Origin: Bradyrhizobium prioriisuperbiae
GTDB taxonomy: Bacteria > Pseudomonadota > Alphaproteobacteria > Rhizobiales > Xanthobacteraceae
Assembly (NCBI RefSeq): GCF_032397745.1
Contig: NZ_CP135921.1
Span: 5,444,501 to 5,508,500 of the forward strand
DNA length: 64,000 nucleotides
Reading direction: 5' to 3'
Shown here: positions 1 through 64,000 of the stretch, in pieces
Numbering within the stretch: the stretch's first letter is position 1
Layout of the letters: each line of letters begins with the position of its first letter
Notes under the pieces: generated by a model
The model's input: the letters and a program-made list of their open reading frames with translations, nothing else
The model's database searches: none
Told to the model about the DNA's origin: nothing
Translations under genes and position numbers: made by a program

Positions 1-240
1 TTGCTGGGGAGCGAGACCGACGGTCAATCGTTTGGAACACTGTTGAAGGAGACGCTGGGGAGCGTCATGGAGGCGGGCCGCAAGTCGGACGCGCAAACCA
101 TCGCGATGGCCGGAGGGAAGGCCAACGTGATGGACGTGGTGACCGCGGTTGCGGAAACCGACGTCGCCGTGTCGACACTGGTGTCGGTCCGTGACCGGGT
201 CATCCAGTCCTACGAAGACATCATGAAGATGCCGATCTGA
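1..240 (+). CDS. fliE: Flagellar hook-basal body protein FliE (5' truncated by window edge)
   Basis: The reading frame enters from the left edge of the window and gives the last 79 residues of FliE, the adaptor between the MS ring and the flagellar rod. The family is usually about 100-110 residues long, so roughly 25-30 N-terminal residues lie outside. The C-terminal half is typical: a stretch around KANVMDVVTAV followed by a helix rich in V, T and L and the ending YEDIMKMPI. The first codon shown (TTG) is only the window edge and should not be read as the start. It is followed by fliQ, fliR and flhB on the same strand, which supports the assignment. Confidence 0.9.
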   Translation: MLGSETDGQSFGTLLKETLGSVMEAGRKSDAQTIAMAGGKANVMDVVTAVAETDVAVSTLVSVRDRVIQSYEDIMKMPI

Positions 241-390
241 TCACTTGCTGATCATTTGGGTCGATTTGGGGAGCCCCGATCGTCTGGGGAGACTGATCGG
301 GGCGAGTCCTGACCTCATCTCGAGACGGCGTTCGCGCCTCCTCGGGGTGGGGTTCGGGGGTGGTTGCGAGGCTAGGGGTAGGGATCTGAC

Positions 391-654
391 ATGACTGGGG
401 CTGAAGTCCTCGACGTCGCGCGCGACGCAGTGTGGACCATTGTGGTCGTCTCGTCGCCGCTGATGCTGGTCGGTCTTGTGGTCGGCGTGGTGATCTCGCT
501 GGTGCAGGCGCTGACGCAGATCCAGGAGCAGACGCTGGTGTTCGTGCCGAAGATCCTGGCGATCTTCCTCACCATGCTGCTGGCGTTGCCGTTCATGGCC
601 GACGCCATGCATAGCCACATGATGCGGATCTCGTCGCGAATCATCGGTGGCTAG
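391..654 (+). CDS. fliQ: Flagellar type III export membrane protein FliQ
   Basis: 87 residues, the normal length for FliQ, a small component of the export gate FliPQR in the inner membrane. Two hydrophobic segments are visible, at about residues 15-38 and 50-72, separated by the conserved stretch ALTQIQEQTL and VPK. The ATG start follows the weak purine stretch TAGGGATCTGAC. Neighbours fliE and fliR confirm the context. The TAG stop codon (652-654) lies inside the left arm of a 76-bp palindromic repeat, so the repeat reaches into the gene end. Confidence 0.95.
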   Translation: MTGAEVLDVARDAVWTIVVVSSPLMLVGLVVGVVISLVQALTQIQEQTLVFVPKILAIFLTMLLALPFMADAMHSHMMRISSRIIGG

Positions 655-726
655 TGCGGGGCTCAGAAATTCCCTCCACCCTTGCCGCTTTCTCTTCGAG
701 GGAATTTCTGAGCCAGGCCGCACTAG
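651..726. repeat. Palindromic repeat (family B, copy 1) overlapping the fliQ stop
   Basis: Nested inverted repeat: outer arms CTAGTGCGG (651-659) and CCGCACTAG (718-726), inner 17-bp perfect arms GGCTCAGAAATTCCCTC (660-676) and its complement (698-714), with a 21-nt loop. The layout matches the elements at 743-815 and 36407-36479 (short outer arm, 14-17 bp inner arm, loop of about 20-25 nt). Confidence 0.85.
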
Positions 727-742
727 AGAATCATATTATGCT

Positions 743-815
743 CGTGTCCTCTCTAATCCGAAGTTCGCTACGGATCGTCGCCGCGAATGCTGGCGAACTT
801 CGGATTCGGGACACG
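743..815. repeat. Palindromic repeat (family B, copy 2) between fliQ and fliR
   Basis: Outer arms CGTGTCC (743-749) and GGACACG (809-815). Inner 14-bp perfect arms AATCCGAAGTTCGC (755-768) and GCGAACTTCGGATT (793-806). The inner core ATCCGAAGTTCG is shared with the copy at 36407-36479. Together with copy 1 it fills most of the 201-bp gap between fliQ and fliR. Confidence 0.85.
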
Positions 816-855
816 GGCCGCATGATGGCGGCCCTCACCACGCTGCGGGCCGCTG

Positions 856-1620
856 ATGCGCATCGACATTTCACTGTTGCCGGCCCTGGCCGCCGCCTTT
901 GTGCTGGCGTTCGCCCGCATCGGCGCAATGGTGATGCTGATGCCGGGCTTCGGCGAGACCAACATCCCGACGCGAATCAAGCTCGGCATCGCGCTGATGC
1001 TGACACTGATCATCCTGCCGCTGCATCGCTCCGCCTATCACATCGACATGACGTCACTGACGCCCCTCATGGTGCTGATGGTGCAGGAAATCATCATCGG
1101 CGTGGTGCTCGGGGCCACCGCGCGGGTGACGCTTGCGGCGCTCTCGGTCGCGGGCTCGGTGATCGCGCAGCAGCTCGGGCTGGGTTTCGTGACCTCGGTC
1201 GATCCCACCCAGGGCGCGCAGGGCGCGCTGATCGGCAATTTCCTCACCATTCTCGGCCTGACGCTGCTGTTCGCCACCGACATGCACCATCTGGTGATCG
1301 CGGCCTTGAACGACAGTTACCGGATCTTTGTGCCGGGCGAGATCATGCCCAGTGGGGATGTCGCGGCTTTGGCGACCCAGGCCTTCACCGCGGCCTTCAA
1401 GATCGGCGTCCAGCTGTCGTCGCCGTTCATCGTGTTCGGCCTGGTCTTCAATGTCGGCCTCGGCCTGCTGGCGCGCATGATGCCGCAGATGCAGGTCTAT
1501 TTTGTCGGCGTGCCGCTGTCGATCCTTGCGGGTTTTCTGGTTCTCGTCGCCGTGATCGCCACCATGATGGGAACGTTCCTGGATTATTTCGGTGGAGTGA
1601 TGCATCAGCTCTCGCCGTAA
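856..1620 (+). CDS. fliR: Flagellar type III export membrane protein FliR
   Basis: 254 residues, the usual FliR length, with about six hydrophobic segments. FliR is part of the inner-membrane export gate through which rod, hook and filament subunits pass. Recognisable family stretches include the N-terminal LLPALAAAFVLAFARIGAM, the middle region VQEIIIGVVLGATARV, and the C-terminal MPQMQVYFVGVP. The ATG at 856 puts the hydrophobic N-terminus at the expected place. It lies 201 bp after fliQ, a gap filled by two palindromic repeats, and 30 bp before flhB. Confidence 0.95.
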   Translation: MRIDISLLPALAAAFVLAFARIGAMVMLMPGFGETNIPTRIKLGIALMLTLIILPLHRSAYHIDMTSLTPLMVLMVQEIIIGVVLGATARVTLAALSVAGSVIAQQLGLGFVTSVDPTQGAQGALIGNFLTILGLTLLFATDMHHLVIAALNDSYRIFVPGEIMPSGDVAALATQAFTAAFKIGVQLSSPFIVFGLVFNVGLGLLARMMPQMQVYFVGVPLSILAGFLVLVAVIATMMGTFLDYFGGVMHQLSP

Positions 1621-1650
1621 CGGTATTGCGAAAGGCCGGAGGCTTAACCG

Positions 1651-2718
1651 ATGGCCGATGAAGATACCTCAGAGAAGACACAGGACCCCACCCAAAAACG
1701 TCTCGACGACGCTCATGAGCGTGGCGACGTCGTCAAGAGCCAGGAGGTCAACACCTGGTTCGTGATCGCCGGCGCGGCGCTGGTGATCTCGTCGTTTTCG
1801 GGCAGCGTCGGCGCTGGCATCGAACTGCCGATGCGCAATCTCTTGGCGAACGCGCATCTGATCCGCACCGATGGTCCGGGGCTGCTGGCGCTGGCCAAGA
1901 ATATCGAACTGGTGCTGTTCGCAGCCCTCGGTGTTCCCCTGCTGCTGCTGTTGATCGCGGCGCTCGCCGGCAACCTGGTGCAGCACCGGCTGGTGTGGTC
2001 GTCCGAGCCGCTGATCCCCAAATTCAGCAAGATCTCGCCGCTGGCGGGCGCCAAGCGGCTGTTTGGCGCGCAAGCGGCGGCGAACTTCCTGAAGGGCCTG
2101 GTCAAGCTGGTCGCGCTTGCCGCCGTCATGACCGCGATCCTGTGGCCGGAACGGCACCGTGTCGACGCCATGGTGCGGCTCGATCCGTCCATGATCATGC
2201 CCGCGACCAAGACGCTGTCGATGCAGCTGATTGGCGCCGTGGTGGCGTTGCTCGCCGCGGTCGCGGCGGCGGATTATTTCTTCCAGTACCGGCAGTGGTT
2301 CGAGCGGCAGAAGATGTCGCTGCAGGAGGTCAAGGAAGAGTACAAGCAGTCGGAAGGCGACCCGCACATCAAGGGGCGGATCCGGCAGCTACGCCAGATG
2401 CGCATGAAGAAGCGCATGATGGCGGCGGTGCCGACCGCCTCGGTGGTCATCACCAACCCGACCCACTTCGCGGTCGCCCTGAAATACGAGCCGGGCATGT
2501 CGGCGCCGATCTGCGTCGCCAAGGGCGCCGATGCAATCGCGTTCAGGATCAGGGAAGTCGCCAACAAGAACGACATTCCGATTGTCGAGAACCCGCCGCT
2601 GGCCCGTGCACTGCACGCCACTGTCGATGTCGACGACGAGATTCCGGTCGAGCATTATCACGCGGTCGCCGAAGTCATCGGCTTCGTCATGCGCCTGCGC
2701 CGCCGCGGCGCGCGGTGA
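1651..2718 (+). CDS. flhB: Flagellar type III export switch protein FlhB
   Basis: 355 residues, normal for FlhB, which sets the substrate order of flagellar export. The N-terminus MADEDTSEKTQDPTQKR is the family signature. Four membrane segments follow, and then a cytoplasmic domain with the autocleavage motif NPTH at residues 269-272 (inside VVITNPTHFAVALKY). The start is backed by GGAGG at 1638-1642, eight bases before the ATG. Last gene of the flagellar run in this window. Confidence 0.96.
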   Translation: MADEDTSEKTQDPTQKRLDDAHERGDVVKSQEVNTWFVIAGAALVISSFSGSVGAGIELPMRNLLANAHLIRTDGPGLLALAKNIELVLFAALGVPLLLLLIAALAGNLVQHRLVWSSEPLIPKFSKISPLAGAKRLFGAQAAANFLKGLVKLVALAAVMTAILWPERHRVDAMVRLDPSMIMPATKTLSMQLIGAVVALLAAVAAADYFFQYRQWFERQKMSLQEVKEEYKQSEGDPHIKGRIRQLRQMRMKKRMMAAVPTASVVITNPTHFAVALKYEPGMSAPICVAKGADAIAFRIREVANKNDIPIVENPPLARALHATVDVDDEIPVEHYHAVAEVIGFVMRLRRRGAR

Positions 2719-2854
2719 GGCGCAGCTGGCCGCCGTCGCAGGTCGGGCGCTGAACGATTTTACGTGGCCGCTCCGGACCGCTAAGGGTGATACCCTGCAC
2801 GCCGATTTCGGGCCACGGGGGGCCGTGGTGGTGCAGTTCACATGAGAGTTGTTC

Positions 2855-3631
2855 ATGAATCTCGCTAAAAACCCTTTCAAGGCCGCGCTCGCCGCCAAGC
2901 AGGTGCAGATCGGCCTGTGGTGCAGCCTGTGCAGCAACATCGGCGCCGAGATCATTGCCGACAGCGGCTTTGACTGGATCCTGGTCGATACCGAGCATGC
3001 GCCGAACGAACTGCCGTCGGTGATGGCGCAATTGCAGGCCATGACCCGCGGCACCGCTATGCCGGTGATCCGGCCGGCCTGGAATGATCCGATCCTGATC
3101 AAGCGCCTGCTCGACATCGGCGCGCAGTCCCTGCTTGTTCCGTTCGTGCAGGACGAAACGGAAGCCGCTCAAGCGGTGGCTTCCTGCCGGTATCCGCCCG
3201 CAGGCATTCGCGGCATCACCACCGGCAGCCGCGCCGCCCGGTTCGGCCGCGTCAGCAACTATCTGAAGGAGGCGGACAACGAGATCTGCGTGCTGGTTCA
3301 GGTCGAAACACTCAGCGCCATCGACCGGCTGGACGCGATCGCGGCCACCGACGGTGTCGACGGCGTGTTCATCGGGCCCTCGGATCTCAGCGCCTCGATG
3401 GGGCATATCGGCAATCCGCAGCATCCCGACGTGCAGCGGGTGATCGAGCAAGCTGTGAAGCGCATCACGGCTGCCGGCAAGGCCGCCGGCATCCTGACCC
3501 CGGTGGAGGCCGACGCGCGCCGTTATATCGAATGGGGCTATCATTTCGTGGCCGTGGGCTCGGACATCGGGCTCCTCGCCAAGACCGCCGATGCGCTGGC
3601 CGCCAAGGCCAAATCGTGGATTTCCGGTTGA
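2855..3631 (+). CDS. HpcH/HpaI-family class II aldolase
   Basis: 258 residues. The family cleaves 4-hydroxy-2-oxo acids to pyruvate (or another 2-oxo acid) and an aldehyde, using a divalent metal. Visible family features are FDWILVDTEHAPNE near residue 40, RPAWND, GAQSLLVPFVQ, the metal-binding glutamate in VQVET near residue 150, and GPSDLSASMGH near residue 175. Start chosen at ATG 2855, preceded by GAGAG at a 6-nt spacing. A TTG two codons upstream is also open but less likely. It stands alone between flhB and cckA, and the substrate cannot be told from the sequence. Confidence 0.9.
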   Translation: MNLAKNPFKAALAAKQVQIGLWCSLCSNIGAEIIADSGFDWILVDTEHAPNELPSVMAQLQAMTRGTAMPVIRPAWNDPILIKRLLDIGAQSLLVPFVQDETEAAQAVASCRYPPAGIRGITTGSRAARFGRVSNYLKEADNEICVLVQVETLSAIDRLDAIAATDGVDGVFIGPSDLSASMGHIGNPQHPDVQRVIEQAVKRITAAGKAAGILTPVEADARRYIEWGYHFVAVGSDIGLLAKTADALAAKAKSWISG

Positions 3632-3652
3632 ACCACCACCTACGATAAGCTC

Positions 3653-3677
3653 GCAGGGCGCGCCGGACGCGCCCTGC
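3653..3677 (+). terminator. GC-rich hairpin after the aldolase gene
   Basis: Perfect 10-bp stem GCAGGGCGCG / CGCGCCCTGC with a 5-nt loop, 21 bp after the aldolase stop. No T-run follows, so it may be a weak terminator or an mRNA 3'-end stabiliser. Confidence 0.4.
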
Positions 3678-3883
3678 GATAGCTGTCGCTCCGCTCCCGG
3701 CTTGACGCTCCCTGACGCCGCCGGCCCCGTAAACCGGGGAAACCGGCGTGTTCCATCAGCAACATCGGTATCTGCTTCTGTGTGCGGACAGCGCGTCCGT
3801 GCATGATTCGCTTGCGCTCTAACCTGCGATTCAGGCACTCAGGGCGGGGCGAAGCCGCCCGGACGTATGATGACGACGTGACG

Positions 3884-6469
3884 ATGAAGGCAGCCCACGC
3901 CGACCCGATGGCCATCGAATTGAGCAGAGATCCGCATCCTCCGGAACCGGATCAGGTCGAGACCCCGCGGCGCAGCGGCAGCATCCTTCTCGTGCTGGTG
4001 GTGGCGGCCGGCATCGTGGCGTCGGCGGTCGCCTTCATGGCGCTCGGGCGCGCCCAGGCGCAGCCTTATATCCTCGGCCTGCTGGCGGTTCTCGCCATGG
4101 TCGGCCTGTTCACACTGTTTGCCTTCGCCGCCGGGATCATCCGGTTTGCCGACCGCGGCACTGAAGATCCGGTGATGCGGCATATCGCCGACCAGGCGTT
4201 CGACGGGCTCGCAGTGACCGATGGCCGCGGCCACATGGTCTACGCCAACCAGGCCTATTTGACGCTGACCGGCGCGGTCGGAGCCGACGATGCGCGGCCG
4301 GTGGAGCGGGTGTTCATCGGCAATCCCGACGTCTCGGAAGCGGTGTTCCGCCTGCTCAAGGCCGCACGCGAGGGCAAGCGCCAGCAGGAGGAGGTCCGTG
4401 TCGCGGGCACCGGTGGCGGGAACGGGCGCTGGCTGCGGCTGTGCGTGCGCCCGCTCGGCAGCGCCAAACGCGAGTCCCGGTTTACGGTGTGGTCGCTCGC
4501 CGACATCACCCGCGACCGCGAGCGGCAGGAGGACGTGTTCCAGGAACTGCAGCACGCCATCGAGTATCTCGATCACGCGCCCTGTGGATTCTTCTCGGCC
4601 AATCCGGCCGGCGAGATTGTCTATATCAACGCCACGCTGGCCAACTGGCTCGATCAGGACCTTGCCGAGATCGGCTCCGGCGGCTTGCGGCTGGCGGACA
4701 TCGTCTCCGGCGACGGCGCCGCGCTGCTGACCTCGATCACGGCCGACCCCGGCGACGTCAAGACCGAAAGCTTCGACGTCGACCTGCGGATGCGCAACGG
4801 CAAGACGGTGCCGGTGAGGCTCTATCACAAGCTGGCGTTTGGCGCTGACGGCGTTCCCGGTGCGTCGCGCACCCTCGTCATCAACCGGGCGCGCGATGAA
4901 GGTGCCGATCCGCAGCGCACCGCCGAGGTGCGCTTCATGCGCTTCTTCGACCACACGCCGATGGCGATCGCGACCGTCGATCGGGCCGGCGCGGTGGTGC
5001 GCGCCAACGCGCGCTTCGCCAAGCTGGCGCAGAGCCTGCCGTCCGCTGGTGGCGCCAACAAGTCGATCCTGGCCGTGGTCAGCGAACGCGATCGCGGCGC
5101 ACTGACGTCGGCCATTGCGAAAGCGGCCGAAGGGCATGGCGACATCTCGCCGGTCGAGGCGATGCTGGATGGTCCGGCCGAGCGCTGGGGCCAGTTTTTC
5201 GTCACCGTGGTCGAGGCCGAGGAGCGCGATTCCGAGGCCGCCATCGTCTACATGCTGGAGACCACCGAGAAGCGCACGCTGGAAAATCGCGTGACCCAGC
5301 AGCAGAAGATGGAGATGGTCGGCCAGCTCGCGGGCGGCATCGCCCACGACTTCAACAACGTGCTGTCCGCCATCATGATGGCGAACGACTTCCTGCTGAA
5401 CGCGCACAAGCCGACCGATCCGTCGTTCCAGGACATCATGCAGATCAAGCAGAACGCCACCCGCGCCGCGACACTGGTGCGGCAGTTGCTGGCGTTCTCG
5501 CGCCGGCAGACGCTGCGGCCGCAGGTGCTGGCGCTGGGCGATGCGATGTCCGATCTCACCATGCTGCTGCGCCGGCTGATCGGCGAAAAGGTCAAGCTCG
5601 ACCTCGTGCATGGCCGCGATCTCTGGCCGGTCAAGGTCGACGTGTCGCAGTTCGAGCAGGTGATCGTCAATCTGGCCGTCAATGCCCGCGACGCCATGCC
5701 GGATGGCGGCAAGCTGACGATCCGCACCGGCAATGTCAGCGCGGCCGACGCCTCGAAGCTGCCTTACAAGGGCATGCCGGCGGCTGATTACGTCACCATC
5801 GATGTCACCGATACCGGCACCGGCATTCCCGCTGAGATCGTGGACAAGATCTTCGAGCCGTTCTTCTCGACCAAGGAGGTCGGCAAGGGCACCGGTCTTG
5901 GCCTGTCGACGGTGTACGGCATCGTCAAGCAGACCGGCGGCTTCGTCTATGTCGACTCGCAGGCCGGGCAGGGCACGTCGTTCCGGATTTTCCTGCCGCG
6001 CCATCACCCCGAGCTTGAGGCCGTGCCGGAGCCGGCTGCGGTGGCAGTGGCAGGCAACGGCCAGGAGCAGGCGGCAAAGCCGCGCACCGATCTCACCGGC
6101 CAGGGCACCATTCTGCTGGTCGAGGACGAGGACGGGTTGCGCTCGCTCAACGCACGCGGCCTGCGCTCGCGCGGCTATACGGTGCTGGAAGCCTCGAACG
6201 GCATCGAGGCGCTGGACACCCTGGTCGAGAACGACGGCGCGGTCGATCTCGTGGTGTCGGACGTGGTGATGCCGGAAATGGATGGCCCGACGCTCTTGAA
6301 GGCGATGCGCGGCCGCAATCCCGATCTCAAGATCATCTTCGTCTCGGGTTACGCGGAGGATGCGTTCGCGCGCAGCCTGCCGGAGAATCAGCAGTTCGCT
6401 TTCCTGCCGAAACCGTTCACGCTGAGCCAGCTGGTGGCCCAGGTGAAGGAAACCATGACCGCGTCCTGA
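3884..6469 (+). CDS. cckA: Hybrid sensor histidine kinase CckA
   Basis: 861 residues from ATG 3884. A GTG two codons upstream and a longer GTG form at 3782 are possible. CckA feeds phosphate through ChpT to CtrA and CpdR, controlling cell cycle and motility in alphaproteobacteria. Two membrane segments lie at about residues 32-54 and 60-85, then PAS-like regions. The HisKA motif GGIAHDFNN has the phospho-acceptor His near residue 488. ATP-binding boxes [17 protein letters not shown] and [16 protein letters not shown] follow. The C-terminal receiver begins [11 protein letters not shown] and has its phospho-acceptor Asp in [11 protein letters not shown] near residue 793. Its place beside flagellar genes fits the CtrA link to motility. 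Confidence 0.92.
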
Positions 6470-6627
6470 CGTCGCACAAGCCCGGCTCAAGCCTTGTTTT
6501 AATTGGGGAAACTTCTGCCGGCCGCGACTGAGGGCCGCAGCCTTGCGGTTCCGCCTGCGCTTCCTTTTTGGCCGCCATCCCCCATGTTAAGGACGCTTTC
6601 CCCGTGCCGGGGATTGAGGGATTAACG

Positions 6628-7614
6628 ATGAGATTTTCGCAGCGCATGCGCGCCTCCATCAAAGCTCTCGCCATCGTGTTGTCGGTGGCCATGCCCGTCG
6701 CGCTGATCGTGTCGGCCGCCGATGCTCGCGTCGGCGGTGGCTCCAGCTCCGGATCGCGCGGATCGCGGACCTTCTCCGCGCCGCCGAGCACGTCGACTGC
6801 GCCGAATGCGGCGCGGCCGTTCGAACGTAGCGCCACCCAGCCGTCGAACCCGGGTCTCGGTGCGCCGGCTGCTGCCGGCGCCGCCAGCCGCGGCGGCTTC
6901 TTCAATCGTCCGGGCCTGCTTGGTGGCCTTGCCGCCGGCTTCCTCGGTGCCGGCCTGTTCGGCATGTTGTTCGGTGGCAGCCTGTTCGGCGGCCTCGGCG
7001 GTTTGTCGTCGATCATCGGCCTGATCCTGCAGATCGGCCTGGTGGTGATCGTGGCGCGCCTGGCCTGGTCGTGGTGGCAGCGGCGCAATGCGTCGCAGAA
7101 CGCTTACGCCGGTGGCCCGGCGGGTGGTCCTGCGCATTATGAGGCGGCACCGCAGCCGCAGCAGCCGGACCAGATCAAGGGCTTCGGCTTCGGTCTCGGC
7201 TCGGGCAGCGCACCGCCCAAGATCGGCCCCGATGATTACGAGGCGTTTGAACGCCTGCTCAGCGATATCCAGGCGGCCTGGACCAAGCAGGACGTCACCG
7301 CGCTGCGCCGTCTGACGACCGATGAGATGGCATCATACTTCACTGACGATCTCGCCGAGAACGCCAGGAAGAACGTGGTCAACGAGGTGACGAACGTCAA
7401 ATTGCTGCAGGGCGACCTGGCGGAGGCCTGGCGTGACGGCGATACCGAATACGCCAGCGTCGCGATGCGCTTCTCGCTGATCGACAAGACCACCGACAAG
7501 GCCACCGGCCGCGTGGTCGACAACAGCGACCAGCCGATCGAGGTGACCGAGGTCTGGACCTTCCTGCGCGACCGCGGTGCGGGATGGATCCTCTCCGCGA
7601 TCCAGCAGGTCTGA
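6628..7614 (+). CDS. Tim44-domain membrane protein
   Basis: 328 residues. An N-terminal hydrophobic segment (about residues 10-30) ends in AADA and looks like a signal peptide or anchor. Next comes a Ser/Gly/Pro/Ala-rich linker, a glycine-rich hydrophobic stretch (LGGLAAGFLGAGLFGMLFGG, then ILQIGLVVIVARLAWSWW) and a C-terminal Tim44/MRPL45-type fold (about residues 190-328) with LSDIQAAWTKQD, YFTDDL and the ending VTEVWTFLRD...WILSAIQQV. Bacterial members are membrane-associated and of unclear function. Start chosen at ATG 6628 because it opens the signal-like segment. A strong terminator follows at 7641. Confidence 0.85.
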   Translation: MRFSQRMRASIKALAIVLSVAMPVALIVSAADARVGGGSSSGSRGSRTFSAPPSTSTAPNAARPFERSATQPSNPGLGAPAAAGAASRGGFFNRPGLLGGLAAGFLGAGLFGMLFGGSLFGGLGGLSSIIGLILQIGLVVIVARLAWSWWQRRNASQNAYAGGPAGGPAHYEAAPQPQQPDQIKGFGFGLGSGSAPPKIGPDDYEAFERLLSDIQAAWTKQDVTALRRLTTDEMASYFTDDLAENARKNVVNEVTNVKLLQGDLAEAWRDGDTEYASVAMRFSLIDKTTDKATGRVVDNSDQPIEVTEVWTFLRDRGAGWILSAIQQV

Positions 7615-7640
7615 GACCTTTGATTGCAAATTGAAATCAA

Positions 7641-7672
7641 AAGCGCCGCATTCGTGCGGCGCTTTTTTTTGT
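7641..7672 (+). terminator. Rho-independent terminator after the Tim44-domain gene
   Basis: Stem AAGCGCCGCA / TGCGGCGCTT with a TTCG tetraloop, followed by an unbroken T-run, 26 bp after the stop codon at 7614. Confidence 0.93.
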
Positions 7673-7815
7673 ATAGTGCGACGGTCGCCGCGGGGCCGCC
7701 GGAATAAACCACGCGATCATGTGTTGATCATCATTGCGCTGAAACGGGCCTGATCCGGGCCTGGATATTTATCAAGACAGACCATTCAAAAACAGATCAT
7801 CATGGGAGGACTTCA

Positions 7816-8496
7816 ATGTCGATAACGACCCATCTCGCGAAACTGTCGCTCGGTGCCGTTGCGGCGGTGCTTGCCTTGTCGGCCGCACCATCGCAGGCGC
7901 AGCAGGCCGGCATGACGTTCTTCGTCACCAGCGCGGGCATCGGCAACGGTGGCAATCTCGGCGGCCTCGCCGGCGCCGACAATCACTGCCAGACGCTGGC
8001 GCAGGCGGCTGGCGCGGGCGCAAAAACCTGGCGCGCGTATCTCTCGACCCAGGCGGCCGACGGCAAGCCGGCGATCAACGCGCGCGACCGCATCGGCAAG
8101 GGTCCCTGGCAGAACGCCAAGGGCGCCGTGGTGGCCAAGGACGCCGCCGATCTGCATGGCCCCAACGCACTGACCAAGCAGAGCGCGCTGAGCGAGAAGG
8201 GCGATGTCATCAACGGCCGCGGCGACACGCCGAACCGTCATGACGTGCTCACCGGCTCGCAGCCGGACGGCACCGCGTTCACGGTGACCGAGGACAAGAC
8301 CTGCAAGAACTGGACAAGCAGCACCCAGGGCAACGCCGTTGTCGGCCATTCCGACCGGACCGGCCTCGACGACTCCGCGCCGGCGAAATCCTGGAACAGT
8401 TCGCATCCCTCGCGCGGCCCTGATGGCGGCTGCTCGCAAGCTGACCTGAAGAGCACCGGAGGCGACGGCCTGTTCTACTGCTTCGCGTCGAACTGA
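7816..8496 (+). CDS. Secreted lectin/endostatin-like protein of unknown function
   Basis: 226 residues. A clear Sec signal peptide (about residues 1-28) ends at APSQAQQ. The mature part starts FFVTSAGIGNGGNLGGLAGADNHC and has four cysteines, in line with a small disulfide-bonded secreted fold. Proteins with this N-terminal pattern are often annotated as lectin or NC10/endostatin-like in Rhizobiales; that is recalled, not tested here. Start: ATG 7816 after GGAGG at 7804-7808. It stands alone and is followed by its own terminator. Confidence 0.75.
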   Translation: MSITTHLAKLSLGAVAAVLALSAAPSQAQQAGMTFFVTSAGIGNGGNLGGLAGADNHCQTLAQAAGAGAKTWRAYLSTQAADGKPAINARDRIGKGPWQNAKGAVVAKDAADLHGPNALTKQSALSEKGDVINGRGDTPNRHDVLTGSQPDGTAFTVTEDKTCKNWTSSTQGNAVVGHSDRTGLDDSAPAKSWNSSHPSRGPDGGCSQADLKSTGGDGLFYCFASN

Positions 8497-8516
8497 GGCG
8501 ATCCAGTCCAGCGATC

Positions 8517-8547
8517 AAAGCCGCGGCACCCAGCCGCGGCTTTTTTT
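8517..8547 (+). terminator. Rho-independent terminator after the secreted protein gene
   Basis: Stem AAAGCCGCGG / CCGCGGCTTT with a 7-nt loop, running into seven Ts at 8541-8547. It also lies just past the 3' end of the convergent GFA gene (stop at 8554). Confidence 0.9.
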
Positions 8548-8553
8548 ACCGGA

Positions 8554-8913
8554 TCACAGGCTGCGCCCGTCGAACGGCGTCATTTTCACGGTCGCCAGAT
8601 CGATATGATCGATGGTCGCGATGTTGAGCGCGACAATCGCGGTGCCGTCCGGTTTCGCGCCGCGTGCGAACACTTCCACGCCACAGTCGGCGCAGGATTG
8701 ATGCCGGATCGCGTGCTTGTTGAACAGATATTCCTTCAGCGACTCGGCGCCGGCACGAAGCTGAAAGCTCTCGGGCGGCATGAAGGTAAAGTGCAGGCCC
8801 TTCTTGGTGCAGATCGAGCAGTTGCACGCCGTGACCATGGCAAGGTCGGTGGTGCATTCGAAGCGCACCATGCCGCAGTGACAGCCGCCGGTGTAGGTTC
8901 GGGAGTCCGTCAT
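8554..8913 (-). CDS. GFA-family (glutathione-dependent formaldehyde-activating-like) zinc protein
   Basis: 119 residues, usual for the GFA/CENP-V fold. The zinc-binding cysteines are all present: CHCG, CNCSIC and CADCG. Some members bind glutathione-formaldehyde adducts, but most are uncharacterised, so the substrate is open. Start chosen at ATG 8913 because CGAGGAC lies just upstream. An ATG ten codons earlier (8943) is also open. Convergent with the gene before it. Confidence 0.85.
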   Translation of the reverse strand: MTDSRTYTGGCHCGMVRFECTTDLAMVTACNCSICTKKGLHFTFMPPESFQLRAGAESLKEYLFNKHAIRHQSCADCGVEVFARGAKPDGTAIVALNIATIDHIDLATVKMTPFDGRSL

Positions 8914-9038
8914 GCGGGTGTCCTCGCTGCGTTGTTCGCTCATCCCAGGCTCTTTGCAGGCGAGGATGACGCGCTTTCACGGCGATCTTGCGGCGATCCG
9001 GGCAGGCCGCAGCTGCGGATCGTTCGGGCGGGGCCGCG

Positions 9039-9073
9039 TTGACAATCTATAAGCAAATACTTATAGATTTTTC
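9039..9073 (+). promoter_or_regulatory. Promoter with embedded operator of the ArsR gene
   Basis: TTGACA (9039-9044), 17-bp spacer, TATAGA (9062-9067). A perfect inverted repeat AATCTATAAG (9044-9053) / CTTATAGATT (9060-9069) covers the spacer and the -10 box, the expected position for autorepression by ArsR. The predicted transcription start falls on or next to the ATG at 9074, and no Shine-Dalgarno sequence is present, so the mRNA is probably leaderless. Confidence 0.8.
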
Positions 9074-9400
9074 ATGTCGGCGGCCGCACTCACCGTAGCC
9101 TTGAAGACGCTGGCCGATCCCACGCGGCGGGCGGTGTTCGAGCGCATCGCGCGCAAGGGCGAGGTGACAGCGGGCGCGCTGACCAAGGCGGCCAGAGTGT
9201 CGCAGCCGGCGGTGTCGCAGCATCTGCGGGCGCTGCACGATGCGGGCCTAGTGATGGAGCGGCGGGACGGCCGCAATGTGCATTACCGCATCGACGCAAA
9301 GGGCCTCGCGCCAATGATCGACTGGCTCGGCCACTATGCGGTGTTCTGGCGCGAGCGGTTCGACAATCTCGAGAAGCTGCTGGAGGAGACTGGTCCGTGA
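9074..9400 (+). CDS. ArsR-family transcriptional regulator
   Basis: 108 residues with a winged helix-turn-helix: LADPTRRAVFERI, then the recognition helix VSQPAVSQHLRALHDAGLV and the wing RDGRNVHYRI. No metal-binding cysteine pair is visible, so this is the non-metal type often paired with SRPBCC/AHSA1 genes. The stop overlaps the GTG start of the next gene by 4 bp, so the two are translated together. The upstream palindrome suggests autorepression. Confidence 0.9.
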   Translation: MSAAALTVALKTLADPTRRAVFERIARKGEVTAGALTKAARVSQPAVSQHLRALHDAGLVMERRDGRNVHYRIDAKGLAPMIDWLGHYAVFWRERFDNLEKLLEETGP

Positions 9401-9852
9401 CGCAGCAAAGCAGTGAGACACAAGCCATCAGCGTCGAAAAGGTGCTGCCGTATGCGCCGGACAGAGTCTGGCGCACCCTGACTGACAGCGCGATGCTTGC
9501 CCGTTGGCTGATGCCGAACGATTTTGTCGCCGAGGTCGGTCATCGCTTCACTTTCAAGACCCGGCCGATGGGCGGCTGGGACGGGGTGGTGCATTGCGAA
9601 GTCCTGGTCTGCGATCCGCCGCGCTTGCTGCGCTACAGCTGGAAGGGCGGCTCGGACGACAATCCCAAATACGGCTCGCGGCTGGACAGCGTCGTGACTT
9701 GGACATTGACTGCGAGGGACGGAGGCACGCTGCTGCGGATGGAACATGCCGGCTTCCGCCTGCCGGGGAACCGGTTTGCCTTCGACGCGATGAAGCCGGG
9801 ATGGGAACGCGTCCTTGACAGCATCGCGCAGGTGACCGCCGAGGCCGACTGA
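9397..9852 (+). CDS. SRPBCC (AHSA1-type) domain protein
   Basis: 151 residues. AHSA1-like ligand-binding fold: VEKVLPYAPDRVWRTLTDSAMLARWLMPNDF at the N-terminus, middle strands GWDGVVHCEV and PPRLLRYSW, and a long C-terminal helix WERVLDSIAQV. Starts with GTG overlapping the arsR stop (GTGA). This ArsR-SRPBCC pair is a frequent bacterial two-gene unit in which the second protein probably binds a small hydrophobic ligand. The ligand is unknown. Confidence 0.88.
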   Translation: MTQQSSETQAISVEKVLPYAPDRVWRTLTDSAMLARWLMPNDFVAEVGHRFTFKTRPMGGWDGVVHCEVLVCDPPRLLRYSWKGGSDDNPKYGSRLDSVVTWTLTARDGGTLLRMEHAGFRLPGNRFAFDAMKPGWERVLDSIAQVTAEAD

Positions 9853-9872
9853 TCCCCGGGTGATGCAGACAC

Positions 9873-9907
9873 GGATAACGCGCGCCCCAGAGCGGCACGC
9901 GTTATCC
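9873..9907. repeat. Inverted repeat in the 9853-10196 gap
   Basis: Perfect 10-bp arms GGATAACGCG (9873-9882) and CGCGTTATCC (9898-9907), 20 bp after the SRPBCC stop. No T-run follows. Apart from this hairpin I see nothing in the 344-bp gap. Confidence 0.5.
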
Positions 9908-10196
9908 GGCTGCGACCATTTTCGGCTGACGCAAACGCAACAAACGCACGCTACAGAATACATGAACGGCTCGTCGAGCGCGGGGCAGCGTGAGCCGATT
10001 GTTTGAACGGGGTGCGACGCGGCCCTGACCGTTCGGTGACAGTCCACATGTGGTTGCCCCGCTGTCCTTATGCGGCGCTTACAAAGCAGGTTCGGCGTTC
10101 CCATCGAATTCCTATGCCGGTTCGCTCATATCTCGGGGATCAGACAGGTTGTTCCGCGGAGATGGTTTCCGCAGGATCCTCCAGGGAATAACGATC

Positions 10197-10391
10197 ATGG
10201 CTTCGGTTGTTTCAGCAGATTCAACGCCGCGTGCCTTCGGCCGCAAGAGCGGCCGCTCGCTGCCCGTCGCCGTCAGGCTGGCATTTGTCCGTGCCTATCG
10301 GGCACTGACCGAAGCCAGGATGCGGCGGATCCGGATGGAACTCAGGCTGCACGGCGTGCACGACGACCGTGATCCGGATCGAAAGGCCTGA
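10197..10391 (+). CDS. Small basic protein of unknown function
   Basis: 64 residues, very rich in Arg, with a predicted helix LAFVRAYRALTEARMRRIRMELRLHG that recalls the small Arg-rich DUF1127-like proteins of Rhizobiales, although no family motif is firm. Start: ATG 10197 after CAGGGA. It ends 10 bp before the convergent small secreted protein gene. The assignment as a gene rests on the ribosome site and amphipathic composition. Confidence 0.55.
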   Translation: MASVVSADSTPRAFGRKSGRSLPVAVRLAFVRAYRALTEARMRRIRMELRLHGVHDDRDPDRKA

Positions 10392-10400
10392 TCGCGCGCG

Positions 10401-10664
10401 TCAGCAGCCGCGGCAGATGCTCTTGATCCTGGTGTTGAGTAGTCTGTCGGCGTCGTCGGCGGCCTCGTTGAGACGCGCGTTGGTCCCGGTGCGTCGGCTC
10501 CGGGCGGACCGCGTACGGTGGTCCGGCGTACTGTCCAGACGCGCGCTCTTGTGAGCGTGGACGCCGCGCGCGCCATGCCGGCTGCGTGCCTCGGCATCCG
10601 GCGAAAGCACAGAGATCAGCAGCAGGGCTGACAGCATCAGTCCGGTCGTGCGTACTGGCGACAT
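10401..10664 (-). CDS. Small secreted protein of unknown function
   Basis: 87 residues. Begins with a plausible signal peptide (MLSALLLISVLSPDAEA around residues 10-26), then a His/Arg/Ser-rich segment and the tail RIKSICRGC with two cysteines. No good Shine-Dalgarno sequence is visible before the ATG, so the gene call rests on the signal peptide. Not recognised as a known family. Confidence 0.45.
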   Translation of the reverse strand: MSPVRTTGLMLSALLLISVLSPDAEARSRHGARGVHAHKSARLDSTPDHRTRSARSRRTGTNARLNEAADDADRLLNTRIKSICRGC

Positions 10665-11168
10665 TGGAGGAGCTCATTGGCAAAGCGCTTTGGGCGCGAT
10701 TGAGCCGCATCAAATAGGCCGAGCGCGGCAAAACTGCGGCGCGACTCTCAGTCGGCCAAGCGGGAATCCAGGCGGCAATCCAAGCGGCAATCGATGTCCG
10801 GATGCGGAGTCCGGATGCGGACGAAAGAAATCCCCAGATGTCGGTTGGACATTTCGGCGCCGCAATCTCTGCCATGCGACGTTCGGACGCCGCAGTGCAA
10901 TCGACCATGCCAAAATCCATAAAATTGGTTCACTTCAAGTCGCAGAGAACAACCGATCGCTTCAAACGTGCCGGAATACTTTGGCCGTGCCGGAAATTCG
11001 TCTCTCGATCGGGCGCTATGCGACATCGTTTCACCGCAAAACAAGTCTGCAGTGCTGACCATGCACTGCGTCACATCGCATGCTTGACGCAATGATTGCT
11101 GCGGCTATCGTTCGTGCGGGTCGTCATTGTCGTGTCGTCGCTATGGGGTAGCGTCCGTCGCAACATGA
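10665..11168. other. Gap without a convincing gene
   Basis: About 500 bp with only weak overlapping frames. The one visible structure is a short imperfect tandem repeat (GGCGGCAATC / AGCGGCAATCG, then TCCGGATGCGG twice) at about 10770-10820. No RNA gene or promoter could be assigned with confidence. Confidence 0.4.
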
Positions 11169-11186
11169 CCTGTTCTCGAGAACAGG
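11169..11186. promoter_or_regulatory. Perfect 18-bp palindrome upstream of a small Zn-ribbon gene
   Basis: CCTGTTCTCGAGAACAGG is fully palindromic and lies 20 bp before the ATG at 11207, where it could act as an operator. It resembles CTGT-N8-ACAG, the enterobacterial LexA box, but not the alphaproteobacterial GTTC-N7-GTTC form. Confidence 0.45.
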
Positions 11187-11206
11187 CAGATCAAGGGAGA
11201 AGCATT

Positions 11207-11407
11207 ATGGCTGCGGCTGAATTCAATTGCTCCCCGACCCAGAATCCCTGCGCCCAGTGCGGCCATCCAATTCCCCGCCCGACATGGTCGGAGCGCGGGC
11301 GCGATCGGATCTCGTTCGTATGGACGTGCGATTCCTGCGACTATCAGTTCACCACCATCGCCATCTTCAAGATGCCGACGCAGGGCGATCACAAGATCGC
11401 GGCCTGA
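11207..11407 (+). CDS. Small zinc-ribbon protein of unknown function
   Basis: 66 residues. Two CxxC pairs (CAQC near residue 15 and CDSC near residue 41) with an aromatic strand between them (RISFVWTC) and YQFTTIAIF after, a typical rubredoxin/zinc-ribbon layout. A strong ribosome site AGGGAGA stands six bases before the ATG. Upstream is a perfect palindrome. The function is not known; the protein could bind nucleic acid or act as a partner subunit. Confidence 0.75.
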   Translation: MAAAEFNCSPTQNPCAQCGHPIPRPTWSERGRDRISFVWTCDSCDYQFTTIAIFKMPTQGDHKIAA

Positions 11408-11536
11408 ACCTCAGAAGCCGTAGATCGATATCCCGATCGCAAACGCCAGCAGCGAGCCGGCGGCAACAACCGTCGGCAGGCAGACCAGCACGGTTGCGGC
11501 GGCCAGGCTTCTGTTCACCACCCCGCCCTTGCAGAT

Positions 11537-11652
11537 GTAGGATGGGTTGAGCTCTTGCGAAACCCATCATCTTGCCGTTAGTCGCCGTCGCTGTTGTCGC
11601 TATCTCGGCAACGGGGGACGCGATGGGTATCGCTGCGCTCAACCCATCCTAC
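11537..11652. repeat. Long inverted repeat with GTAGGATGGGTTGAGC arms
   Basis: Perfect 16-bp arms GTAGGATGGGTTGAGC (11537-11552) and GCTCAACCCATCCTAC (11637-11652), with further imperfect pairing inside (AACCCATC / GATGGGT). This arm sequence recurs widely in proteobacterial intergenic DNA. It fills the middle of the 394-bp gap before the GST gene. Confidence 0.8.
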
Positions 11653-11801
11653 GGCACTCCTGCCGCGGGTGTCGAAGCCGTGCAGCACCACCGACGGCAC
11701 AACTTGTCACATACCATCCTGGCACCGCACAATGCCGACTCAAGGGCTGGTGGAAATCGCTGGCCGCGCCAGGCCTCGAGTCCACCACAAGGATCTCCCG
11801 C

Positions 11802-12509
11802 ATGCGTTATGAACTGCATTACTGGCCGATGATCCAGGGCCGCGGCGAATACGTTCGCCTGGCGCTGGAAGAGGCCGGCGCTGACTATGTCGACGTTGCG
11901 CGTGGTAGCCGCGGCATGGCGGCAATGGATCGGTTGATGGAGGGGAAGGGCACGAAAACGCCGCCGTTCGCACCGCCGTTTCTGGTCGCCGGCAAGCAGG
12001 TGATCGGCCAGACCGCCAACATCCTGCTTTATCTCGGTGCGCGGCATGGGCTGGCGCCGAAGGCGGAGCCGGGGCGGCTGTGGGTGCATCAGCTCCAGCT
12101 CACCATCGCCGATTTTGTGGGGGAGATCCACGATACCCATCATCCGCTCGGACCGTCGCTGTATTACGAGGACCAGGTGCCGGAAGCGAAAAAGCGATCG
12201 GTGGATTTTCGCAAAGCGCGCGCGCCGAAATATCTCGATTACTTCGAGGGTCTGGTGAAGCAGAACGGTCCCTATCTCACCGGCCGCCGGCTGACCTACG
12301 CCGACCTCTCGCTGTTCCAGATCGTCGAAGGGCTGCGTTATGCCTTTCCCAAGGCGATGAAAAAGATCGAGAAGGATATCCCGCGCATCGTCGAACTGCA
12401 CGATCGGGTTGCGGAAAGGCCGAACATCCGTGCGTATCTCGCGAGCGAGCGCCGGATTCCGTTCAACGAGGAGGGAATCTTCCGCTGCTATCCGGCGCTG
12501 GATGGGTAG
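11802..12509 (+). CDS. Glutathione S-transferase
   Basis: 235 residues with an N-terminal thioredoxin-like half (YELHYWPMIQGRGEYVRLALEEAGADY, then PPFLVAGKQVIGQTANILLYLG) and an all-helical C-terminal half with the N-capping-box-like region GRRLTYADLSLFQIVEGL. The Tyr in ELHYWPMIQGRGE is the likely glutathione-activating residue. Start: ATG 11802 after AAGGA. Soluble cytoplasmic enzyme. No functional link to the adjacent transposase. Confidence 0.88.
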   Translation: MRYELHYWPMIQGRGEYVRLALEEAGADYVDVARGSRGMAAMDRLMEGKGTKTPPFAPPFLVAGKQVIGQTANILLYLGARHGLAPKAEPGRLWVHQLQLTIADFVGEIHDTHHPLGPSLYYEDQVPEAKKRSVDFRKARAPKYLDYFEGLVKQNGPYLTGRRLTYADLSLFQIVEGLRYAFPKAMKKIEKDIPRIVELHDRVAERPNIRAYLASERRIPFNEEGIFRCYPALDG

Positions 12510-12560
12510 CCCGAGTTCGCGGATTCGCGCTGGAAAATCGCGATTTTGCGATTTTTTGGC

Positions 12561-12629
12561 GAGCTAAGTCTTTGATCTGCAAAGGGTGAGGTGTCCGGAA
12601 TCGGCCGAAAACGGCTGTAGTGAAGACCT
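12561..12629. repeat. Left flank of the transposase: two short repeats
   Basis: GAGCTAAGTCTTTGATCTG (12561-12579) and GCTGTAGTGAAGACCT (12614-12629). Both recur in the same orientation after the transposase gene, at 14465-14483 (17 of 19 identical) and 14446-14461 (identical). They are direct repeats, so they are not the terminal inverted repeats of the element. Confidence 0.6.
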
Positions 12630-12674
12630 ACCGGATTCCCAATGACGTGACGGTGCGGATAGATTCGCAGCGCC

Positions 12675-14471
12675 ATGTTCCTGCGACGCACCGAGCGAAA
12701 GAAGAACGGCAAGACGCACAGCTACTGGAACGTTGTCGAGAACAAGCGTCTCGATAACGGGCGAGTGGTGCAGCGGCATGTGCTGTATCTCGGTGAGATC
12801 AATTCCTCGCAGGCAGCGGCGTGGCGCAAGGCGATCGACGTGCTCGACGAAGACGCCGGACATGCGCGAACGTTGTCGCTGTTTCCGGAAGATCGATGCG
12901 AGGCGATCGCGGGCGATGCGTCGATCGTCCAGCTACGCCTGTCCGAGATGCAGCTTCGACGTCCGCGGCAATGGGGCGCCTGCTGGCTGGCCGGACAGTT
13001 GTGGCAGGAGCTTCAGCTCGATTGGTTCTGGGCAGAGCGGCTGCCGCCAAGCCGCAAGAAGACGAGGTGGGACCAGATCCTGCAGGTGCTGGCAACCTAC
13101 CGGCTGATCGCGCCGGGCAGCGAGTGGCGGCTGCATCGGCAATGGTTCGGTCAGAGCGCAATGGCCGATCTTCTGGGAGCAGACTTCGGCCTCGCGGAAG
13201 AGCACAAACTCTATGCCTGCCACGATCTGCTGCTCGCGCATAAGGAGGCGCTATTCTCGCATCTGGTCGGGCGTTGGCGCGATTTGTTCAATGCCGACTT
13301 CGACGTGCTGCTGTACGATCTGACCAGCAGCTACTTCGAGGTCAACGCATCGGACTTGCCGGAAGGCAGCAAGCGCCGCCACGGCTACAGCCGCGACAAG
13401 CGGCCGGATTGCCCGCAAGTGGTAATCGCGCTGGTGGTGACGCCCGATGGCTTGCCGTTGGCTTACGAGGTGCTGCCCGGCAACACCGCTGACAACAAGA
13501 CACTGCGGATGTTCCTTGCCAAGATCGAGCAGCAATACGGCAAGGCGCGCCGGGTCTGGGTGATGGATCGTGGCGTGCCGACCGAGGCCGTGCTGGCCGA
13601 AATGCGCCACAGCGATCCGCCAGTGCAATATCTGGTCGGTACGCCGAAGGGACGCCTGAACCGGCTGGAGAAGCATCTGCTGGACAAGCCCTGGCAGGAC
13701 GCGCGGGAGGGCGTGCAGGTCAAATTGTTGTCCGAGGACGGTGAGCTCTACGTCTTCGCTCAAAGCGCCGATCGGATCAGTAAGGAACGCGCGATGCGCC
13801 GGCGGCAGCTGAAGTGGTTGTGGAAACGGCTCAGGCAAATCGATGCGATGGAGATCACGCGCGAAGAATTGCTGATGAAGCTTGGCGGCGCGCGATCCAA
13901 AGCGCCGGCGGCCTGGCGTCTGGTCGATATCGAGATCGACAAGCAGCGCCCGAGCTTCAGCTTCGCACTCAATCGAAACAGATTGAGAAAGACCCGACGT
14001 CGCGAAGGCCGTTATCTGCTGCGCACCAACCTCGCCGACAATGACCCCGCCCAGCTCTGGCAATACTACGTCCAACTCGTTGCCGTCGAAGAAGCGTTCC
14101 GCAATCTCAAGGGCGACCTGGCGATTCGTCCGGTGTTCCATCAAGACGAGGTCCGGATCGAGGCCCACATCTTCATCGCCTTCCTGGCCTACTGCATGCA
14201 GGTCACGCTGACGCGCCGGCTTCATGCCCTCGCATCGGGCTTGACCGCACGTCGCGCGCTCGAAAAGTTCGCCGCCATCCAGATGATCGACGTCCATCTG
14301 CCGACCACAGATGGGCGCGAGATCCTGCTCACCCGCTACACCCATCCCGAACCGGAACTGCAGCTCCTGATTGATCGGCTGAAGCTCCGGCTGCCACCGC
14401 AACCGCCGCCCAGGATCACCACAGCCGCCGTCAACCAAGCCAGCCGCTGTAGTGAAGACCTTTCGAGCTAA
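12675..14471 (+). CDS. Transposase, IS1634/IS4-like DDE family
   Basis: 598 residues and uninterrupted. Shows the DDE nuclease fold: first Asp in LLYDLTSSYFE (about residue 215), second in VWVMDRGVPTEA (about 297), and the Glu region VEEAFRNLKGDLAIRPVFHQ near the C-terminus. The N-terminus MFLRRTERKKNGKTHSYWNVVENKR is typical of the IS1634 group. All catalytic residues are present, so it may be active. The terminal inverted repeats could not be fixed by eye. The C-terminal codons (RCSEDLSS) are part of a 16-bp repeat also found 47 bp before the start. Confidence 0.88.
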   Translation: MFLRRTERKKNGKTHSYWNVVENKRLDNGRVVQRHVLYLGEINSSQAAAWRKAIDVLDEDAGHARTLSLFPEDRCEAIAGDASIVQLRLSEMQLRRPRQWGACWLAGQLWQELQLDWFWAERLPPSRKKTRWDQILQVLATYRLIAPGSEWRLHRQWFGQSAMADLLGADFGLAEEHKLYACHDLLLAHKEALFSHLVGRWRDLFNADFDVLLYDLTSSYFEVNASDLPEGSKRRHGYSRDKRPDCPQVVIALVVTPDGLPLAYEVLPGNTADNKTLRMFLAKIEQQYGKARRVWVMDRGVPTEAVLAEMRHSDPPVQYLVGTPKGRLNRLEKHLLDKPWQDAREGVQVKLLSEDGELYVFAQSADRISKERAMRRRQLKWLWKRLRQIDAMEITREELLMKLGGARSKAPAAWRLVDIEIDKQRPSFSFALNRNRLRKTRRREGRYLLRTNLADNDPAQLWQYYVQLVAVEEAFRNLKGDLAIRPVFHQDEVRIEAHIFIAFLAYCMQVTLTRRLHALASGLTARRALEKFAAIQMIDVHLPTTDGREILLTRYTHPEPELQLLIDRLKLRLPPQPPPRITTAAVNQASRCSEDLSS

Positions 14472-14483
14472 GCCATTGATCTG
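14446..14483. repeat. Right flank repeats of the transposase
   Basis: GCTGTAGTGAAGACCT (14446-14461), identical to 12614-12629, overlaps the last codons of the transposase. It is followed at once by GAGCTAAGCCATTGATCTG (14465-14483), matching 12561-12579 at 17 of 19 bases. On the left the same two blocks are in the opposite order, 34 bp apart. Confidence 0.6.
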
Positions 14484-14552
14484 GCTGATGTCGACCCTTC
14501 AAAAACCCGCCAATCCGCGAAGACGGGGTAGCGCGTAACGATACGAAGTTAT

Positions 14553-14674
14553 CCGTCACCCTGAGGTGGCCGTGCGTAGCGCGGCCCTCGAAGGGCGACG
14601 GCCGGGGCCGTTGATCCTTCGAGGCTCGCCCTGCGGTGCAAGCGCACCGCAGGGGTCGCACCTCAGGATGACGG
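14553..14674. repeat. Palindromic repeat family A, copy 1
   Basis: Long imperfect palindrome beginning CCGTCACCCTGAGGTGG and ending CACCTCAGGATGACGG, with inner pairs GGCCCTCGAAGGGC and ATCCTTCGAGGCTCGCC. Same family as 21564, 28119, 33100 and 59895, here in the opposite orientation to the others. Confidence 0.9.
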
Positions 14675-14705
14675 AGAAATGTTTGAGAGAAAGCCTTACC
14701 TCACT

Positions 14706-14828
14706 TCACCGGATCGATCGGCGAGGGCGGGGTGCCGCCGGCTTCGATGGCTTCGCCGGCCGCGAGGCAGAGATCTTCGCGGAAGCGGCTGGAGGCGATC
14801 TGCACGCCGACCGGCGTGCGGCCGACCA
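14706..14828 (-). pseudogene. Duplicated 3' fragment of the amidase gene
   Basis: These 123 bp repeat the last part of the neighbouring amidase gene (14878-15000) at near-identity; I see two differing bases by eye. On the minus strand the fragment encodes the amidase C-terminus (...GEAIEAGGTPPSPIDPVK-stop). It has no start or upstream part, so it is a non-functional remnant. The two copies are separated by a short palindrome-bearing spacer (14829-14877). Confidence 0.88.
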
Positions 14829-14866
14829 GCGGTTTCCCGGATGTTGCTTCGCTCATCCGGGCTACT
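14829..14866. repeat. Short palindrome between the two amidase 3' ends
   Basis: TTCCCGGATG...CATCCGGG with a GCTTCGCT loop, a common Rhizobiales hairpin (CCCGGATG / CATCCGGG). It lies exactly between the duplicated and the real amidase 3' ends and may mark the rearrangement point. Confidence 0.6.
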
Positions 14867-14869
14867 TGT

Positions 14870-16270
14870 TTACGCTGTCACCGGATCGATCGGCGAGGGC
14901 GGCGTGCCGCCGGCTTCGATCGCTTCGCCGGCCGCGAGGCAGAGATCTTCGCGGAAGCGGCTGGAGGCGATCTGCACGCCGACCGGCGTGCGGCCGACCA
15001 GGCCCGTCGAGACCACGAGGCCGGGCAGCCCCAGAAAAGGCAGGCCGATCTGCGGCATCTGCGCATGCCAGATCTCGGCGAAGCTCTTTTCATCCCGCAT
15101 GTCCTGCTGGTTGGCGAAGGGCAGTTCGCCCGACACCGGCATCACCAGCACCGCATATTTCTCGAAGAACGCCAGCCACTCGCGCACCAGAGTCGCGCGC
15201 CGGGTCAAGAGGGTCGAGAATTTGGCGAGGTCGAACGCCTTGGCCCGCTCGCGATGATTGCGCAGCACATTGATGGCGGCGGGATCGCCTTCCCTTTCGG
15301 CAGCGGCCACCTGCGCGTCGTAATTGTCGGCGAGCCAGAGCAGGGTCTGATAATCGGACGGCTCCGCCAGCGGCGGCGTGGCGACCTCCTCAATCACCCA
15401 GCCGGCGCGCTCCAGCCGCTTTGCGGCATCGAGCACCGCGGCCTTGATGTCGGGTGCGACCTTGAGGCCGTCGGGCGCAACGCAGACCGCGGCGCGTTTG
15501 GCGGCCTTCGGCCCTTCGAGCGGCGCCGGCACCCACCAGGGATCGCGGGGATCGCGCGCCGACATGACTGCTAGCGCAAGACGCAGATCACCGATGCTGC
15601 GCGCCAGCGGGCCGGAGACCGCGCCCATCTGCGGGCCGATCGGGCGCTCCGGCGATGACGGATTCCAGGCGGGGATGCGCCCGAGCGTCGGCCGCAGGCC
15701 GTGCACGCCGCAGGCGTACGCCGGGTAACGAACAGAGCCCGCGATATCGGTGCCATGGGCGATATGCCCGATGCCGGCGGCAACCGCGGCGCCTGCCCCG
15801 CCGGAGGAGCCGCCCGGCGTCAGCGCGGGATCGCGCGGGTTCTTGGTCTCGCCATGCAACTGGTTGGAGGTGAACCAGCGGTACGAGAACGCCGGGGTGT
15901 TGGTGCGGCCGACAATGACGGCGCCTGCCTTCAGCAGGTTGTCCACCACGGGGTTATTGGACGTCGCGATCAGGTCGCGCTGCAGCCTCAAGCCATTGGT
16001 GGTGGCGAAGCCGGCCTGGTCGACATTGACCTTGATCGTGATCGGCACGCCGGCGAGCGGGCCCACCTCGTTGCCGCGCTTGATGGCCGCATCGATGAAA
16101 TCGGCGCGGGCCAGCACATCATCGGGCCGGTGGTCGACCACGGCGTTGATGGCGGGATTGACCGCATCCAGGCGCTTGAGCGCCGCGGTGGCCGCGTCGC
16201 GCGCAGACGCCTTGCCCGCACGGATCAGGGCCGCCAGATCCGTTGCCGTCAATTGCCAGAGTTCAGTCAT
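14870..16270 (-). CDS. Amidase-signature-family amidase
   Basis: 466 residues, normal for the family. It hydrolyses amide bonds using the Ser-cisSer-Lys triad: Lys in TIKVNVDQ (about residue 79), Ser in the glycine-rich signature TPGGSSGGAGAAVAAG (about 152) and the nucleophile Ser in GTDIAGSVRYPA (about 177). The substrate is unknown; close relatives include GatA-like and aliphatic amidases. No GatB or GatC gene lies nearby, so a catabolic role is more likely than a role in tRNA charging. Its last 123 bp are duplicated downstream. Confidence 0.9.
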   Translation of the reverse strand: MTELWQLTATDLAALIRAGKASARDAATAALKRLDAVNPAINAVVDHRPDDVLARADFIDAAIKRGNEVGPLAGVPITIKVNVDQAGFATTNGLRLQRDLIATSNNPVVDNLLKAGAVIVGRTNTPAFSYRWFTSNQLHGETKNPRDPALTPGGSSGGAGAAVAAGIGHIAHGTDIAGSVRYPAYACGVHGLRPTLGRIPAWNPSSPERPIGPQMGAVSGPLARSIGDLRLALAVMSARDPRDPWWVPAPLEGPKAAKRAAVCVAPDGLKVAPDIKAAVLDAAKRLERAGWVIEEVATPPLAEPSDYQTLLWLADNYDAQVAAAEREGDPAAINVLRNHRERAKAFDLAKFSTLLTRRATLVREWLAFFEKYAVLVMPVSGELPFANQQDMRDEKSFAEIWHAQMPQIGLPFLGLPGLVVSTGLVGRTPVGVQIASSRFREDLCLAAGEAIEAGGTPPSPIDPVTA

Positions 16271-16525
16271 GCGCCGTCCTTGTCAGGGTTCGATGTGCAG
16301 GGTCGATGTGAGCGTCTGATGGGGATTATCACGAGGACGGCGGGGTGGGGCAAGGCGATCGAAATGCGGGGCGAGGCTGCGCCTGGAGTATGCTGGCCAT
16401 TGCCTTTGCCGGGCCAAGCCGCTATCAGGCGGGCCTCTGCGCAACTGGCGCTTTGATGGACCACCATCGGGGAACGCAGGGACGATCTGCCGCGCGCCTG
16501 GGCACCACTCTCAACAGGAGGTGCC

Positions 16526-17404
16526 ATGACTGCGACAATCATGACTGCGGCCATCATTGACGGACATCACCACGCTCAAACCCTGCTCGACGCCGTTGCG
16601 GTTGAGCTCGTTCAGCTCCCGCGCGCGCCCGGTCTGGCCGTCGTGCTGGTCGGCGACGATCCGGCCAGTCACATCTATGTCCGTGGCAAGGTCGCGATGG
16701 CTTCGAGGCTGGGCCTGCGCGGCGAAGCCGAGATCCTGCCTGACAGCGTCACCGAAGCCGAGCTGCTTGCGGTCATTGCGACCCTGAATGCACGGGACGA
16801 CATCGACGGCATCCTGGTGCAGCTGCCGCTGCCCGCGCACATCACCACCCTGCGTATCATGGCCGCGATCGATCCGGCCAAGGATGTCGACGGTCTGCAT
16901 GCCCTCAATGCCGGCCGCCTGCTGCATGGCGCGGATTCGCTGGTGCCCTGCACACCGCTGGGCTGCCTCAAGCTGATCAAATCGGTCGTGCCGGATCTCA
17001 CCGGTCGCCACGCGGTGGTGATCGGCAGCTCCAATATCGTGGGCAAGCCGATGGCCGCGCTGCTGCTGGACGAACGGGCGACCGTGACCCAAACCCATGT
17101 CCACACCCGCGACATCCAGTTCATCTGCCGCGGCGCGGATATCCTGGTCAGTGCGGTCGGCAAGCCGGGCCTGGTGCGCGGCGACTGGATCAAGCCCCGC
17201 GCCATCGTCATCGATGTCGGCACCACGCGCGTGGCGCGGCCGGACGGCGGCTACGATACGCGTGGTGACGTCGCGTTTGAGGAGGCGGTGCAGGTGGCCG
17301 GCGCCATCACGCCGGTGCCGCGCGGCGTCGGTCCGATGACCATTGCCTGCCTGATGGAGAACACGGTGAAGGCGGCGAAGGCCCGGTTGCGCCGCGCCTT
17401 GTAG
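16526..17404 (+). CDS. folD: FolD-like methylenetetrahydrofolate dehydrogenase/cyclohydrolase (divergent)
   Basis: 292 residues. FolD interconverts 5,10-methylene-, methenyl- and 10-formyl-tetrahydrofolate with NADP. The catalytic Lys is present in SHIYVRGKVAMASRLGL (about residue 53), and PCTPLGCLKL, SNIVGKPMAALLL, RPDGGYDTRGDVAF and TPVPRGVGPMTIACL are all recognisable. Two usually firm positions differ: GRSNIVGKP is GSSNIVGKP, and the CHSRT-type segment reads THVHTRDI. This suggests a second, divergent FolD, perhaps tied to one-carbon or demethylation catabolism. A strong ribosome site AGGAGGT precedes ATG 16526. Confidence 0.85.
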   Translation: MTATIMTAAIIDGHHHAQTLLDAVAVELVQLPRAPGLAVVLVGDDPASHIYVRGKVAMASRLGLRGEAEILPDSVTEAELLAVIATLNARDDIDGILVQLPLPAHITTLRIMAAIDPAKDVDGLHALNAGRLLHGADSLVPCTPLGCLKLIKSVVPDLTGRHAVVIGSSNIVGKPMAALLLDERATVTQTHVHTRDIQFICRGADILVSAVGKPGLVRGDWIKPRAIVIDVGTTRVARPDGGYDTRGDVAFEEAVQVAGAITPVPRGVGPMTIACLMENTVKAAKARLRRAL

Positions 17405-17407
17405 CAG

Positions 17408-18373
17408 TCATTCCATCTTCGCGCCGGAGAGTTTCACCGCGTCTTCGGCCTTCGCCGCTTCGCTGGCGAGAAACGCCTGCATCTGCTCCGGCGACGATCC
17501 CACGAGATCGACGCCGAGCGAGGCCAGTCGTTCTTTGACCGCGGGACGCTTCAGTGCATCGGCGAACGCCGCGCTCCATTTGGCAACGATCTCGGGCGAG
17601 GTCCCCTTGCGCACCAACGCGCCGAACCAGGATTTCGAGGTGAAGCCGGTGACGCCGAGTTCATTGAGGGTCGGCAGATCCGGCATCGACGGGATGCGGC
17701 TTTCGTTGGCTACGGCGATCGGGCGCAGCGTGCCGCCCTTGAGCTGTTCGGACACGTTTTGCAGGTCGCCGAGCATCGCCTGCACATGGCCGGCGACGAG
17801 ATCGTTCATCGCGGGCGCGCTGCCTTTATAAGGCACGTGCACGAGCTCGATGCCGAGCTTGCGCTTCAATACTTCGAAGCCGAGATGGTTCGACGATCCC
17901 GAGCCGAACGAGGCGAATGCGGCCTTGCCGTCCTGCGCCTTCGCCCAGGCAATGAATTCAGGCAACGTTTTGGCCGGCACCGAAGGATGCACCACCAGGA
18001 TGTGCGGGCTGACCGCGAACAGCGTCACGCCGGTGAAGTCGCGCTCCCACACATAGGGCTTCGTCGGCATCAGCAGCGGTGACACCAGGAAGCTGTTGGA
18101 GGTGGCGAGCAGGGTGTAGCCGTCGGCCGGCGCAGTGGCCACCGCCTGCGCCGCGATGGTGGTGCCGCCGCCGGGCTTGTTCTCGATCACGATCGCCGCT
18201 TTCCACTCGCTGGCGATGATGTCGGCCAGCGTCCGGGTGATCAGGTCGGTACCGCCACCGGCGGCGAACGGCACGACAATGCGCACCGGACGTGATGGAT
18301 AATCGTCGGCACGGGCGGGACCGGCGAGGGCGAGCAGGGCGGCAAGGCTGAGGGCGAAATGGCGGAAGGACAC
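17408..18373 (-). CDS. Bug-type (tripartite tricarboxylate) periplasmic receptor
   Basis: 321 residues. Signal peptide residues 1-22 ending ARADD, then the TctC/Bug signature YPSRPVRIVVPFAAGGGTD, IENKPGGGTTIAAQAVA and FGSGSSNHLG. Bug receptors bind carboxylates in the periplasm. The TctA/TctB membrane partners are not in this window, as is common for these orphan receptors. It ends 3 bp beyond the convergent folD stop. Its neighbour is the SDR gene on the same strand, 311 bp upstream. Confidence 0.9.
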   Translation of the reverse strand: MSFRHFALSLAALLALAGPARADDYPSRPVRIVVPFAAGGGTDLITRTLADIIASEWKAAIVIENKPGGGTTIAAQAVATAPADGYTLLATSNSFLVSPLLMPTKPYVWERDFTGVTLFAVSPHILVVHPSVPAKTLPEFIAWAKAQDGKAAFASFGSGSSNHLGFEVLKRKLGIELVHVPYKGSAPAMNDLVAGHVQAMLGDLQNVSEQLKGGTLRPIAVANESRIPSMPDLPTLNELGVTGFTSKSWFGALVRKGTSPEIVAKWSAAFADALKRPAVKERLASLGVDLVGSSPEQMQAFLASEAAKAEDAVKLSGAKME

Positions 18374-18479
18374 GCGGATCTCTCTATCATGAGGGACTGC
18401 GCGATCATGTCCAAAGCTGTCACCAGTTGCAAACGCAGGTTCCGCAGAGGTAACCGTATCGCATGACGGATCATCCCCA

Positions 18480-18578
18480 CTGTGTCATCGCCGGGCCTTG
18501 ATAACATGGGCGCTGGGAATTGAAGCGTTTCGCCACTCTCTGTGTCATCGCCCGGTCAAGGGCCGGGCGATGACACAG
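18480..18578. repeat. Perfect hairpin repeat plus a truncated half copy
   Basis: CTGTGTCATCGCCCGG (18540-18555) and its complement (18563-18578) form a 16-bp perfect stem with a 7-nt loop. A half copy, CTGTGTCATCGCCGGGCCTTG, lies at 18480-18500. This TGTCATCGCCCGG hairpin is a recurrent Rhizobiales repeat. Confidence 0.8.
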
Positions 18579-18684
18579 AATAATGTTGGCGCGCCTCGGC
18601 ACACCGAAAATCTGGGCGCCTATGCGTTCAAGCCGGGCGGCAACCCGCGAACCAGAGTTTGTCCCGCAAAGCTAGCTTCACCCC

Positions 18685-19425
18685 TCAATACCGGTTCACC
18701 GGCAACACCATGATTTCGGCGATCTGTACATGCGGCGGCTGCTCCAGGGCGAACACGATGACACGGGCGACATCCTCGGGCTCCAGCGCCATCTTGAATT
18801 GATCGAAATAGGCCTTCTCCTTCTCGCGGTCGCCGCGATAGCGGGTGACGATGATGCCGGTGCGGGTGAGGCCCGGCAGGATCTCGGTGACGCGCACGGC
18901 GCTCTCGGCGAGCTCGCCGCGCAGGGTTTCGGTGAACATGCGCACGCCGGCCTTGCTGGCGGAGTAGGCGGCCATGTCGGGCACGATCCGCACCGCATTG
19001 ATCGAGCTGATATTGACGATGTGGCCGGTATTGCGCGCAACCATCGCGGGCACCACGGCACGGGTGACGCGCATGGTTCCGATCAAATTGGTGCGGATGA
19101 TATCGGTCCAGTCGTCGGGCGAGCCCTCGTCGAAACGCGTGCGGCCGCCGATGTCATGCCCGGCATTGTTGATCAGCACGTCGATCGGTGAAAATGCCGC
19201 AAGCAGATTGTCCGCGATGCGGTCGACGGCGGCGTGATCGGTAATGTCGATCAGGATCGGATGCGCCATCGCGCCGAGCTCGGCAGCGAACTCATTGAGT
19301 GAATCCGCGTTCCGGTCGGCCAGCACCACGCGCCGGCCGGTCGCCACCACAGCGCGGGCGATGGCCCGGCCCAATCCACCGCCGGCTCCGGTCAGAAGAA
19401 CGGTTCCACTTTTCGTGTCAGTCAT
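18685..19425 (-). CDS. Short-chain dehydrogenase/reductase (SDR)
   Basis: 246 residues. Classical SDR: NAD(P)-binding TGAGGGLGRAIA near residue 12, NNAG near residue 87, catalytic Ser in VNISSINAV, and the YSASK active-site pair near residue 155. An Asp after the second strand (LADRNA) favours NAD over NADP. It is divergent from a LysR gene whose ATG lies 146 bp away, so it is a likely LysR target. Substrate unknown. Confidence 0.9.
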   Translation of the reverse strand: MTDTKSGTVLLTGAGGGLGRAIARAVVATGRRVVLADRNADSLNEFAAELGAMAHPILIDITDHAAVDRIADNLLAAFSPIDVLINNAGHDIGGRTRFDEGSPDDWTDIIRTNLIGTMRVTRAVVPAMVARNTGHIVNISSINAVRIVPDMAAYSASKAGVRMFTETLRGELAESAVRVTEILPGLTRTGIIVTRYRGDREKEKAYFDQFKMALEPEDVARVIVFALEQPPHVQIAEIMVLPVNRY

Positions 19426-19571
19426 TATGATCCTCCCTTGCGCGCTCTTGACCGGCGGCTGGCTTATGCGTGCGAAACCTGCCAGACGCCGGGACCTGTG
19501 TCCGCAGTCGCGCGTGTGCTAGCTGTTATGACGAAACCGTGGACAACGGACGTGTCCGCGCCGGGAACGCA

Positions 19572-20567
19572 ATGGACCTCAAGCAACTCAAGGCGTTTGC
19601 CACCCTGGCTGAATTCGGCTCGTTCTCGCGCGCGGGCGCGGTGCTGTCGATCGCGCAGCCGGTGCTGAGCCGGCAGATCAAGGCGCTGGAGCAGGAGCTC
19701 GGCATCGAACTGTTCTATCGCAACGGCCGCGGCATTGTGCTCACCGAGGCGGGCAAGCTGCTGCACGGTTACGCCGGCGGCGTGCTCGACACCGTGACGC
19801 GGGCGACGTCGGAGGTGATGGCGTTGCGCTCGTCACCGCGCGGCACCATCGCCATCGGCATGCCGCCGTCGGTCGGAACGATTTTGACGGTGCCGCTGGT
19901 GCAGAGTTTTCGCGCGGAATTTCCGCTGATCTCGATGCGGGTGGTGGAGGGATTCAGCGGCCATCTGCTGGAGTGGCTGATCACCGGCAAGATCGATGTC
20001 GCGGTGCTTTATAATGCCCCGCGTGTCAGCAATCTCAGCGCCGAGCCGCTGCTGCAGGAAGAAATCAGCCTGCTCGGACCGGTGAACGATCCCGCCGGGC
20101 TGCCCGACGGTCCGGTGCAGGCGTCGCGCCTTGCACAATTGCCGATGATCATTCCAAGCCGCCCGCACGGCTTGCGCCTGGTGGTCGATGCGATCCTGAG
20201 TGATGCGGCGATCGAGCCGAACATCGTGCTTGAAGTCGACGCCATGCCGTCGACACTGAGTCTTGTCGAACGCGGCCTGGGCTACACGCTGTTGTCCTAT
20301 GGGCCGGCGCGCCACCTGATCGAAGCCGGCCGGATGAAGAGCTGGTCGATTGTCGATCCAGTGCTGACGCGGCAACTGATCCTGGCGACCTCGAGCCAGC
20401 GTCCGACCACGGCGGCGACCCGCGCGCTGGCCAAGATGGTGCGCAGCCAGGTCCGCGACCTTGTGCAGCAGGGCCGCTGGCTCTCGCCGGGCGACCGCAA
20501 AACCAAGCCGTCCACGCGCAAGGACGAACCGCCGCACACCGCGCGCGGGAAAGCTGTTATTCCGTAA
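19572..20567 (+). CDS. LysR-family transcriptional regulator
   Basis: 331 residues from ATG 19572. The N-terminal winged helix-turn-helix MDLKQLKAFATLAEFGSFSRAG...QPVLSRQIKALEQELGIELF is diagnostic. The C-terminal half is the effector-binding domain (SSPRGTIAIGMPPSVG onwards). The upstream extension of the frame lacks LysR homology, so the ATG at 19572 is chosen. Transcribed away from the SDR gene, it probably controls that gene and perhaps the downstream dehydrogenase (91 bp later). Confidence 0.9.
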   Translation: MDLKQLKAFATLAEFGSFSRAGAVLSIAQPVLSRQIKALEQELGIELFYRNGRGIVLTEAGKLLHGYAGGVLDTVTRATSEVMALRSSPRGTIAIGMPPSVGTILTVPLVQSFRAEFPLISMRVVEGFSGHLLEWLITGKIDVAVLYNAPRVSNLSAEPLLQEEISLLGPVNDPAGLPDGPVQASRLAQLPMIIPSRPHGLRLVVDAILSDAAIEPNIVLEVDAMPSTLSLVERGLGYTLLSYGPARHLIEAGRMKSWSIVDPVLTRQLILATSSQRPTTAATRALAKMVRSQVRDLVQQGRWLSPGDRKTKPSTRKDEPPHTARGKAVIP

Positions 20568-20658
20568 ACGGCAATCCCGCTCCGCCACATCTCCCGCTAG
20601 CTTCCCTCCAGCAATTTTGACCGGCGGTCGCGAACCGCGGGCGAGGGAGGATTTCGGA

Positions 20659-21555
20659 ATGGCGGGTGAGCTTCTCGGTTTTGTCGGTGTCGGCCGCATG
20701 GGAGGCCCGATGGCCTCGCGCCTGCTCGATGCGGGCTATTCGCTGTGCGTGTACGACAAGGATGCGGCCGCAGCAGAGCCGCTGGTCGCGCGTGGCGCGC
20801 GCCTGGCGCGCACCGCTGGCGAGGTGGCTTCGACCGCCGAGATCGTGCTGGTGAGCCTGCCGACGCCCGACATCGTCAAGGCAGTGGCGCTTGGTGAGAA
20901 TGGCCTCGGCCATGGCAACCGGGTGCGCACGGTGATCGACCTCTCCACCACCGGCCCCGGCGTTGCGACCATCGTGGCGAAGGGACTCGGCGAGCGACAG
21001 GTGACGTTCGTGGATTCGCCCGTCAGCGGCGGTATCGCAGGTGCGAAGAAAGGCACGCTGGCGCTGATGGTATCAGGGCCGCGCGATGTCTTCGACAGCA
21101 AGGTCGCGCCGATCCTCAAGCATTTCGGCAAGGTGTTTTACACCGGCGAGAAGCCCGGCCTCGCGCAGACGGCGAAGCTGGTCAACAACCTGCTGGCGGC
21201 CGCCGCTCTCGTCATCTCGTCGGAAGGCATGGCGATGGGCGTCAAGGCCGGGCTCGATCCCAAAATCCTGCTTGACATCATCAATGTCAGCTCTGGCCGC
21301 AACAGCGCGACACAGGACAAGTTTCCGCGCTCGGTGCTGCCCGGCACCTTCGACTTCGGCTTCGCCACGGCGCTGTCCTACAAGGACGTCCGGCTCTGCC
21401 TCGACGAGGCCGAAGCGATGGGCGTGCCCATGATCATGGGCGCGGTGGTGCGCCAGATCCTGGCGCTGACCCAGGCCAAGTATGGGCCCGACTCCGATTT
21501 CACCTCGATCGCCAAACTGTCGGAGGAGTGGGCCGGCGTCGAGATCAGGGGGTAG
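20659..21555 (+). CDS. 3-hydroxyisobutyrate-dehydrogenase-family oxidoreductase
   Basis: 298 residues. N-terminal Rossmann motif GFVGVGRMGGPMASRLLDAGY, then the substrate-binding DSPVSGGIAGAKKGTLALMVSG near residue 120, and the catalytic Lys in AKLVNNLL near residue 175. The family oxidises beta-hydroxyacids such as 3-hydroxyisobutyrate, tartronate semialdehyde or related acids. Start: ATG 20659 after GAGGGAGGA. It follows the LysR gene and precedes an MmgE/PrpD gene, suggesting catabolism of a branched or dicarboxylic acid. Confidence 0.9.
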   Translation: MAGELLGFVGVGRMGGPMASRLLDAGYSLCVYDKDAAAAEPLVARGARLARTAGEVASTAEIVLVSLPTPDIVKAVALGENGLGHGNRVRTVIDLSTTGPGVATIVAKGLGERQVTFVDSPVSGGIAGAKKGTLALMVSGPRDVFDSKVAPILKHFGKVFYTGEKPGLAQTAKLVNNLLAAAALVISSEGMAMGVKAGLDPKILLDIINVSSGRNSATQDKFPRSVLPGTFDFGFATALSYKDVRLCLDEAEAMGVPMIMGAVVRQILALTQAKYGPDSDFTSIAKLSEEWAGVEIRG

Positions 21556-21563
21556 TTCATGTT

Positions 21564-21700
21564 CCGTCATCCTGAGGTGCGAGCCTTGCGGTGCACTTGC
21601 ACCGCTGGGCGAGCCTCGAAGGATGAACGGCCTGGGCATCTGATGCCGCGGCCGTCGCCCTTCGAGGGCCATGCTGCGCATGACCACCTCAGGGTGACGG
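21564..21700. repeat. Palindromic repeat family A, copy 2
   Basis: Starts CCGTCATCCTGAGGTGCG and ends ACCTCAGGGTGACGG, with inner CCTCGAAGGATGAACGGCC and GCCGTCGCCCTTCGAGGG. It fills the gap between the dehydrogenase and the MmgE/PrpD gene. Confidence 0.92.
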
Positions 21701-21745
21701 ATGACGTTGAACCATCGTGCTGTAGCGCAAGCCAGGACCAGGGCC

Positions 21746-23173
21746 ATGGGGAAGATTGAACGTCCCGATCCGCGTCAAGTTTCGTTGGCGCGCGCCATGG
21801 TCCGCTCCGCGCGGTCGACGCAACTCCCGCTGATCTCGGCGGCGGCGCAGGCCAAGCTGAAGATCTGCCTGCTCGATTTTCTGTCGTGCGCGTTCGAGGC
21901 GCGCGAGTTGCCGTGGAGCCGGCAGGCGCTCGCGCTCGCACCTCGGTTGACGGTGGGATCCACCATTATCGGATCCGACGTGGTGACGCCTCCAGCCGAC
22001 GCGGCCTTTGCCAACGCCACGCTCGGGCACGGCCTGGTGCGTGAGGACATGCATGCCGGCAGCATCGCGCATCATGGCGTGGTGCTCTGGCCGGTGCTGC
22101 TGGCGCTGGCGCAGCGTGAGCCCGTGTCGGGCGCTCAGCTGCTGACGGCGACTGCGGTTGGCTACGAGGTCGGCGGGCGTGTTGGACGGGCGCTGATGAC
22201 TGCGGAACTCGCGCGTTTGTTCCGGCCGACCGGACTGCTTGGGCCGCTGGCTGGCGCTGTGGCGGGCAGCGTGCTGCTCAAGCTGGATGAAGACGCCGCC
22301 GTGTCGGCGCTGGCGCTGGCCGCGAATACGTCCGCGGGGCTCAACCAGTGGCCGCATGAAGGCGGCAGCGACATGTATTTCCATCCCGGCTTTGCGGCGC
22401 GCAGCGCCATCTCGGCGATCACTTTGGCGCAGGCCGGCGCCTATGGCTCTGAACGCATCCTTGAAGGTGAGGCTGGATTGTTCGCCGCGATCGGGCGTAC
22501 CCGTCCGCCGGCAGCGATCACATTGTTCCCCGATGGCGAGGAAGAGATTCTCGCCGTCTATAACAAGCCGGTGCCGGCCTGCAATTTCGCCCAGACCGCA
22601 TGCCAGGCCTCGATCCGGGTGGCCGAGGAGATCGACAGCACCGACGCCATCGACAGCGTTACCGTGCATCTGCCCGACGCGGCCATCGCCTATCCCGGTT
22701 GCGATTTCGCCGGGCCCTTTGAGCGGGCGCTGCAGGCCAAGATGAGCATCCAGTACGGCGTCGCCGCGGCGCTGGTGCGCAAGTCCATCACCGAAGACAA
22801 TTATCGCCGGCTCGACGATCCCGCGGTGCTGCGGCTGGCGCGGCTGATCCGGCTGAAGCGCGACGCGGATTTCACCGCGGCATTTCCCGCCGCCCAGGGC
22901 GCGGAGGTCGAAGTTGGACTCTCGTCCGGCGGACGGATCAGCCGGCGGGTGGCCGATGTGGTGGCTGCGACCGAAAGCGAGATCCGGGCGCGGTTTCGCG
23001 CGGCGGCGAGCGCGGTCGTGGGCACCGAGCGCGCCGACGCCATCGAGGAAATGGTTGACGGCCTGGAGCGGGAGGAGCGCGCCGGCCGGATTGCGGATCT
23101 CTGCGCGTCGGGCAGCCGCAACGCCAAAACGCGTGCACAGGCCTCGCGGCCGGGCGCACGGTCCAGAGCCTGA
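21746..23173 (+). CDS. MmgE/PrpD-family protein (first of two)
   Basis: 475 residues. MmgE/PrpD proteins include 2-methylcitrate dehydratase and cis-aconitate decarboxylase. Family features here are the helical N-terminus LKICLLDFLSCAFEA, the central AFANATLGHGLVREDMH, GYEVGGRVGRAL, the LNQWPHEGGSDMYFHPGFAARSA segment, and PACNFAQTACQASIRV. Start taken at ATG 21746 after AGGACCAGGG, because the upstream ATG at 21701 directly abuts the repeat edge. A paralogue in the opposite orientation lies at 33253. Substrate unknown. Confidence 0.85.
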   Translation: MGKIERPDPRQVSLARAMVRSARSTQLPLISAAAQAKLKICLLDFLSCAFEARELPWSRQALALAPRLTVGSTIIGSDVVTPPADAAFANATLGHGLVREDMHAGSIAHHGVVLWPVLLALAQREPVSGAQLLTATAVGYEVGGRVGRALMTAELARLFRPTGLLGPLAGAVAGSVLLKLDEDAAVSALALAANTSAGLNQWPHEGGSDMYFHPGFAARSAISAITLAQAGAYGSERILEGEAGLFAAIGRTRPPAAITLFPDGEEEILAVYNKPVPACNFAQTACQASIRVAEEIDSTDAIDSVTVHLPDAAIAYPGCDFAGPFERALQAKMSIQYGVAAALVRKSITEDNYRRLDDPAVLRLARLIRLKRDADFTAAFPAAQGAEVEVGLSSGGRISRRVADVVAATESEIRARFRAAASAVVGTERADAIEEMVDGLEREERAGRIADLCASGSRNAKTRAQASRPGARSRA

Positions 23174-23231
23174 CCATCACGACAAAAAACAATACGGGCG
23201 CCAAGCCCGACACAAAAACGAGGAGGAAATG

Positions 23232-23285
23232 ATGAACAGAACAAGGAGCGGCGCGTGCGCCGTCTGCGCGAGGCGCAGACGATGA
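23232..23285 (+). CDS. Candidate Arg-rich leader peptide coupled to livH
   Basis: 17 codons, MNRTRSGACAVCARRRR, starting at ATG 23232 five bases after a perfect AGGAGG (23221-23226). An in-frame ATG at 23229 would give 18. The stop TGA overlaps the livH ATG (ATGA at 23282-23285). The best ribosome site in this region therefore belongs to the leader and not to livH, which has none of its own. Five of its six Arg codons are AGA, AGG or CGA, rare in such a GC-rich genome. Confidence 0.5.
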   Translation: MNRTRSGACAVCARRRR

Positions 23286-24238
23286 CATCGCAAGTGGTCG
23301 AGAACATTTTGCAGGCGCTGGTTGCCGGGCTGTTGGCGGGAGCGATCTACGGGCTGATGTGTGTCGGGCTCGGGCTGATCTTCGGCATCATGCGCGTCAT
23401 CAACTTCGCCCAGGGCGACTTCATGATGCTCGGCATGTACGCCGCTTACTACCTGTTCCTGTCGGCGGGCATCCAGGCGGGCTTCGGCAATGTTGTCGGT
23501 CCCTATGTGGCGATCCTGCTGTCGGGTCCGCTTTTGTTCCTGTTTGGCTACTGGCTCCACAAGCTGCTGATCTCGCGCGTCACCGGGCCGCGCACCGCGC
23601 AGCTCGAGGGCGAGGGGCATTTCGCGCAACTGGTCCTGACGCTTGGCGTCGCGCTGGTGCTGCAGAATGGCGGCCTGATCGTGTTCGGCTCGGTGCTGGC
23701 CTCGATCCGCACGCCGCTGTCGTCCAGCGCCTGGGAGATCGGGCCGCTGTGGGGTGATTTCGTCAGCATCTTTGTCAACAAGTCGCGCGGCATCGCCGCG
23801 CTGATCTCGGTTATCGCCATGGCCTCGCTCGCCATGCTGATCACCCGGACCCGGCTTGGCAAGGCGCTGCGCGCCTCCGCCGACAATCCGGTGGCGGCGA
23901 CTTACATGGGCATCGATATCGACCGCTCGCACCGCATTGCGTTCGGTCTCGGCGCGGCTGTGACCGCGGTGGCGGGCGGCCTGCTGGCCACCAACTATCC
24001 GTTCCATCCCTATATCGGCATCGACTATGTCATCGTGATGTATGCCGGGGTGGTGCTGGGCGGCATGGGCAGCATCATCGGCGCGTTCTGGGGCGGCATG
24101 ACCATCGGCCTGGTGCAGCAGCTCTCGACCCTGGTGCTGCCGACGCAATTGCAGAACGCCGCGATCTTCGTGGTGTTCCTGATGATCATCTTCCTGCGTC
24201 CCCAGGGCTTCTTTGGCCGCATGGTGGAGCGCACATGA
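23282..24238 (+). CDS. livH: Branched-chain amino-acid-type ABC permease (LivH)
   Basis: 318 residues with about eight membrane segments. LivH signatures: GAIYGLMCVGLGLIFGIMRVINFAQGDFMMLGMY near the N-terminus, RTRLGKALRASADNP in the middle and GGMGSIIGAFWGGMTIGL near the end. It forms the inner-membrane channel with LivM. Start ATG 23282 is coupled to a short upstream reading frame through ATGA. Its stop overlaps the next gene by 4 bp, so the operon is tightly coupled. The ligand may be an amino acid, or as often in this family an aromatic or dicarboxylic compound. Confidence 0.93.
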   Translation: MTSQVVENILQALVAGLLAGAIYGLMCVGLGLIFGIMRVINFAQGDFMMLGMYAAYYLFLSAGIQAGFGNVVGPYVAILLSGPLLFLFGYWLHKLLISRVTGPRTAQLEGEGHFAQLVLTLGVALVLQNGGLIVFGSVLASIRTPLSSSAWEIGPLWGDFVSIFVNKSRGIAALISVIAMASLAMLITRTRLGKALRASADNPVAATYMGIDIDRSHRIAFGLGAAVTAVAGGLLATNYPFHPYIGIDYVIVMYAGVVLGGMGSIIGAFWGGMTIGLVQQLSTLVLPTQLQNAAIFVVFLMIIFLRPQGFFGRMVERT

Positions 24239-26028
24239 TGTTCAGCGTTCGCTCCCTTGCCCCGATCCTGATCGCAGTGGCGATCTATGCGTGCCTGACG
24301 CTGGTCGTCACCAACTCCTATTATCAATTGATGCTGACGCTGGTCCTGGTCTGGGCGAGCTTCGGACTCTCCTGGAACATCCTGTCCGGCTATACCGGTC
24401 TCGTCTCGTTCGGCCATGCCGCGTTTTTCGGGCTCGGCGCCTACACCACCGCGCTTGGCCAGATCTACTTCGATATCTCGCCGTGGGTTCTGATTCCGAT
24501 CGCCGGTGTGGTCGGCGGGGTGTCGGGACTGCTGGTGGGCTTCCCGACCTTCCGGCTGCGCGGACATTACTTCGCGCTGGCGATGCTCGCTTATCCGCTG
24601 GCGATGCTCTACGTGTTCGAGTGGCTCGGATATCAGGAGCTGACGCTTCCGATCAAGCGCGAGGCGCCGTTCGCCTACATGCAGTTCTCCGATCCGCGGC
24701 TCTATACCCTGGTGGCGCTCGGTTTGCTGCTGGTCATCGTGCTGATCACCCGGGCCGTCGAGGGATCGCGGTTCGGCATGGCGCTGCTCGCCATCAAGCA
24801 GAACGAGGCGGCGGCAGAAGCCGCCGGCATCAATTCGCTGGTGTGGAAATTGCGCTCCATCGCGCTGTCCGGCGCCATCGCCGGTGCCGTCGGCGCGTTT
24901 TACGCAGTGGTGCTGCTGGTGGTCACGCCGCCGTCGGTGTTCGGCATGCTGGTATCGGCCCAGGCGCTGACGGTCACCATGTTCGGTGGCGTCGGCACCG
25001 TGTGGGGTCCCCTGATCGGTGCTGCGGTACTGATTCCGGTGTCGGAAATCCTGCACGCTGAACTCGGCGCGCGGATTCCCGGCATCCAGGGCGTGATCTT
25101 CGGTTTGGCGATCATCGTGGTGATCCTGGTGGCGCCCGAAGGCGTGTTCTGGAAGCTGCGCGACCGATTCATGCGCCGGCAGGCAAAGCCCGTGGCAGAT
25201 GCACCCGTCGCGCCGGAACTGCCGCCGCATGTGGTGGCGTTCGCGACGGCCGAAGCCCGCGCCGCCAACCGCAGCGAGCGGGTGCGGACCGACAAGGTGC
25301 TGCTGCAGGTCAAGGGCCTGTCGAAATCGTTCGGCGGCCTCAAGGCGGTGCAGAACGTCTCGTTCGACGTTCACCAGGGCATGATCCTCGGCATCATCGG
25401 CCCGAACGGTGCCGGCAAGACCACGCTGTTCAACCTGCTCAACGGCTTTCTGCGGCCCGACACCGGCGAGGTGCTGCTCGAGGGCCGCAACATGGTCGGC
25501 AACAAGCCGCATGTGCTGTGCCACGCCGGGGTGGGACGCACCTTCCAGGTGATGCGGCCGTTCCCGCGCATGTCGGTGCGCGACAATGTCCGTGTCGGCG
25601 CCTATGTGCAGGCCCAAAGCGAAGAGCAGGCGCATCGGCTGGCGGATGACGCTGTCAATCGCGCCGGCTTGCGCGCGGTCGCCGACAAGGTGGCGGCGGA
25701 ACTCACCACCAAGGAACTGCGGCTGATGGAGATTGCGCGGGCGCTCGCCGGCAAGCCGCGCCTGCTGCTGCTCGACGAGACGCTTGCGGGACTGGGTCAC
25801 GGCGAGGCCGACGAAGTCACCGCCGTGGTGCAGCGGCTGGCCCGCGAAGGCATGACCATCGTCATTATCGAGCACACCATGCAGTCGATGGTGCGGCTGG
25901 TGGACGAGTTCCTGGTGCTGGACCACGGCGCGGTGCTCGCCAATGGCGAGCCGGAACACGTCACCCGCGATCCGCGGGTGATCGAGGCGTATCTCGGCAA
26001 AAAATGGGTGACCCATGCTCAGGCTTGA
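24235..26028 (+). CDS. Fused LivM permease - LivG ATPase
   Basis: 597 residues. The first about 310 residues are a LivM-type permease (WASFGLSWNILSGYTGLVSFGHAAFFGLGAY, then GLAIIVVILVAPEGVFWK). After a linker of about 40 residues comes a LivG-type ATPase with Walker A GPNGAGKTT, Q-loop region RTFQVMRPFP, Walker B LLLLDETLAG and the switch His in IIEHTMQSM. The signature LSGGQ is replaced by LTTKELRLMEIARAL. LivM-LivG fusions occur in Rhizobiales. It overlaps livH by 4 bp and livF by 14 bp. Confidence 0.93.
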   Translation: MMFSVRSLAPILIAVAIYACLTLVVTNSYYQLMLTLVLVWASFGLSWNILSGYTGLVSFGHAAFFGLGAYTTALGQIYFDISPWVLIPIAGVVGGVSGLLVGFPTFRLRGHYFALAMLAYPLAMLYVFEWLGYQELTLPIKREAPFAYMQFSDPRLYTLVALGLLLVIVLITRAVEGSRFGMALLAIKQNEAAAEAAGINSLVWKLRSIALSGAIAGAVGAFYAVVLLVVTPPSVFGMLVSAQALTVTMFGGVGTVWGPLIGAAVLIPVSEILHAELGARIPGIQGVIFGLAIIVVILVAPEGVFWKLRDRFMRRQAKPVADAPVAPELPPHVVAFATAEARAANRSERVRTDKVLLQVKGLSKSFGGLKAVQNVSFDVHQGMILGIIGPNGAGKTTLFNLLNGFLRPDTGEVLLEGRNMVGNKPHVLCHAGVGRTFQVMRPFPRMSVRDNVRVGAYVQAQSEEQAHRLADDAVNRAGLRAVADKVAAELTTKELRLMEIARALAGKPRLLLLDETLAGLGHGEADEVTAVVQRLAREGMTIVIIEHTMQSMVRLVDEFLVLDHGAVLANGEPEHVTRDPRVIEAYLGKKWVTHAQA

Positions 26029-26722
26029 GGGAATCTGTGCGGGCTATTCGGTGGTGCCGGTGCTCAAGGACGTCTCGCTCAGCGTCGAGCAGGGGCAGTT
26101 CGTTGCCATTGTCGGCCCGAACGGTGCCGGCAAGACCACGCTGTTCAAGACCATCTCCGGCATCGTGCGTCCCAGCGCGGGCGCGATCCATTTCGACGGC
26201 GTCGATCTCCTGAAGCTCCCCGCGGCGCAGCGTCCGCATCTCGGCATCGCGCATGTGCCGGAGGGGCGCCAGGTGTTTCCCTCGCTGTCGGTGATGGAGA
26301 ACCTGGAGATGGGCGCCTTCACCGAGTCCGGCCGCCGCGCCTGGAAACACAGCATCGAGCAGATCTTCGCCCTGATGCCGGTGCTGGCGGAGCGGCGCAA
26401 CCAGTTCGCCGGCACATTGTCCGGCGGCGAGCAACAGATGGTCGCGATCGGGCGCGGGCTCGCATCGAGCCCAAAGCTGCTGATGCTCGACGAGCCGTCG
26501 ATGGGGCTTGCGCCTGCAATCGCCGATTTCATTTTCGAGAAGCTGATCGAGATCCGCGCGCAGACGCGATTGACCATCCTGCTGGTGGAGCAGCGCGTGG
26601 CCGAGGCGCTGGAATCCGCCGACCGCGGTTATGTGCTGGAGGCGGGGCGGGTGGTGCTTGACGGCGACAAGGCGACGCTGCGGTCCGACGACCGGATCCG
26701 GCAAGCCTATCTCGGCATGTAG
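26015..26722 (+). CDS. livF: Branched-chain-type ABC transporter ATPase (LivF)
   Basis: 235 residues. Walker A GPNGAGKTT at about residues 36-44, the LivF marker HVPEGRQVFPSLSVMENL, a proper signature LSGGEQQMVAIGRGL, Walker B LLMLDEPSMGLAP and the switch LLVEQRV. It pairs with the LivG half of the preceding fusion, whose signature is degenerate, so this subunit probably contributes the one canonical ATP site. Start overlaps the previous gene by 14 bp. Confidence 0.94.
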   Translation: MLRLEGICAGYSVVPVLKDVSLSVEQGQFVAIVGPNGAGKTTLFKTISGIVRPSAGAIHFDGVDLLKLPAAQRPHLGIAHVPEGRQVFPSLSVMENLEMGAFTESGRRAWKHSIEQIFALMPVLAERRNQFAGTLSGGEQQMVAIGRGLASSPKLLMLDEPSMGLAPAIADFIFEKLIEIRAQTRLTILLVEQRVAEALESADRGYVLEAGRVVLDGDKATLRSDDRIRQAYLGM

Positions 26723-26777
26723 TTCAACACGGGATCAAATCAGAAGCCGCACAAGCGGCTCAACAGGGAGGAAAACC

Positions 26778-28019
26778 ATGACGGACCACAGGATGTCTCT
26801 CAATCGCCGCACACTTCTGGGCGGCGCCGCTGCCATCAGCCTTGCGGGCACGGGTTTCGCCCGCGCGCAGGCGTCGCAAAACGTCAAGGTCGGACTGATC
26901 GTGCCGCTCTCCGGCCTCTATGCGCGGCCCGGCGCCGTGATGAAGATGGGTGCCGAACTCGGCATCGCCGATGTCAATGCGGCCGGCGGCATCAAGGCGC
27001 TGGGCGGCGCGAAACTCGAACTGGTCGCGCTGGATTGCGGCGACACCGTCGAGAAGGCGAAGAACGCGGCGCAGCGCATGGTGGCGCAGGAGACCGATCT
27101 GGTTGCGGCCACCGGCGCCTATCTCTCCTCGTTCACGCTGGCGGTCAGCGAGGTGACGGAACGCGCAGGCTTGCCGCTGCTGACGCTGTCCTATTCGGAT
27201 CTTTTGACCGATCGCGGGTTTCGCCACATCTTCCAGACCGCGGCGACCGCAGCCTCGCAATCGGCGCAGGGTCTGCCGCAACTGATGAAACTCGCGGAAA
27301 CGGCCTCCGGCAAGAAGCCGAAGACGGTTGCCATTGCCATGGACAACACCGGCACCTCGATTGCCACCGCCAAGGCGCTCAAGGAGAAGCTGTTCCCGGA
27401 GCTCGGCCTGCAGCTTGTGATGGACGAGGTGTGGACGCCGCCGCTGACCGACGCCACGCCACTGATCCAGAAGGTGCGCTCGACCCGGCCCGACCTGTTC
27501 CTGTTCATGCCCAATGCGATCTCCGACGCCAAGCTCGGGCTGGAGAAGATGAACGAGTTCGGCCTGGGGCAGGGCCGCATCCCGACGATTTCGTTCAGCA
27601 TCACCATCGCCGAGCCGGACATGCTGCAGAGCGTGTCACCCGAGGTGGTGCAGGGCATCATGACCATCGTGGCGAACTGGGGGGTGAAGGGGCAGGAGAA
27701 GCTGCTCGCCGACCTCAAGGCCAAATACAAGGAGCCGTGGATGACCCAGAACGTGGTCTCCACCTACGGCGACATGTGGCTGATCAAGGAGGCGCTGGAG
27801 AAGGCTGGCAAGGCCGATCGCACCGCGGTCTCCGATGCGCTGCACACGATCGATGCCGGCCCCGCCAAATATTATCCCGGCGGCAGCCTCAAATTCGACG
27901 ACAAGGGCCGCCGCGTCGGCGCCGGTGTCGTGATCGTACAATGGCAGAACGGCGTGCCGGTCACGGTCTATCCCAGTGATCTCGCGGTGGCCGAGCCGTT
28001 CTGGCCGAAGCGCGGCTGA
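26778..28019 (+). CDS. Branched-chain-type ABC receptor 1 (Tat signal)
   Basis: 413 residues. Begins with a twin-arginine-like signal, SLNRRTLLGGAAAISLAGTGFARAQA. The mature protein has the Leu/Ile/Val-binding fold (Peripla_BP_6): VKVGLIVPLSGLYARPGAVMKMGAELGIADVNAAGG, CGDTVEKAKNAAQRMV and the ending KFDDKGRRVGAGVVIVQWQNGVPVTVYP. Start: ATG 26778 after GGGAGGAAAA. Located directly after livF, it should deliver ligand to this transporter. It is a close paralogue of the next gene. Confidence 0.92.
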   Translation: MTDHRMSLNRRTLLGGAAAISLAGTGFARAQASQNVKVGLIVPLSGLYARPGAVMKMGAELGIADVNAAGGIKALGGAKLELVALDCGDTVEKAKNAAQRMVAQETDLVAATGAYLSSFTLAVSEVTERAGLPLLTLSYSDLLTDRGFRHIFQTAATAASQSAQGLPQLMKLAETASGKKPKTVAIAMDNTGTSIATAKALKEKLFPELGLQLVMDEVWTPPLTDATPLIQKVRSTRPDLFLFMPNAISDAKLGLEKMNEFGLGQGRIPTISFSITIAEPDMLQSVSPEVVQGIMTIVANWGVKGQEKLLADLKAKYKEPWMTQNVVSTYGDMWLIKEALEKAGKADRTAVSDALHTIDAGPAKYYPGGSLKFDDKGRRVGAGVVIVQWQNGVPVTVYPSDLAVAEPFWPKRG

Positions 28020-28056
28020 CCATCAAAATACAACAAAAAATCCGGAGGGAATCGAC

Positions 28057-29472
28057 ATGGACGAACGCAGATCGCCGGAACCAAGACCGGGTTGCGATGA
28101 ATTTAGAGCAGACCAGCTCCGTCATCCTGAGGTGCTCGCGAAGCGAGCCTCGAAGGATGAACGGCCGAGGTCGCGCGCACACGGGCCGTCGCCCTTCGAG
28201 GGCCATCCTGCGGATGGCCGCCTCAGGGTGACGGATTACGTTGGTCGAGCACAGCTTGCTTTGACGCGGCGAACTCTGCTCGCCGCCACCGCACTCGGCA
28301 TCGCCGCGCCGCGCGCGTTTGCGCAGGCCCCCGCGGAGGTCAAGGTCGGCCTTTTGGTGCCGCTGTCGGGGCTTTATGCGCGGCCGGGCTCGGTGATGAA
28401 GATGGGCGCCGAGATGGCGGTGGATCACGTCAACAAGGCCGGCGGCGTCAAGGCGCTCGGCGGCGCGAAACTGAAACTGGTGGTGATCGATTCCGGCGAC
28501 ACCACCGAGAAGGCCAAGAACGCGGCCCAGCGCATGGTGGCGCAGGAGACGGATCTGGTGGCCGCCAGCGGCGCCTATCTCTCCTCGTTCACGCTCGCGG
28601 TGACGGAAGTGACCGAGCGGGCGCAATTGCCGGTGCTGACGCTGTCCTATTCGGATCTGATCACCGAGCGCGGCTTCAAATATGTGTTCCAGACCTCGGC
28701 CACCGCGGCCTCGCAGGCCCGCCAGGCGCTGCCGCTGATCATGAAGCTGTCCGAGAGCGCATCCGGCAAGCGGCCGAAGACGGTGGCCATCATCACCGAC
28801 AACACCGGTGCCTCGATCGCCTCCGTGAAGCCGATGCGTGAAGGCCTGCTCAAGGAACTCGGCCTCGATCTGGTGATGGATGAAACCTTCACCCCGCCGC
28901 TGTCGGATGCGACACCGCTGGTGCAGAAGGTGCGCTCCGCGCGACCTGATCTCCTGTTCTTCCTGCCGACGGTGATTTCCGATGGCAAGCTGGTGCTGGA
29001 GAAGATGAACGAGTTCGGTCTCGGGCAGGGGCGCATTCCCACCATCTCGTTCGGGATCGCGATTGCCGAGCCGGACATCCTGCAGACCATCAATCCGGAC
29101 TTGCTGCAGGGCGTGCTGACCTGCGTCGGCAGCTGGGCCACCAAGGGCCACGAGGAGCTGGTGAAGGAGTTGAAGACCCGCTTCAACGAACCCTGGATGA
29201 CCCAGAACGCGATCTCCACCTACGGCGACATCTGGGTGATCAAGGATGCGCTGGAAAAAGCCGGCAAGGCCGACAAGGCCGCGGTGGCGGATACGCTGCG
29301 CACCATGGATGGCGGTCCGTCAAAGTATTATCCCGGCGGCCTGATCAAGTTCGACGACAAGGGCCGGCGTGTCGACGCCGAGATGACCGTCGTGCAATGG
29401 CAAAAAGGAATCCCGGTCACCGTCTTCCCGGAGAGGCTCGCAGTTGCCGAGCCGTTCTGGCCGAAGCGATGA
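28057..29472 (+). CDS. Branched-chain-type ABC receptor 2 with repeat-derived N-terminus
   Basis: 471 residues, about 58 longer than its tandem paralogue at 26778. The ATG has an excellent ribosome site (CCGGAGGGA), yet the export signal (LTRRTLLAATALGIAAPRAFAQ) begins only near residue 69. Residues about 21-60 are translated from a complete family-A palindromic repeat (28119-28234) that keeps the frame open. The mature part matches the paralogue closely (VKVGLLVPLSGLYARPGSVMKMGAEMA; GDTTEKAKNAAQRMVAQETDLVAASGAYLSS). Translation may instead begin at a TTG near 28261, and the long n-region could affect Tat export. Confidence 0.88.
   Translation: MDERRSPEPRPGCDEFRADQLRHPEVLAKRASKDERPRSRAHGPSPFEGHPADGRLRVTDYVGRAQLALTRRTLLAATALGIAAPRAFAQAPAEVKVGLLVPLSGLYARPGSVMKMGAEMAVDHVNKAGGVKALGGAKLKLVVIDSGDTTEKAKNAAQRMVAQETDLVAASGAYLSSFTLAVTEVTERAQLPVLTLSYSDLITERGFKYVFQTSATAASQARQALPLIMKLSESASGKRPKTVAIITDNTGASIASVKPMREGLLKELGLDLVMDETFTPPLSDATPLVQKVRSARPDLLFFLPTVISDGKLVLEKMNEFGLGQGRIPTISFGIAIAEPDILQTINPDLLQGVLTCVGSWATKGHEELVKELKTRFNEPWMTQNAISTYGDIWVIKDALEKAGKADKAAVADTLRTMDGGPSKYYPGGLIKFDDKGRRVDAEMTVVQWQKGIPVTVFPERLAVAEPFWPKR
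28119..28234. repeat. Palindromic repeat family A, copy 3, inside a coding region
   Basis: Starts CCGTCATCCTGAGGTGCTCG and ends GCCTCAGGGTGACGG. A shorter first hairpin than the other copies (GCTCGCGAAGCGAGC). It lies wholly within the reading frame of receptor 2 and contributes about 39 codons without a stop. Confidence 0.92.
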
Positions 29473-29527
29473 AATCCATCCGCCGTGATGCGGATGGCAA
29501 TTGTAGCTCAATGCAAGGAAAAATCTG

Positions 29528-29917
29528 ATGAGCAAGGAAATCTTCGATCGTGGTCTCGCCATCCGCAAGGACGTGCTTGGCAAGGAATTCGTCGAGAAGT
29601 CGTTCGAGAGTGCCGACGACTTCAACATGCCGATGCAGGAACTCACCACCGAATATTGCTGGGGTTATGTCTGGGGCCGTGACGGCCTGCCGCGCAAGAC
29701 CCGCAGCATGCTCAATATCGCCATGCTCAGCGCGCTCAACCGCAATCACGAACTGCGGCTGCATCTGAAGGGCGCGCTGAAGAACGGCGTCACCAAGGAC
29801 GAGATCCGCGAGATCCTGCTGCAGGTCGCGATTTATTGCGGCGTGCCGGCCGGCGTGGACTCGTTCCGCACCGCGCGCGAGGTGTTTGCGCAGATCGAGG
29901 CGGAGGCCAAGGGCTGA
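29528..29917 (+). CDS. Carboxymuconolactone-decarboxylase-family protein
   Basis: 129 residues, the size of PcaC-type 4-carboxymuconolactone decarboxylases. The all-helical core is recognisable: GYVWGRDGLPRKTRSMLNIAMLSALNRNHELRLHLKGALKNGVTKDEIREILLQVAIYCGVPA. It lacks the CxxC of the AhpD peroxidase branch, since only one Cys is present in YCGVPAG. Start: ATG 29528 after CAAGGAAAAATCTG. As the last gene of the liv-type operon, it hints that the imported compound enters an aromatic or lactone pathway. Confidence 0.87.
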   Translation: MSKEIFDRGLAIRKDVLGKEFVEKSFESADDFNMPMQELTTEYCWGYVWGRDGLPRKTRSMLNIAMLSALNRNHELRLHLKGALKNGVTKDEIREILLQVAIYCGVPAGVDSFRTAREVFAQIEAEAKG

Positions 29918-29980
29918 GGACGGCAGGCACGGACGTCTTCATGCCAAGACCACGACCTTTCAGCTCCCTCCCCCCTTGTG

Positions 29981-31264
29981 CAGGGCTGTCCCGGGAAAAA
30001 TCACGCATAGGTGAACCCCAGCTGATCGGGAGAGAACCTGGGTTTTGGCCTGCTCGGATTGACGGGTGGCGGGGTGTCAATTTCTGCGATCGGTTTTCGC
30101 ATGAACAGGCGTTGGCAAACGAGCTCAGCGAAACGTAGCTGCAGCATCGGCAAGGAATTCAGACGCCGCGCGAGGCGCAGGAGCAGATAGGCGATCATCG
30201 CGGCTATGATTTGCAGCCGAATGGCGTTGTCGTTCTTGCCCATGAACTTGTGGAGGTTGAGATGCTGCTTGATCCAGCGGAACAGGAGCTCGATCTGCCA
30301 GCGGCTCTTGTAGAGAGCCGCAATCTCGACTGCCGTGCGTTCGAGATCGTTGGTGATGAGAGTGATCATTCCCCTTTGTCACGCCTGACCTTGATGCGTC
30401 GCAATGGGATCGGCAGACTGGAATCGCCCTTGCTGGCGAGCGAGACATTGGCATCGGCGATGACTCTGAAGCCGTCGCCTATGGTCTTGCGCACGTACCG
30501 GGACTTTGTCATGCGCAAGCGCGTGTTCACCTTGACGCGGGTGACGAAGAAAGCCTTGGCAGCATTGATCTTCTTCCACCAGCCAAAGTGATAATAGCCC
30601 TTGTCGAAAACGTAGGTCGCACCGGCTTCCAGCTCCGTTTGACGGCCGATCTCGACGTCATTGACGGTCGCCGGCGTAATCTCGACACAACGCGGGACAT
30701 CGTTCCCTGGATGATAGACGACGTGCATCTTCAGGCCGCGGATACGGCCATTCCATTCGGCCCATTCGCACATCTTGCCCAACGGCACCGGGCTCGAGTC
30801 GATCAACCGAACCATCTCGGCCCCTTCCACCCGCGTGTGTCGATCGGCCTTCTTTGCCAGCATCGCGAAAGTTTCCGCGAAAATACTCACCGGACGACGT
30901 GCATTCGCACGCGAGAGTGTCGAGCGAGGGTCTTGCCTACACCCAAATGATAATGCTGATGGGAGTTTGCCTTAGAGGTCGCTTCCACAGCGCGCAGGCT
31001 CGTGACCCCGCCCAATTGGGCGCCCACCATCGCCACAAGATGATCCCAGCTTTTGAACGTCTTGTCGTAGGCATTACCGTTATGTCGCTCGACGATTTCC
31101 CGAAATTGTCGTCGATCAATCGGTTTGAGGAGCTCCCCAAAGATGCTATTCACGTATTGCATGCCCGGCCCTTTTCTGTGTCTCGACAACCAGAAAGTAT
31201 CCGGTTCACGCTGGAGTCGCCGGGCATGCGCTGCGGCATAGTGAATCATTCCGGGACAGCCCTG
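29981..31264 (-). mobile_element. IS4-family insertion sequence with 9-bp target duplication
   Basis: Perfect 14-bp terminal inverted repeats CAGGGCTGTCCCGG (29981-29994) and CCGGGACAGCCCTG (31251-31264). Flanking direct repeats CCCCTTGTG at 29972-29980 and 31265-31273. Length 1284 bp. The transposase frame runs leftward and is broken twice. The insertion point is inside a palindromic repeat whose other arm is at 31355-31392. Confidence 0.9.
30001..31162 (-). pseudogene. IS4-family transposase, broken by two frameshifts
   Basis: Three consecutive minus-strand segments rebuild one IS4 transposase. Segment 1 (from ATG 31162) holds the N-terminal DUF4372-like part MQYVNSIFGELLKPIDR...HYHLGVGKTLAR. 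Segment 2 (to 30366) holds the first catalytic Asp (VRLIDSSPVPL) and the second (YVFDKGYYHF). Segment 3 (30369 to 30001) has the YREK-like motif SRWQIELLFRWIKQHL with the catalytic Glu. The first shift is near 30920, within the Leu-Ala-Arg stretch; the second is at 30366-30369, where a stop overlaps a start. All catalytic residues survive, but no single frame makes the protein. Confidence 0.88.
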
Positions 31265-31273
31265 CCCCTTGTG

Positions 31274-31392
31274 GGGAGGGCGGGAGGGGTATCCCGTATT
31301 CGGACGTCGCGAGTCGCTGGAAACAGTTGATCCGATACGCTGCGACGCCACACTCACCCCCCTCCCTAACCCTCCCCCACAAGGGGGGAGGG
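31274..31392. repeat. Palindromic G/C-tract repeat split by IS4
   Basis: The right arm at 31355-31392 (CACCCCCCTCCCTAACC then CCCCCACAAGGGGGGAGGG) pairs with a left arm cut in two by IS4: CTCCCTCCCCCCTTGTG (29964-29980) and GGGAGGGCGGGAGGGG after the element (about 31274-31290). Joining the flanks restores one repeat arm. Confidence 0.75.
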
Positions 31393-31474
31393 AACAACTC
31401 ATCGTCTCGGCGAGATGTCGGCGTCACTCGAAGACTTCAGCTTGCATCGCCGATAGCGTCATCAGGAATCCCAC

Positions 31475-32281
31475 ATGACCACCCCAGAACCTTTCGATCT
31501 GTTCGCCATCCGCTACGGCCGTCACACCGGTCGCCGCGCCACCGACAATGTCATCGGCGCCGATCCGCACGAGGCGGGAACGGATCTCGAATATTTCGTC
31601 TGGGTCGCGAAGCGGTCGGACAGGGTCTATGTCATCGATACCGGTTTCAATGCGACTTCGGCGGCGGAGCGGGGGCGCACCATGCTGCGTCCACCGGCCG
31701 AGGGCGTGCGGGCGCTGGGGATCGATCCCGGACAGGTCGATCAGGTGATCCTGACTCATCTACACTATGATCATGCCGGTTCGCTCGGTGCCTTTCCGCG
31801 CGCCGGCTTTCATTGCCAGGATACGGAAGCGTCCTACGCCACGGGTCGCTGCATGTGTCATCCGTATCTGCGTCATCCCTACGATGTGGAGGACGTGGTC
31901 GGCTTTGTGCGGCATGTCTATGCCAACCGCGTGGCATTTCATGATGGCTTTGCCGAGCTGACAAGCGGGCTGACGCTGCACAAGGTCGGCGGCCATTCCG
32001 CCGGATTGCAGGTGGCGCGGGTGTGGACCCGGCGCGGCTGGGTCGTGATCGCCTCCGACGCCAGCCATTATTATCGCAATTTCCGGCAGGGGCAGCCGTT
32101 CCCGACTGTCTATCATGTCGGCGAAATGATGGAGGGCTTCAACACCATTCGCGGCCTCGCCGACAGCGACGACCACGTCATTCCCGGCCATGATCCGCTG
32201 GTGATGTCGCTCTATCCGCCGCCGTCGGCGGAGCTCGACGGCATCGCGGTGCGGCTCGACGTCGCGCCGCGGCAGGGTTGA
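31475..32281 (+). CDS. N-acyl-homoserine-lactonase-like metallo-beta-lactamase-fold hydrolase
   Basis: 268 residues. The dinuclear-zinc motif HLHYDHAG (about residues 94-101) is complete, with further metal ligands in GGHSAG (about 173), ASDASHYY (about 190) and PGHDPLV (about 241). The layout and the Asp-Thr-Gly (VIDTGFN) before the motif match the AiiA/AttM lactonase branch. Such enzymes open lactone rings, either quorum-sensing signals or catabolic lactones. The carboxymuconolactone-type gene nearby makes the second plausible. Start: ATG 31475. It is followed 2 bp later by an SDR gene. Confidence 0.85.
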   Translation: MTTPEPFDLFAIRYGRHTGRRATDNVIGADPHEAGTDLEYFVWVAKRSDRVYVIDTGFNATSAAERGRTMLRPPAEGVRALGIDPGQVDQVILTHLHYDHAGSLGAFPRAGFHCQDTEASYATGRCMCHPYLRHPYDVEDVVGFVRHVYANRVAFHDGFAELTSGLTLHKVGGHSAGLQVARVWTRRGWVVIASDASHYYRNFRQGQPFPTVYHVGEMMEGFNTIRGLADSDDHVIPGHDPLVMSLYPPPSAELDGIAVRLDVAPRQG

Positions 32282-32283
32282 TC

Positions 32284-33069
32284 ATGACCGCGTCGCGACG
32301 CTCGGCGCTGGTGACCGGATCGGGCGGCGGTCTCGGCCTTGCCGTTGCCGGGAGCCTTGCGGCGGCGGGTTGTGACATCGTGCTGCACGGGATCGAGGAG
32401 GCCGCAGTCGTCGAGCCTCAACGCGCGGCTCTGGAAGCTAGCCACGGCACGACGGTGATCTACCATCAGGCCGATCTGTCCGACCTCGCCGCCATCGAGG
32501 GCCTGATGGCTGCAATCCATCAAAGGTTCGGCGGTCCCGATATCGTGGTCAACAACGCCGTGGTCAGGCACTTCGCGCCGGTCGAAAAGTTCGCCGCTGC
32601 CGACTGGGAGCGATCGCTTGCGGTCAATCTCACCGCGCCGTTCCACATCATCCGCCTCGCCCTGCCGGGCATGCGTGCCCGGGATTTTGGCCGCATCGTC
32701 AACATGTCCTCGCACTATGGACAACGCGGCGCGCGCGACCGCGTTGACTACGTCACCACCAAGAGCGGCATCCTCGGCCTGACCCGCGCGGTGGCGCTGG
32801 AGACCGCCGGCACCGGCATCACCTGCAATGCGGTCAGCCCGGGATCGCTGCCGACGCCGGCGATTCTCGGACGCATCGATGCGCTGGCCGCGCAGCGCGG
32901 CATCTCCCGCGAGGACGCCACGCGCGACTACATGAAGGAGCGCCAGCCCAGCGGACGTTTTGTCCAGCTGGAAGACGTCGGCGCCACCGTGGCCTTCCTG
33001 TGCAGCGACGCCGCGCGCGATATTACGGGCACGGTGCTTCCGGTCGATGGGGGATGGTCGGCGGCGTAG
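32284..33069 (+). CDS. Short-chain dehydrogenase (3-hydroxybutyrate-dehydrogenase-like)
   Basis: 261 residues from ATG 32284, only 2 bp after the lactonase stop, so the two are co-transcribed. SDR motifs: TGSGGGLGLAVAGSL, NNAV (in place of NNAG), VNMSSHYGQRGARDRVDYVTTKSGILGLTRAVALE with the YxxxK pair, and the C-terminal ITGTVLPVDGGWSA. The SHYG...VDYVTTK arrangement recalls 3-hydroxybutyrate dehydrogenases. A family-A repeat follows. Confidence 0.9.
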   Translation: MTASRRSALVTGSGGGLGLAVAGSLAAAGCDIVLHGIEEAAVVEPQRAALEASHGTTVIYHQADLSDLAAIEGLMAAIHQRFGGPDIVVNNAVVRHFAPVEKFAAADWERSLAVNLTAPFHIIRLALPGMRARDFGRIVNMSSHYGQRGARDRVDYVTTKSGILGLTRAVALETAGTGITCNAVSPGSLPTPAILGRIDALAAQRGISREDATRDYMKERQPSGRFVQLEDVGATVAFLCSDAARDITGTVLPVDGGWSAA

Positions 33070-33099
33070 GGGTTATCAGCCATGATTGGATCATGTTAA

Positions 33100-33236
33100 C
33101 CGTCATCCTGAGGTGCGAGCTGTGCGGTGCGCTTGCATCGCGCGGCGAGCCTCGAAGGATGAACGGCCGAATCTTCTTAAGAATTGGCCGTCGCCCTTCG
33201 AGGGCCGCGCTGCGCACGGCCACCTCAGGGTGACGG
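33100..33236. repeat. Palindromic repeat family A, copy 4
   Basis: Starts CCGTCATCCTGAGGTGCG and ends CCACCTCAGGGTGACGG, with inner CCTCGAAGGATGAACGGCC and GGCCGTCGCCCTTCGAGGGC. It sits between two convergent genes (SDR and MmgE/PrpD), where it could also work as a bidirectional terminator. Confidence 0.92.
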
Positions 33237-33252
33237 CTAACTTGTTCCAAGC

Positions 33253-34602
33253 TCAGGCAATCGCCGCGATCAGCCGGCTCAAACCCTCATCATCCCGGTC
33301 CAGCGTCCACACCGCCTCGATGATGCGATCGGCATCACAGCCGGGAGCGCCGGCACTGGCGTGCTTGCGCAGCTTGGCTTCGATATCGGCATCGGACAGC
33401 GGCTGCTCCAGGCTGCCCCGTGCATTTAAAACGGTGTGCGTCACGCTGCGGCCGCTGGTCAGCTTGATGGCGACGCAGGCCGCGCCGACCGGCATCGACG
33501 GATCGAGCTCGGCGCGCACCTTGCCGCGCAGCGCCACAACGACGGGATCGAATACGATCGTCTCGGAAAATTCCCGCACGTCGGCCTCGCCATGGAGCAG
33601 CGCCACCGCGGCGCAGTGGTGGATGCTGACACGGGCGTCGCGGTCGTTCGTGACCACGCGGTCGCCTCGCGCCAGCAGCAGGGCATCGCCGGTCACTGTG
33701 ACGGAGGCGATGCGGCCGGGATCGAGCGCATGCTCGCTTCGCAACGCCAGGCAGGCATCGATCACTGCATGCATCACGATCCCCGCGGGATACGGCTTGA
33801 AGGTATTGCGTGCAAATTCCCAGCGCCTGCCGAGATCGCCGGTCAGTGCTGTCACATCCGGCTCGTCGCCGGTCGCCCGGGCCCAGCCGAGCGGGCCTTC
33901 GAGGGCAGTGGCTGCCGCGCGCTGGCCGTTGCCGGCGAGCAGCGCGGCCAGAAGTCCGCTGCGCGCGGCATTGCCGACGCCGGCGTTCTTGGCGGCGGTG
34001 GGCAGGTTCTCGACCAGCCCCGCGGAGAGGCTTGCGGCGATGCCGAGCGCATTGGCCGTGCGCTCATCGTCGATATCAAGCAGCTTGACCGCGGCTGCAG
34101 CCGCGCCGAACACGCCGCAGGTCGACGTGATGTGCCAGCCGCGGGCATAGTGCCCGGGGGTGACGGCGAGGCCGATGCGGCATTCGATCTCGGCGCCAAT
34201 GGCGAAGGATTCCAGGAGGCGCAGGCCGGACAATCCTCGCCATTCCGCCAGCGCCAGTGCGACCGGCGCCACCGGGGCAGTGGGGTGGATGATGGTCGGC
34301 ATGTGGGTGTCGTCGAAATCGAGCAGGTTGATCGCGACCGCGTTGACGAACGCGGCACTAGCCGCGTCCATACGCTCGCGCCGGCCGATCAGCGTAGCCT
34401 GCTCGGGACCGGAAAAGGTCCGCAGGGTGCGCGCGATGGCGTCAACAGCCGGATCATGGGCCGAACCCAGTGCAGTGCTCAGCCCGTTGAGCAGGGACCG
34501 CCTGGTGGCCTGCCGCACGGGTTCGGGGAAATCCTGCCAGCGCGCGCGTGCCGCGAAGCTTGCAAGCGCCGCGCTTGCGGCCGGCGGTTTCGATTGCATC
34601 AT
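33253..34602 (-). CDS. MmgE/PrpD-family protein (second of two)
   Basis: 449 residues. Family features: LNGLSTALGSAHDP near the N-terminus, FVNAVAINLLDFDDTHMPTIIHPTAPV (the DDTH segment is typical), FAIGAEIECRIGLAV, and WEFARNTFKPYPAGIVMHAVIDACLAL. It belongs to the 2-methylcitrate dehydratase / aconitate decarboxylase superfamily. Distant from the family member at 21746. It converges on the lactonase-SDR pair. Its substrate cannot be told, but two MmgE/PrpD genes in one block suggest breakdown of branched tricarboxylic or dicarboxylic acids. Confidence 0.87.
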   Translation of the reverse strand: MMQSKPPAASAALASFAARARWQDFPEPVRQATRRSLLNGLSTALGSAHDPAVDAIARTLRTFSGPEQATLIGRRERMDAASAAFVNAVAINLLDFDDTHMPTIIHPTAPVAPVALALAEWRGLSGLRLLESFAIGAEIECRIGLAVTPGHYARGWHITSTCGVFGAAAAAVKLLDIDDERTANALGIAASLSAGLVENLPTAAKNAGVGNAARSGLLAALLAGNGQRAAATALEGPLGWARATGDEPDVTALTGDLGRRWEFARNTFKPYPAGIVMHAVIDACLALRSEHALDPGRIASVTVTGDALLLARGDRVVTNDRDARVSIHHCAAVALLHGEADVREFSETIVFDPVVVALRGKVRAELDPSMPVGAACVAIKLTSGRSVTHTVLNARGSLEQPLSDADIEAKLRKHASAGAPGCDADRIIEAVWTLDRDDEGLSRLIAAIA

Positions 34603-34779
34603 TCCATCACGATTGCGCAGCGATGATCATGACCCGAGTGTACGCGGGTCCGCGTGCGCGCGAAAGCGACAAGCGCGCGTCATGCATGCGCAAACACACG
34701 CAGGAGTGACCTGCGAGTGGAATTCAGTCCGCACAGTTCGGCGTGTCCCGACGTCAGCGCGCTGCGTCGGGGGGCGGGC

Positions 34780-35196
34780 TCAGATGGCCGCCGCGTAGAC
34801 CTTTGCCGTATCGTAATACTCGTAGTATTCGACCGCCTTGCCGTCACGGAAGCGCCAGAAATCGATCTTCGGCGTCTCCACGGTCTTGCTGGTCCGCTTG
34901 TTGGTCCATGCGCAGGAGCCGCGCATCACCACCGTGTCACCCTGCGCGACAAACTCCTTGGTGGTATAGTGAACCATGCTCCAGTCGTTCAAGAGCCCGG
35001 TGAAGTAGGCGCCGAGTTGGTCACGTCTGGTATAGCTGGTGGCGAAGGCCATCGGCGCTTCCCCCTCGGCGAGCGAGCCGAACTGGATGTCGTCGTCGAC
35101 GATGCCGAGCCAGTGGTCCACGCTGTCGCCGCGGGTCTCTTGCCACTGATGATAGGCTTCCTCCAAAATCTTGACGTTGGCTGCTTCGTTGGACAC
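34780..35196 (-). CDS. NTF2-like (SnoaL) domain protein
   Basis: 138 residues from GTG 35196, chosen because GGAGG stands five bases upstream and the protein then starts with the helix ANVKILEEAYHQW typical of the fold. The cone-shaped NTF2 pattern follows: DHWLGIVDDDIQFGS, YFTGLLNDWSMVHYTTKEFVAQGDTVVMRGSCAWTNK and KIDFWRFRDGKAVEYYEYYDT. Members act as ketosteroid-isomerase-like enzymes or ligand binders. An ATG 46 codons upstream is open but unsupported. Nothing nearby fixes its role. Confidence 0.8.
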   Translation of the reverse strand: MSNEAANVKILEEAYHQWQETRGDSVDHWLGIVDDDIQFGSLAEGEAPMAFATSYTRRDQLGAYFTGLLNDWSMVHYTTKEFVAQGDTVVMRGSCAWTNKRTSKTVETPKIDFWRFRDGKAVEYYEYYDTAKVYAAAI

Positions 35197-35465
35197 TTCA
35201 GCCTCCAAATCGTTTGAGTCAAAAGAACTGAAAATATGCATGCGTGACGGCCGGTCGCCTCGTGCGGGGACGGGGTCACCGGAGCCATTATAGCCGAGAA
35301 GGCAGGACCGGAGAACCTGCGCCAGGGAGGACATTTCCGCGCGCGATGGGTCGGAGCGCGACCTCGTTGTCGCCCCGGGCTGTTACCGCCGTATTGCGCA
35401 CGCGTCGGACAAGCCGGCGTCGATGCCGCTCACATCCTGCGTTTGGCGCAGGAGAAGAACTCGCG

Positions 35466-35540
35466 AGTACCGCCGATCTGAAGTTCCTACATCACTTGCG
35501 GCAAACTCATCCCAGGAACTTCAGATCGAAAAGCGGTACT
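35466..35540. repeat. Palindromic repeat next to the IS5 insertion
   Basis: Outer arms AGTACCGC (35466-35473) and GCGGTACT (35533-35540). Inner 14-bp perfect arms GATCTGAAGTTCCT (35475-35488) and AGGAACTTCAGATC (35514-35527). Same two-level layout as the family-B palindromes, and it shares the core TGAAGTTC. It is the only structure in the gap 35197-35558. Confidence 0.8.
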
Positions 35541-35558
35541 ATATTCATAGGTTTGCTA

Positions 35559-36405
35559 GGGCCCGTCCTCAATTAGAGGATTCCCCGGCAGATTATCGCG
35601 TGATTCATAGGCAGTCAGCTGATTCGGGAGCTGACAGATGCGCCGCTACGCCCTTCGGGACGATCAATGGGACAGGATCGAGGAGTTTTTGCCCGGCCGC
35701 AAAGGGCACGTTGGGGTCACCGCCAAGGACAATCGGCTGTTTGTCGAGGCGGTGCTGTACCGTTATCGCGCCGGGATTCCCTGGCGGGATTTGCCGGAGC
35801 GCTTTGGCGATCCGATCAAGGTTCACACGAGGTTTTCACGCTGGGCCAAGAGCGGTGTGTGGAAGAAGTTGTTTGAGATGCTGGCGAGCGATGCCGACAA
35901 TGAGTACGCGATGATCGACAGCACAATCGTGCGGGCGCATCAGCACAGTGCCGGGGCGCAAAAAAAGCGGGCGAAGACGAGGCGCTCGGGCGCAGCAAAG
36001 GCGGGTTAAGCACCAAGATTCATGCGCTCGTCGATGCGCTGGGCAATCCGCTAGGGTTCAAACTTACGCCCGGCCAGGCCCATGATTTGCAAGGCGCCGA
36101 TGCTCTGCTGCCGGACATGGCGGCCAATACCTTGCTGGCAGACAAGGCCTACGATGCCGACCAGCGGGTGATCGAACCGTTACTCGCCCGGGCAAAATCG
36201 GTCGTGATCCCGCCAAGAGGCCACCGCCAAATCCAGCGCGACTTCGATAAAGACGCCTACAAGGCGCGCCATCTCATCGAGAACTTCTTCTGCAAACTCA
36301 AGCAGTATCGCGCCATCGCAACCCGCTACGATAAAACTGCGAGAAATTTCCTTGCCGCAATCCACCTCGCCGCTGCTATCATTTGGCTCAATTGAGGACA
36401 GGCCC
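35559..36405 (+). mobile_element. IS5-family (IS427-type) insertion sequence
   Basis: Terminal inverted repeats GGGCCCGTCCTCAATTA (left, from 35559) and, on the right, the complement of GGGCCTGTCCTCAATTG (to 36405), two mismatches. Flanked by TA (or CTAG) on both sides, in line with the short target duplication of the IS427 group. Length about 847 bp. Inserted between two palindromic repeats (35466-35540 and 36407-36479). Confidence 0.9.
35638..36395 (+). CDS. IS5/IS427-type transposase produced by -1 frameshifting
   Basis: Two overlapping frames, 35638-36009 and the -1 frame ending at 36395, together encode one transposase of about 252 residues. The first carries RRYALRDDQWDRIEEFLPG and the first catalytic Asp in YAMIDSTIVRAHQH. 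The second carries KIHALVDALGNPLGF, the second Asp in LADKAYDAD and the Glu in HLIENFFCKLKQYRAIATRYDK. They meet at a canonical slippery heptamer A AAA AAG (35961-35967) in the zero frame, so the break is programmed and not decay. Both inverted repeats are intact, so the element is probably functional. Confidence 0.88.
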
Positions 36406-36406
36406 T

Positions 36407-36479
36407 AGTGCCCCTGATGCATCCGAAGTTCGTTTCAGAGGGAGCTGCGATGTCTCACGAACTTCGGATGCGGGGCACT
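36407..36479. repeat. Palindromic repeat (family B, copy 3)
   Basis: Outer arms AGTGCCCC (36407-36414) and GGGGCACT (36472-36479). Inner 15-bp perfect arms GCATCCGAAGTTCGT (36419-36433) and ACGAACTTCGGATGC (36457-36471). Shares ATCCGAAGTTCG with the copy at 743-815. It overlaps the last codons and stop of the minus-strand small gene at 36435. Confidence 0.88.
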
Positions 36480-36650
36480 CGTAACGCCGTGCTTGGCGAT
36501 CCATTTCGGCCCGGGCCCGCGCATGTAATATCGTGAGGGATGATAGGCCGGCGTCTTGCGGCCGGTGATGAACACCGTCAGTGCCTTGACCACGACGCCG
36601 AAGGCGCGCTCCAGCAGCGAGAGGGCGGCGGCTGCGAATTTCTGGACCAT
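36435..36650 (-). CDS. Small protein of unknown function with repeat-derived C-terminus
   Basis: 71 residues. ATG 36650 is preceded by GAGGAG at good spacing. The N-terminal half is a hydrophobic or amphipathic helix (VQKFAAAALSLLERAFGVVVKALTVFITG), the middle is basic and aromatic (RKTPAYHPSRYYMRGPGPKWIAKHG). The last about 14 residues (APHPKFVRHRSSL) are encoded by a family-B palindrome, which also supplies the stop codon. Not recognised as a known family; it could be membrane-associated. Confidence 0.6.
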   Translation of the reverse strand: MVQKFAAAALSLLERAFGVVVKALTVFITGRKTPAYHPSRYYMRGPGPKWIAKHGVTSAPHPKFVRHRSSL

Positions 36651-36789
36651 GACACGGCTCCTCGATCCCGAGCACTTAAGCGGCAAGCGCATAGGGATTC
36701 GAGACGGGAGCCGGGGCGGCGATATAAAGGCGGCATAAGTGCCGCGGACGTCGTGTGGTGACGTCACACGGAAGAACGAAGCGGCCGCC

Positions 36790-37707
36790 TTACCCCTTCG
36801 TCACGATCCGCCGGCAATGCTCCAGCGCCGAACGCACCAGGTTCTCGCTGGCTTCCGGGGTGCGGAAGGCGGAGTGGGCGGACAGTGTGACGTTGCGGAC
36901 TTTGGTCAGCGGGTGATCCTGCGGCAGCGGCTCGGTGTTGAACACGTCGAGGCCGGCGTGGCGCAGATGTCCCGAGGCGAGGGCCTCGATCATCGCGGCT
37001 TCGTCCACCAGCGCTGCGCGCGCCGTGTTGATCAGCAGCGCGCGGGGCCGGATCCGGGCGATGCGGTCGCGATTGAGGAAGCCGCGGGTGGCGTCGTTGA
37101 GCAGGAGATGCAGCGACAGCACGTGGCTGTCGGCGAGCAGGCGATCGAGCTCGACGAAGGTGACGCCCTTCACCTTGTCCTTTGGCGTCCGGTTCCAGGC
37201 CAGCACCTTCATGCCGCCGCCGCCGGCGATGCGCGCCACCTCGGCGGCGATGCCGCCGAAGCCGATCAGGCCCAGCGTCTTGCCGGTTAGCTGCATGCCG
37301 TCCTCGCGCAGCCATTGTCCGCCACGCATCTCGCGGTCCATCAGCGCGATGTCGCGCGCCGCCGCCCACATCAGGGCGATGGTCGCTTCCGCCACCGCGG
37401 TGTCGCCATAACCCTTGATGGTGTGCACGGTGATGCCGAGCTCGGCGAGCTCTTCCGGATTCATGTAGCTGCGTGCGCCGGTGCCGAGGAACACCACGTG
37501 CTGCAGCGTCTTGCACTGCTTCGCCACCGGCGTCGGCAACTGTGTGTGATCGATGATCGCGATCCTGGAATCGGCAAGGATCTTGGGCAGCGCTTCAGGC
37601 GCGATTTCCGGATCGCGATGGATCCGCACCGATGGATCGGCGTCTTTGAACTGGCGCTCGAATTCCTGCGCCATCGCTTCTTCGGCATCGACAAAGACTG
37701 CGACCAT
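36790..37707 (-). CDS. D-isomer-specific 2-hydroxyacid dehydrogenase (first of two)
   Basis: 305 residues. NAD-binding GLIGFGGIAAEVARIA near residue 150. The catalytic set is partly visible: Arg in NTARAALVDE (about 235), Glu in HAGLDVFNTEPL (about 262), and His in TLSAHSAFRT (about 283). Start: ATG 37707 with AGGGG seven bases upstream; an ATG at 37761 is less likely. Reduces a 2-oxoacid or oxidises a D-2-hydroxyacid. The NAD-binding loop reads GFGGIA in place of the usual GxGxxG. No clear operon partner. Confidence 0.88.
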   Translation of the reverse strand: MVAVFVDAEEAMAQEFERQFKDADPSVRIHRDPEIAPEALPKILADSRIAIIDHTQLPTPVAKQCKTLQHVVFLGTGARSYMNPEELAELGITVHTIKGYGDTAVAEATIALMWAAARDIALMDREMRGGQWLREDGMQLTGKTLGLIGFGGIAAEVARIAGGGGMKVLAWNRTPKDKVKGVTFVELDRLLADSHVLSLHLLLNDATRGFLNRDRIARIRPRALLINTARAALVDEAAMIEALASGHLRHAGLDVFNTEPLPQDHPLTKVRNVTLSAHSAFRTPEASENLVRSALEHCRRIVTKG

Positions 37708-37786
37708 CGGTGTCCCCTCATTACAGCCCGCAAAGGTGCAGCCGAAGTCGGTTGGCGTCAACGGCGAACGCGCGCTGCGATTGCGG

Positions 37787-38269
37787 TCAGATATCTCGCT
37801 CCCGCGAGATGCTGACGGTGGTGCCGGTCTTGCCGCCGGTGCAGCGGATGTCGAGCCGGCGATAGCGCGTCGCGATGGTGGTGCCGCGGAAGATGCCGAT
37901 GCGCTTGATGCAGCGGGCCGCGCCGTTCAGCGCGTCGTTGCGCGGAATGGTGAACACCAGCGCCGCGGCGCGGGCGACAAAGTCGTAGAACGCGTCCGAC
38001 GGCTTGCGGCTCTCGGTGGCGGCGAACACCTCGTTGGTGACATTGCGGCTGGCGCAGCCCAGCGACGCCCGTTTCACCGCCGGGTGCTGCAGGTTGATGA
38101 CGTTCGCCCCGGTCTTGCCGACGGCCAGGCCGTCGATCTGGCCCCTGAGCTGCTTGGCCAGGTCGTCGCAGGCGTCCGCCCGGGCCGCGGGTGCAACCAG
38201 CACCAGCAGGCCGAACACGACGAAGCCGGCTGCAAGCCGGCGCTGTGGAGAAAACGATGAAAAACCCAT
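37787..38269 (-). CDS. Secreted protein of unknown function
   Basis: 160 residues with a clear signal peptide (about residues 1-31, cleavage near ARADA). The mature part has four cysteines (DACDDL, GCAS, RCIKR and RCTGGK), so two disulfides are likely, and it is moderately basic. No family recognised. It is separated by about 80 bp from the hydroxyacid dehydrogenase on the same strand. Confidence 0.65.
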   Translation of the reverse strand: MGFSSFSPQRRLAAGFVVFGLLVLVAPAARADACDDLAKQLRGQIDGLAVGKTGANVINLQHPAVKRASLGCASRNVTNEVFAATESRKPSDAFYDFVARAAALVFTIPRNDALNGAARCIKRIGIFRGTTIATRYRRLDIRCTGGKTGTTVSISRERDI

Positions 38270-38449
38270 GAGACTCCCGGACGCGCATTAGAGCCCGGCC
38301 GCAGCGTATAACGCAAGCCCCTGCGCTGGCTTGGCTTTTCAGCCTCCACAGGTCTCTTCGGGATGGCCGGGCTGCTGTTTTGAACGCTTCAAAAGAGCCG
38401 GGAAAGAGCCTAGAAAGACGGCCAATCCGTTTCCTGTCGAGGCCCGCCC

Positions 38450-40089
<1,640 letters not shown>

Positions 40090-40093
<4 letters not shown>

Positions 40094-40428
40094 GGTCCTG
40101 TCCGACGTTCGCGGCGGGGATCGCGCTGCTGGCGCAGATGGCCATGGCAGGTTTAACGGCCGGTACCGCCATGGCCGGCTGTCGCGAGGATCACGTTGCG
40201 GCGGATCAGAATCTGCGCAAGGCGCGCGCCGGCATCGAGAAGGTCGCGGTGCAGGGCACTGATGCGGCGAAGTGCGCATCATACCGCCGCTACATCACTG
40301 CGCTCCGCGGACAGCGCGAGGTGATGGCCCGCTGCGACACCGGGCCGAACCAGTCCCGCAATGTGCAGACGATCGATACCGAGATCGCGAGCTTTGCCCA
40401 GCGGATGCGGGATCTCTGCAAGTGGTAG
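40090..40428 (+). CDS. Small secreted protein coupled to fumarase
   Basis: 112 residues. N-terminal signal peptide (about residues 1-29, ending TAMAG). The mature part is helical with three or four cysteines ([26 protein letters not shown]), pointing to disulfides in the periplasm. Its ATG overlaps the fumarase TGA (ATGA), so the two are translationally coupled, although the functional link is unclear. Family not recognised. Confidence 0.7.
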
Positions 40429-40471
40429 GGTCTCGCACAGGCGGCCAATCTACCCTGCAATTCGCCTGACA

Positions 40472-42658
40472 TCAGGTCGCATGTACCGACGCCAAATATC
40501 CAAGCTCCGCTGCCACGCGGGTCAGGACGCCGTCCCAGGCCTGCGGCTTCTCCTGTCGAAATAGTCGCAGGCCCGGATACCAGGGACTGTCTTCGCGGTC
40601 GCGCAGCCAGCGCCAGTCCCGCGCATAAGGCAGCAGCACCCAGACCGGGTGGCCCATGGCGCCAGCCAGGTGCGCCACCGAGGTGTCGACTGCGATGACG
40701 AGGTCGAGCGCGGCCACCGCGGCCGCGGTGTCGGCAAAGTCACCAAGCCCTGGCGCAAGATCGATCACATCGGAACCAAGTGAGGCGAGTACCGGCACGT
40801 CAGCGGGCCGCGGCTCCTTCTGAAGACTGTAGAGCTGCACGCCCGGCATGACGAGGCGCGGCAGCACCGCGTCCGCCGCCAGCGAGCGATACCGGTCGTC
40901 CTTGTGGGTCGGGCTCCCGGCCCAGACGATCCCGACCTTCAACGCGGCTACGTTGTGGAAAGCGCGGCGCCAGGTTTCGACTTTTGCCGGATCGGCACGA
41001 AGATACGGAACGTCGGATGGAATGGACTCAATCGTGGTGCCGAACACGTACGGCAGATCCATCAGTGGCAACTGCAGGTCGAACGGCGGCAGTGCCGCGC
41101 CGCGGGGAATCGCCGTGATGCCCGGGAGCTGCTGCAGCAGCGGCACCAGCGTGGCCTGGACGTGCAGCACGATTGTCCCGCCCCGGGCCGCAACCATCGG
41201 CAGATAGCGCACGAACTGCAGGACGTCACCGATCCCCTGTTCGGAAAACAGCAGCAGCGTCCGGTCGATAAACTGCTCGCCCTGCCACTCCGGGGCACTG
41301 AAATCCTGCATGCTGCTGAACAAGGTCGTGCATCGACGTCTCCAACGATAGTCCAAGAAGCCATTCTGGAGATCGCCGCATATCAGCAGCAGATGCGAAT
41401 GATTGAAGCGCACCAGCGGATGCTCTGCCGCAAGCGCAACGGCACGATGCGAGACCTCAAGCGCCTGGTCGATCTCTCCCTTGCTGAACAGGATCGTTGC
41501 CAGATTGCTGCGTATCAACGGATGCTCCGGCGCCAGCGCAACAGCGCGTTGCGAGGCGGCAAGCGCTTCTTCAATCGTTCCCGTCTCGTGCAGGGCGACC
41601 GCGAGATTGGCATAACCGTCAGCGTCGTTGGGGTCGGCCGCGATCGCACGACGATACGCTCCGATCGCTGCTTCGATGTCGTTCTTCCGTTCGAGAATGA
41701 CGCCCCGGTTGACATGCGCCTTGGCATAGTCCGGATCGAGCGCCAGTGCGCGCTCGCAGGCGGCCGCCGCTTCGTCGAACCTGCCGAGATCACACAGGCA
41801 GGCGCTGAGATTGTTGTGGATCGTGACGTCAGTCGGATCGATCGTTGTGACCCCCCGATAGATCCCGGCCGCGTCCGCAGTGCGTCCGGCCTCGTGCAGG
41901 GCCCGCCCAAACTGCTTCAGCGCTGCCATATCATTCGGGACCAGTTCCACGGCCCGCCCATAATGGACGAGCGCGTCGTTCAGCCTGGCTTGCTGATGGA
42001 GTGCGGCTCCAAGCATGCCATGCACCCCAGGATCGTCCGGATCGAAGGCCAAGGCCTGGCGATAGGCGGCCGTCGCATCATCGGACCTGCGCTGCTCCAT
42101 GAGCAGATGACCCAGATTGCGCCAGGCGCGGGGGTATGCAGGATTGTGTGCAATCAGGGCGCGATAAGCCTCCTCTGCCTCGGCCGGCCGTCCGGCGGCC
42201 GCGAGAGCGATGGCAAGATTGAAGCGTGCGCGAACCAAATTCGGATCGAGCTCGATCGCGCGACGATAGGCTGAAGCGGCGTCAGCGAAACGCATCAGAT
42301 CGACCAGTGCGGTGCCGAGTTTGACGTGCAGGCCGGCGTCACGCGGCCTCAATGTGACGGCGCGTTGGAATGCGGCAAGCGCGCCGTCCCGTTCACCTTT
42401 GACGGCCAAGGCGTCGCCGAGCGTCACCAGCGCCGGCACGTAATCCGGATCCAGGCCAAACACGCGGCCGAGCAGCGCGATGCCCTCTGCCGTGCGATCG
42501 GCTGAAAAAGCAATGACGGACGCAAGGTGAAGCGCCGGAATGTGGTCAGGGCGTGCGACAAGGATATCGCCGCATAGAACGGCCGCCGGCTCCCGGCGGC
42601 CCGCATTGTAATGTTCGGCGGCCTTACCCAACATCAGATCAACTGCAGCCACTGTCAT
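40472..42658 (-). CDS. TPR-repeat protein with GT9-like C-terminal domain (second of tandem pair)
   Basis: 728 residues. Residues about 5-420 are consecutive tetratricopeptide repeats (around 11), with the 34-residue spacing marked by recurrent AxxAYRRAIxLDPN-type ends. The last about 280 residues form a glycosyltransferase-family-9-like domain: LLLFSEQGIGDVLQFVRYLPMV, KVGIVWAGSPTHKDDRYRSL, VIDLAPGLGDFADTAAAVAALDLVIAVDTSVAHLAGAMGHPVWVLLP. Such proteins are inferred to modify cell-surface or flagellar glycans, but this is not shown. The start overlaps the stop of the preceding paralogue (ATGA at 42655-42658). Confidence 0.87.
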   Translation of the reverse strand: MTVAAVDLMLGKAAEHYNAGRREPAAVLCGDILVARPDHIPALHLASVIAFSADRTAEGIALLGRVFGLDPDYVPALVTLGDALAVKGERDGALAAFQRAVTLRPRDAGLHVKLGTALVDLMRFADAASAYRRAIELDPNLVRARFNLAIALAAAGRPAEAEEAYRALIAHNPAYPRAWRNLGHLLMEQRRSDDATAAYRQALAFDPDDPGVHGMLGAALHQQARLNDALVHYGRAVELVPNDMAALKQFGRALHEAGRTADAAGIYRGVTTIDPTDVTIHNNLSACLCDLGRFDEAAAACERALALDPDYAKAHVNRGVILERKNDIEAAIGAYRRAIAADPNDADGYANLAVALHETGTIEEALAASQRAVALAPEHPLIRSNLATILFSKGEIDQALEVSHRAVALAAEHPLVRFNHSHLLLICGDLQNGFLDYRWRRRCTTLFSSMQDFSAPEWQGEQFIDRTLLLFSEQGIGDVLQFVRYLPMVAARGGTIVLHVQATLVPLLQQLPGITAIPRGAALPPFDLQLPLMDLPYVFGTTIESIPSDVPYLRADPAKVETWRRAFHNVAALKVGIVWAGSPTHKDDRYRSLAADAVLPRLVMPGVQLYSLQKEPRPADVPVLASLGSDVIDLAPGLGDFADTAAAVAALDLVIAVDTSVAHLAGAMGHPVWVLLPYARDWRWLRDREDSPWYPGLRLFRQEKPQAWDGVLTRVAAELGYLASVHAT

Positions 42659-44613
42659 CCCCCAACCACCTTGCCGGTGGCGCCGGGCGGCCAGAGGAGA
42701 TCGCGTTCGCTATTGACCACGCAGGCGAGTTCCGCGGACACCCGCGCAATGACATTATCCCAGGCCTGCGGCGCACGCTGACGGAACAACCGCATGCCTG
42801 GATACCAGGGGCTGTCCTCCCGGTCACGCAGCCAGCGCCAATCGAGGGCATGAGGGAGCAGAACCCAGACTGGACGACCAAGCGCTCCCGCCAGATGCGC
42901 GACTGACGTATCGACCGCGATGACCAGGTCGAGGGCCGTGACCGCGGCCGCGGTATCGGAAAAGTCGCCAAGTGCCGGCGCCAGATCGACGATGTTCCGG
43001 CCCAGACCTTCGACGGCTTGTGCATCGGCGGCGCGAGTGTCCTTCTGAAGGCTGTAAAGCTTGACACCCGGCATCACCAGCTGGGGCAGCAGCTTTTCCG
43101 CCGCCAGCGAGCGCAGGCGGTCGCCCTTGTGCCTCGGATTGCCGGCCCAGACGACGCCAACCTTCAGCGAAGCCTCGTCGTCCAGAGCCTGGCGCCATTG
43201 CGCAAGTTTCCCTGCATCCGGATGGAGATAAGGAATGGCGGCAGGAATGGTGTCGAGGGTGGTGCCAAACACGCGCGGCAAGCCGATCAGCGGCAAGTGC
43301 AGATCGAACCGCGGCAACGGCTCGCCGCGGGCAACGACAGTCACGTCCAGGTGCGTGCGCAGGAGCGGCACGAGCGCAGGCTGAACCTGCAGCACGATCG
43401 ATCCGCCCATCTGCGCGGCTATCGGCAGATAGCGAACGAATTGCAAGGTATCGCCAAGGCCCGCTTCGGTATGGAGCAACAGCGTGTGCCCCGCGAACGA
43501 CTCGCCCTGCCATTCAGGTTCGGCAAAGGCGGGATAGCCTTCCGACCATTCCTTGCATTTGTGGCCCCAGCGAAGCTCTTCGAAGCCGCTTGCTAGGTGG
43601 CCGTTCATCAGCAGAACATGGGCATGATTGAAGCGGACCAGCGGGTCATCCGGATCGAGGGCCACGGCCTGGTGCGACGCTGCGAGCGATTCGTCCAGTG
43701 CGCCTACGATGCGCAACGTGACAGCGAGATTGGAGTGGCCTTTGGCGTAGGTTGGGTCCGCGGCGACGGCACGCTGATGCGCGGTGAGGGCGTCCTTGAA
43801 CCGGCCCTGAGCGTCGAGGATGATACCGAGATTAGTGCAGGCCGGTGCATGGTTCGCACCAAGCCGCAGCGCGTGTTGACACGCGTCCATTGCCTCATCC
43901 TGCTGCCCCAGGTCACAGAGACAGCCGGCGAGGTTGGTCAGGGCCGTGACGGCGCTGGAACCACGGTCAGAAACCTGCCTGTCGCGATCGCATGGCTCAT
44001 CCTTGAGCGCGTTGCGATAGGCGGTCACGGCCTCCTCGAGCTTGTTCTGATCTGCGAGCAAATTCCCAAGATTGATCCAGGCGTCCTGATGACAGGGATC
44101 GCGCTCGATCACGGCGCGGTACATCTGCTCGGCCTCCGTCGCCCGGACTTGTTTGGCCAATGATGTCGCAAGGTTGAAACGCGCCTGGACCAGATTCGGA
44201 TCGAGCGCGAGTGCGCGGCGGTAGGCCGCCTCCGCCTCGGGAAAGCGCGATAGCTCTGATAGCGCAACACCGAGCTTGCCATGGAGGCCTGCGTCGAGCG
44301 GCCGCAGCGCGATCGCCCGCTGAAATACAGCCACAGCACCTTCGTCCTCACCCTTGATGGCGAGCGCGTCGCCAAGTGTGGAGAGCGCAGGCACGTGATT
44401 CGGATCGCGGCGGAGCACCGGGCCGAGGAGTTCGCGGCCGTCCTCCATCCGGCCCTCCGCGAAGGCGATCACGGAAGCGAGGTGCAGCGCCGGCAAATGA
44501 TGCGGATGTGCTGCAAGAATGTCGGCGCACAGCATGCCTGCGCGCTGGGGGCTGCCTGCATTGTAATGCTCGGCCGCCTGCACCAGCAGCCGATGCGTTT
44601 CTGCAGTCCCCAC
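42655..44613 (-). CDS. TPR-repeat protein with GT9-like C-terminal domain (first of tandem pair)
   Basis: 652 residues from GTG 44613. This start makes the N-terminus align residue for residue with the paralogue (both reach AAEHYNAG at position 13-20) and has a purine-rich GGGGGG upstream. An ATG 22 codons earlier lacks a ribosome site. Domain order is the same: about nine TPRs, then GLGDTLQFVRYLPIAAQ, KVGVVWAGNPRHKGDRLRSL and AVDTSVAHLAGALGRPVWVLLPHALDWRW. The segment DEPCDRDRQVSDRGSSAV interrupts the TPR register near residue 218, unlike the paralogue. Confidence 0.86.
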   Translation of the reverse strand: MGTAETHRLLVQAAEHYNAGSPQRAGMLCADILAAHPHHLPALHLASVIAFAEGRMEDGRELLGPVLRRDPNHVPALSTLGDALAIKGEDEGAVAVFQRAIALRPLDAGLHGKLGVALSELSRFPEAEAAYRRALALDPNLVQARFNLATSLAKQVRATEAEQMYRAVIERDPCHQDAWINLGNLLADQNKLEEAVTAYRNALKDEPCDRDRQVSDRGSSAVTALTNLAGCLCDLGQQDEAMDACQHALRLGANHAPACTNLGIILDAQGRFKDALTAHQRAVAADPTYAKGHSNLAVTLRIVGALDESLAASHQAVALDPDDPLVRFNHAHVLLMNGHLASGFEELRWGHKCKEWSEGYPAFAEPEWQGESFAGHTLLLHTEAGLGDTLQFVRYLPIAAQMGGSIVLQVQPALVPLLRTHLDVTVVARGEPLPRFDLHLPLIGLPRVFGTTLDTIPAAIPYLHPDAGKLAQWRQALDDEASLKVGVVWAGNPRHKGDRLRSLAAEKLLPQLVMPGVKLYSLQKDTRAADAQAVEGLGRNIVDLAPALGDFSDTAAAVTALDLVIAVDTSVAHLAGALGRPVWVLLPHALDWRWLRDREDSPWYPGMRLFRQRAPQAWDNVIARVSAELACVVNSERDLLWPPGATGKVVGG

Positions 44614-45046
44614 GCTTGCCCCCCGCGGTTGTAGAACGAAGGTTAAACGCGCGGTGGCGCCGATTCCGGCGGTCAACATCCCGGATCAAATTCATCATCC
44701 ACGGCGTGTCCCGCGGTTGCGGCGGACCGGCAATTCGCGCGGCGCGCGTTACCCGTGTGAATGATGGTTCACGCCGGTGGATGCGCATCCAAGGCGCCGC
44801 TGAACCTTATTCCGAGATGCGGCGACTTACTCCCTGAGACCGTCAGGGTCTTGTTGTTGAGCGTGGTGAAGCCCCGCACCGGATTGCGAAAATAAAGATT
44901 CCTGTTTGCGCAGGATGAGAAGATTTTCGCCGCGACCCACTCGATAAGTGCACCGGCCCGATATTGCCGGGCCGCACGATGTCGGTGGACTGTTATCCGG
45001 GAAGGACAGGATCGGACATCAAGTTGCTTGATGGAGGATACTGATT
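44614..45046. other. Gap between the TPR operon and the Ig-repeat gene
   Basis: Divergent gap of about 430 bp. A hairpin CGGCCCG / CGGGCCG with a short loop lies around 44955-44975. No coding region could be supported. Confidence 0.35.
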
Positions 45047-45826
45047 TTGCGACCGCAATTGCCTCCGCGCGCCGTGCGCGGCACTCACTTGAGCCATGTT
45101 TCCTTTCATCTGAAATCCGCAGCGTTCGCGGTCTTCTGCATTGTTGTCTTGATCGTGCTGGTGTGGGTGAATGCCGCGCGCGCCCAGAGCGAAATCATCA
45201 GTGTCACGACAACCACAAGCATCACCACATCGGTCAATCCGGTCGCCCCCGACAGTGTCGTGACGTTGACCGCGCGGGTCGAGGCCGATCATGGCGGCGT
45301 GCCCGGCGGCAGCATCGATTTCTTCGATGAATCGACGATGGTGTGGCTGGGACGCGCGGAGGTCGCATCACCTTCGATTACCGTGGCCAACCTGTCTCCA
45401 GGCGCGCATCCGATCCGTGCGCACTACAGCGGCGCCACGGCGTTTCTCCCGTTCATTGCCATGCCGAGTTCCTCCGCGATCCTGATCCAGCATGTGCGGA
45501 CCGTTCCGCGGCTGGAACTGTCGACCTCGTACAATCCGAGCACGCCGGGCGAGCCGTTGACACTGGTCGCCAGGGTCAGTGCGGGATTGCCCAAACCAAC
45601 CGGCACGGTGACGTTCCGGGATGGCGAACGGATCCTCGCCGCCGGCATCCGGCTCGGCCACGACGGACGCGCTGCCTTCATCACCTCGGCGCTGTCCGGC
45701 GGGATGCATCTGCTCAGCGCGGAGTATGAGGGGGACCTGGCGTTTGCAAAGGTGATCGCCACGGTGCGGCAGGATGTCGGGGAGGGTCCGGTCGAATCGT
45801 TCAAGGTCGGCCGCGTACAGGACTGA
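45047..45826 (+). CDS. Secreted protein with bacterial Ig-like repeats
   Basis: 259 residues. TTG start at 45047, chosen because GGAGGA (45034-45039) stands seven bases upstream and no ATG fits. A hydrophobic signal segment lies at about residues 24-44, ending AARAQS. Two immunoglobulin-like domains of the Big_3 type follow, each with VxPxxxVTLTARV...GGxIxFFD and a GAHPIRAHYSG / GMHLLSAEYEG ending. Such domains occur in surface or adhesion proteins. It is short, with only two repeats and no visible anchor. Confidence 0.72.
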   Translation: MRPQLPPRAVRGTHLSHVSFHLKSAAFAVFCIVVLIVLVWVNAARAQSEIISVTTTTSITTSVNPVAPDSVVTLTARVEADHGGVPGGSIDFFDESTMVWLGRAEVASPSITVANLSPGAHPIRAHYSGATAFLPFIAMPSSSAILIQHVRTVPRLELSTSYNPSTPGEPLTLVARVSAGLPKPTGTVTFRDGERILAAGIRLGHDGRAAFITSALSGGMHLLSAEYEGDLAFAKVIATVRQDVGEGPVESFKVGRVQD

Positions 45827-45882
45827 CCAGCTTTATCGAACCAGCATCTTGACCCGTACCCGCGGGTTTCCGACAAAACCGA

Positions 45883-46557
45883 ATGACTGTCGCGATCGGT
45901 CTTGATGGCTTCCGGAACGGGTGGGTGGCGGTCGAAATCGCCGGCCGCCGGCGCAAGATCGTGTTTCTGAGCGACATCGCCGAACTGCTGGAGCGGCCGT
46001 TCGACCGCGCCGGGATCGACATTCCGATCGGCCTGCCGGACAGCGGCGACCGGTCCTGCGATCTCGCGGCGCGGGCGCTGCTGCGGCCCCACGCCTCGCG
46101 GGTGTTCACCGGTGCCCGCCGCGGCTTGTGGGAGTTTCGCTCGCAAGGCGAGGCCAATCGCGCGCTGAAGGCGCGCGGTGAGAAGATGGCATCGATCCAG
46201 CTGTGGAATCTCGGGCCGAAGATCATGCAGGTCGATGCGGCGATGACGCCTCGGTTGCAGCGACGGATCGTCGAGGTGCATCCCGAACTGGTGTTCTGGC
46301 GTCTCAATGGCCATCGGCCGCTACCGGCCAAGACGACGGAGCAGGGCGTGGCGCTGCGCCGTGAGCTGCTGATGACCGATGGCTTCACAGGTCTCGGCGA
46401 TTGGCTTGAGCATGAACGTATCGGGAAGGGTGCCAAGGTCGACGACGTGCTGGACGCCTGCGCTGTCGCCATCGCCGCGCGTGATGGACGCCATTGCCTT
46501 CCCGAAGGCCGGGCGCTGAAGGACGCGCGCGGCCTGAAGATGCAGATCTGGTACTAG
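45883..46557 (+). CDS. DUF429-domain protein
   Basis: 224 residues. The DUF429 pattern is clear: VAIGLDGFRNGWVAVEI at the start (RNase-H-like first strand with Asp), IDIPIGLPDSGDRSCDLAARALL, RVFTGARRGLWEF, QLWNLGPKIMQVDAAM and EVHPELVFWRLNG. The conserved acidic residues suggest a nuclease-like fold, but no activity is established for the family. Its stop overlaps the convergent neighbour's stop by 4 bp. Confidence 0.85.
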   Translation: MTVAIGLDGFRNGWVAVEIAGRRRKIVFLSDIAELLERPFDRAGIDIPIGLPDSGDRSCDLAARALLRPHASRVFTGARRGLWEFRSQGEANRALKARGEKMASIQLWNLGPKIMQVDAAMTPRLQRRIVEVHPELVFWRLNGHRPLPAKTTEQGVALRRELLMTDGFTGLGDWLEHERIGKGAKVDDVLDACAVAIAARDGRHCLPEGRALKDARGLKMQIWY

Positions 46558-47084
46558 CTCCGGTAATAGCGCCACATCCGCAGAAAAGTGCCGTGGATTT
46601 CCGCGGCGGGCTGGTCGAACGGCTCGAGGTTGACCTGAAGAAAACCACTCTTGTCCAGCCGCCAGGGACGGCGCATCAGCGCGCGATAGAGCGGCTGCTT
46701 GCGCCAGTCGACCACCAGCGCGCTGGCGAGAGGAACGTTCAGCACGATCTGCAATTGCTCGGTGATCATGGCGCGGTCGGCGATCGGCACCAGATTGATC
46801 TCTTTGATGGCCCGCCAGCGGATCAGCCCGAAGGCCTGCAGGAAAATGCCGTATTGATTGGCGCCGATGGTGGGGCGTCCCGTCTCCAGCAGCGGCAGGT
46901 TGTAATAGGTAAAGGCGGCCGTCGCAGCAGCGAACAGCAGCCAGTACCACCCCCCGGTGAACCAGGCCGCCCCGAGAAACACCGCGGCTAAAAGCGCCAT
47001 CACATAGATCGGAAAATAGGTATCGTCGCGGCTGTAGGCGACCGAATAGCCGCCGACATTTTCTTCGTTCAGATTGCTGCTCAT
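46554..47084 (-). CDS. Membrane protein of unknown function
   Basis: 176 residues. Two adjacent membrane segments (about residues 24-60: YVMALLAAVFLGAAWFTGG and WYWLLFAAATAAFTYYNLPLL) precede a soluble half that looks like a PH-type beta fold (IGANQYGIFLQAFGLIRWRAIKEINLVP). This arrangement is common in bacterial PH-domain membrane proteins; the assignment is by pattern only. Tail-to-tail overlap with the DUF429 gene. Confidence 0.65.
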   Translation of the reverse strand: MSSNLNEENVGGYSVAYSRDDTYFPIYVMALLAAVFLGAAWFTGGWYWLLFAAATAAFTYYNLPLLETGRPTIGANQYGIFLQAFGLIRWRAIKEINLVPIADRAMITEQLQIVLNVPLASALVVDWRKQPLYRALMRRPWRLDKSGFLQVNLEPFDQPAAEIHGTFLRMWRYYRS

Positions 47085-47236
47085 CTGAGCTGTGTGCCTG
47101 CACCTCGAGCGTCCCGGCGCCCGTCAGGCTATGGCATTTCGCTGTAAGCGCAACGGGTGATGACGTCGCGCCGGCTATGGTGGTGTGAACCGAATTGCCT
47201 CAAATTTAATCGACGGGCCGGTTGCGAGGACGGCTG

Positions 47237-47806
47237 TCAGATGGTGGCGTTTGTGGTGACGGCATTGGCGCGGTCACGGGCGCGCTGCGAATACCATTTG
47301 GTGAATTGCACGGCGGCATTGCGGGCAGAGAAGGCGATGATCACACCGACCCAGAGCGGGGCAGAGGGCCACCACACCGACAGCATGTCCGCCACCAGCA
47401 TCAGCGCGAAGGCGCCGACCCAGACCCAGGTCAGGACGTAATTGGTGCGGATGAATTCCGGCATGACCCGCACCTCGGGGGTGACATGTTCGCGGGCATA
47501 TTGCAGCGTGAACGGAAAGCGCAGCACGATCGAAACCAGCACGACACTGAGCAGGGCGATATCGATCGCAATGCGGATGGTCGCGTGGCTCCAGGCGTCG
47601 TTGGTCAGGAGCACGATCGCGCCGAGGCTGCTGAAGATCACGACCGAGGCGATGTTCAGGATCTTGGCCGAGCGGCCCTTGATCCGTTCGTGGACGATCA
47701 AAGCCAATGCGACGGTCGCGCCGGCGAACAGGCCGATCGTGATCGGGAACAGCCAGTTCAGGGCGCCGAGCACGAGGAAGGGCAACAGGATGAGGAAGAA
47801 TGACAT
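47237..47806 (-). CDS. YciB-like multipass membrane protein with TetR-type double operator
   Basis: 189 residues with about five or six membrane segments. The pattern IVLLTNDAWSHATIR, then FPFTLQYAREHVTPE and FIRTNYVLTWVWVGAFALMLVADM resembles the protein at 59292 and, more loosely, the YciB/IspZ septation-protein family (LLLxxDxxFxxxKP). Start: ATG 47806 with GGAGG five bases upstream. The promoter (47854-47882) and two 19-bp operators are nearly the same as those at 61472-61544, so it is probably repressed by the TetR protein encoded at 61564. Confidence 0.75.
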   Translation of the reverse strand: MSFFLILLPFLVLGALNWLFPITIGLFAGATVALALIVHERIKGRSAKILNIASVVIFSSLGAIVLLTNDAWSHATIRIAIDIALLSVVLVSIVLRFPFTLQYAREHVTPEVRVMPEFIRTNYVLTWVWVGAFALMLVADMLSVWWPSAPLWVGVIIAFSARNAAVQFTKWYSQRARDRANAVTTNATI

Positions 47807-47836
47807 GGCCGCCTCCGTGAACTGTTTCCCGCAGTT

Positions 47837-47906
47837 ATCTTTACGATGTAAAGATTTTAAGCCGGAAGGTCTGCGGGGTCAAGCAAAATCTTTACAGTGT
47901 AAAAAT
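47837..47906 (-). promoter_or_regulatory. Promoter with double 19-bp operator before the membrane protein gene
   Basis: Operator A at 47837-47855, ATCTTTACGATGTAAAGAT, perfect 8-bp arms. Operator B at 47888-47906, ATCTTTACAGTGTAAAAAT. Minus-strand promoter TTGACC (47882-47877), 17-bp spacer, TAAAAT (47859-47854), placing operator A over the -10 box and start site. The 29 bp at 47878-47906 differ from 61516-61544 at only one base. Confidence 0.82.
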
Positions 47907-47977
47907 TGACGGGAGGGAGTGGCGATTTTTGCTTATAATATTGAAAATACTTATATTTTTATGGTGGCTGTCCAGTG

Positions 47978-48595
47978 TCAGTGCGCCGATCGCACACCCA
48001 GTCCCACCATGAAGCGCTCGCGGATTTGCACGGGATCGCGGGGTGTGGTGCCGGCGGCGGGTTTGTCGTCGATGCGCGCGGCGATCAGGCGTGGCGTGGT
48101 CGCAGACAGCGCGTCGTGAATCAGCCGGTCGAAGTCGTCCTCATCGGCGGCCCACGCGCTCTGCGCAAGTCCGCAGCCTTGGGCGACGGCGACGATGTCG
48201 GTGGTTGTTGCTGCTGGTGTCGGCTGCGCGCCGGTGATCTGGTAGATGCCATTGTCCATCACGATCAGGGTCAGGTTTGCCGGCGCCAGCATCGCGATGG
48301 TCGAGAGGCATCCCAGCTGCATCAGCAGCGAGCCGTCGCCTTCCAGCGCGATTACCCGTCGTGTCGGCTGCGCCAGCGCAACGCCCAGCGCGATGGGAAA
48401 GGCGAGGCCCATGCTGCCGAGCATATAAAAGTTTTGGGGACGGTGGCCCGCCGCCCACAGGTCGAAATTGGTGTTGCCGATGCCGCCGACCACGGCTTCG
48501 TCGTGCTTGAGTTTGGCGACCAGCCGCGTGGTGAGGTCGAAGCGGTTCATCACTTTGGTGTTGGCCGAGCGGGTCGGGGAGGTTGCATTCGTCAT
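47978..48595 (-). CDS. ThDP-dependent decarboxylase, beta subunit (sulfopyruvate/phosphonopyruvate decarboxylase-like)
   Basis: 205 residues. The ThDP-binding motif is complete: EGDGSLLMQLGCLSTIAML...VMDNGIYQITG (GDG...N). The N-terminal FYMLGSMGLAFPIALGVALAQP is typical of the C-terminal (PP) domain of ComDE-type enzymes. It pairs with the PYR subunit encoded 14 bp upstream. The split into subunits of about 180 and 205 residues matches sulfopyruvate decarboxylase, but phosphonopyruvate decarboxylase relatives cannot be excluded. Confidence 0.85.
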   Translation of the reverse strand: MTNATSPTRSANTKVMNRFDLTTRLVAKLKHDEAVVGGIGNTNFDLWAAGHRPQNFYMLGSMGLAFPIALGVALAQPTRRVIALEGDGSLLMQLGCLSTIAMLAPANLTLIVMDNGIYQITGAQPTPAATTTDIVAVAQGCGLAQSAWAADEDDFDRLIHDALSATTPRLIAARIDDKPAAGTTPRDPVQIRERFMVGLGVRSAH

Positions 48596-48609
48596 GGTCC
48601 TGATCCCCT

Positions 48610-49152
48610 TTACGCCGCGAACACTTTGCCGCCGGTCAGCAGCGGCGACAGGATCAGCGCCACCGGCGCCTGCGTTGCGACCGCCTGCCGGATCGAGCGA
48701 TCGACAATGAATTCGAACTCATCCAGCCGCGTCGCGGTGTGATGCTCGATCGCAAGCGACTCCAGTACCGGCCGCATGGTGCGGCACACCAGAGTCTGGC
48801 CATAGTTGAACTCGCCGAGCGTGCCGCGTTCGGACACCACCATGATCAACGGGATCTGGTAGGGCAGCACCAGCGACGCCAGCGTGTTGGCGAGGGTGGC
48901 AAAGCCGCTGGTCTGCATCAGCACGGCGCCGCGCAGGCCGCCCATCCACGCACCGGAGACGATGCCGACGGCTTCTTCCTCGCGTGCCGCGGGGAAGGCG
49001 GTGAAGAACGGATCGGCGTGAATGCTCGTGATCAGCGTGGTCAGCACGCGGTCGGGGACATAGGTCACGAGCTTGATGTCGTGCTGCTTGAGCGTGTGGT
49101 GGAGGATCTCGTGCCATACTTGGGGCTTGGGCCTGTTCTCGGCAGCGGCCAT
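48610..49152 (-). CDS. ThDP-dependent decarboxylase, alpha subunit (sulfopyruvate/phosphonopyruvate decarboxylase-like)
   Basis: 180 residues, the PYR-domain partner. The cofactor-activating Glu is present in AAREEEAVGIVSGAWMGG (about residue 58), followed by VLMQTSGFATLANTLASLVLPYQIPLIMVVSERG. Together with the next gene it should form a 2-oxoacid decarboxylase. It is divergent from a D-2-hydroxyacid dehydrogenase gene across 278 bp. The shared intergenic region carries a GntR-type palindrome, suggesting joint control of a 2-oxoacid pathway. Confidence 0.85.
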   Translation of the reverse strand: MAAAENRPKPQVWHEILHHTLKQHDIKLVTYVPDRVLTTLITSIHADPFFTAFPAAREEEAVGIVSGAWMGGLRGAVLMQTSGFATLANTLASLVLPYQIPLIMVVSERGTLGEFNYGQTLVCRTMRPVLESLAIEHHTATRLDEFEFIVDRSIRQAVATQAPVALILSPLLTGGKVFAA

Positions 49153-49237
49153 CGATCACTCCCTTATCCATCCAGCATTGCAGTGCGTCATCGCTGACGG
49201 CCATGCCGGTTACGTCAAGACTTGATGCGACAAGACC

Positions 49238-49251
49238 GATTGTCAACAATC
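49238..49251. promoter_or_regulatory. GntR-type palindrome in the divergent control region
   Basis: GATTGTCAACAATC, 6-bp perfect arms around CA. ATTGTNNACAAT is a common GntR-family operator form. It stands in the gap (49153-49430) between the decarboxylase alpha gene and the hydroxyacid dehydrogenase. No GntR gene lies in the window. Confidence 0.5.
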
Positions 49252-49430
49252 TTGTTAATCAGGAGGGCTGTGACGGCGGAATCAGGGAAGGGCGGTTCGC
49301 AAGGCGAGATGTCGGATACCTGTTAGAACTGTTTCAGGCGTGGACGCCACAGCCTTCGGCGCAGTACCACATCCTTCTCACCCCTTCCGGCCCGGCTCTG
49401 CAGATTCCTGAACTTGAGAGTACAATCAAG

Positions 49431-50501
49431 ATGACCAACGCGACCAAGCGTGTGTTCTATGTGAAGTACCTGGCCCATCCGATCTATACGGAGATCCTGC
49501 AGGCGCGGCCGGATGTGCGGCTCGATCGGCTGGAGAATGACAGCGCCGAGGAGATCGCAGCCCCGATCCTTGCTGCCGCCCACGCCTATCAGATTGGTGC
49601 TGCGCGCGACGAGCTCGCGCCGGTGTTCCACGCGGGGCATGATCTGCTGCGGCGCACGCCCAATCTCCTGATCGTCTCGAGCAATGGCGCGGGTTTCGAC
49701 CCGGTGGACGTCGAAGCCTGCACCAGTGCGGGTGTGCTGGTGGTCAATCAGTCCGGCGGCAACGCCCGCTCGGTGGCGGAGCACGCGCTGGCCATGATGC
49801 TGGGCTTGTCGAAACGCATCGGCGAAGCCGACCGGGCGCTGCGGCGCGAGCCCGCTGTGGAGCGCAATGCGCTGATGGGGCAGGAAATCCAGGGCAAGAC
49901 TCTCGGCATTGTCGGTCTCGGTCATGTCGGCCGCCGGGTTGCCGAGCTGTGTTACGGGCTCTTTGGCATGCGCGTGCTTGCTTATGATCCTTTTTTGTCG
50001 GCCGAAGAAGTCACGCGCCGGGGCGGCGAGAAGGTCGCGCTGGACGAGTTGCTGCGCCGCGCCGATTTCGTCTCCATCAGCTGTCCGCTCAACAGCGAGA
50101 CCCGGGGCTTGATCGGTGCAAAGCAATTCGCGCTGATGCCGCCGCATGCCTACTTCGTCACCACCGCGCGCGGGTTCATCCATGACGAGGACGCACTCAC
50201 TGATGCGTTGCGCGGCAAGCGGATCGCCGGCGCCGGTCTCGATGTCTGGGCGAAGGAGCCGCCGCCGCATCACCATCCACTGCTGCAGTTCGACAATGTG
50301 ATCGTGTCTCCGCACACCGCCGGCGTCACCAGGGAGGCGAGGACCAATATGGGCCGGATCGCCGCAGAACAGTTGCTCGGCGCGCTGGACGGCCAGCGGC
50401 CGCCGCGGCTGATCAATCCAGAAGTGTGGCCGCACTACGCGCGGCGGTTCGAGCGCGCATTCGGAGTCGCGCCGCAGGCGCCGGCTGATCGGGTGGGCTG
50501 A
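49431..50501 (+). CDS. D-isomer-specific 2-hydroxyacid dehydrogenase (second of two)
   Basis: 356 residues from ATG 49431; the upstream extension of the frame is not family-like. NAD-binding GIVGLGHVGRRVAELCYGLFGMRVLAYDPF near residue 165 has a canonical GxGxxG. Catalytic residues: Arg in TTARGFIHDEDAL (about 245), Glu in AGLDVWAKEPPP (about 274) and His in VSPHTAGVT (about 293). It is probably co-regulated with the divergent two-subunit decarboxylase, supplying or removing its 2-oxoacid. Confidence 0.9.
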   Translation: MTNATKRVFYVKYLAHPIYTEILQARPDVRLDRLENDSAEEIAAPILAAAHAYQIGAARDELAPVFHAGHDLLRRTPNLLIVSSNGAGFDPVDVEACTSAGVLVVNQSGGNARSVAEHALAMMLGLSKRIGEADRALRREPAVERNALMGQEIQGKTLGIVGLGHVGRRVAELCYGLFGMRVLAYDPFLSAEEVTRRGGEKVALDELLRRADFVSISCPLNSETRGLIGAKQFALMPPHAYFVTTARGFIHDEDALTDALRGKRIAGAGLDVWAKEPPPHHHPLLQFDNVIVSPHTAGVTREARTNMGRIAAEQLLGALDGQRPPRLINPEVWPHYARRFERAFGVAPQAPADRVG

Positions 50502-50526
50502 TGAGCCATCTATCGGGGAGTGTCAG

Positions 50527-51333
50527 ATGATGTTTCATTCCAGCCTGCATCCAATGCGACGACAGGCAGTTGCACTTGTTGTCGCCGCTCTGGCGGTATC
50601 GTCAGGCGCGGCCCTGGCGGCCGATGTCGATCCCGCCAAGATCCTCGCGCCCGGCGGGCGACTGCGGGCGGCGCTTTATCCGGGCACGCCAACCTCGATC
50701 CTGACCGACAATCCGTCGGAGCCGCGTGGCGTCGGATACGAGATCGGCCGGGAATTGGCGCGCCGGCTTCAGGTGGCTTATGAGCCGGTGGTGTTTGCCA
50801 AGAACGCGGAAGTGCTTGAGGCCGTCAAGACGGGCGCCGTCGATGTCGCCTTCACCAATGCGACGGCCGCGCGCGCCAGGGACATGGACTTTGCGCCGCC
50901 TTACCTGATCATCGAGCTCGGATACCTGCTGCCGCCGGGATCGGCCATAAAAGATCTCGGCGAACTCGATGCGGTCGGACGGCGCATCGGCGTCACCACC
51001 GGCAGCACCTCGGACGCGACGTTGTCCCGCGACCTGAAGCATGCGGAGATCGTGCGCGCGATGACCTTGAAAGATGGCGTCACATTGCTGGCGTCCCGCC
51101 AGGTCGATGCGTTCGCCACCAACAAGGCTTCGTTGTTCGAGATGGCGGATCAACTGCCAGGCGCGCGCGTGCTCGACGGGCACTGGGGCCTGGAGCGCCA
51201 CGCCATCGCCATTCCCAAAGGGCGCGATGCTGCACTCGTTTTCCTTGGCAACTTCACCGTCGAGATTCAGACGAGCGGCCTGGTGAAGGCGGCAATCGCG
51301 CGGGCGGGGCTGAAGGGTGTGCTGGAGCCTTAG
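50527..51333 (+). CDS. Family-3 extracellular solute-binding protein
   Basis: 268 residues. Signal peptide (about residues 1-32, ending AALAAD). Two-lobed SBP_bac_3 pattern: GYEIGRELARRLQVAYEPVVF, EAVKTGAVDVAFTNATAARARDMDFAPPYL, and RRIGVTTGSTSDATLSR in the second lobe. No permease gene lies next to it, so it works with a distant transporter or as a sensor. Located 25 bp after the hydroxyacid dehydrogenase, it may bind the substrate of that pathway. Confidence 0.87.
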   Translation: MMFHSSLHPMRRQAVALVVAALAVSSGAALAADVDPAKILAPGGRLRAALYPGTPTSILTDNPSEPRGVGYEIGRELARRLQVAYEPVVFAKNAEVLEAVKTGAVDVAFTNATAARARDMDFAPPYLIIELGYLLPPGSAIKDLGELDAVGRRIGVTTGSTSDATLSRDLKHAEIVRAMTLKDGVTLLASRQVDAFATNKASLFEMADQLPGARVLDGHWGLERHAIAIPKGRDAALVFLGNFTVEIQTSGLVKAAIARAGLKGVLEP

Positions 51334-51370
51334 TGGCTATTGACGCGGCGATAACCGGCCGGTTCGTCCC

Positions 51371-51663
51371 TCAAAGGTCGGAATGCTCACGCTCGCGCGC
51401 CGAATGCTGGATGGAGAGAACAGCAATCTCCTCAGCAACGTCATTCACGATGTAATAAATAATAGAGGGATAGCGGCGAGCTACGATCTTGCGCACGCCG
51501 TCTATTTTTTGCTGTCGCCCACATGCGGAAAGAGCACAAGATTCTGAAGTGACTCAAGGATGGCAGTGCGCACGCGAAGCGCAGCTTGCGGGCTGCGCTC
51601 ACGGATAAAGATGGCGATTTCATTCAAATCTTGTGTCGCGCGCGGCGTGAACCGGAGCTTCAT
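51371..51663 (-). pseudogene. ParE/RelE-type toxin, frameshifted
   Basis: Starts at ATG 51663 with a normal ParE N-terminus (LRFTPRATQDLNEIAIFIRERSPQAALRVR...LVLFPHVG) and then meets a stop after DSKK. Another frame carries the rest of the family: DGVRKIVARRYPSIIYYIVND and the ending EIAVLSIQHSARERE, to TGA at 51371. One base appears to be missing around 51520-51530. The total span of 293 bp is not a multiple of three. The toxin is therefore probably inactive. Confidence 0.8.
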
Positions 51664-51893
51664 TTATCAAAAGCGTGAAACGCCGCTTCGACCTCGGAAT
51701 CGGTCGCGAATTGACGGCGCTTGGCCTGGGCGAGACCTTCGAGCACAGCCGGCAGATGCGCCGCATCGATGTCCTCGGGCTCGCCTTCGTTGCCAGTCAA
51801 GGTGAGCATGGCAAGCGCAATCTGGTCCTGGCTGTCCGGCGGTAGCCGCCGCACGGCTTCAAGGGCCTTTTCGAGCAGTTTTGTCATGACCAT
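51660..51893 (-). CDS. Antitoxin of a ParE-type module
   Basis: 77 residues, acidic and helical: LLEKALEAVRRLPPDSQDQIALAML followed by DIDAAHLPAVLEGLAQAKRRQFATDSEVEAAFHAF, a pattern often found directly before ParE/RelE toxins in Rhizobiales. Its TGA overlaps the toxin ATG by 4 bp, as usual in such modules. The antitoxin frame is intact although the toxin is broken, which is the safe direction of decay. Confidence 0.78.
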   Translation of the reverse strand: MVMTKLLEKALEAVRRLPPDSQDQIALAMLTLTGNEGEPEDIDAAHLPAVLEGLAQAKRRQFATDSEVEAAFHAFDK

Positions 51894-51961
51894 AAGATAT
51901 GATTTGCGGCTTCCGAATGGAAGGGGGATTCGGGAGTGTCTTCCAGGAACGTGTGATCCCG

Positions 51962-53215
51962 CTACGACAAAATACCCTCGAACAGCGGTCGTACGAACAG
52001 GTCCACATCGGTCTGATCCCCGGCAAGCCGCGGCACCCAGCGGTCAAGCTCGGACGCGGCATTGATCATTCCCGCCACCTGTTGCGCGGCGATCGCCGGG
52101 TCGAGTGTGGGGATGTCGCCCTCGCGGATCGCTTGCACCACGAACATTCCCAGCTGTTCGATCAGGCGATCGAGGCCGCGCATGGAGTCCTTGCGGGTTT
52201 CTTCCGGCAACGCATTCCATGCCGAGGTTCGCAGCAGTGGTCCCTGGTCGGAGAGCTGGATGCGAACCTGCGCCCGCGCGGCCGCCGTCAGCCGCTCCCA
52301 GCCGGTGTTATGACGCTCACGCGCCAGCGCCTGGGTGCGTCGGATGACGGCGAACGTCCGCTCGAAACAGGCGGCGACCAGTTCTTCCTTGCTGTCATAG
52401 TGATGGTAGAACGAACCCTTGGTGAGGTTGAGGCGCGCCGCGATGCGATCCACCGACACGCCACGATAGCCCTGGTCGTTGAGCAGGATGGTGGCGGCGC
52501 GCAGGAAGGCCTCGGGCGTGGTCGCATCACCCGCGGCCGGTTGTGGCCAGCCGATGTCCGGCTGCGCCGGCTCGCGCCATTGTTTCCGCCGGCTTGCAAG
52601 GCCGTTGATCACGATGTCGCTCATGCATGCGGCGGCATGGACATAGTCTTCGGGTTCGTAGCGGGAGATCCAGCGCCGCATCCAGTGAAGCAGCGACAGC
52701 AGCAGGTGCGCGCGTGCGTTGCGCTGCTGGGGCTGCAGCGTCTCCTTCGGCAGCAGCCGCCTGATGCTGCGAAACATCTCGGTGTAGGCCGCGAAGACAT
52801 GGTCGACCTCCGGTGCCTTCAGCGCCCGGATGTCGTTGAAATTGACCAACTGGTCGCATCGGCCGCTGGCGATCCCGGCCAAAAGCTCGGCGTGATCGTG
52901 GATCAGACGGCGGATTCGCGCTTCCGGATTGCCCGCGCTCAGCGCCGCCACCGCCAGCGCCTGCCCGGTATCGATCGACTTCAGCAGACAGGCCGCCGCC
53001 AGATCGTCCTTGCGGCGATAATAATAGGTCACGCTGTTGGTGAGCAGGCCGACACTGCCGGCGATGTCGGCGAAGGTCGCGCCCTTGAGGCCGCGCCGGT
53101 TGAACTCGCGGGCGGCGGCGTCGAGGATCGCGTCCTGCTTGGCGACGAACTTGCGGGTCCGGGCCAGTTCGCCCTTGTCGCGCGGTTTCGTTGTCGGCAA
53201 TCCGTTCGGCTTCAT
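51962..53215 (-). CDS. Double-headed TetR-family regulator (two TetR units in one chain)
   Basis: 417 residues, twice the normal TetR length. Unit 1 (about residues 20-210) has the helix-turn-helix ILDAAAREFNRRGLKGATFADIAGSVGLLTNSVTYYYRRKDDLAAACL. Unit 2 (about 235-417) has a second, complete one: FLRAATILLNDQGYRGVSVDRIAARLNLTKGSFYHHYDSKEELVAACF. Each is followed by its own ligand-type helical part. It lies 9 bp after the last gene of the dipeptide-type ABC operon, on the same strand, so it is probably co-transcribed and likely regulates that operon. Confidence 0.87.
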   Translation of the reverse strand: MKPNGLPTTKPRDKGELARTRKFVAKQDAILDAAAREFNRRGLKGATFADIAGSVGLLTNSVTYYYRRKDDLAAACLLKSIDTGQALAVAALSAGNPEARIRRLIHDHAELLAGIASGRCDQLVNFNDIRALKAPEVDHVFAAYTEMFRSIRRLLPKETLQPQQRNARAHLLLSLLHWMRRWISRYEPEDYVHAAACMSDIVINGLASRRKQWREPAQPDIGWPQPAAGDATTPEAFLRAATILLNDQGYRGVSVDRIAARLNLTKGSFYHHYDSKEELVAACFERTFAVIRRTQALARERHNTGWERLTAAARAQVRIQLSDQGPLLRTSAWNALPEETRKDSMRGLDRLIEQLGMFVVQAIREGDIPTLDPAIAAQQVAGMINAASELDRWVPRLAGDQTDVDLFVRPLFEGILS

Positions 53216-53224
53216 GTCACTGCA

Positions 53225-54220
53225 CTAATGCGATTTCGCCGCGTCATGCAAATGGCAGGCGACGGCCTGGCCACCGCCCAGCTCCCGCAACTCGGGGCTC
53301 TCGGTGCGGCAGCGGTCGAAGACATGCGGGCAGCGGGTGTGGAAGCGGCAGCCGGGCGGCGGATTGGTTGCGCTCGGCACTTCGCCGGTGACGATGGCCC
53401 GCTGCCGGGTCGCCTCGACCTCCGGATCGGCCACCGGCACCGCTGCAAGAAGTGCCTGGGTGTAGGGATGTTGTGGCGACTTGTAGAGCGCATCGCGCGA
53501 GGCGATCTCCACGATGCGCCCCAGATACATCACCGCGATGCGGTGGCTGACATGGCGGACCACGGCAAGGTCGTGGGCAATGAACAGATAGGTGAGGCCG
53601 AGCCGCTGCTGCAGCTCGACGAACACATTCACCACCTGGGCCTGGATCGAGACGTCGAGCGCCGACACCGGCTCGTCACAGATGATCAGGCTGGGTTCGA
53701 GTGCCAGCGCCCGCGCGATGCCGATGCGCTGGCGCTGGCCGCCGGAGAATTCATGCGGATAGCGGTTGGCCATGTCGGGCAAAAGCCCCACGGTGCGCAT
53801 CAGTTCGGCAATCCGTTCCTCATAGGCCTCGCGATCACCCGCGACCCCATGCACCACCAGCGGCTCGCCGATGATGTCGCGCACCGTCATGCGCGGATTG
53901 AGCGACCCATAAGGGTCCTGATACACCATCTGGATGCGTTGCCGCAGCGGCAGCATCTGCTTGCGGCTGTAGGACGTAATGTCCTGCCCCTCGAGCTCGA
54001 TGCGGCCCGCGGTCAGTGCCTGCATCTTCAAAATCGCAAGGCCGGTGGTCGACTTGCCGCAGCCGCTCTCGCCGACCAGGCCGAGGGTTTCGCCACGCGC
54101 CAGCGAGAACGAAACGCCATCGACGGCGCGCACCGCGCCAACTTGCTTGCGTCGGAGGATGCCGCCTTCGATCGGGAAATGCACTTTGAGGTCGCTGACG
54201 CGCAGCAGGGGTTGCGACAT
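53225..54220 (-). CDS. Oligopeptide/dipeptide-type ABC ATPase (DppF-like)
   Basis: 331 residues. Walker A GESGCGKST (about residue 50), Q-loop MVYQDPYGSLNPRMTV, signature FSGGQRQRIGIARALAL, Walker B LIICDEPVSALDVS, and the C-terminal oligopeptide-transporter extension with the PPGCRFHTRCPHVFDRC iron-sulfur-like cysteine motif. It energises the DppB/DppC permease with the other ATPase. It is 3 bp downstream of the DppD-like gene. Confidence 0.93.
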   Translation of the reverse strand: MSQPLLRVSDLKVHFPIEGGILRRKQVGAVRAVDGVSFSLARGETLGLVGESGCGKSTTGLAILKMQALTAGRIELEGQDITSYSRKQMLPLRQRIQMVYQDPYGSLNPRMTVRDIIGEPLVVHGVAGDREAYEERIAELMRTVGLLPDMANRYPHEFSGGQRQRIGIARALALEPSLIICDEPVSALDVSIQAQVVNVFVELQQRLGLTYLFIAHDLAVVRHVSHRIAVMYLGRIVEIASRDALYKSPQHPYTQALLAAVPVADPEVEATRQRAIVTGEVPSATNPPPGCRFHTRCPHVFDRCRTESPELRELGGGQAVACHLHDAAKSH

Positions 54221-54223
54221 CGC

Positions 54224-55243
54224 TCAAGCCTCCAGGAAACAGGCGGCGCTGTGGCGGGGACCGACCTCGCGCAGCGGCGGCGCCGCCTCCCTGCAGGCCT
54301 CGACGGCCTGGCGGCAACGCGGCGCGAAGGCGCAGCCGGGCGGCAGGTCAGCGAGATTCGGGGGCTGGCCTTCGATCGGCACCAGGCGTGCGTGCGTATC
54401 GCCGTCCAGCCGCGGCACCGAGGCCATCAGCCCGCGGGTGTAGGGATGCCGGGGACGCGCATACAGCTCCCGCGCCGGCGCGGTTTCGACAATGCGGCCG
54501 GCATACATCACCGCCACGCGGTCGGCATAACGCGCCACCACACCGAGATCGTGGGTGATCAGGATCAGCGCCGAGCGTGCGCGTGCGGCGAGATCCTTCA
54601 GCAGGTCGAGGATCTGCGCCTGCACGGTGACGTCGAGCGCGGTGGTCGGCTCGTCGGCGATGATCAGTTGCGGCTGGCACGCCAGCGCCATGGCGATCAT
54701 GGCGCGCTGGCGCATGCCGCCGGAAAACTGGTGCGGATAGGCATTAACGCGCGATGCCGGGTCCGACATCCGCACCCGCCCCAGCAGGTCACGCGCTGCA
54801 AGCAGGGCCTTCGACCACGGCAAACGGCCGTGACGGTTGATCGGCTCACCGACCTGCAGGCCGACGGTCAACGCCGGATTGAGCGAACTCATCGGCTCCT
54901 GGAAGATCATGGCGATCTTGTTGCCGCGAATGTCGCGGATCTCCGAGTCGGAGAGTTTGAGCAGATCCTGCCCGTCGAACAGGATTTCGCCGCCGTCGAT
55001 CCGGCCCGGTGGGCTCGGGATCAACCGCAGGATCGACAGCGCCGTCATGCTCTTGCCGGATCCGGATTCGCCGACGATCGCCAATGTCTCGCCGGCATTG
55101 ACGTCGAAGGAGACGTGGTCGACCGCGGTGATGGTTCTGCGGCCGGCGCCAAACCGGGTGACGAGGTCGCGCACGCGCAACAGTGGCTGCTGCTGCGTGC
55201 TGCGGTCTGCGGTGACGCCTGGGAGGCTCACCGGGGCGTTCAA
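54224..55243 (-). CDS. Oligopeptide/dipeptide-type ABC ATPase (DppD-like)
   Basis: 339 residues from TTG 55243, chosen because its TTGA overlaps the stop of the preceding receptor and AGAGGA lies seven bases upstream; the longer open frame beyond is not family-like. Walker [11 protein letters not shown]-loop [16 protein letters not shown], signature [17 protein letters not shown], Walker [15 protein letters not shown], and the C-terminal [11 protein letters not shown] cysteine motif. Partner of the DppF-like ATPase. Confidence 0.92.
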
Positions 55244-56967
55244 AAACCCATCCTCTTTTTCATCTCCTGGTCGATCCAGATCCGCGCATGGATCGGGCCG
55301 GGCCGCTCGGAACCGGCGCGCAGCTCGCCGCCATAATTTTTCACCCACGGCCACCACGCCGTGTAGTTGTAGGCAACCGGCAGGAAGATGTAGGGCGCCT
55401 TGTCGATGATCGAGCGGGTCATCTCCTTGAGCATCATCTGGCGCTTGCTCTCGTCCCGCTCCTGGAAGACCTCGTTCATCTTGCGGTCGATATCGGGGTC
55501 GGAGAACTGCGATGGATTCCAGGTCTGCTTGGTGACAAAGCTTTTGCGCAGGGTGGTGGTCGGGTTGGTGTGGCCGTTGAGCATGAAGTAGCCGGCCGTG
55601 TTGGTCTTGGTGGTCATCGCCGACAGGAACGCGCCATACTCCATCGGCTGGATTTCGAGCTTGACGCCGACCTTTTCCAGATACGCTGCGACCAGCGGCA
55701 GCAGGTCCATGTGATCCGGCGAGCAGGAACACACCTGCACCTTGAAGGAGAAGCCGTTCGGATAACCGGCTTCCGCGAGCAGCGCCTTCGCCTTCTGCGG
55801 GTTATACGTGTAGAGCTCCTTCACGCTGTCAGGCATCTGCTCCAGCGGCTCGAAATAGCCGATATAGTCGGGATGTTGCGGGTAGGCGAACAGCTGGCCC
55901 TCGCCATTGTAGAACGAGGACAGGATCTCCTGCTTGTTGACCGCCATGTTCAGCGCGCGGCGCACCCGCAGGTCGTCGAACGGCTTGGCGTCGGTGCGCA
56001 TCGCAAGGAACGTGCCGCCGGTGGCGAGCCAGCGCGACCACTGCAGTTTCGGCGCGCTCTTCTTCAATTCGTCCACCGCGCTCCAGCGGATCGATTCCAG
56101 CAGGTCGAGCTTGCCGGTGCGCAATGCAGCGAGGAATGTCGCTTCGTCCTTGATGGTGCGATAGACGATCTTGTCGACAAACGGCAGCTTGTACGGCTTG
56201 CCGTCGATCTGCTCCTTGTCCCAGTAATTGTCGTTGCGGGAGAAGGTGAGAGCGTTGGCCTGGACATAGTCGGTCAGCCGGAACGGTCCGGTGCCGTTGG
56301 CATTTTTCCAGTTGCCGGCGCCGGCATCCGCGACTTCCTTCGGCACGATGCCGGAGTAGTAGCCCCAGCCAAAGCGGTAATCCCATTCCGAGGAATAGGT
56401 CTTGAAGGTGAAGACCACGGTGTGCTTGTCGATGGCCTCGGCCTTCTCGACATGGTCGAAATAGGTCGGGACCTTCTTCGGACTGTTGTTGAGCCGCTCA
56501 TAGCTCTGCACCACGTCGTCGGCAACGAGTTCGCGCGCGGCCATCACCCCGGGCTTGTCCGGAAACATCACGCCCTGGCGCAGCTTGATCTCCACGCGCA
56601 GTGGATTTTCCTTCCACTGCCAGCTCTCAGCCAGTTCGCCGCGGATCGCGTCCGTCGGCAGCCAGGCATCCGGCACGAACGAGTAGGGACCGCCGCGACG
56701 TTTCGACTTGCTGAGGTCGGCTGCGAACAGTTGCTCGTACATCAGCCCGGTGTCCTGCTGGAATTTCCAGGCCCAGTCGGCCGGATCCCAGGTCAAGGGC
56801 GAGACCGTGACATAGACATTGCCGATGTTGAGGGTGCCGCCATATTGCGGCACCTCCTCGCCGGCCGAGACAAGCCCCGCCGAGGTCGCGGTCAGTGCAC
56901 CAGCCAGTGACAGCGCGCGTAGCGCTTTGGCAACGTATCCTCCTCGTCCGGCCGCGGGTTTGTACAT
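55240..56967 (-). CDS. Family-5 extracellular solute-binding protein (dipeptide type)
   Basis: 575 residues from ATG 56967, which directly precedes the signal peptide (ending GLVSAGEE) and has GGGAGGA upstream. SBP_bac_5 features: [77 protein letters not shown] and the C-terminal [28 protein letters not shown]. It delivers ligand to the DppB/C permease encoded upstream in the same operon. Substrate may be peptides, sugars or opines. Confidence 0.92.
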
Positions 56968-57001
56968 CGCATGTCCTCCCCTTGTGATCGTCTTGTTTGC
57001 C

Positions 57002-57898
57002 TCAGCGCGAGTTGCGCATGCGCGGATCGAGCAGGTCGCGCAGCGCATCGCCGAATACGTTGGTGGCATAGACCACGACGGTCAGGCACAGCCCTGGCGC
57101 GAGCGCGAGCCATGGGCCCTGGAACATGTAGGTGCGGGCGCTGCCGGAGAGCATGCCGCCCCAGGTTGGCGCCGGCGGCGGCACGCCAAGGCCAAGGAAC
57201 GACAAGCCGGATTCGGCAAGGATCACCGCACCGACGCGGGTGGTGAACAGCACGATGATCGGCGGCATGATGTTGGGCAGGATGTGGCGCCACAGGATGC
57301 GGCCGGTGGAGGCGCCGATCGACTGCGCCGCATGCACATACATGTTTTCCCGTGCCGACAGCACGGCGCTGCGGATGATGCGGGAGCCGGCGATGCCGAG
57401 CACCAGGCTGAGGATGCCGATGATCTGGATCATGCCGGGGCCGAGCACCGACACCACCGTGATCAGGATCACCAGTTCGGGGAATGACATGTAGGCGTCG
57501 ACGAAACGTTGCGCGATCATGTCGAAGCGGCCGCCGATATAGGCGGTGATCGTGCCGATGGTGACCGACAGTACGGTGGCCAGCGCCGCGGCGGAGAGGC
57601 CGATGATCACCGACAGCCGTGCGCCGTAGAGGCAGCGCGACAGCACGTCGCGTCCCAGATTGTCGGTGCCGAACCAATGTCGCAGCGATGGCGGCTTCAG
57701 CCGCTCGATAGGGCTGATCTCGTTGAAGCCGTAGGGCGCGAGCAGGTGGGCGAATACGCCGCAAAAGAGAAAGATGATGAACACGAGTCCGGCCGCCGCG
57801 CCGACCGGTTGCTCGCGGACCAGCCGCGTTACGAACTGCCGCAGGGCTCCCGGCGGGGTGGACCGTTTGATTGGGGTGGTCTCGGTCAGCGTGCTCAT
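57002..57898 (-). CDS. Dipeptide-type ABC permease (DppC-like)
   Basis: 298 residues from ATG 57898, which overlaps the DppB-like stop (ATGA). N-terminal cytoplasmic stretch, then six membrane segments. Characteristic HWFGTDNLGRDVLSRCLYGARLSVIIG and the EAA-loop ENMYVHAAQSIGASTGRILWRHILPN. The C-terminus DALRDLLDPRM is the family ending. Confidence 0.93.
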   Translation of the reverse strand: MSTLTETTPIKRSTPPGALRQFVTRLVREQPVGAAAGLVFIIFLFCGVFAHLLAPYGFNEISPIERLKPPSLRHWFGTDNLGRDVLSRCLYGARLSVIIGLSAAALATVLSVTIGTITAYIGGRFDMIAQRFVDAYMSFPELVILITVVSVLGPGMIQIIGILSLVLGIAGSRIIRSAVLSARENMYVHAAQSIGASTGRILWRHILPNIMPPIIVLFTTRVGAVILAESGLSFLGLGVPPPAPTWGGMLSGSARTYMFQGPWLALAPGLCLTVVVYATNVFGDALRDLLDPRMRNSR

Positions 57899-58848
57899 CG
57901 ATGCCTCACGCGCGGATCGAGCAGGCCGTAGCTCAGGTCCACGATCAGGTTGATCAGCATCACGGCCACGCCCACCACCAAGAACACCCCGGTGATCACC
58001 GGGTAATCGCGCTGGTTGACGGCCTCCAGCAGCAACGACCCCATGCCGGGAATGACGAAGATCTGCTCGATGATCACGGCGCCGCCGATCAGCAGCGGCG
58101 CTTGCAGGCCAACCAGGGTGACCACCGGGATCAGCGCATTGCGCAGGGCGTGCCGCCTCACCACCAGTTGCTCGGGCAGGCCCTTGGCCCAGGCGGTGCG
58201 GATATAGTCCTGCCGCAGCACCTCCAGCATCATGGTGCGGGTCAGCCGCATGGTCACGGCGGACAGCGCGGCGCCCAGCACGATGGCCGGCACGATCATC
58301 TGTTTCAGGTTCTGCAACGGATCGGTGCCGAATGGCACATAGTTGACCTCCGGCGACCAGCCCCACCAGATCGAGGGAAACACCACCACCATGGTGCCGA
58401 GCCAGAAGCTCGGGACTGCGAGCAGCAGGATGGAGAACGAGCGGGCGAGGATATCGCCGGCGGTGTCCTGCCGCACGGCGGAATATATCCCGATCGGCAG
58501 CGCGATCGACAGCGCCACCAGCAGCGCCAGCAGTCCCAGCTCGAATGTGACCGGCAGCCGCTGCAGCAGATCGTCGAGTACCGGCGTCGACCGCCACAGC
58601 GAGTTGCCGAAATCGCCGCGCAGGATGCCGAAGATCCAAACCCCGAACTGCTGCAGCATCGGCCGGTCGAAGCCGAGCACATGCTCCAGCTGTGCACGGC
58701 TCAGTTTCTCCGCGCCGATGTCGTTCTGGCTCAGCATCATGTCGATCACGTCGCCCGGGATCAGACGGACGGTGACGAACACGATCACACTGGCGAACAG
58801 CAGCGTCGGGATCAGGGCCAGCAGGCGCCGGACGATGTAGGCGCGCAT
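57895..58848 (-). CDS. Dipeptide-type ABC permease (DppB-like)
   Basis: 317 residues, first gene of a six-gene operon (DppB, DppC, receptor, DppD, DppF, TetR). N-terminus MRAYIVRRLLALIPTLLFASVIVFVTVRLIPGD is diagnostic of DppB/OppB. EAA-loop LRQDYIRTAWAKGLPEQLVVRRHALRNALIPVVTLVG. The C-terminus LSYGLLDPRVR completes the family pattern. Six membrane segments. Confidence 0.93.
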   Translation of the reverse strand: MRAYIVRRLLALIPTLLFASVIVFVTVRLIPGDVIDMMLSQNDIGAEKLSRAQLEHVLGFDRPMLQQFGVWIFGILRGDFGNSLWRSTPVLDDLLQRLPVTFELGLLALLVALSIALPIGIYSAVRQDTAGDILARSFSILLLAVPSFWLGTMVVVFPSIWWGWSPEVNYVPFGTDPLQNLKQMIVPAIVLGAALSAVTMRLTRTMMLEVLRQDYIRTAWAKGLPEQLVVRRHALRNALIPVVTLVGLQAPLLIGGAVIIEQIFVIPGMGSLLLEAVNQRDYPVITGVFLVVGVAVMLINLIVDLSYGLLDPRVRHR

Positions 58849-59227
58849 GGGTTAGCGCCCGGCGTCAGGGCGCGGCCAGCAACAGGGATGGGGATCGCAA
58901 GAACTGGGATCTAACGTGGGGGCGGTGGGGCGAGGGCGCAATCGAAGACATCGCGCGGGACGGACAGCCCTGAGCGTCATGTGCGGTTTCTCCCTGAACG
59001 AGCTGGCGGCTTTTATGCCGTGGTTTTGGCCATACTCGATTTTCTATATTTGTGCCTCGCAGCAATCATGAAGCACGCGCGAGCTTAGCAGTTCGAAAGG
59101 TACTGGCAAGTGTGACCTTGTCGCAGTTTCGGTTCCGGCCGGCGTGGCCCTGGATATGACAGCAGCCATACCCATTTCCTGAATTCAGAAGTGTGCGGCT
59201 TGTGGCGCAGCCGTTCCGCACAGCGGA
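58849..59227. other. Upstream region of the dipeptide-type operon
   Basis: About 380 bp without a convincing gene. It must hold the promoter for the minus-strand operon. No palindrome that would fit the double-headed TetR could be singled out by eye. Confidence 0.35.
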
Positions 59228-59250
59228 AAGGCCGGATCATGTCCGGCCTT
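59228..59250 (-). terminator. Hairpin after the YciB-like gene
   Basis: AAGGCCGGA / TCCGGCCTT, 9-bp perfect stem with a 5-nt loop, 41 bp downstream of the minus-strand stop at 59292. Only a short T-run follows on that strand. Confidence 0.5.
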
Positions 59251-59291
59251 CAAGGAGGTTGAATACTGCGCGTGTGCCTGTGCGGGCAGGC

Positions 59292-59873
59292 TTACAGCAG
59301 CGCTGCCGCCTTGGTCGGGGCGGTCACTGCCTGCCGGTTGAGCCTGCGGCTGATGGCGATGCGGAACACCGCATATTGCAGGGCGAACGCCGCGATCTTG
59401 GCGCCGACCGCGACCACCGAGATGTAGATGGTGTAGAGCGTCATGTCGCCGGTCATGGCAACCGCGACAACGCCGGCGCCGAGCACGAACATCAATGCCG
59501 CCCAGGCGTAACCGGTGATCACCAGCAAGTCGGGGATGGTGTCGCGGACGATCTGCGGTACATAACGCGCGGTCCATCCGCGCCGCAGCATGACGGCGCC
59601 GATGGCGAAATGCGCAATGCTCGGTTTGATCAAGACGAAACGCGGATCGTTGGTGAGCAGCGTGGCGCCGCCGAGCACCAGCACCAGCGCGAGGCTCGCC
59701 CAGGCCATGGCATCGAGCGTCTGCCCGGTGACGCGGGCATAGATCACGCTGCCGATGGCGCTGGCAATCGCAAAGCCCGCCGCGATCACCACGTCGCCGG
59801 TGAGGGCGTAAACGATCAGGAAGACGATAGTCGAGAGGAAGTCGCCGATCAGCTTGAGGAACACGTCGCGCAT
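59292..59873 (-). CDS. YciB/septation-protein-like multipass membrane protein
   Basis: 193 residues with five or six membrane segments. The YciB/IspZ-like core is visible: LLTNDPRFVLIKPSIAHFAIGAVML, then ARYVPQIVRDTIPDLLVITGYAWAALMFVLG. It resembles the membrane protein at 47237. Start: ATG 59873 after AAGGAAAAC. It follows the carotenoid oxygenase gene on the same strand with a family-A repeat between, and probably shares its promoter. Known YciB acts in cell-envelope assembly; the role here is inferred only. Confidence 0.75.
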   Translation of the reverse strand: MRDVFLKLIGDFLSTIVFLIVYALTGDVVIAAGFAIASAIGSVIYARVTGQTLDAMAWASLALVLVLGGATLLTNDPRFVLIKPSIAHFAIGAVMLRRGWTARYVPQIVRDTIPDLLVITGYAWAALMFVLGAGVVAVAMTGDMTLYTIYISVVAVGAKIAAFALQYAVFRIAISRRLNRQAVTAPTKAAALL

Positions 59874-59894
59874 GTTGTTTTCCTTATCTGTGAT

Positions 59895-60032
59895 CCGTCA
59901 TCCTGAGGTGCGAGCCCTGCGCTGCACTTGCAGCGCGGGGCGAGCCTCGAAGGATGGACGGCCGATGTATCCGAGATAGGGCCGTTCGCCCTTCGAGGGC
60001 CGCACTGTCGTGCGGCCACCTCAGGACGACGG
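59895..60032. repeat. Palindromic repeat family A, copy 5
   Basis: Starts CCGTCATCCTGAGGTGCG and ends CCACCTCAGGACGACGG, with inner CCTCGAAGGATGGACGGCC and GGCCGTTCGCCCTTCGAGGG. It lies between the carotenoid oxygenase and the YciB-like gene and could separate or modulate their expression. Confidence 0.92.
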
Positions 60033-60046
60033 GGAGAGGGCACGCG

Positions 60047-61450
60047 TCAGCTCGCGCCTACCCAGTTGCCATGGAATCCGTCGGGCACGCGATGTCCGAG
60101 CTTCACCAGCGCCACCGGACCGCTCTCGACATCGGTGGCATTGAACACCGCGAGATCGCTGCGGTTCTCCTGCGCCCGCCACACCGCGGCCAACAGCCAG
60201 CCATCGCCTTCCGCGGCATCGCTGCCGCGCTCGACGAACACCGGCTCCGAGATGGTGTCGCCCGCCGGCAGCAGATACTGCGCGCGACGATTGGCCTTGG
60301 CATCGACATGAACGATGCCGGCGAGGCCGGAGGCGGCCGATCCCCCGCGATGGGCGCAGGCGTACCAGCCGTGGCGGTTGATCATGCCGGCATGGCGATC
60401 GTCGATGCGCGGGAATTCGCCGGTGACGTCGTCGAGATAATCCTGGGTGAAGCGATCGGTGCCGCCGGAGAGATCGAAGGTCCAGCGGCACAGCCGGGCC
60501 TGGGACTTTGCCGGATCGGTCGGCCGGCCGTCGGGATGGGTGAACAGCGGCGGCTCGGCGAACTGCATCACGTCGGCGACGATGCGGTTGCCGTCTTCCC
60601 AGGCATTCATGACATGGAAGACGTAACAGCTCTCGCCGCGGAACCAGGCGATGTCGCGGGTGGCGCCGCTGCGCTTCATCACGCCGACATAGGCGCCCTT
60701 GTCCGGCTCCCAGGCATAGGCCGGCCGGCCGCTCATGGCGCGGTCCATGCTGCCGGTCAGCGGCAACACCGGAAACAGCACGTGGTTGGCGGTGACGATG
60801 AAGTCATGCACCATGCTGGCATAGGGTGCGTCGAACCGCTCGAAGCGGGAGACCGTGCCGTCGGCACTGACAGCGCCATAGGACAGTTGCGAGGTGAAGG
60901 GCCCGGCGGCGTTGTAGCCGAAGAAGATCATCTCGCCAGTGACGGGATCGAGCTTCGGGTGCGCGGTGAAGGGGCCGGCAATCGCGTCGCGATAGGTGTT
61001 GTAGCCGCGGGTGGCGAGCGTGCCCGGTTCGATCTCGGTCGGCAGGTGGCCTTCTTCCAGTGCCAGCAGCCGGCCGGCGTGGAAGATGATGTTGGTGTTG
61101 GCGACGCCGCCGTCCTGGGTGGTGCCGGGCGGCACATCGGCGAGCTTGCGGCCGAAACCGCCGAACAGCGTACGTCCTGCGTCGTGCTCCGCCAGCCATT
61201 TCGGGGTGCGGACCCAGCGGTTGCGATAGCTGGCGCGGCCGTTCTCGATATGAAACGCGTGCAGCATGCCGTCGCCGACGAACCAATGCGCACCCGGCAC
61301 GTCGAATTGCGGGTTGGGGCCGTTGCGATAGAGCGTGCCGTTGAGTTCGCGCGGCAGTTCGCCCTCGATCTTGAGGAACGGCGCGTCGGCTTCCATCGGA
61401 ATCGGCGCAAGGTTGTTGCGTGGCCTGCTGACGTCGTCGGAGCGCTGCAT
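60047..61450 (-). CDS. Carotenoid oxygenase (RPE65/CCD family)
   Basis: 467 residues. The four iron-binding histidines are in place: FTAHPKLDP (about residue 165), SMVHDFIVTANHV (about 215), CYVFHVMNAWEDGN (about 281) and the C-terminal PDGFHGNWVG (about 460). The N-terminus GELPRELNGTLYRNGPNPQF is the family signature. These iron dioxygenases cleave double bonds in carotenoids, apocarotenoids or stilbenes such as lignostilbene. Start: ATG 61450 after GGGAGGA. It is divergent from a TetR gene with shared operators. Confidence 0.93.
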   Translation of the reverse strand: MQRSDDVSRPRNNLAPIPMEADAPFLKIEGELPRELNGTLYRNGPNPQFDVPGAHWFVGDGMLHAFHIENGRASYRNRWVRTPKWLAEHDAGRTLFGGFGRKLADVPPGTTQDGGVANTNIIFHAGRLLALEEGHLPTEIEPGTLATRGYNTYRDAIAGPFTAHPKLDPVTGEMIFFGYNAAGPFTSQLSYGAVSADGTVSRFERFDAPYASMVHDFIVTANHVLFPVLPLTGSMDRAMSGRPAYAWEPDKGAYVGVMKRSGATRDIAWFRGESCYVFHVMNAWEDGNRIVADVMQFAEPPLFTHPDGRPTDPAKSQARLCRWTFDLSGGTDRFTQDYLDDVTGEFPRIDDRHAGMINRHGWYACAHRGGSAASGLAGIVHVDAKANRRAQYLLPAGDTISEPVFVERGSDAAEGDGWLLAAVWRAQENRSDLAVFNATDVESGPVALVKLGHRVPDGFHGNWVGAS

Positions 61451-61471
61451 CGGATCCTCCCGGATGAGTTT

Positions 61472-61544
61472 ATCTTTACATCGTCAAGATAAACTAGAGC
61501 GGGATGGGCGGTGACGTCAAGCAAAATCTTGACAGTGTAAAAAT
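61472..61544. promoter_or_regulatory. Divergent promoters with double 19-bp TetR-type operator
   Basis: Operator A 61472-61490, ATCTTTACATCGTCAAGAT. Operator B 61526-61544, ATCTTGACAGTGTAAAAAT. Plus-strand promoter of tetR: TTGACA (61529-61534) inside operator B, 17-bp spacer, GATAAA (61552-61557). Minus-strand promoter of the oxygenase: TTGACG (61520-61515), 18-bp spacer, TAGTTT (61496-61491), next to operator A. Same arrangement as at 47837-47906. Confidence 0.85.
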
Positions 61545-61563
61545 AGCGGCGGATAAACGACTT

Positions 61564-62274
61564 ATGTCCAGACAGACAACGATTCAGCCGAAATCTCCGG
61601 CACGGGCCGCCAAATCCCCCGCCACCAAGCCCGCCGCGGGCAAAATCGCGCGCCGGACCAAGGCCTCCGCGGCGCCGTATCATCACGGCGCGCTGCAGGA
61701 GGCGCTGCTGACGGCGGCCGAGCGCATTCTCGAGCGCGATGGCCTGCCGGGCCTGACGCTGCGCGCGGCGGCGCGGGAGGCGGGGGTGTCCCACGCCGCG
61801 CCGACGCATCATTTCGGCGATCTCACGGGGCTGCTGAGCGAACTCGCCGCGGTGGGGTTTCGGCGCTTCCGCGAGGCGCTGCTTGCCGCCGCCGATCGGC
61901 AGACCGCGCCGGGCGCGCGCCTCGACGCCATGGGCAGCGCCTATGTGTCATTCGCCAAGACCTATCCCGGCATGTTCACCCTGATGTTCCGCAGCGAGCG
62001 GCTCGATCCCACGCGGTCGGCGCTGGCGGAGGCGATGGAGGCGGCCGGGGCGGCGCTGGGACAGGCCGTCGGCGCGCAACGGCAGGAGACCATCGTCAAG
62101 CAGGCGCCGACGCTGCAGCAGGCGGCCCGGATGGTGCGGGCCTGGTCGATGGTGCACGGCTTTGCCGTGCTGCTGCTCGACGGGCGTCTCGGGGAGTTCC
62201 TGGCGCATCTGCCGCCCGGCGAGAGCGACGCGACGCTGCTGGAGGCGATACTCAGCCCGGGATCGGAATTTTGA
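61564..62274 (+). CDS. TetR-family regulator (WHG-type C-terminal domain)
   Basis: 236 residues from ATG 61564. A basic Ala/Lys/Pro-rich N-terminal tail of about 38 residues precedes the helix-turn-helix ALLTAAERILERDGLPGLTLRAAAREAGVSHAAPTHHFGDLTGLLSELA. The C-terminal domain with YVSFAKTYPGMFTLMFRSERLDP is the WHG type (TetR_C_33). The predicted transcription start coincides with the ATG, so the mRNA may be leaderless. An ATG 20 codons upstream lies inside the operator and is unlikely. It probably represses itself, the divergent carotenoid oxygenase and the gene at 47237. Confidence 0.9.
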   Translation: MSRQTTIQPKSPARAAKSPATKPAAGKIARRTKASAAPYHHGALQEALLTAAERILERDGLPGLTLRAAAREAGVSHAAPTHHFGDLTGLLSELAAVGFRRFREALLAAADRQTAPGARLDAMGSAYVSFAKTYPGMFTLMFRSERLDPTRSALAEAMEAAGAALGQAVGAQRQETIVKQAPTLQQAARMVRAWSMVHGFAVLLLDGRLGEFLAHLPPGESDATLLEAILSPGSEF

Positions 62275-62303
62275 TCGATCAGGTTCTGATCAGTTGGGCC
62301 TGA

Positions 62304-63089
62304 TCACCTGCGCGGCAACGCCAGCTCCGTGGTGCGGCCTTTCTCGCCGGCTGATGTCACCTTGTCCCTGGCGCAGTCGAAGCTACGAGCCATGTCGTCC
62401 GCCGCCTTGCGGGCAACCGCGTTGGCATTGGGATTCGCCTTCACGTCCACATAGGCCACATGGCAGACCGCGCCGGGCGGCAGCCGGGTGACCACCAGCA
62501 TCTGCTTGGTGATGGGACGGCCGTCCTTGTCAGCGCGTTTTCGAGCGAAGTGGGTACCGGTTCGCGTGAAGAAAACGCGCCTTTTATTATCTGGAGCGAA
62601 TTCGAGCGCAAAACCGGTGTCCACTTTTGCGGAATTCGCTCCCGTGTCGCTGTTGTCCGCGATATGCCAGCGCTGGATCATGGCAAACGGCTTGCCGTCG
62701 GAGCCGCTGCGCCATTCGATGGTGTCGGTGGTCGAGTTGAACGGGCCGAAGCTCTGGCTGGCCGCGGGCTCCGCGCCGGCCTGCTTGCGATTGCGGCCGA
62801 CCGAGATGATCTCGCGCAGGTCCTGCTCGATTTTCAGCACCACCAGCCCGGCAGCACCCGGGCAGATGCGCTCGGATCCGTATTCCTCGTCGTCGCCGAC
62901 CTTGACGCTCGACACCTTGCGGCAGGCCTTGTCGGCGGTGGACGTATAGATGCTGGCGATCGGGGAGGCCGGCTCTGCCATCGCCGGCGGCATCGGGTAA
63001 AAAGCCAGATCTGAAAAGAACATGGCTGTCAGCACGGTGACAACAAGGCGTGGCAGGCTGGGGATCGACAGCATGGAGATGGAAGTCAT
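62304..63089 (-). CDS. Secreted protein of unknown function carrying an in-frame repeat insertion
   Basis: 261 residues. Signal peptide (about residues 10-38, ending PPAMAEP). The mature part has cysteines in DKACRKV, ERICPG, AVCHVAY and FDCARD, and resembles invasion-associated locus B-like periplasmic proteins in layout (GSDGKPFAMIQRW, RLPPGAVCHVAYVDVKANPN); this is tentative. Residues about 150-186 are encoded by two adjacent palindromic repeats (62533-62580 and 62593-62642) that keep the frame open, placing a basic, repeat-derived insert in the middle of the protein. Confidence 0.7.
   Translation of the reverse strand: MTSISMLSIPSLPRLVVTVLTAMFFSDLAFYPMPPAMAEPASPIASIYTSTADKACRKVSSVKVGDDEEYGSERICPGAAGLVVLKIEQDLREIISVGRNRKQAGAEPAASQSFGPFNSTTDTIEWRSGSDGKPFAMIQRWHIADNSDTGANSAKVDTGFALEFAPDNKRRVFFTRTGTHFARKRADKDGRPITKQMLVVTRLPPGAVCHVAYVDVKANPNANAVARKAADDMARSFDCARDKVTSAGEKGRTTELALPRR
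62533..62642. repeat. Two palindromic repeats inside a coding region
   Basis: First: GCGCGTTTTC (62533-62542) pairing with GAAAACGCGC (62571-62580), with inner TTCGAGCGAAG / TTCGCG. Second: perfect 11-bp arms GGAGCGAATTC (62593-62603) and GAATTCGCTCC (62632-62642) with inner GCGCAAAA / TTTTGCG. The GTTTTCGAGCGAAGTGG...ACCGGTTCGCGTGAAGAAAAC type is a frequent intergenic repeat in Bradyrhizobium and relatives. Confidence 0.85.
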
Positions 63090-63290
63090 TGGGATGGAAC
63101 CAAACTCTTGAAGCTCAGGAGTAGGTCGAAATCAGGTGTGGATCGGTTCAGCCTTCATGCAGCCAAAGGCATGACTTTTGCTTAGAAATCACTATAGAGG
63201 ATCGTTCGCCGGGAATCGCAAGGGCTCGGCAAACGTCATTCAGGTCGCGCGTTTATCGCTCTCCCAACAACCAGGTCAGTTGCTTCGTCC

Positions 63291-63950
63291 ATGCCTGCCA
63301 TTTCAAGCCGCAAGCCCTATCGCATCGGCCGCTCCCGCACCGGGCTCGGCCTGTTCGCCACCAAGCCGATCAAGAAAGGCGACGAAATCATCGAGTATTT
63401 CGGGCCGATCCTGGATTCGCGGAACAAGAAGCACGACGAGATCGAGAACAAATACCTGTTCGAGCTGAACGGCCGCTGGACCATCGACGGTTCGGTCCGC
63501 CGCAACATCGCCCGCTACATCAACCACGCCTGCCGGCCGAACGCCGAATCCGACGTGCAGCCGCGCAACCGCAAGGTCTTCATCCGCGCCATCAAGAAGA
63601 TCGAGCCCGGCGAGGAGATCAATTACGACTACGGCCGGGAGTACTTCAAGGAGTTCCTGAAGCCGATCGGCTGCAAGTGCGACGCCTGCGAGAAGAAGCG
63701 CAAGCTGGCGCGGGCCGAGGAGCGGGCCGCCAAGCAGGCTGCGAAAAAGCGCGCCGAGACGCGGGCGGCCAAGAAGGCCATGAACGGCCATGCGCTCAAT
63801 GGTCATGCTCTCAATGGCAAGGCTTTGAACACCAAAGCCTTGAAGGGCAAGGCGATCCGCGTCACGGCGAAAGCCGCCGCGAAGCGCAAGGCTCCGGCAG
63901 CGGCTTCGCCCAAGCGATCCAGCAAGGCCGGTTCGGGCGCTAGGCTCTGA
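63291..63950 (+). CDS. SET-domain protein-lysine methyltransferase with histone-like tail
   Basis: 219 residues. SET domain at about residues 10-120: GLGLFATKPIKKGDEIIEYFGP, RYINHACRPNAE (AdoMet and pseudoknot motif) and EINYDYGREYF with the catalytic Tyr. A post-SET cysteine cluster follows (GCKCDAC, about 128-134). The last about 85 residues are Lys/Ala/Arg-rich, like histone H1 or H-NS-like tails, and contain five-residue repeats NGHAL, NGHAL, NGKAL, NTKAL. Bacterial SET proteins of this size methylate lysines on proteins; the target is unknown. Confidence 0.88.
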   Translation: MPAISSRKPYRIGRSRTGLGLFATKPIKKGDEIIEYFGPILDSRNKKHDEIENKYLFELNGRWTIDGSVRRNIARYINHACRPNAESDVQPRNRKVFIRAIKKIEPGEEINYDYGREYFKEFLKPIGCKCDACEKKRKLARAEERAAKQAAKKRAETRAAKKAMNGHALNGHALNGKALNTKALKGKAIRVTAKAAAKRKAPAAASPKRSSKAGSGARL

Positions 63951-64000
63951 TCGCGGCTGCGCTCCGGCGCAGCCCGATATATTGCAGCTCAGCAATTACG

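Follow-up and report, generated by a model that had tools for sequence, protein, structure and literature searches.

The tetR and MP1 loci and their paired operators

The window, i.e. the whole 64,000-nucleotide stretch of contig NZ_CP135921.1 that was analysed and to whose positions all coordinates refer, carries a gene for a TetR-family regulator at 61564..62274 on the plus strand and three genes of interest on the minus strand. The regulator has TetR_N (PF00440; 27.9 bits, cut-off 24) and TetR_C_33 (52.2 bits, cut-off 26.8) domains and is the likely repressor of the regulon discussed here and of itself. The minus-strand genes encode a member of the carotenoid-oxygenase superfamily (CCO; RPE65, PF03055; 60047..61450), an IspA/YciB-like membrane protein (PF04279; 59292..59873, hereafter IspA) and a small multi-helix membrane protein (47237..47806, hereafter MP1), the last of which was found in a single copy in the genome. 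CCO and IspA are separated by a large intergenic palindromic repeat (59895..60032), which may weaken read-through, and because of it IspA may be poorly co-transcribed.

A preliminary description of this DNA had reported four copies of the palindrome ATCTTKACnnnGTMAAGAT, and a motif scan recovered all of them in place. Between tetR and CCO, the proximal operator A (61472..61490) matches perfectly and the distal operator B (61526..61544) has one mismatch and hence one degenerate arm; upstream of MP1, operators A (47837..47855) and B (47888..47906) have zero and one mismatch, respectively, the latter again with one degenerate arm. The starts of the paired sites are indeed 51 and 54 bp apart, and the 29-mers at 47878-47906 and 61516-61544 differ at a single base, as had been noted. 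Shuffled windows gave a mean of 0.18 matches at three or fewer mismatches, with a maximum of two, and in the complete genome (9.08 Mb) these four copies were the only ones with at most one mismatch; a chance origin was consequently rejected. Another seven sites in the genome have two mismatches, and at three or fewer the total is 93, as against 28 for the reversed pattern. None of the seven had a partner within approximately 90 bp at up to four mismatches and six fall within open reading frames (ORFs) of at least 60 aa, so that a broad, genome-wide regulon was also rejected. Nine solitary one-mismatch sites in other genomes (L183-L190 and L016) were left out of the regulon, since they are unpaired and an ORF of 60 aa or more overlaps each of them. 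An Rfam search returned no matches.

The coordinates agree with the earlier remark that each operator pair spans a -35/-10 promoter with site A over or beside the -10 element, with the qualification that one of the -10 elements is weaker. The predicted MP1 promoter (47854..47882, minus strand) consists of a -35 TTGACC (47877-47882), a 17-bp spacer and a -10 TAAAAT (47854-47859) that shares 2 bp with site A; its CTTGAC and TA are conserved in the footprint of 73 loci. The predicted CCO promoter (61491..61520, minus strand) has a -35 TTGACG (61515-61520), an 18-bp spacer and the weaker -10 TAGTTT (61491-61496), which abuts site A, and here CTTGAC is conserved in 80 loci. The -35 of tetR itself, TTGACA (61529-61534), lies within site B. 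Judged from sequence, the palindromes overlap the regulator's own promoter as well as those of its targets, as expected of a TetR-family autorepressor. Site B is situated upstream of the -35, where activators can act, and TetR might therefore activate one or both loci; this is very unlikely, as it is site A, the better match, that lies on or next to the -10/start region, and characterised TetR-family proteins are mostly repressors.

Conservation of the operators and the cluster in relatives

Co-occurrence was analysed in 198 genomes of the family and 199 of the order, both samples being drawn from larger groups, and species may recur between these genomes and the individually named loci. TetR (E<=1e-60) was found in all 44 family genomes with at least two operators, as compared to six of the 154 others (Fisher p 7e-38). 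In four of these six exceptions (G090, G189, G023 and G076), tetR is preceded by a pair with a spacing of 53-54 bp, of which at least one site is too degenerate to be picked up by the scan, in G163 the locus is cut by a contig end, and in G001 the TetR lacks the first part of its helix-turn-helix (HTH), while operator, CCO and MP1 are all absent. The HTH region is near-invariant over 17 aligned rows, and in G136 a one-mismatch operator copy precedes a TetR of 41% identity by about 30 bp. The co-occurrence and the G136 copy also bear on whether the sites could belong to another regulator, e.g. one of CRP/FNR type such as FixK, with its similar TTGA...TCAA box. The core TTGACnnnGTCAA does resemble an FNR-type box, but the half-sites of such a box are spaced by N6, and those found here are one base too close (TTGA-N5-TCAA); moreover, the motif with at most one mismatch occurs in only two promoter regions of the genome and follows this TetR, including the diverged one in G136, which makes a CRP/FNR-type owner highly improbable.

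MP1 (E<=1e-50) was found in 38 of the 50 TetR genomes, with no match at that threshold in the remaining 12, and in two of the 148 family genomes without the TetR; in the order-level sample an MP1 profile (E<=1e-10) matched four of 199 genomes, all belonging to the window's own family. Among the Bradyrhizobium-type loci, taken as the best 80 of 239, the cluster recurs in the order tetR, CCO, MP1 and IspA/YciB-like gene in 72, with one operator pair before CCO/tetR and another before MP1. The description of the two loci as unlinked holds for the present genome, but the separation of MP1 is probably secondary, given that these 72 loci keep the gene between CCO and IspA. A different order, CCO, IspA and MP1, is found in G002, a genome of the window's own genus where no operator was found before MP1, and L094 and L166 have none or just one in that position.

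The operator layout is unusually conserved. In the 80-locus footprint, which includes L023 by way of its MP1 pair, there being one site in the tetR region of that locus, the operator arms are 98% conserved, as compared to 72-73% between the sites and 80% outside. A target was recognised for 188 pairs; 172 of these have a perfect proximal site, and in 182 the distal site shows one mismatch, placed in the outer arm, i.e. it is degenerate in a fixed manner. The sites stand about five helical turns apart, the pair spacings being 51-56 and 42 bp, near whole turns; the same applies to the weaker sites of more distant homologues, at 21, 33 and 41 bp.

The proteins under putative TetR control

The CCO belongs to its superfamily by score (RPE65, 453.8 bits) and by the four iron-ligand histidines, of which His164, 215 and 279 are present in 91 of 91 close orthologues and His460 in 89. 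It shares its fold family, these ligands and its best sequence matches with lignostilbene-alpha,beta-dioxygenases (LSD4, LsdA and NOV1), such enzymes being the top hits in both NCBIfam (419 bits) and PDB (324 bits). In LSD4, Phe59, Tyr101 and Lys134 are described as binding the 4-hydroxyphenyl ring, with Tyr-101 and Lys-134 binding the 4-hydroxyl (PMC8191317). Phe59 is kept in the CCO, but Tyr101 is replaced by Phe99 (Phe in 91/91 close orthologues) and Lys134 by Glu132 (Glu in 89/91), and the NCBIfam cut-off of 800 bits is missed; on these residues, assignment as a lignostilbene dioxygenase was rejected. For the same reasons it appears distinctly unlikely, despite the top matches, that the module handles stilbenoids or lignin-derived phenolics, with the TetR sensing a phenolic. 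The profile of the 8'-apo-carotenoid 13,14-cleaving dioxygenase (NF052295) gave 309 bits, below its equivalog cut-off of 675.

No CrtI phytoene desaturase scored over the cut-off in the host genome (TIGR02734, cut-off 238.1; best 117.4 bits), and an endogenous carotenoid was consequently rejected as CCO substrate. Such a CrtI is also missing in 26 (the host among them) of the 28 genomes tested whose CCO is linked to this TetR, whereas 11 of the 12 with an unlinked CCO have one. A CCO of at least 60% identity lies beside tetR in 29 of the 50 TetR genomes (on one contig in 28; in G002 the contig ends between the two genes), and 20 lack one, including one genome cut by a contig end and one with a TetR remnant only. 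Six of the CCO-less genomes carry a distant CCO (39-43% identity), in three cases seen with its own TetR near the cluster, and the CCO link may hence exceed what the close orthologue shows. Fifteen fetched loci keep tetR, the double operator and MP1 without a close CCO, and a tree of the TetR shows five or more changes in its linkage to the CCO.

The proposal of the preliminary description that the TetR senses an apocarotenoid is not borne out as worded, since the CCO is variable against a stable set of TetR, operators and MP1, no CrtI of the host reaches the cut-off and two lignostilbene-dioxygenase residues are missing from the CCO. A broader version, where the ligand is an apocarotenoid or a product or substrate of the CCO and the response is linked to carotenoids, with the membrane proteins as secondary members, is rather unlikely on account of the same linkage switches, CCO-less loci and CrtI distribution, but has some points in its favour: the close CCO does adjoin tetR in more than half of the TetR genomes, L160, L161 and L164 have a second TetR-CCO pair close to the cluster, and distant TetR homologues in g24 adjoin an ABA4-like gene, the plant protein of that name having a part in carotenoid metabolism. 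An exogenous, plant-derived apocarotenoid is a possible ligand.

Both membrane proteins had been called YciB-like, which stands for IspA (59.8 bits against a PF04279 gathering score of 28.7). IspA is, however, one of three such proteins in the genome, the strongest YciB match being C1:2470954 (201 bits), and it does not reach the NCBIfam septation-protein cut-offs, which sets it apart from the YciB/IspA/IspZ septation proteins proper. MP1 matches nothing in Pfam, and its match to the VC0807 family stays below the cut-off (23.5 bits against 65), recurring at E<=0.01 in 15 of 18 relatives. Alignment between IspA and MP1 is limited to 67 aa, a profile comparison of MP1 with the IspA group gave a probability of 2.2%, and a fold search with the MP1 model had no matches at E<=0.001. 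In E. coli, YciB is described as functioning together with DcrB in membrane fluidity maintenance (PMC9487459).

A candidate regulon and its relation to known systems

It is very likely that tetR, CCO and the two small membrane protein genes form one small regulon, because they share the same double operator, conserved across many related soil and root bacteria. Control of both loci by one TetR, as proposed earlier, is strongly supported by synteny, by the co-occurrence of operators and TetR and by the recurring pairs before tetR/CCO and MP1. In the reading that we consider probable, small membrane proteins make up an envelope module under a TetR that also represses its own gene, and the CCO is an accessory whose substrate is an exogenous or non-carotenoid alkene. 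The TetR would bind the two 19-bp palindromes at both promoter regions and shut three transcription units, namely tetR, CCO (perhaps with IspA behind it) and MP1. Since A covers or adjoins the -10/start and B immediately precedes the -35, RNA polymerase would be flanked by two TetR dimers bound to the same face of the DNA. The repressor would be freed from the DNA by a ligand, which is probably hydrophobic and enters or disturbs the membrane; the induced MP1 and IspA may then protect or adjust the membrane, and the CCO may oxidatively cleave an alkene, probably one other than a carotenoid made by the cell itself. As the regulated genes have no shared biochemistry, their common role is something we infer, and an envelope response is plausible from the YciB-like genes only.

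A more specific and rather speculative variant is a sense-and-cleave system for a foreign polyene lipid, e.g. a root apocarotenoid, in non-carotenogenic, plant-associated Bradyrhizobium relatives. Here, the twin-operator TetR would detect the lipid, the YciB/VC0807-type proteins would buffer the membrane and the CCO, with its re-shaped Phe/Glu pocket, would destroy it, the CCO of most carotenoid-making relatives being outside such control.

Our searches of the open-licence PMC literature returned no title or abstract start that describes this regulon. TetR/TetA and QacR are TetR-family autorepressor layouts with a divergent target, and the present system has in common with them the divergent regulator, palindromic operators over both promoters, a small regulon and a conserved HTH. 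It differs in pairing two unequal sites in a fixed way at a distance of about five turns, in the repetition of this pair before a second target (and a third in some g27 loci), and in the targets, which are YciB/VC0807-like membrane proteins and a CCO instead of an efflux pump. For two small membrane proteins about which little is understood, and for a carotenoid oxygenase retained in bacteria most of which have no phytoene desaturase over the cut-off, the candidate regulon provides a function that can be tested. Screens for regulon members and for ligands should be straightforward, as the operator is single and well defined. The fixed, unequal twin-site layout would furthermore lend itself, as a clean natural system, to the study of cooperative TetR binding.

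Paired operators and their probable regulator

By scanning the complete genome of 9,083,454 bases, as proposed in the preliminary description, we found that only the four palindromes in the window match the 19-bp operator (ATCTTKACnnnGTMAAGAT) with at most one mismatch. All four lie at the positions reported there, with the same spacings within pairs, and the two 29-mers do differ by one base. Seven further sites in the genome matched with two mismatches, none with a nearby partner site, and the four copies are therefore not background. From the same scan, the predicted regulon in the host consists of two promoter regions.

Allowing one mismatch, 54 out of 198 family genomes had the operator, while the reversed pattern occurred in four. 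The TetR (E<=1e-60) was found in all 44 genomes with at least two operators, as opposed to 6 of the 154 others (p 7e-38). Four of these six exceptions have site pairs before tetR (54 bp apart in G090, G189 and G076, 53 bp in G023), in which one or both sites are too degenerate for the operator scan. G163, another exception, is cut by a contig end. In G001, from the window's own genus, the TetR is missing the first part of its HTH, and no operator, CCO (the carotenoid-oxygenase-type gene) or MP1 (the membrane protein gene) was found. In genus g24, the promoters of TetR proteins of only 41-45% identity have sites resembling the operator, with 1 to 5 mismatches, at +0, at +33 and at +53 or +54; these are the three-site promoters of loci L203-L205. 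An ABA4-like gene (PF14108) adjoins the distant TetR in L204 and L205.

The spacing was 51-56 bp in 195 out of 196 pairs and 42 bp in the remaining one, and the weaker sites of distant TetR homologs were spaced 20-21, 33 or 41 bp apart. Being near whole turns of B-DNA, these spacings favor two dimers bound on the same DNA face. Among 188 pairs with a recognized target (sites accepted at up to two mismatches), both arms match in the proximal site A in 172, whereas in 182 the distal site B deviates at one base only, located in the outer arm. Conservation reaches 98% in the operator arms, compared with 72-73% in the spacer and 80% in the flanks; the -35 element CTTGAC directly after site B is likewise conserved. 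The -10 is overlapped or directly adjoined by site A, and the tetR -35 lies within site B, a placement most naturally read as that of an autoregulating repressor. The regulon is very likely real. As a probable TetR autorepressor governing a few local targets, the system follows a familiar pattern; its unusual points are the fixed, unequal twin operators and the identity of the targets.

Genes of the module and their order

The TetR protein (61564-62274, plus strand) carries TetR_N and TetR_C_33 domains, and CCO (60047-61450, minus strand) encodes the sole RPE65-domain protein found in the genome. Of the two proteins previously described as YciB-like, the assignment holds for the IspA/YciB-like product (IspA; 59292-59873, minus strand; PF04279, 59.8 bits), one of three PF04279 matches in the host, the strongest being at C1:2470954 (201 bits). 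It is weak for MP1 (47237-47806, minus strand; single copy), as its product matched nothing in Pfam and scored below the cut-off for VC0807, and comparison of its profile with that of the IspA group was not significant. The predicted MP1 structure is multi-helix (mean pLDDT 81.9, pTM 0.72) and matched no solved structure at E<=0.001. At E<=0.01, 15 of 18 MP1 rows matched the VC0807 model. MP1 relatives are abundant (3698 of 8000 candidates scored).

The operator-bearing cluster, whose recurrence in relatives had been suggested as a check, appeared in the order tetR > CCO > MP1 > IspA in 72 of the 80 loci tallied (the best 80 of 239 found with the TetR), with operator pairs in front of both CCO/tetR and MP1. 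Of the other eight loci, four have no MP1 match (L064, L073, L080, L092), two lack CCO (L023, L071), L094 has MP1 without an operator of its own, and L020 shows neither MP1 nor IspA. In three loci of genus g27 (L172:7770-8333, L191 and L192), an extra operator pair precedes one more IspA-like gene, a short one. This gene lies between CCO and MP1, encoding about 118 aa in L172.

In the window, IspA and the operators of MP1 are some 11.4 kb apart, with ABC-transporter and dehydrogenase genes among those in between. The distance from CCO to the MP1 operators is about 3.9 kb in L182, and that from CCO to the MP1-type operators about 8.3 kb in L020, where blastn did not match the intervening stretch to 48-59 kb of the window. 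The operator pair remained with MP1 in the window and L182; in L020, both MP1 and IspA are absent from the fetched stretch, with the MP1-type pair at its edge and MP1 beyond it. Separation of MP1 from the rest of the cluster in the host is probably secondary. A simple history of the split is, however, countered by G002, of the window's own genus, with the order CCO > IspA > MP1 and no operator site found at up to four mismatches in the sequence upstream of MP1 and IspA.

Fifteen fetched loci (L160-L165, L167, L168, L170, L171, L173-L175, L177, L178) lack a close CCO in the cluster and have the double operator between tetR and MP1; IspA is also seen in 12 of them. A tree of 42 TetR proteins requires CCO linkage to change six times, and well supported branches force at least five of these changes. 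Together, these observations point to CCO as the more mobile part and TetR-operator-MP1 as the more stable one. Several observations count against this view. Near the cluster in L160, L161 and L164 lies another TetR-CCO pair (30-33% and about 40% identity), and distant CCOs (39-43% identity) occur in G027, G066, G167, G187, G196 and G046. An MP1 match at E<=1e-50 is missing in 12 of the 50 TetR genomes, at least some of which are explained by contig ends. The additional pairs are divergent (L160:9280-11205 in the first of these loci) and had no operator copy at up to two mismatches; they suggest that pairing of TetR with CCO recurs.

Possible substrate and function

The solved structures closest to CCO are lignostilbene dioxygenases. 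In LSD4, Tyr-101 and Lys-134 bind the phenol (PMC8191317); CCO has Phe99 and Glu132 instead, which speaks against classing it as such an enzyme. Close orthologs have Phe in 91/91 and Glu in 89/91, and retain the iron histidines. In MapADO, another enzyme of this group, the presumably corresponding residue pair is also called key (PMC12308385).

Of the 28 genomes with a TetR-linked CCO that were tested, 26, host included, scored under the cut-off for phytoene desaturase (CrtI) (G112 left out; G090 and G189 are the two with CrtI), making a home-made carotenoid an unlikely substrate in the host. CrtI was present in 11 of 12 genomes whose CCO has no link to this TetR. Candidate substrates are an exogenous polyene or another alkene.

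Escherichia coli YciB, together with DcrB, is described as having a role in maintaining membrane fluidity (PMC9487459). MP1 and IspA may form an envelope-adjusting module, which would be switched on when the TetR binds a hydrophobic ligand; the earlier proposal that the TetR senses an apocarotenoid is unsupported.

Neighboring features

A large palindromic repeat lies between CCO and IspA (59895-60032), with a folding energy of -99.3 kcal/mol for positions 59874-60046 (z -8.7). Similar paired ends recur at 14553-14674, 21564-21700, 28119-28234 and 33100-33236. An apparently tandem TetR regulator of 417 aa, with TetR_N matched in two stretches, is encoded at 51962-53215 (minus strand). Two adjoining ORFs at 47978-49152 (minus strand) resemble a split thiamine-diphosphate enzyme, the first with TPP_enzyme_C and the second with a sub-cut-off TPP_enzyme_N (23 bits vs 26.8). 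A SET-domain gene (63291-63950, plus strand; PF00856, 90.2 bits) and the gene at 62304-63089 (minus strand) adjoin tetR in many family loci examined. Lastly, L050, a probably mislabeled record titled 'Frankia sp. RB7', carries this Bradyrhizobium-type cluster as well.
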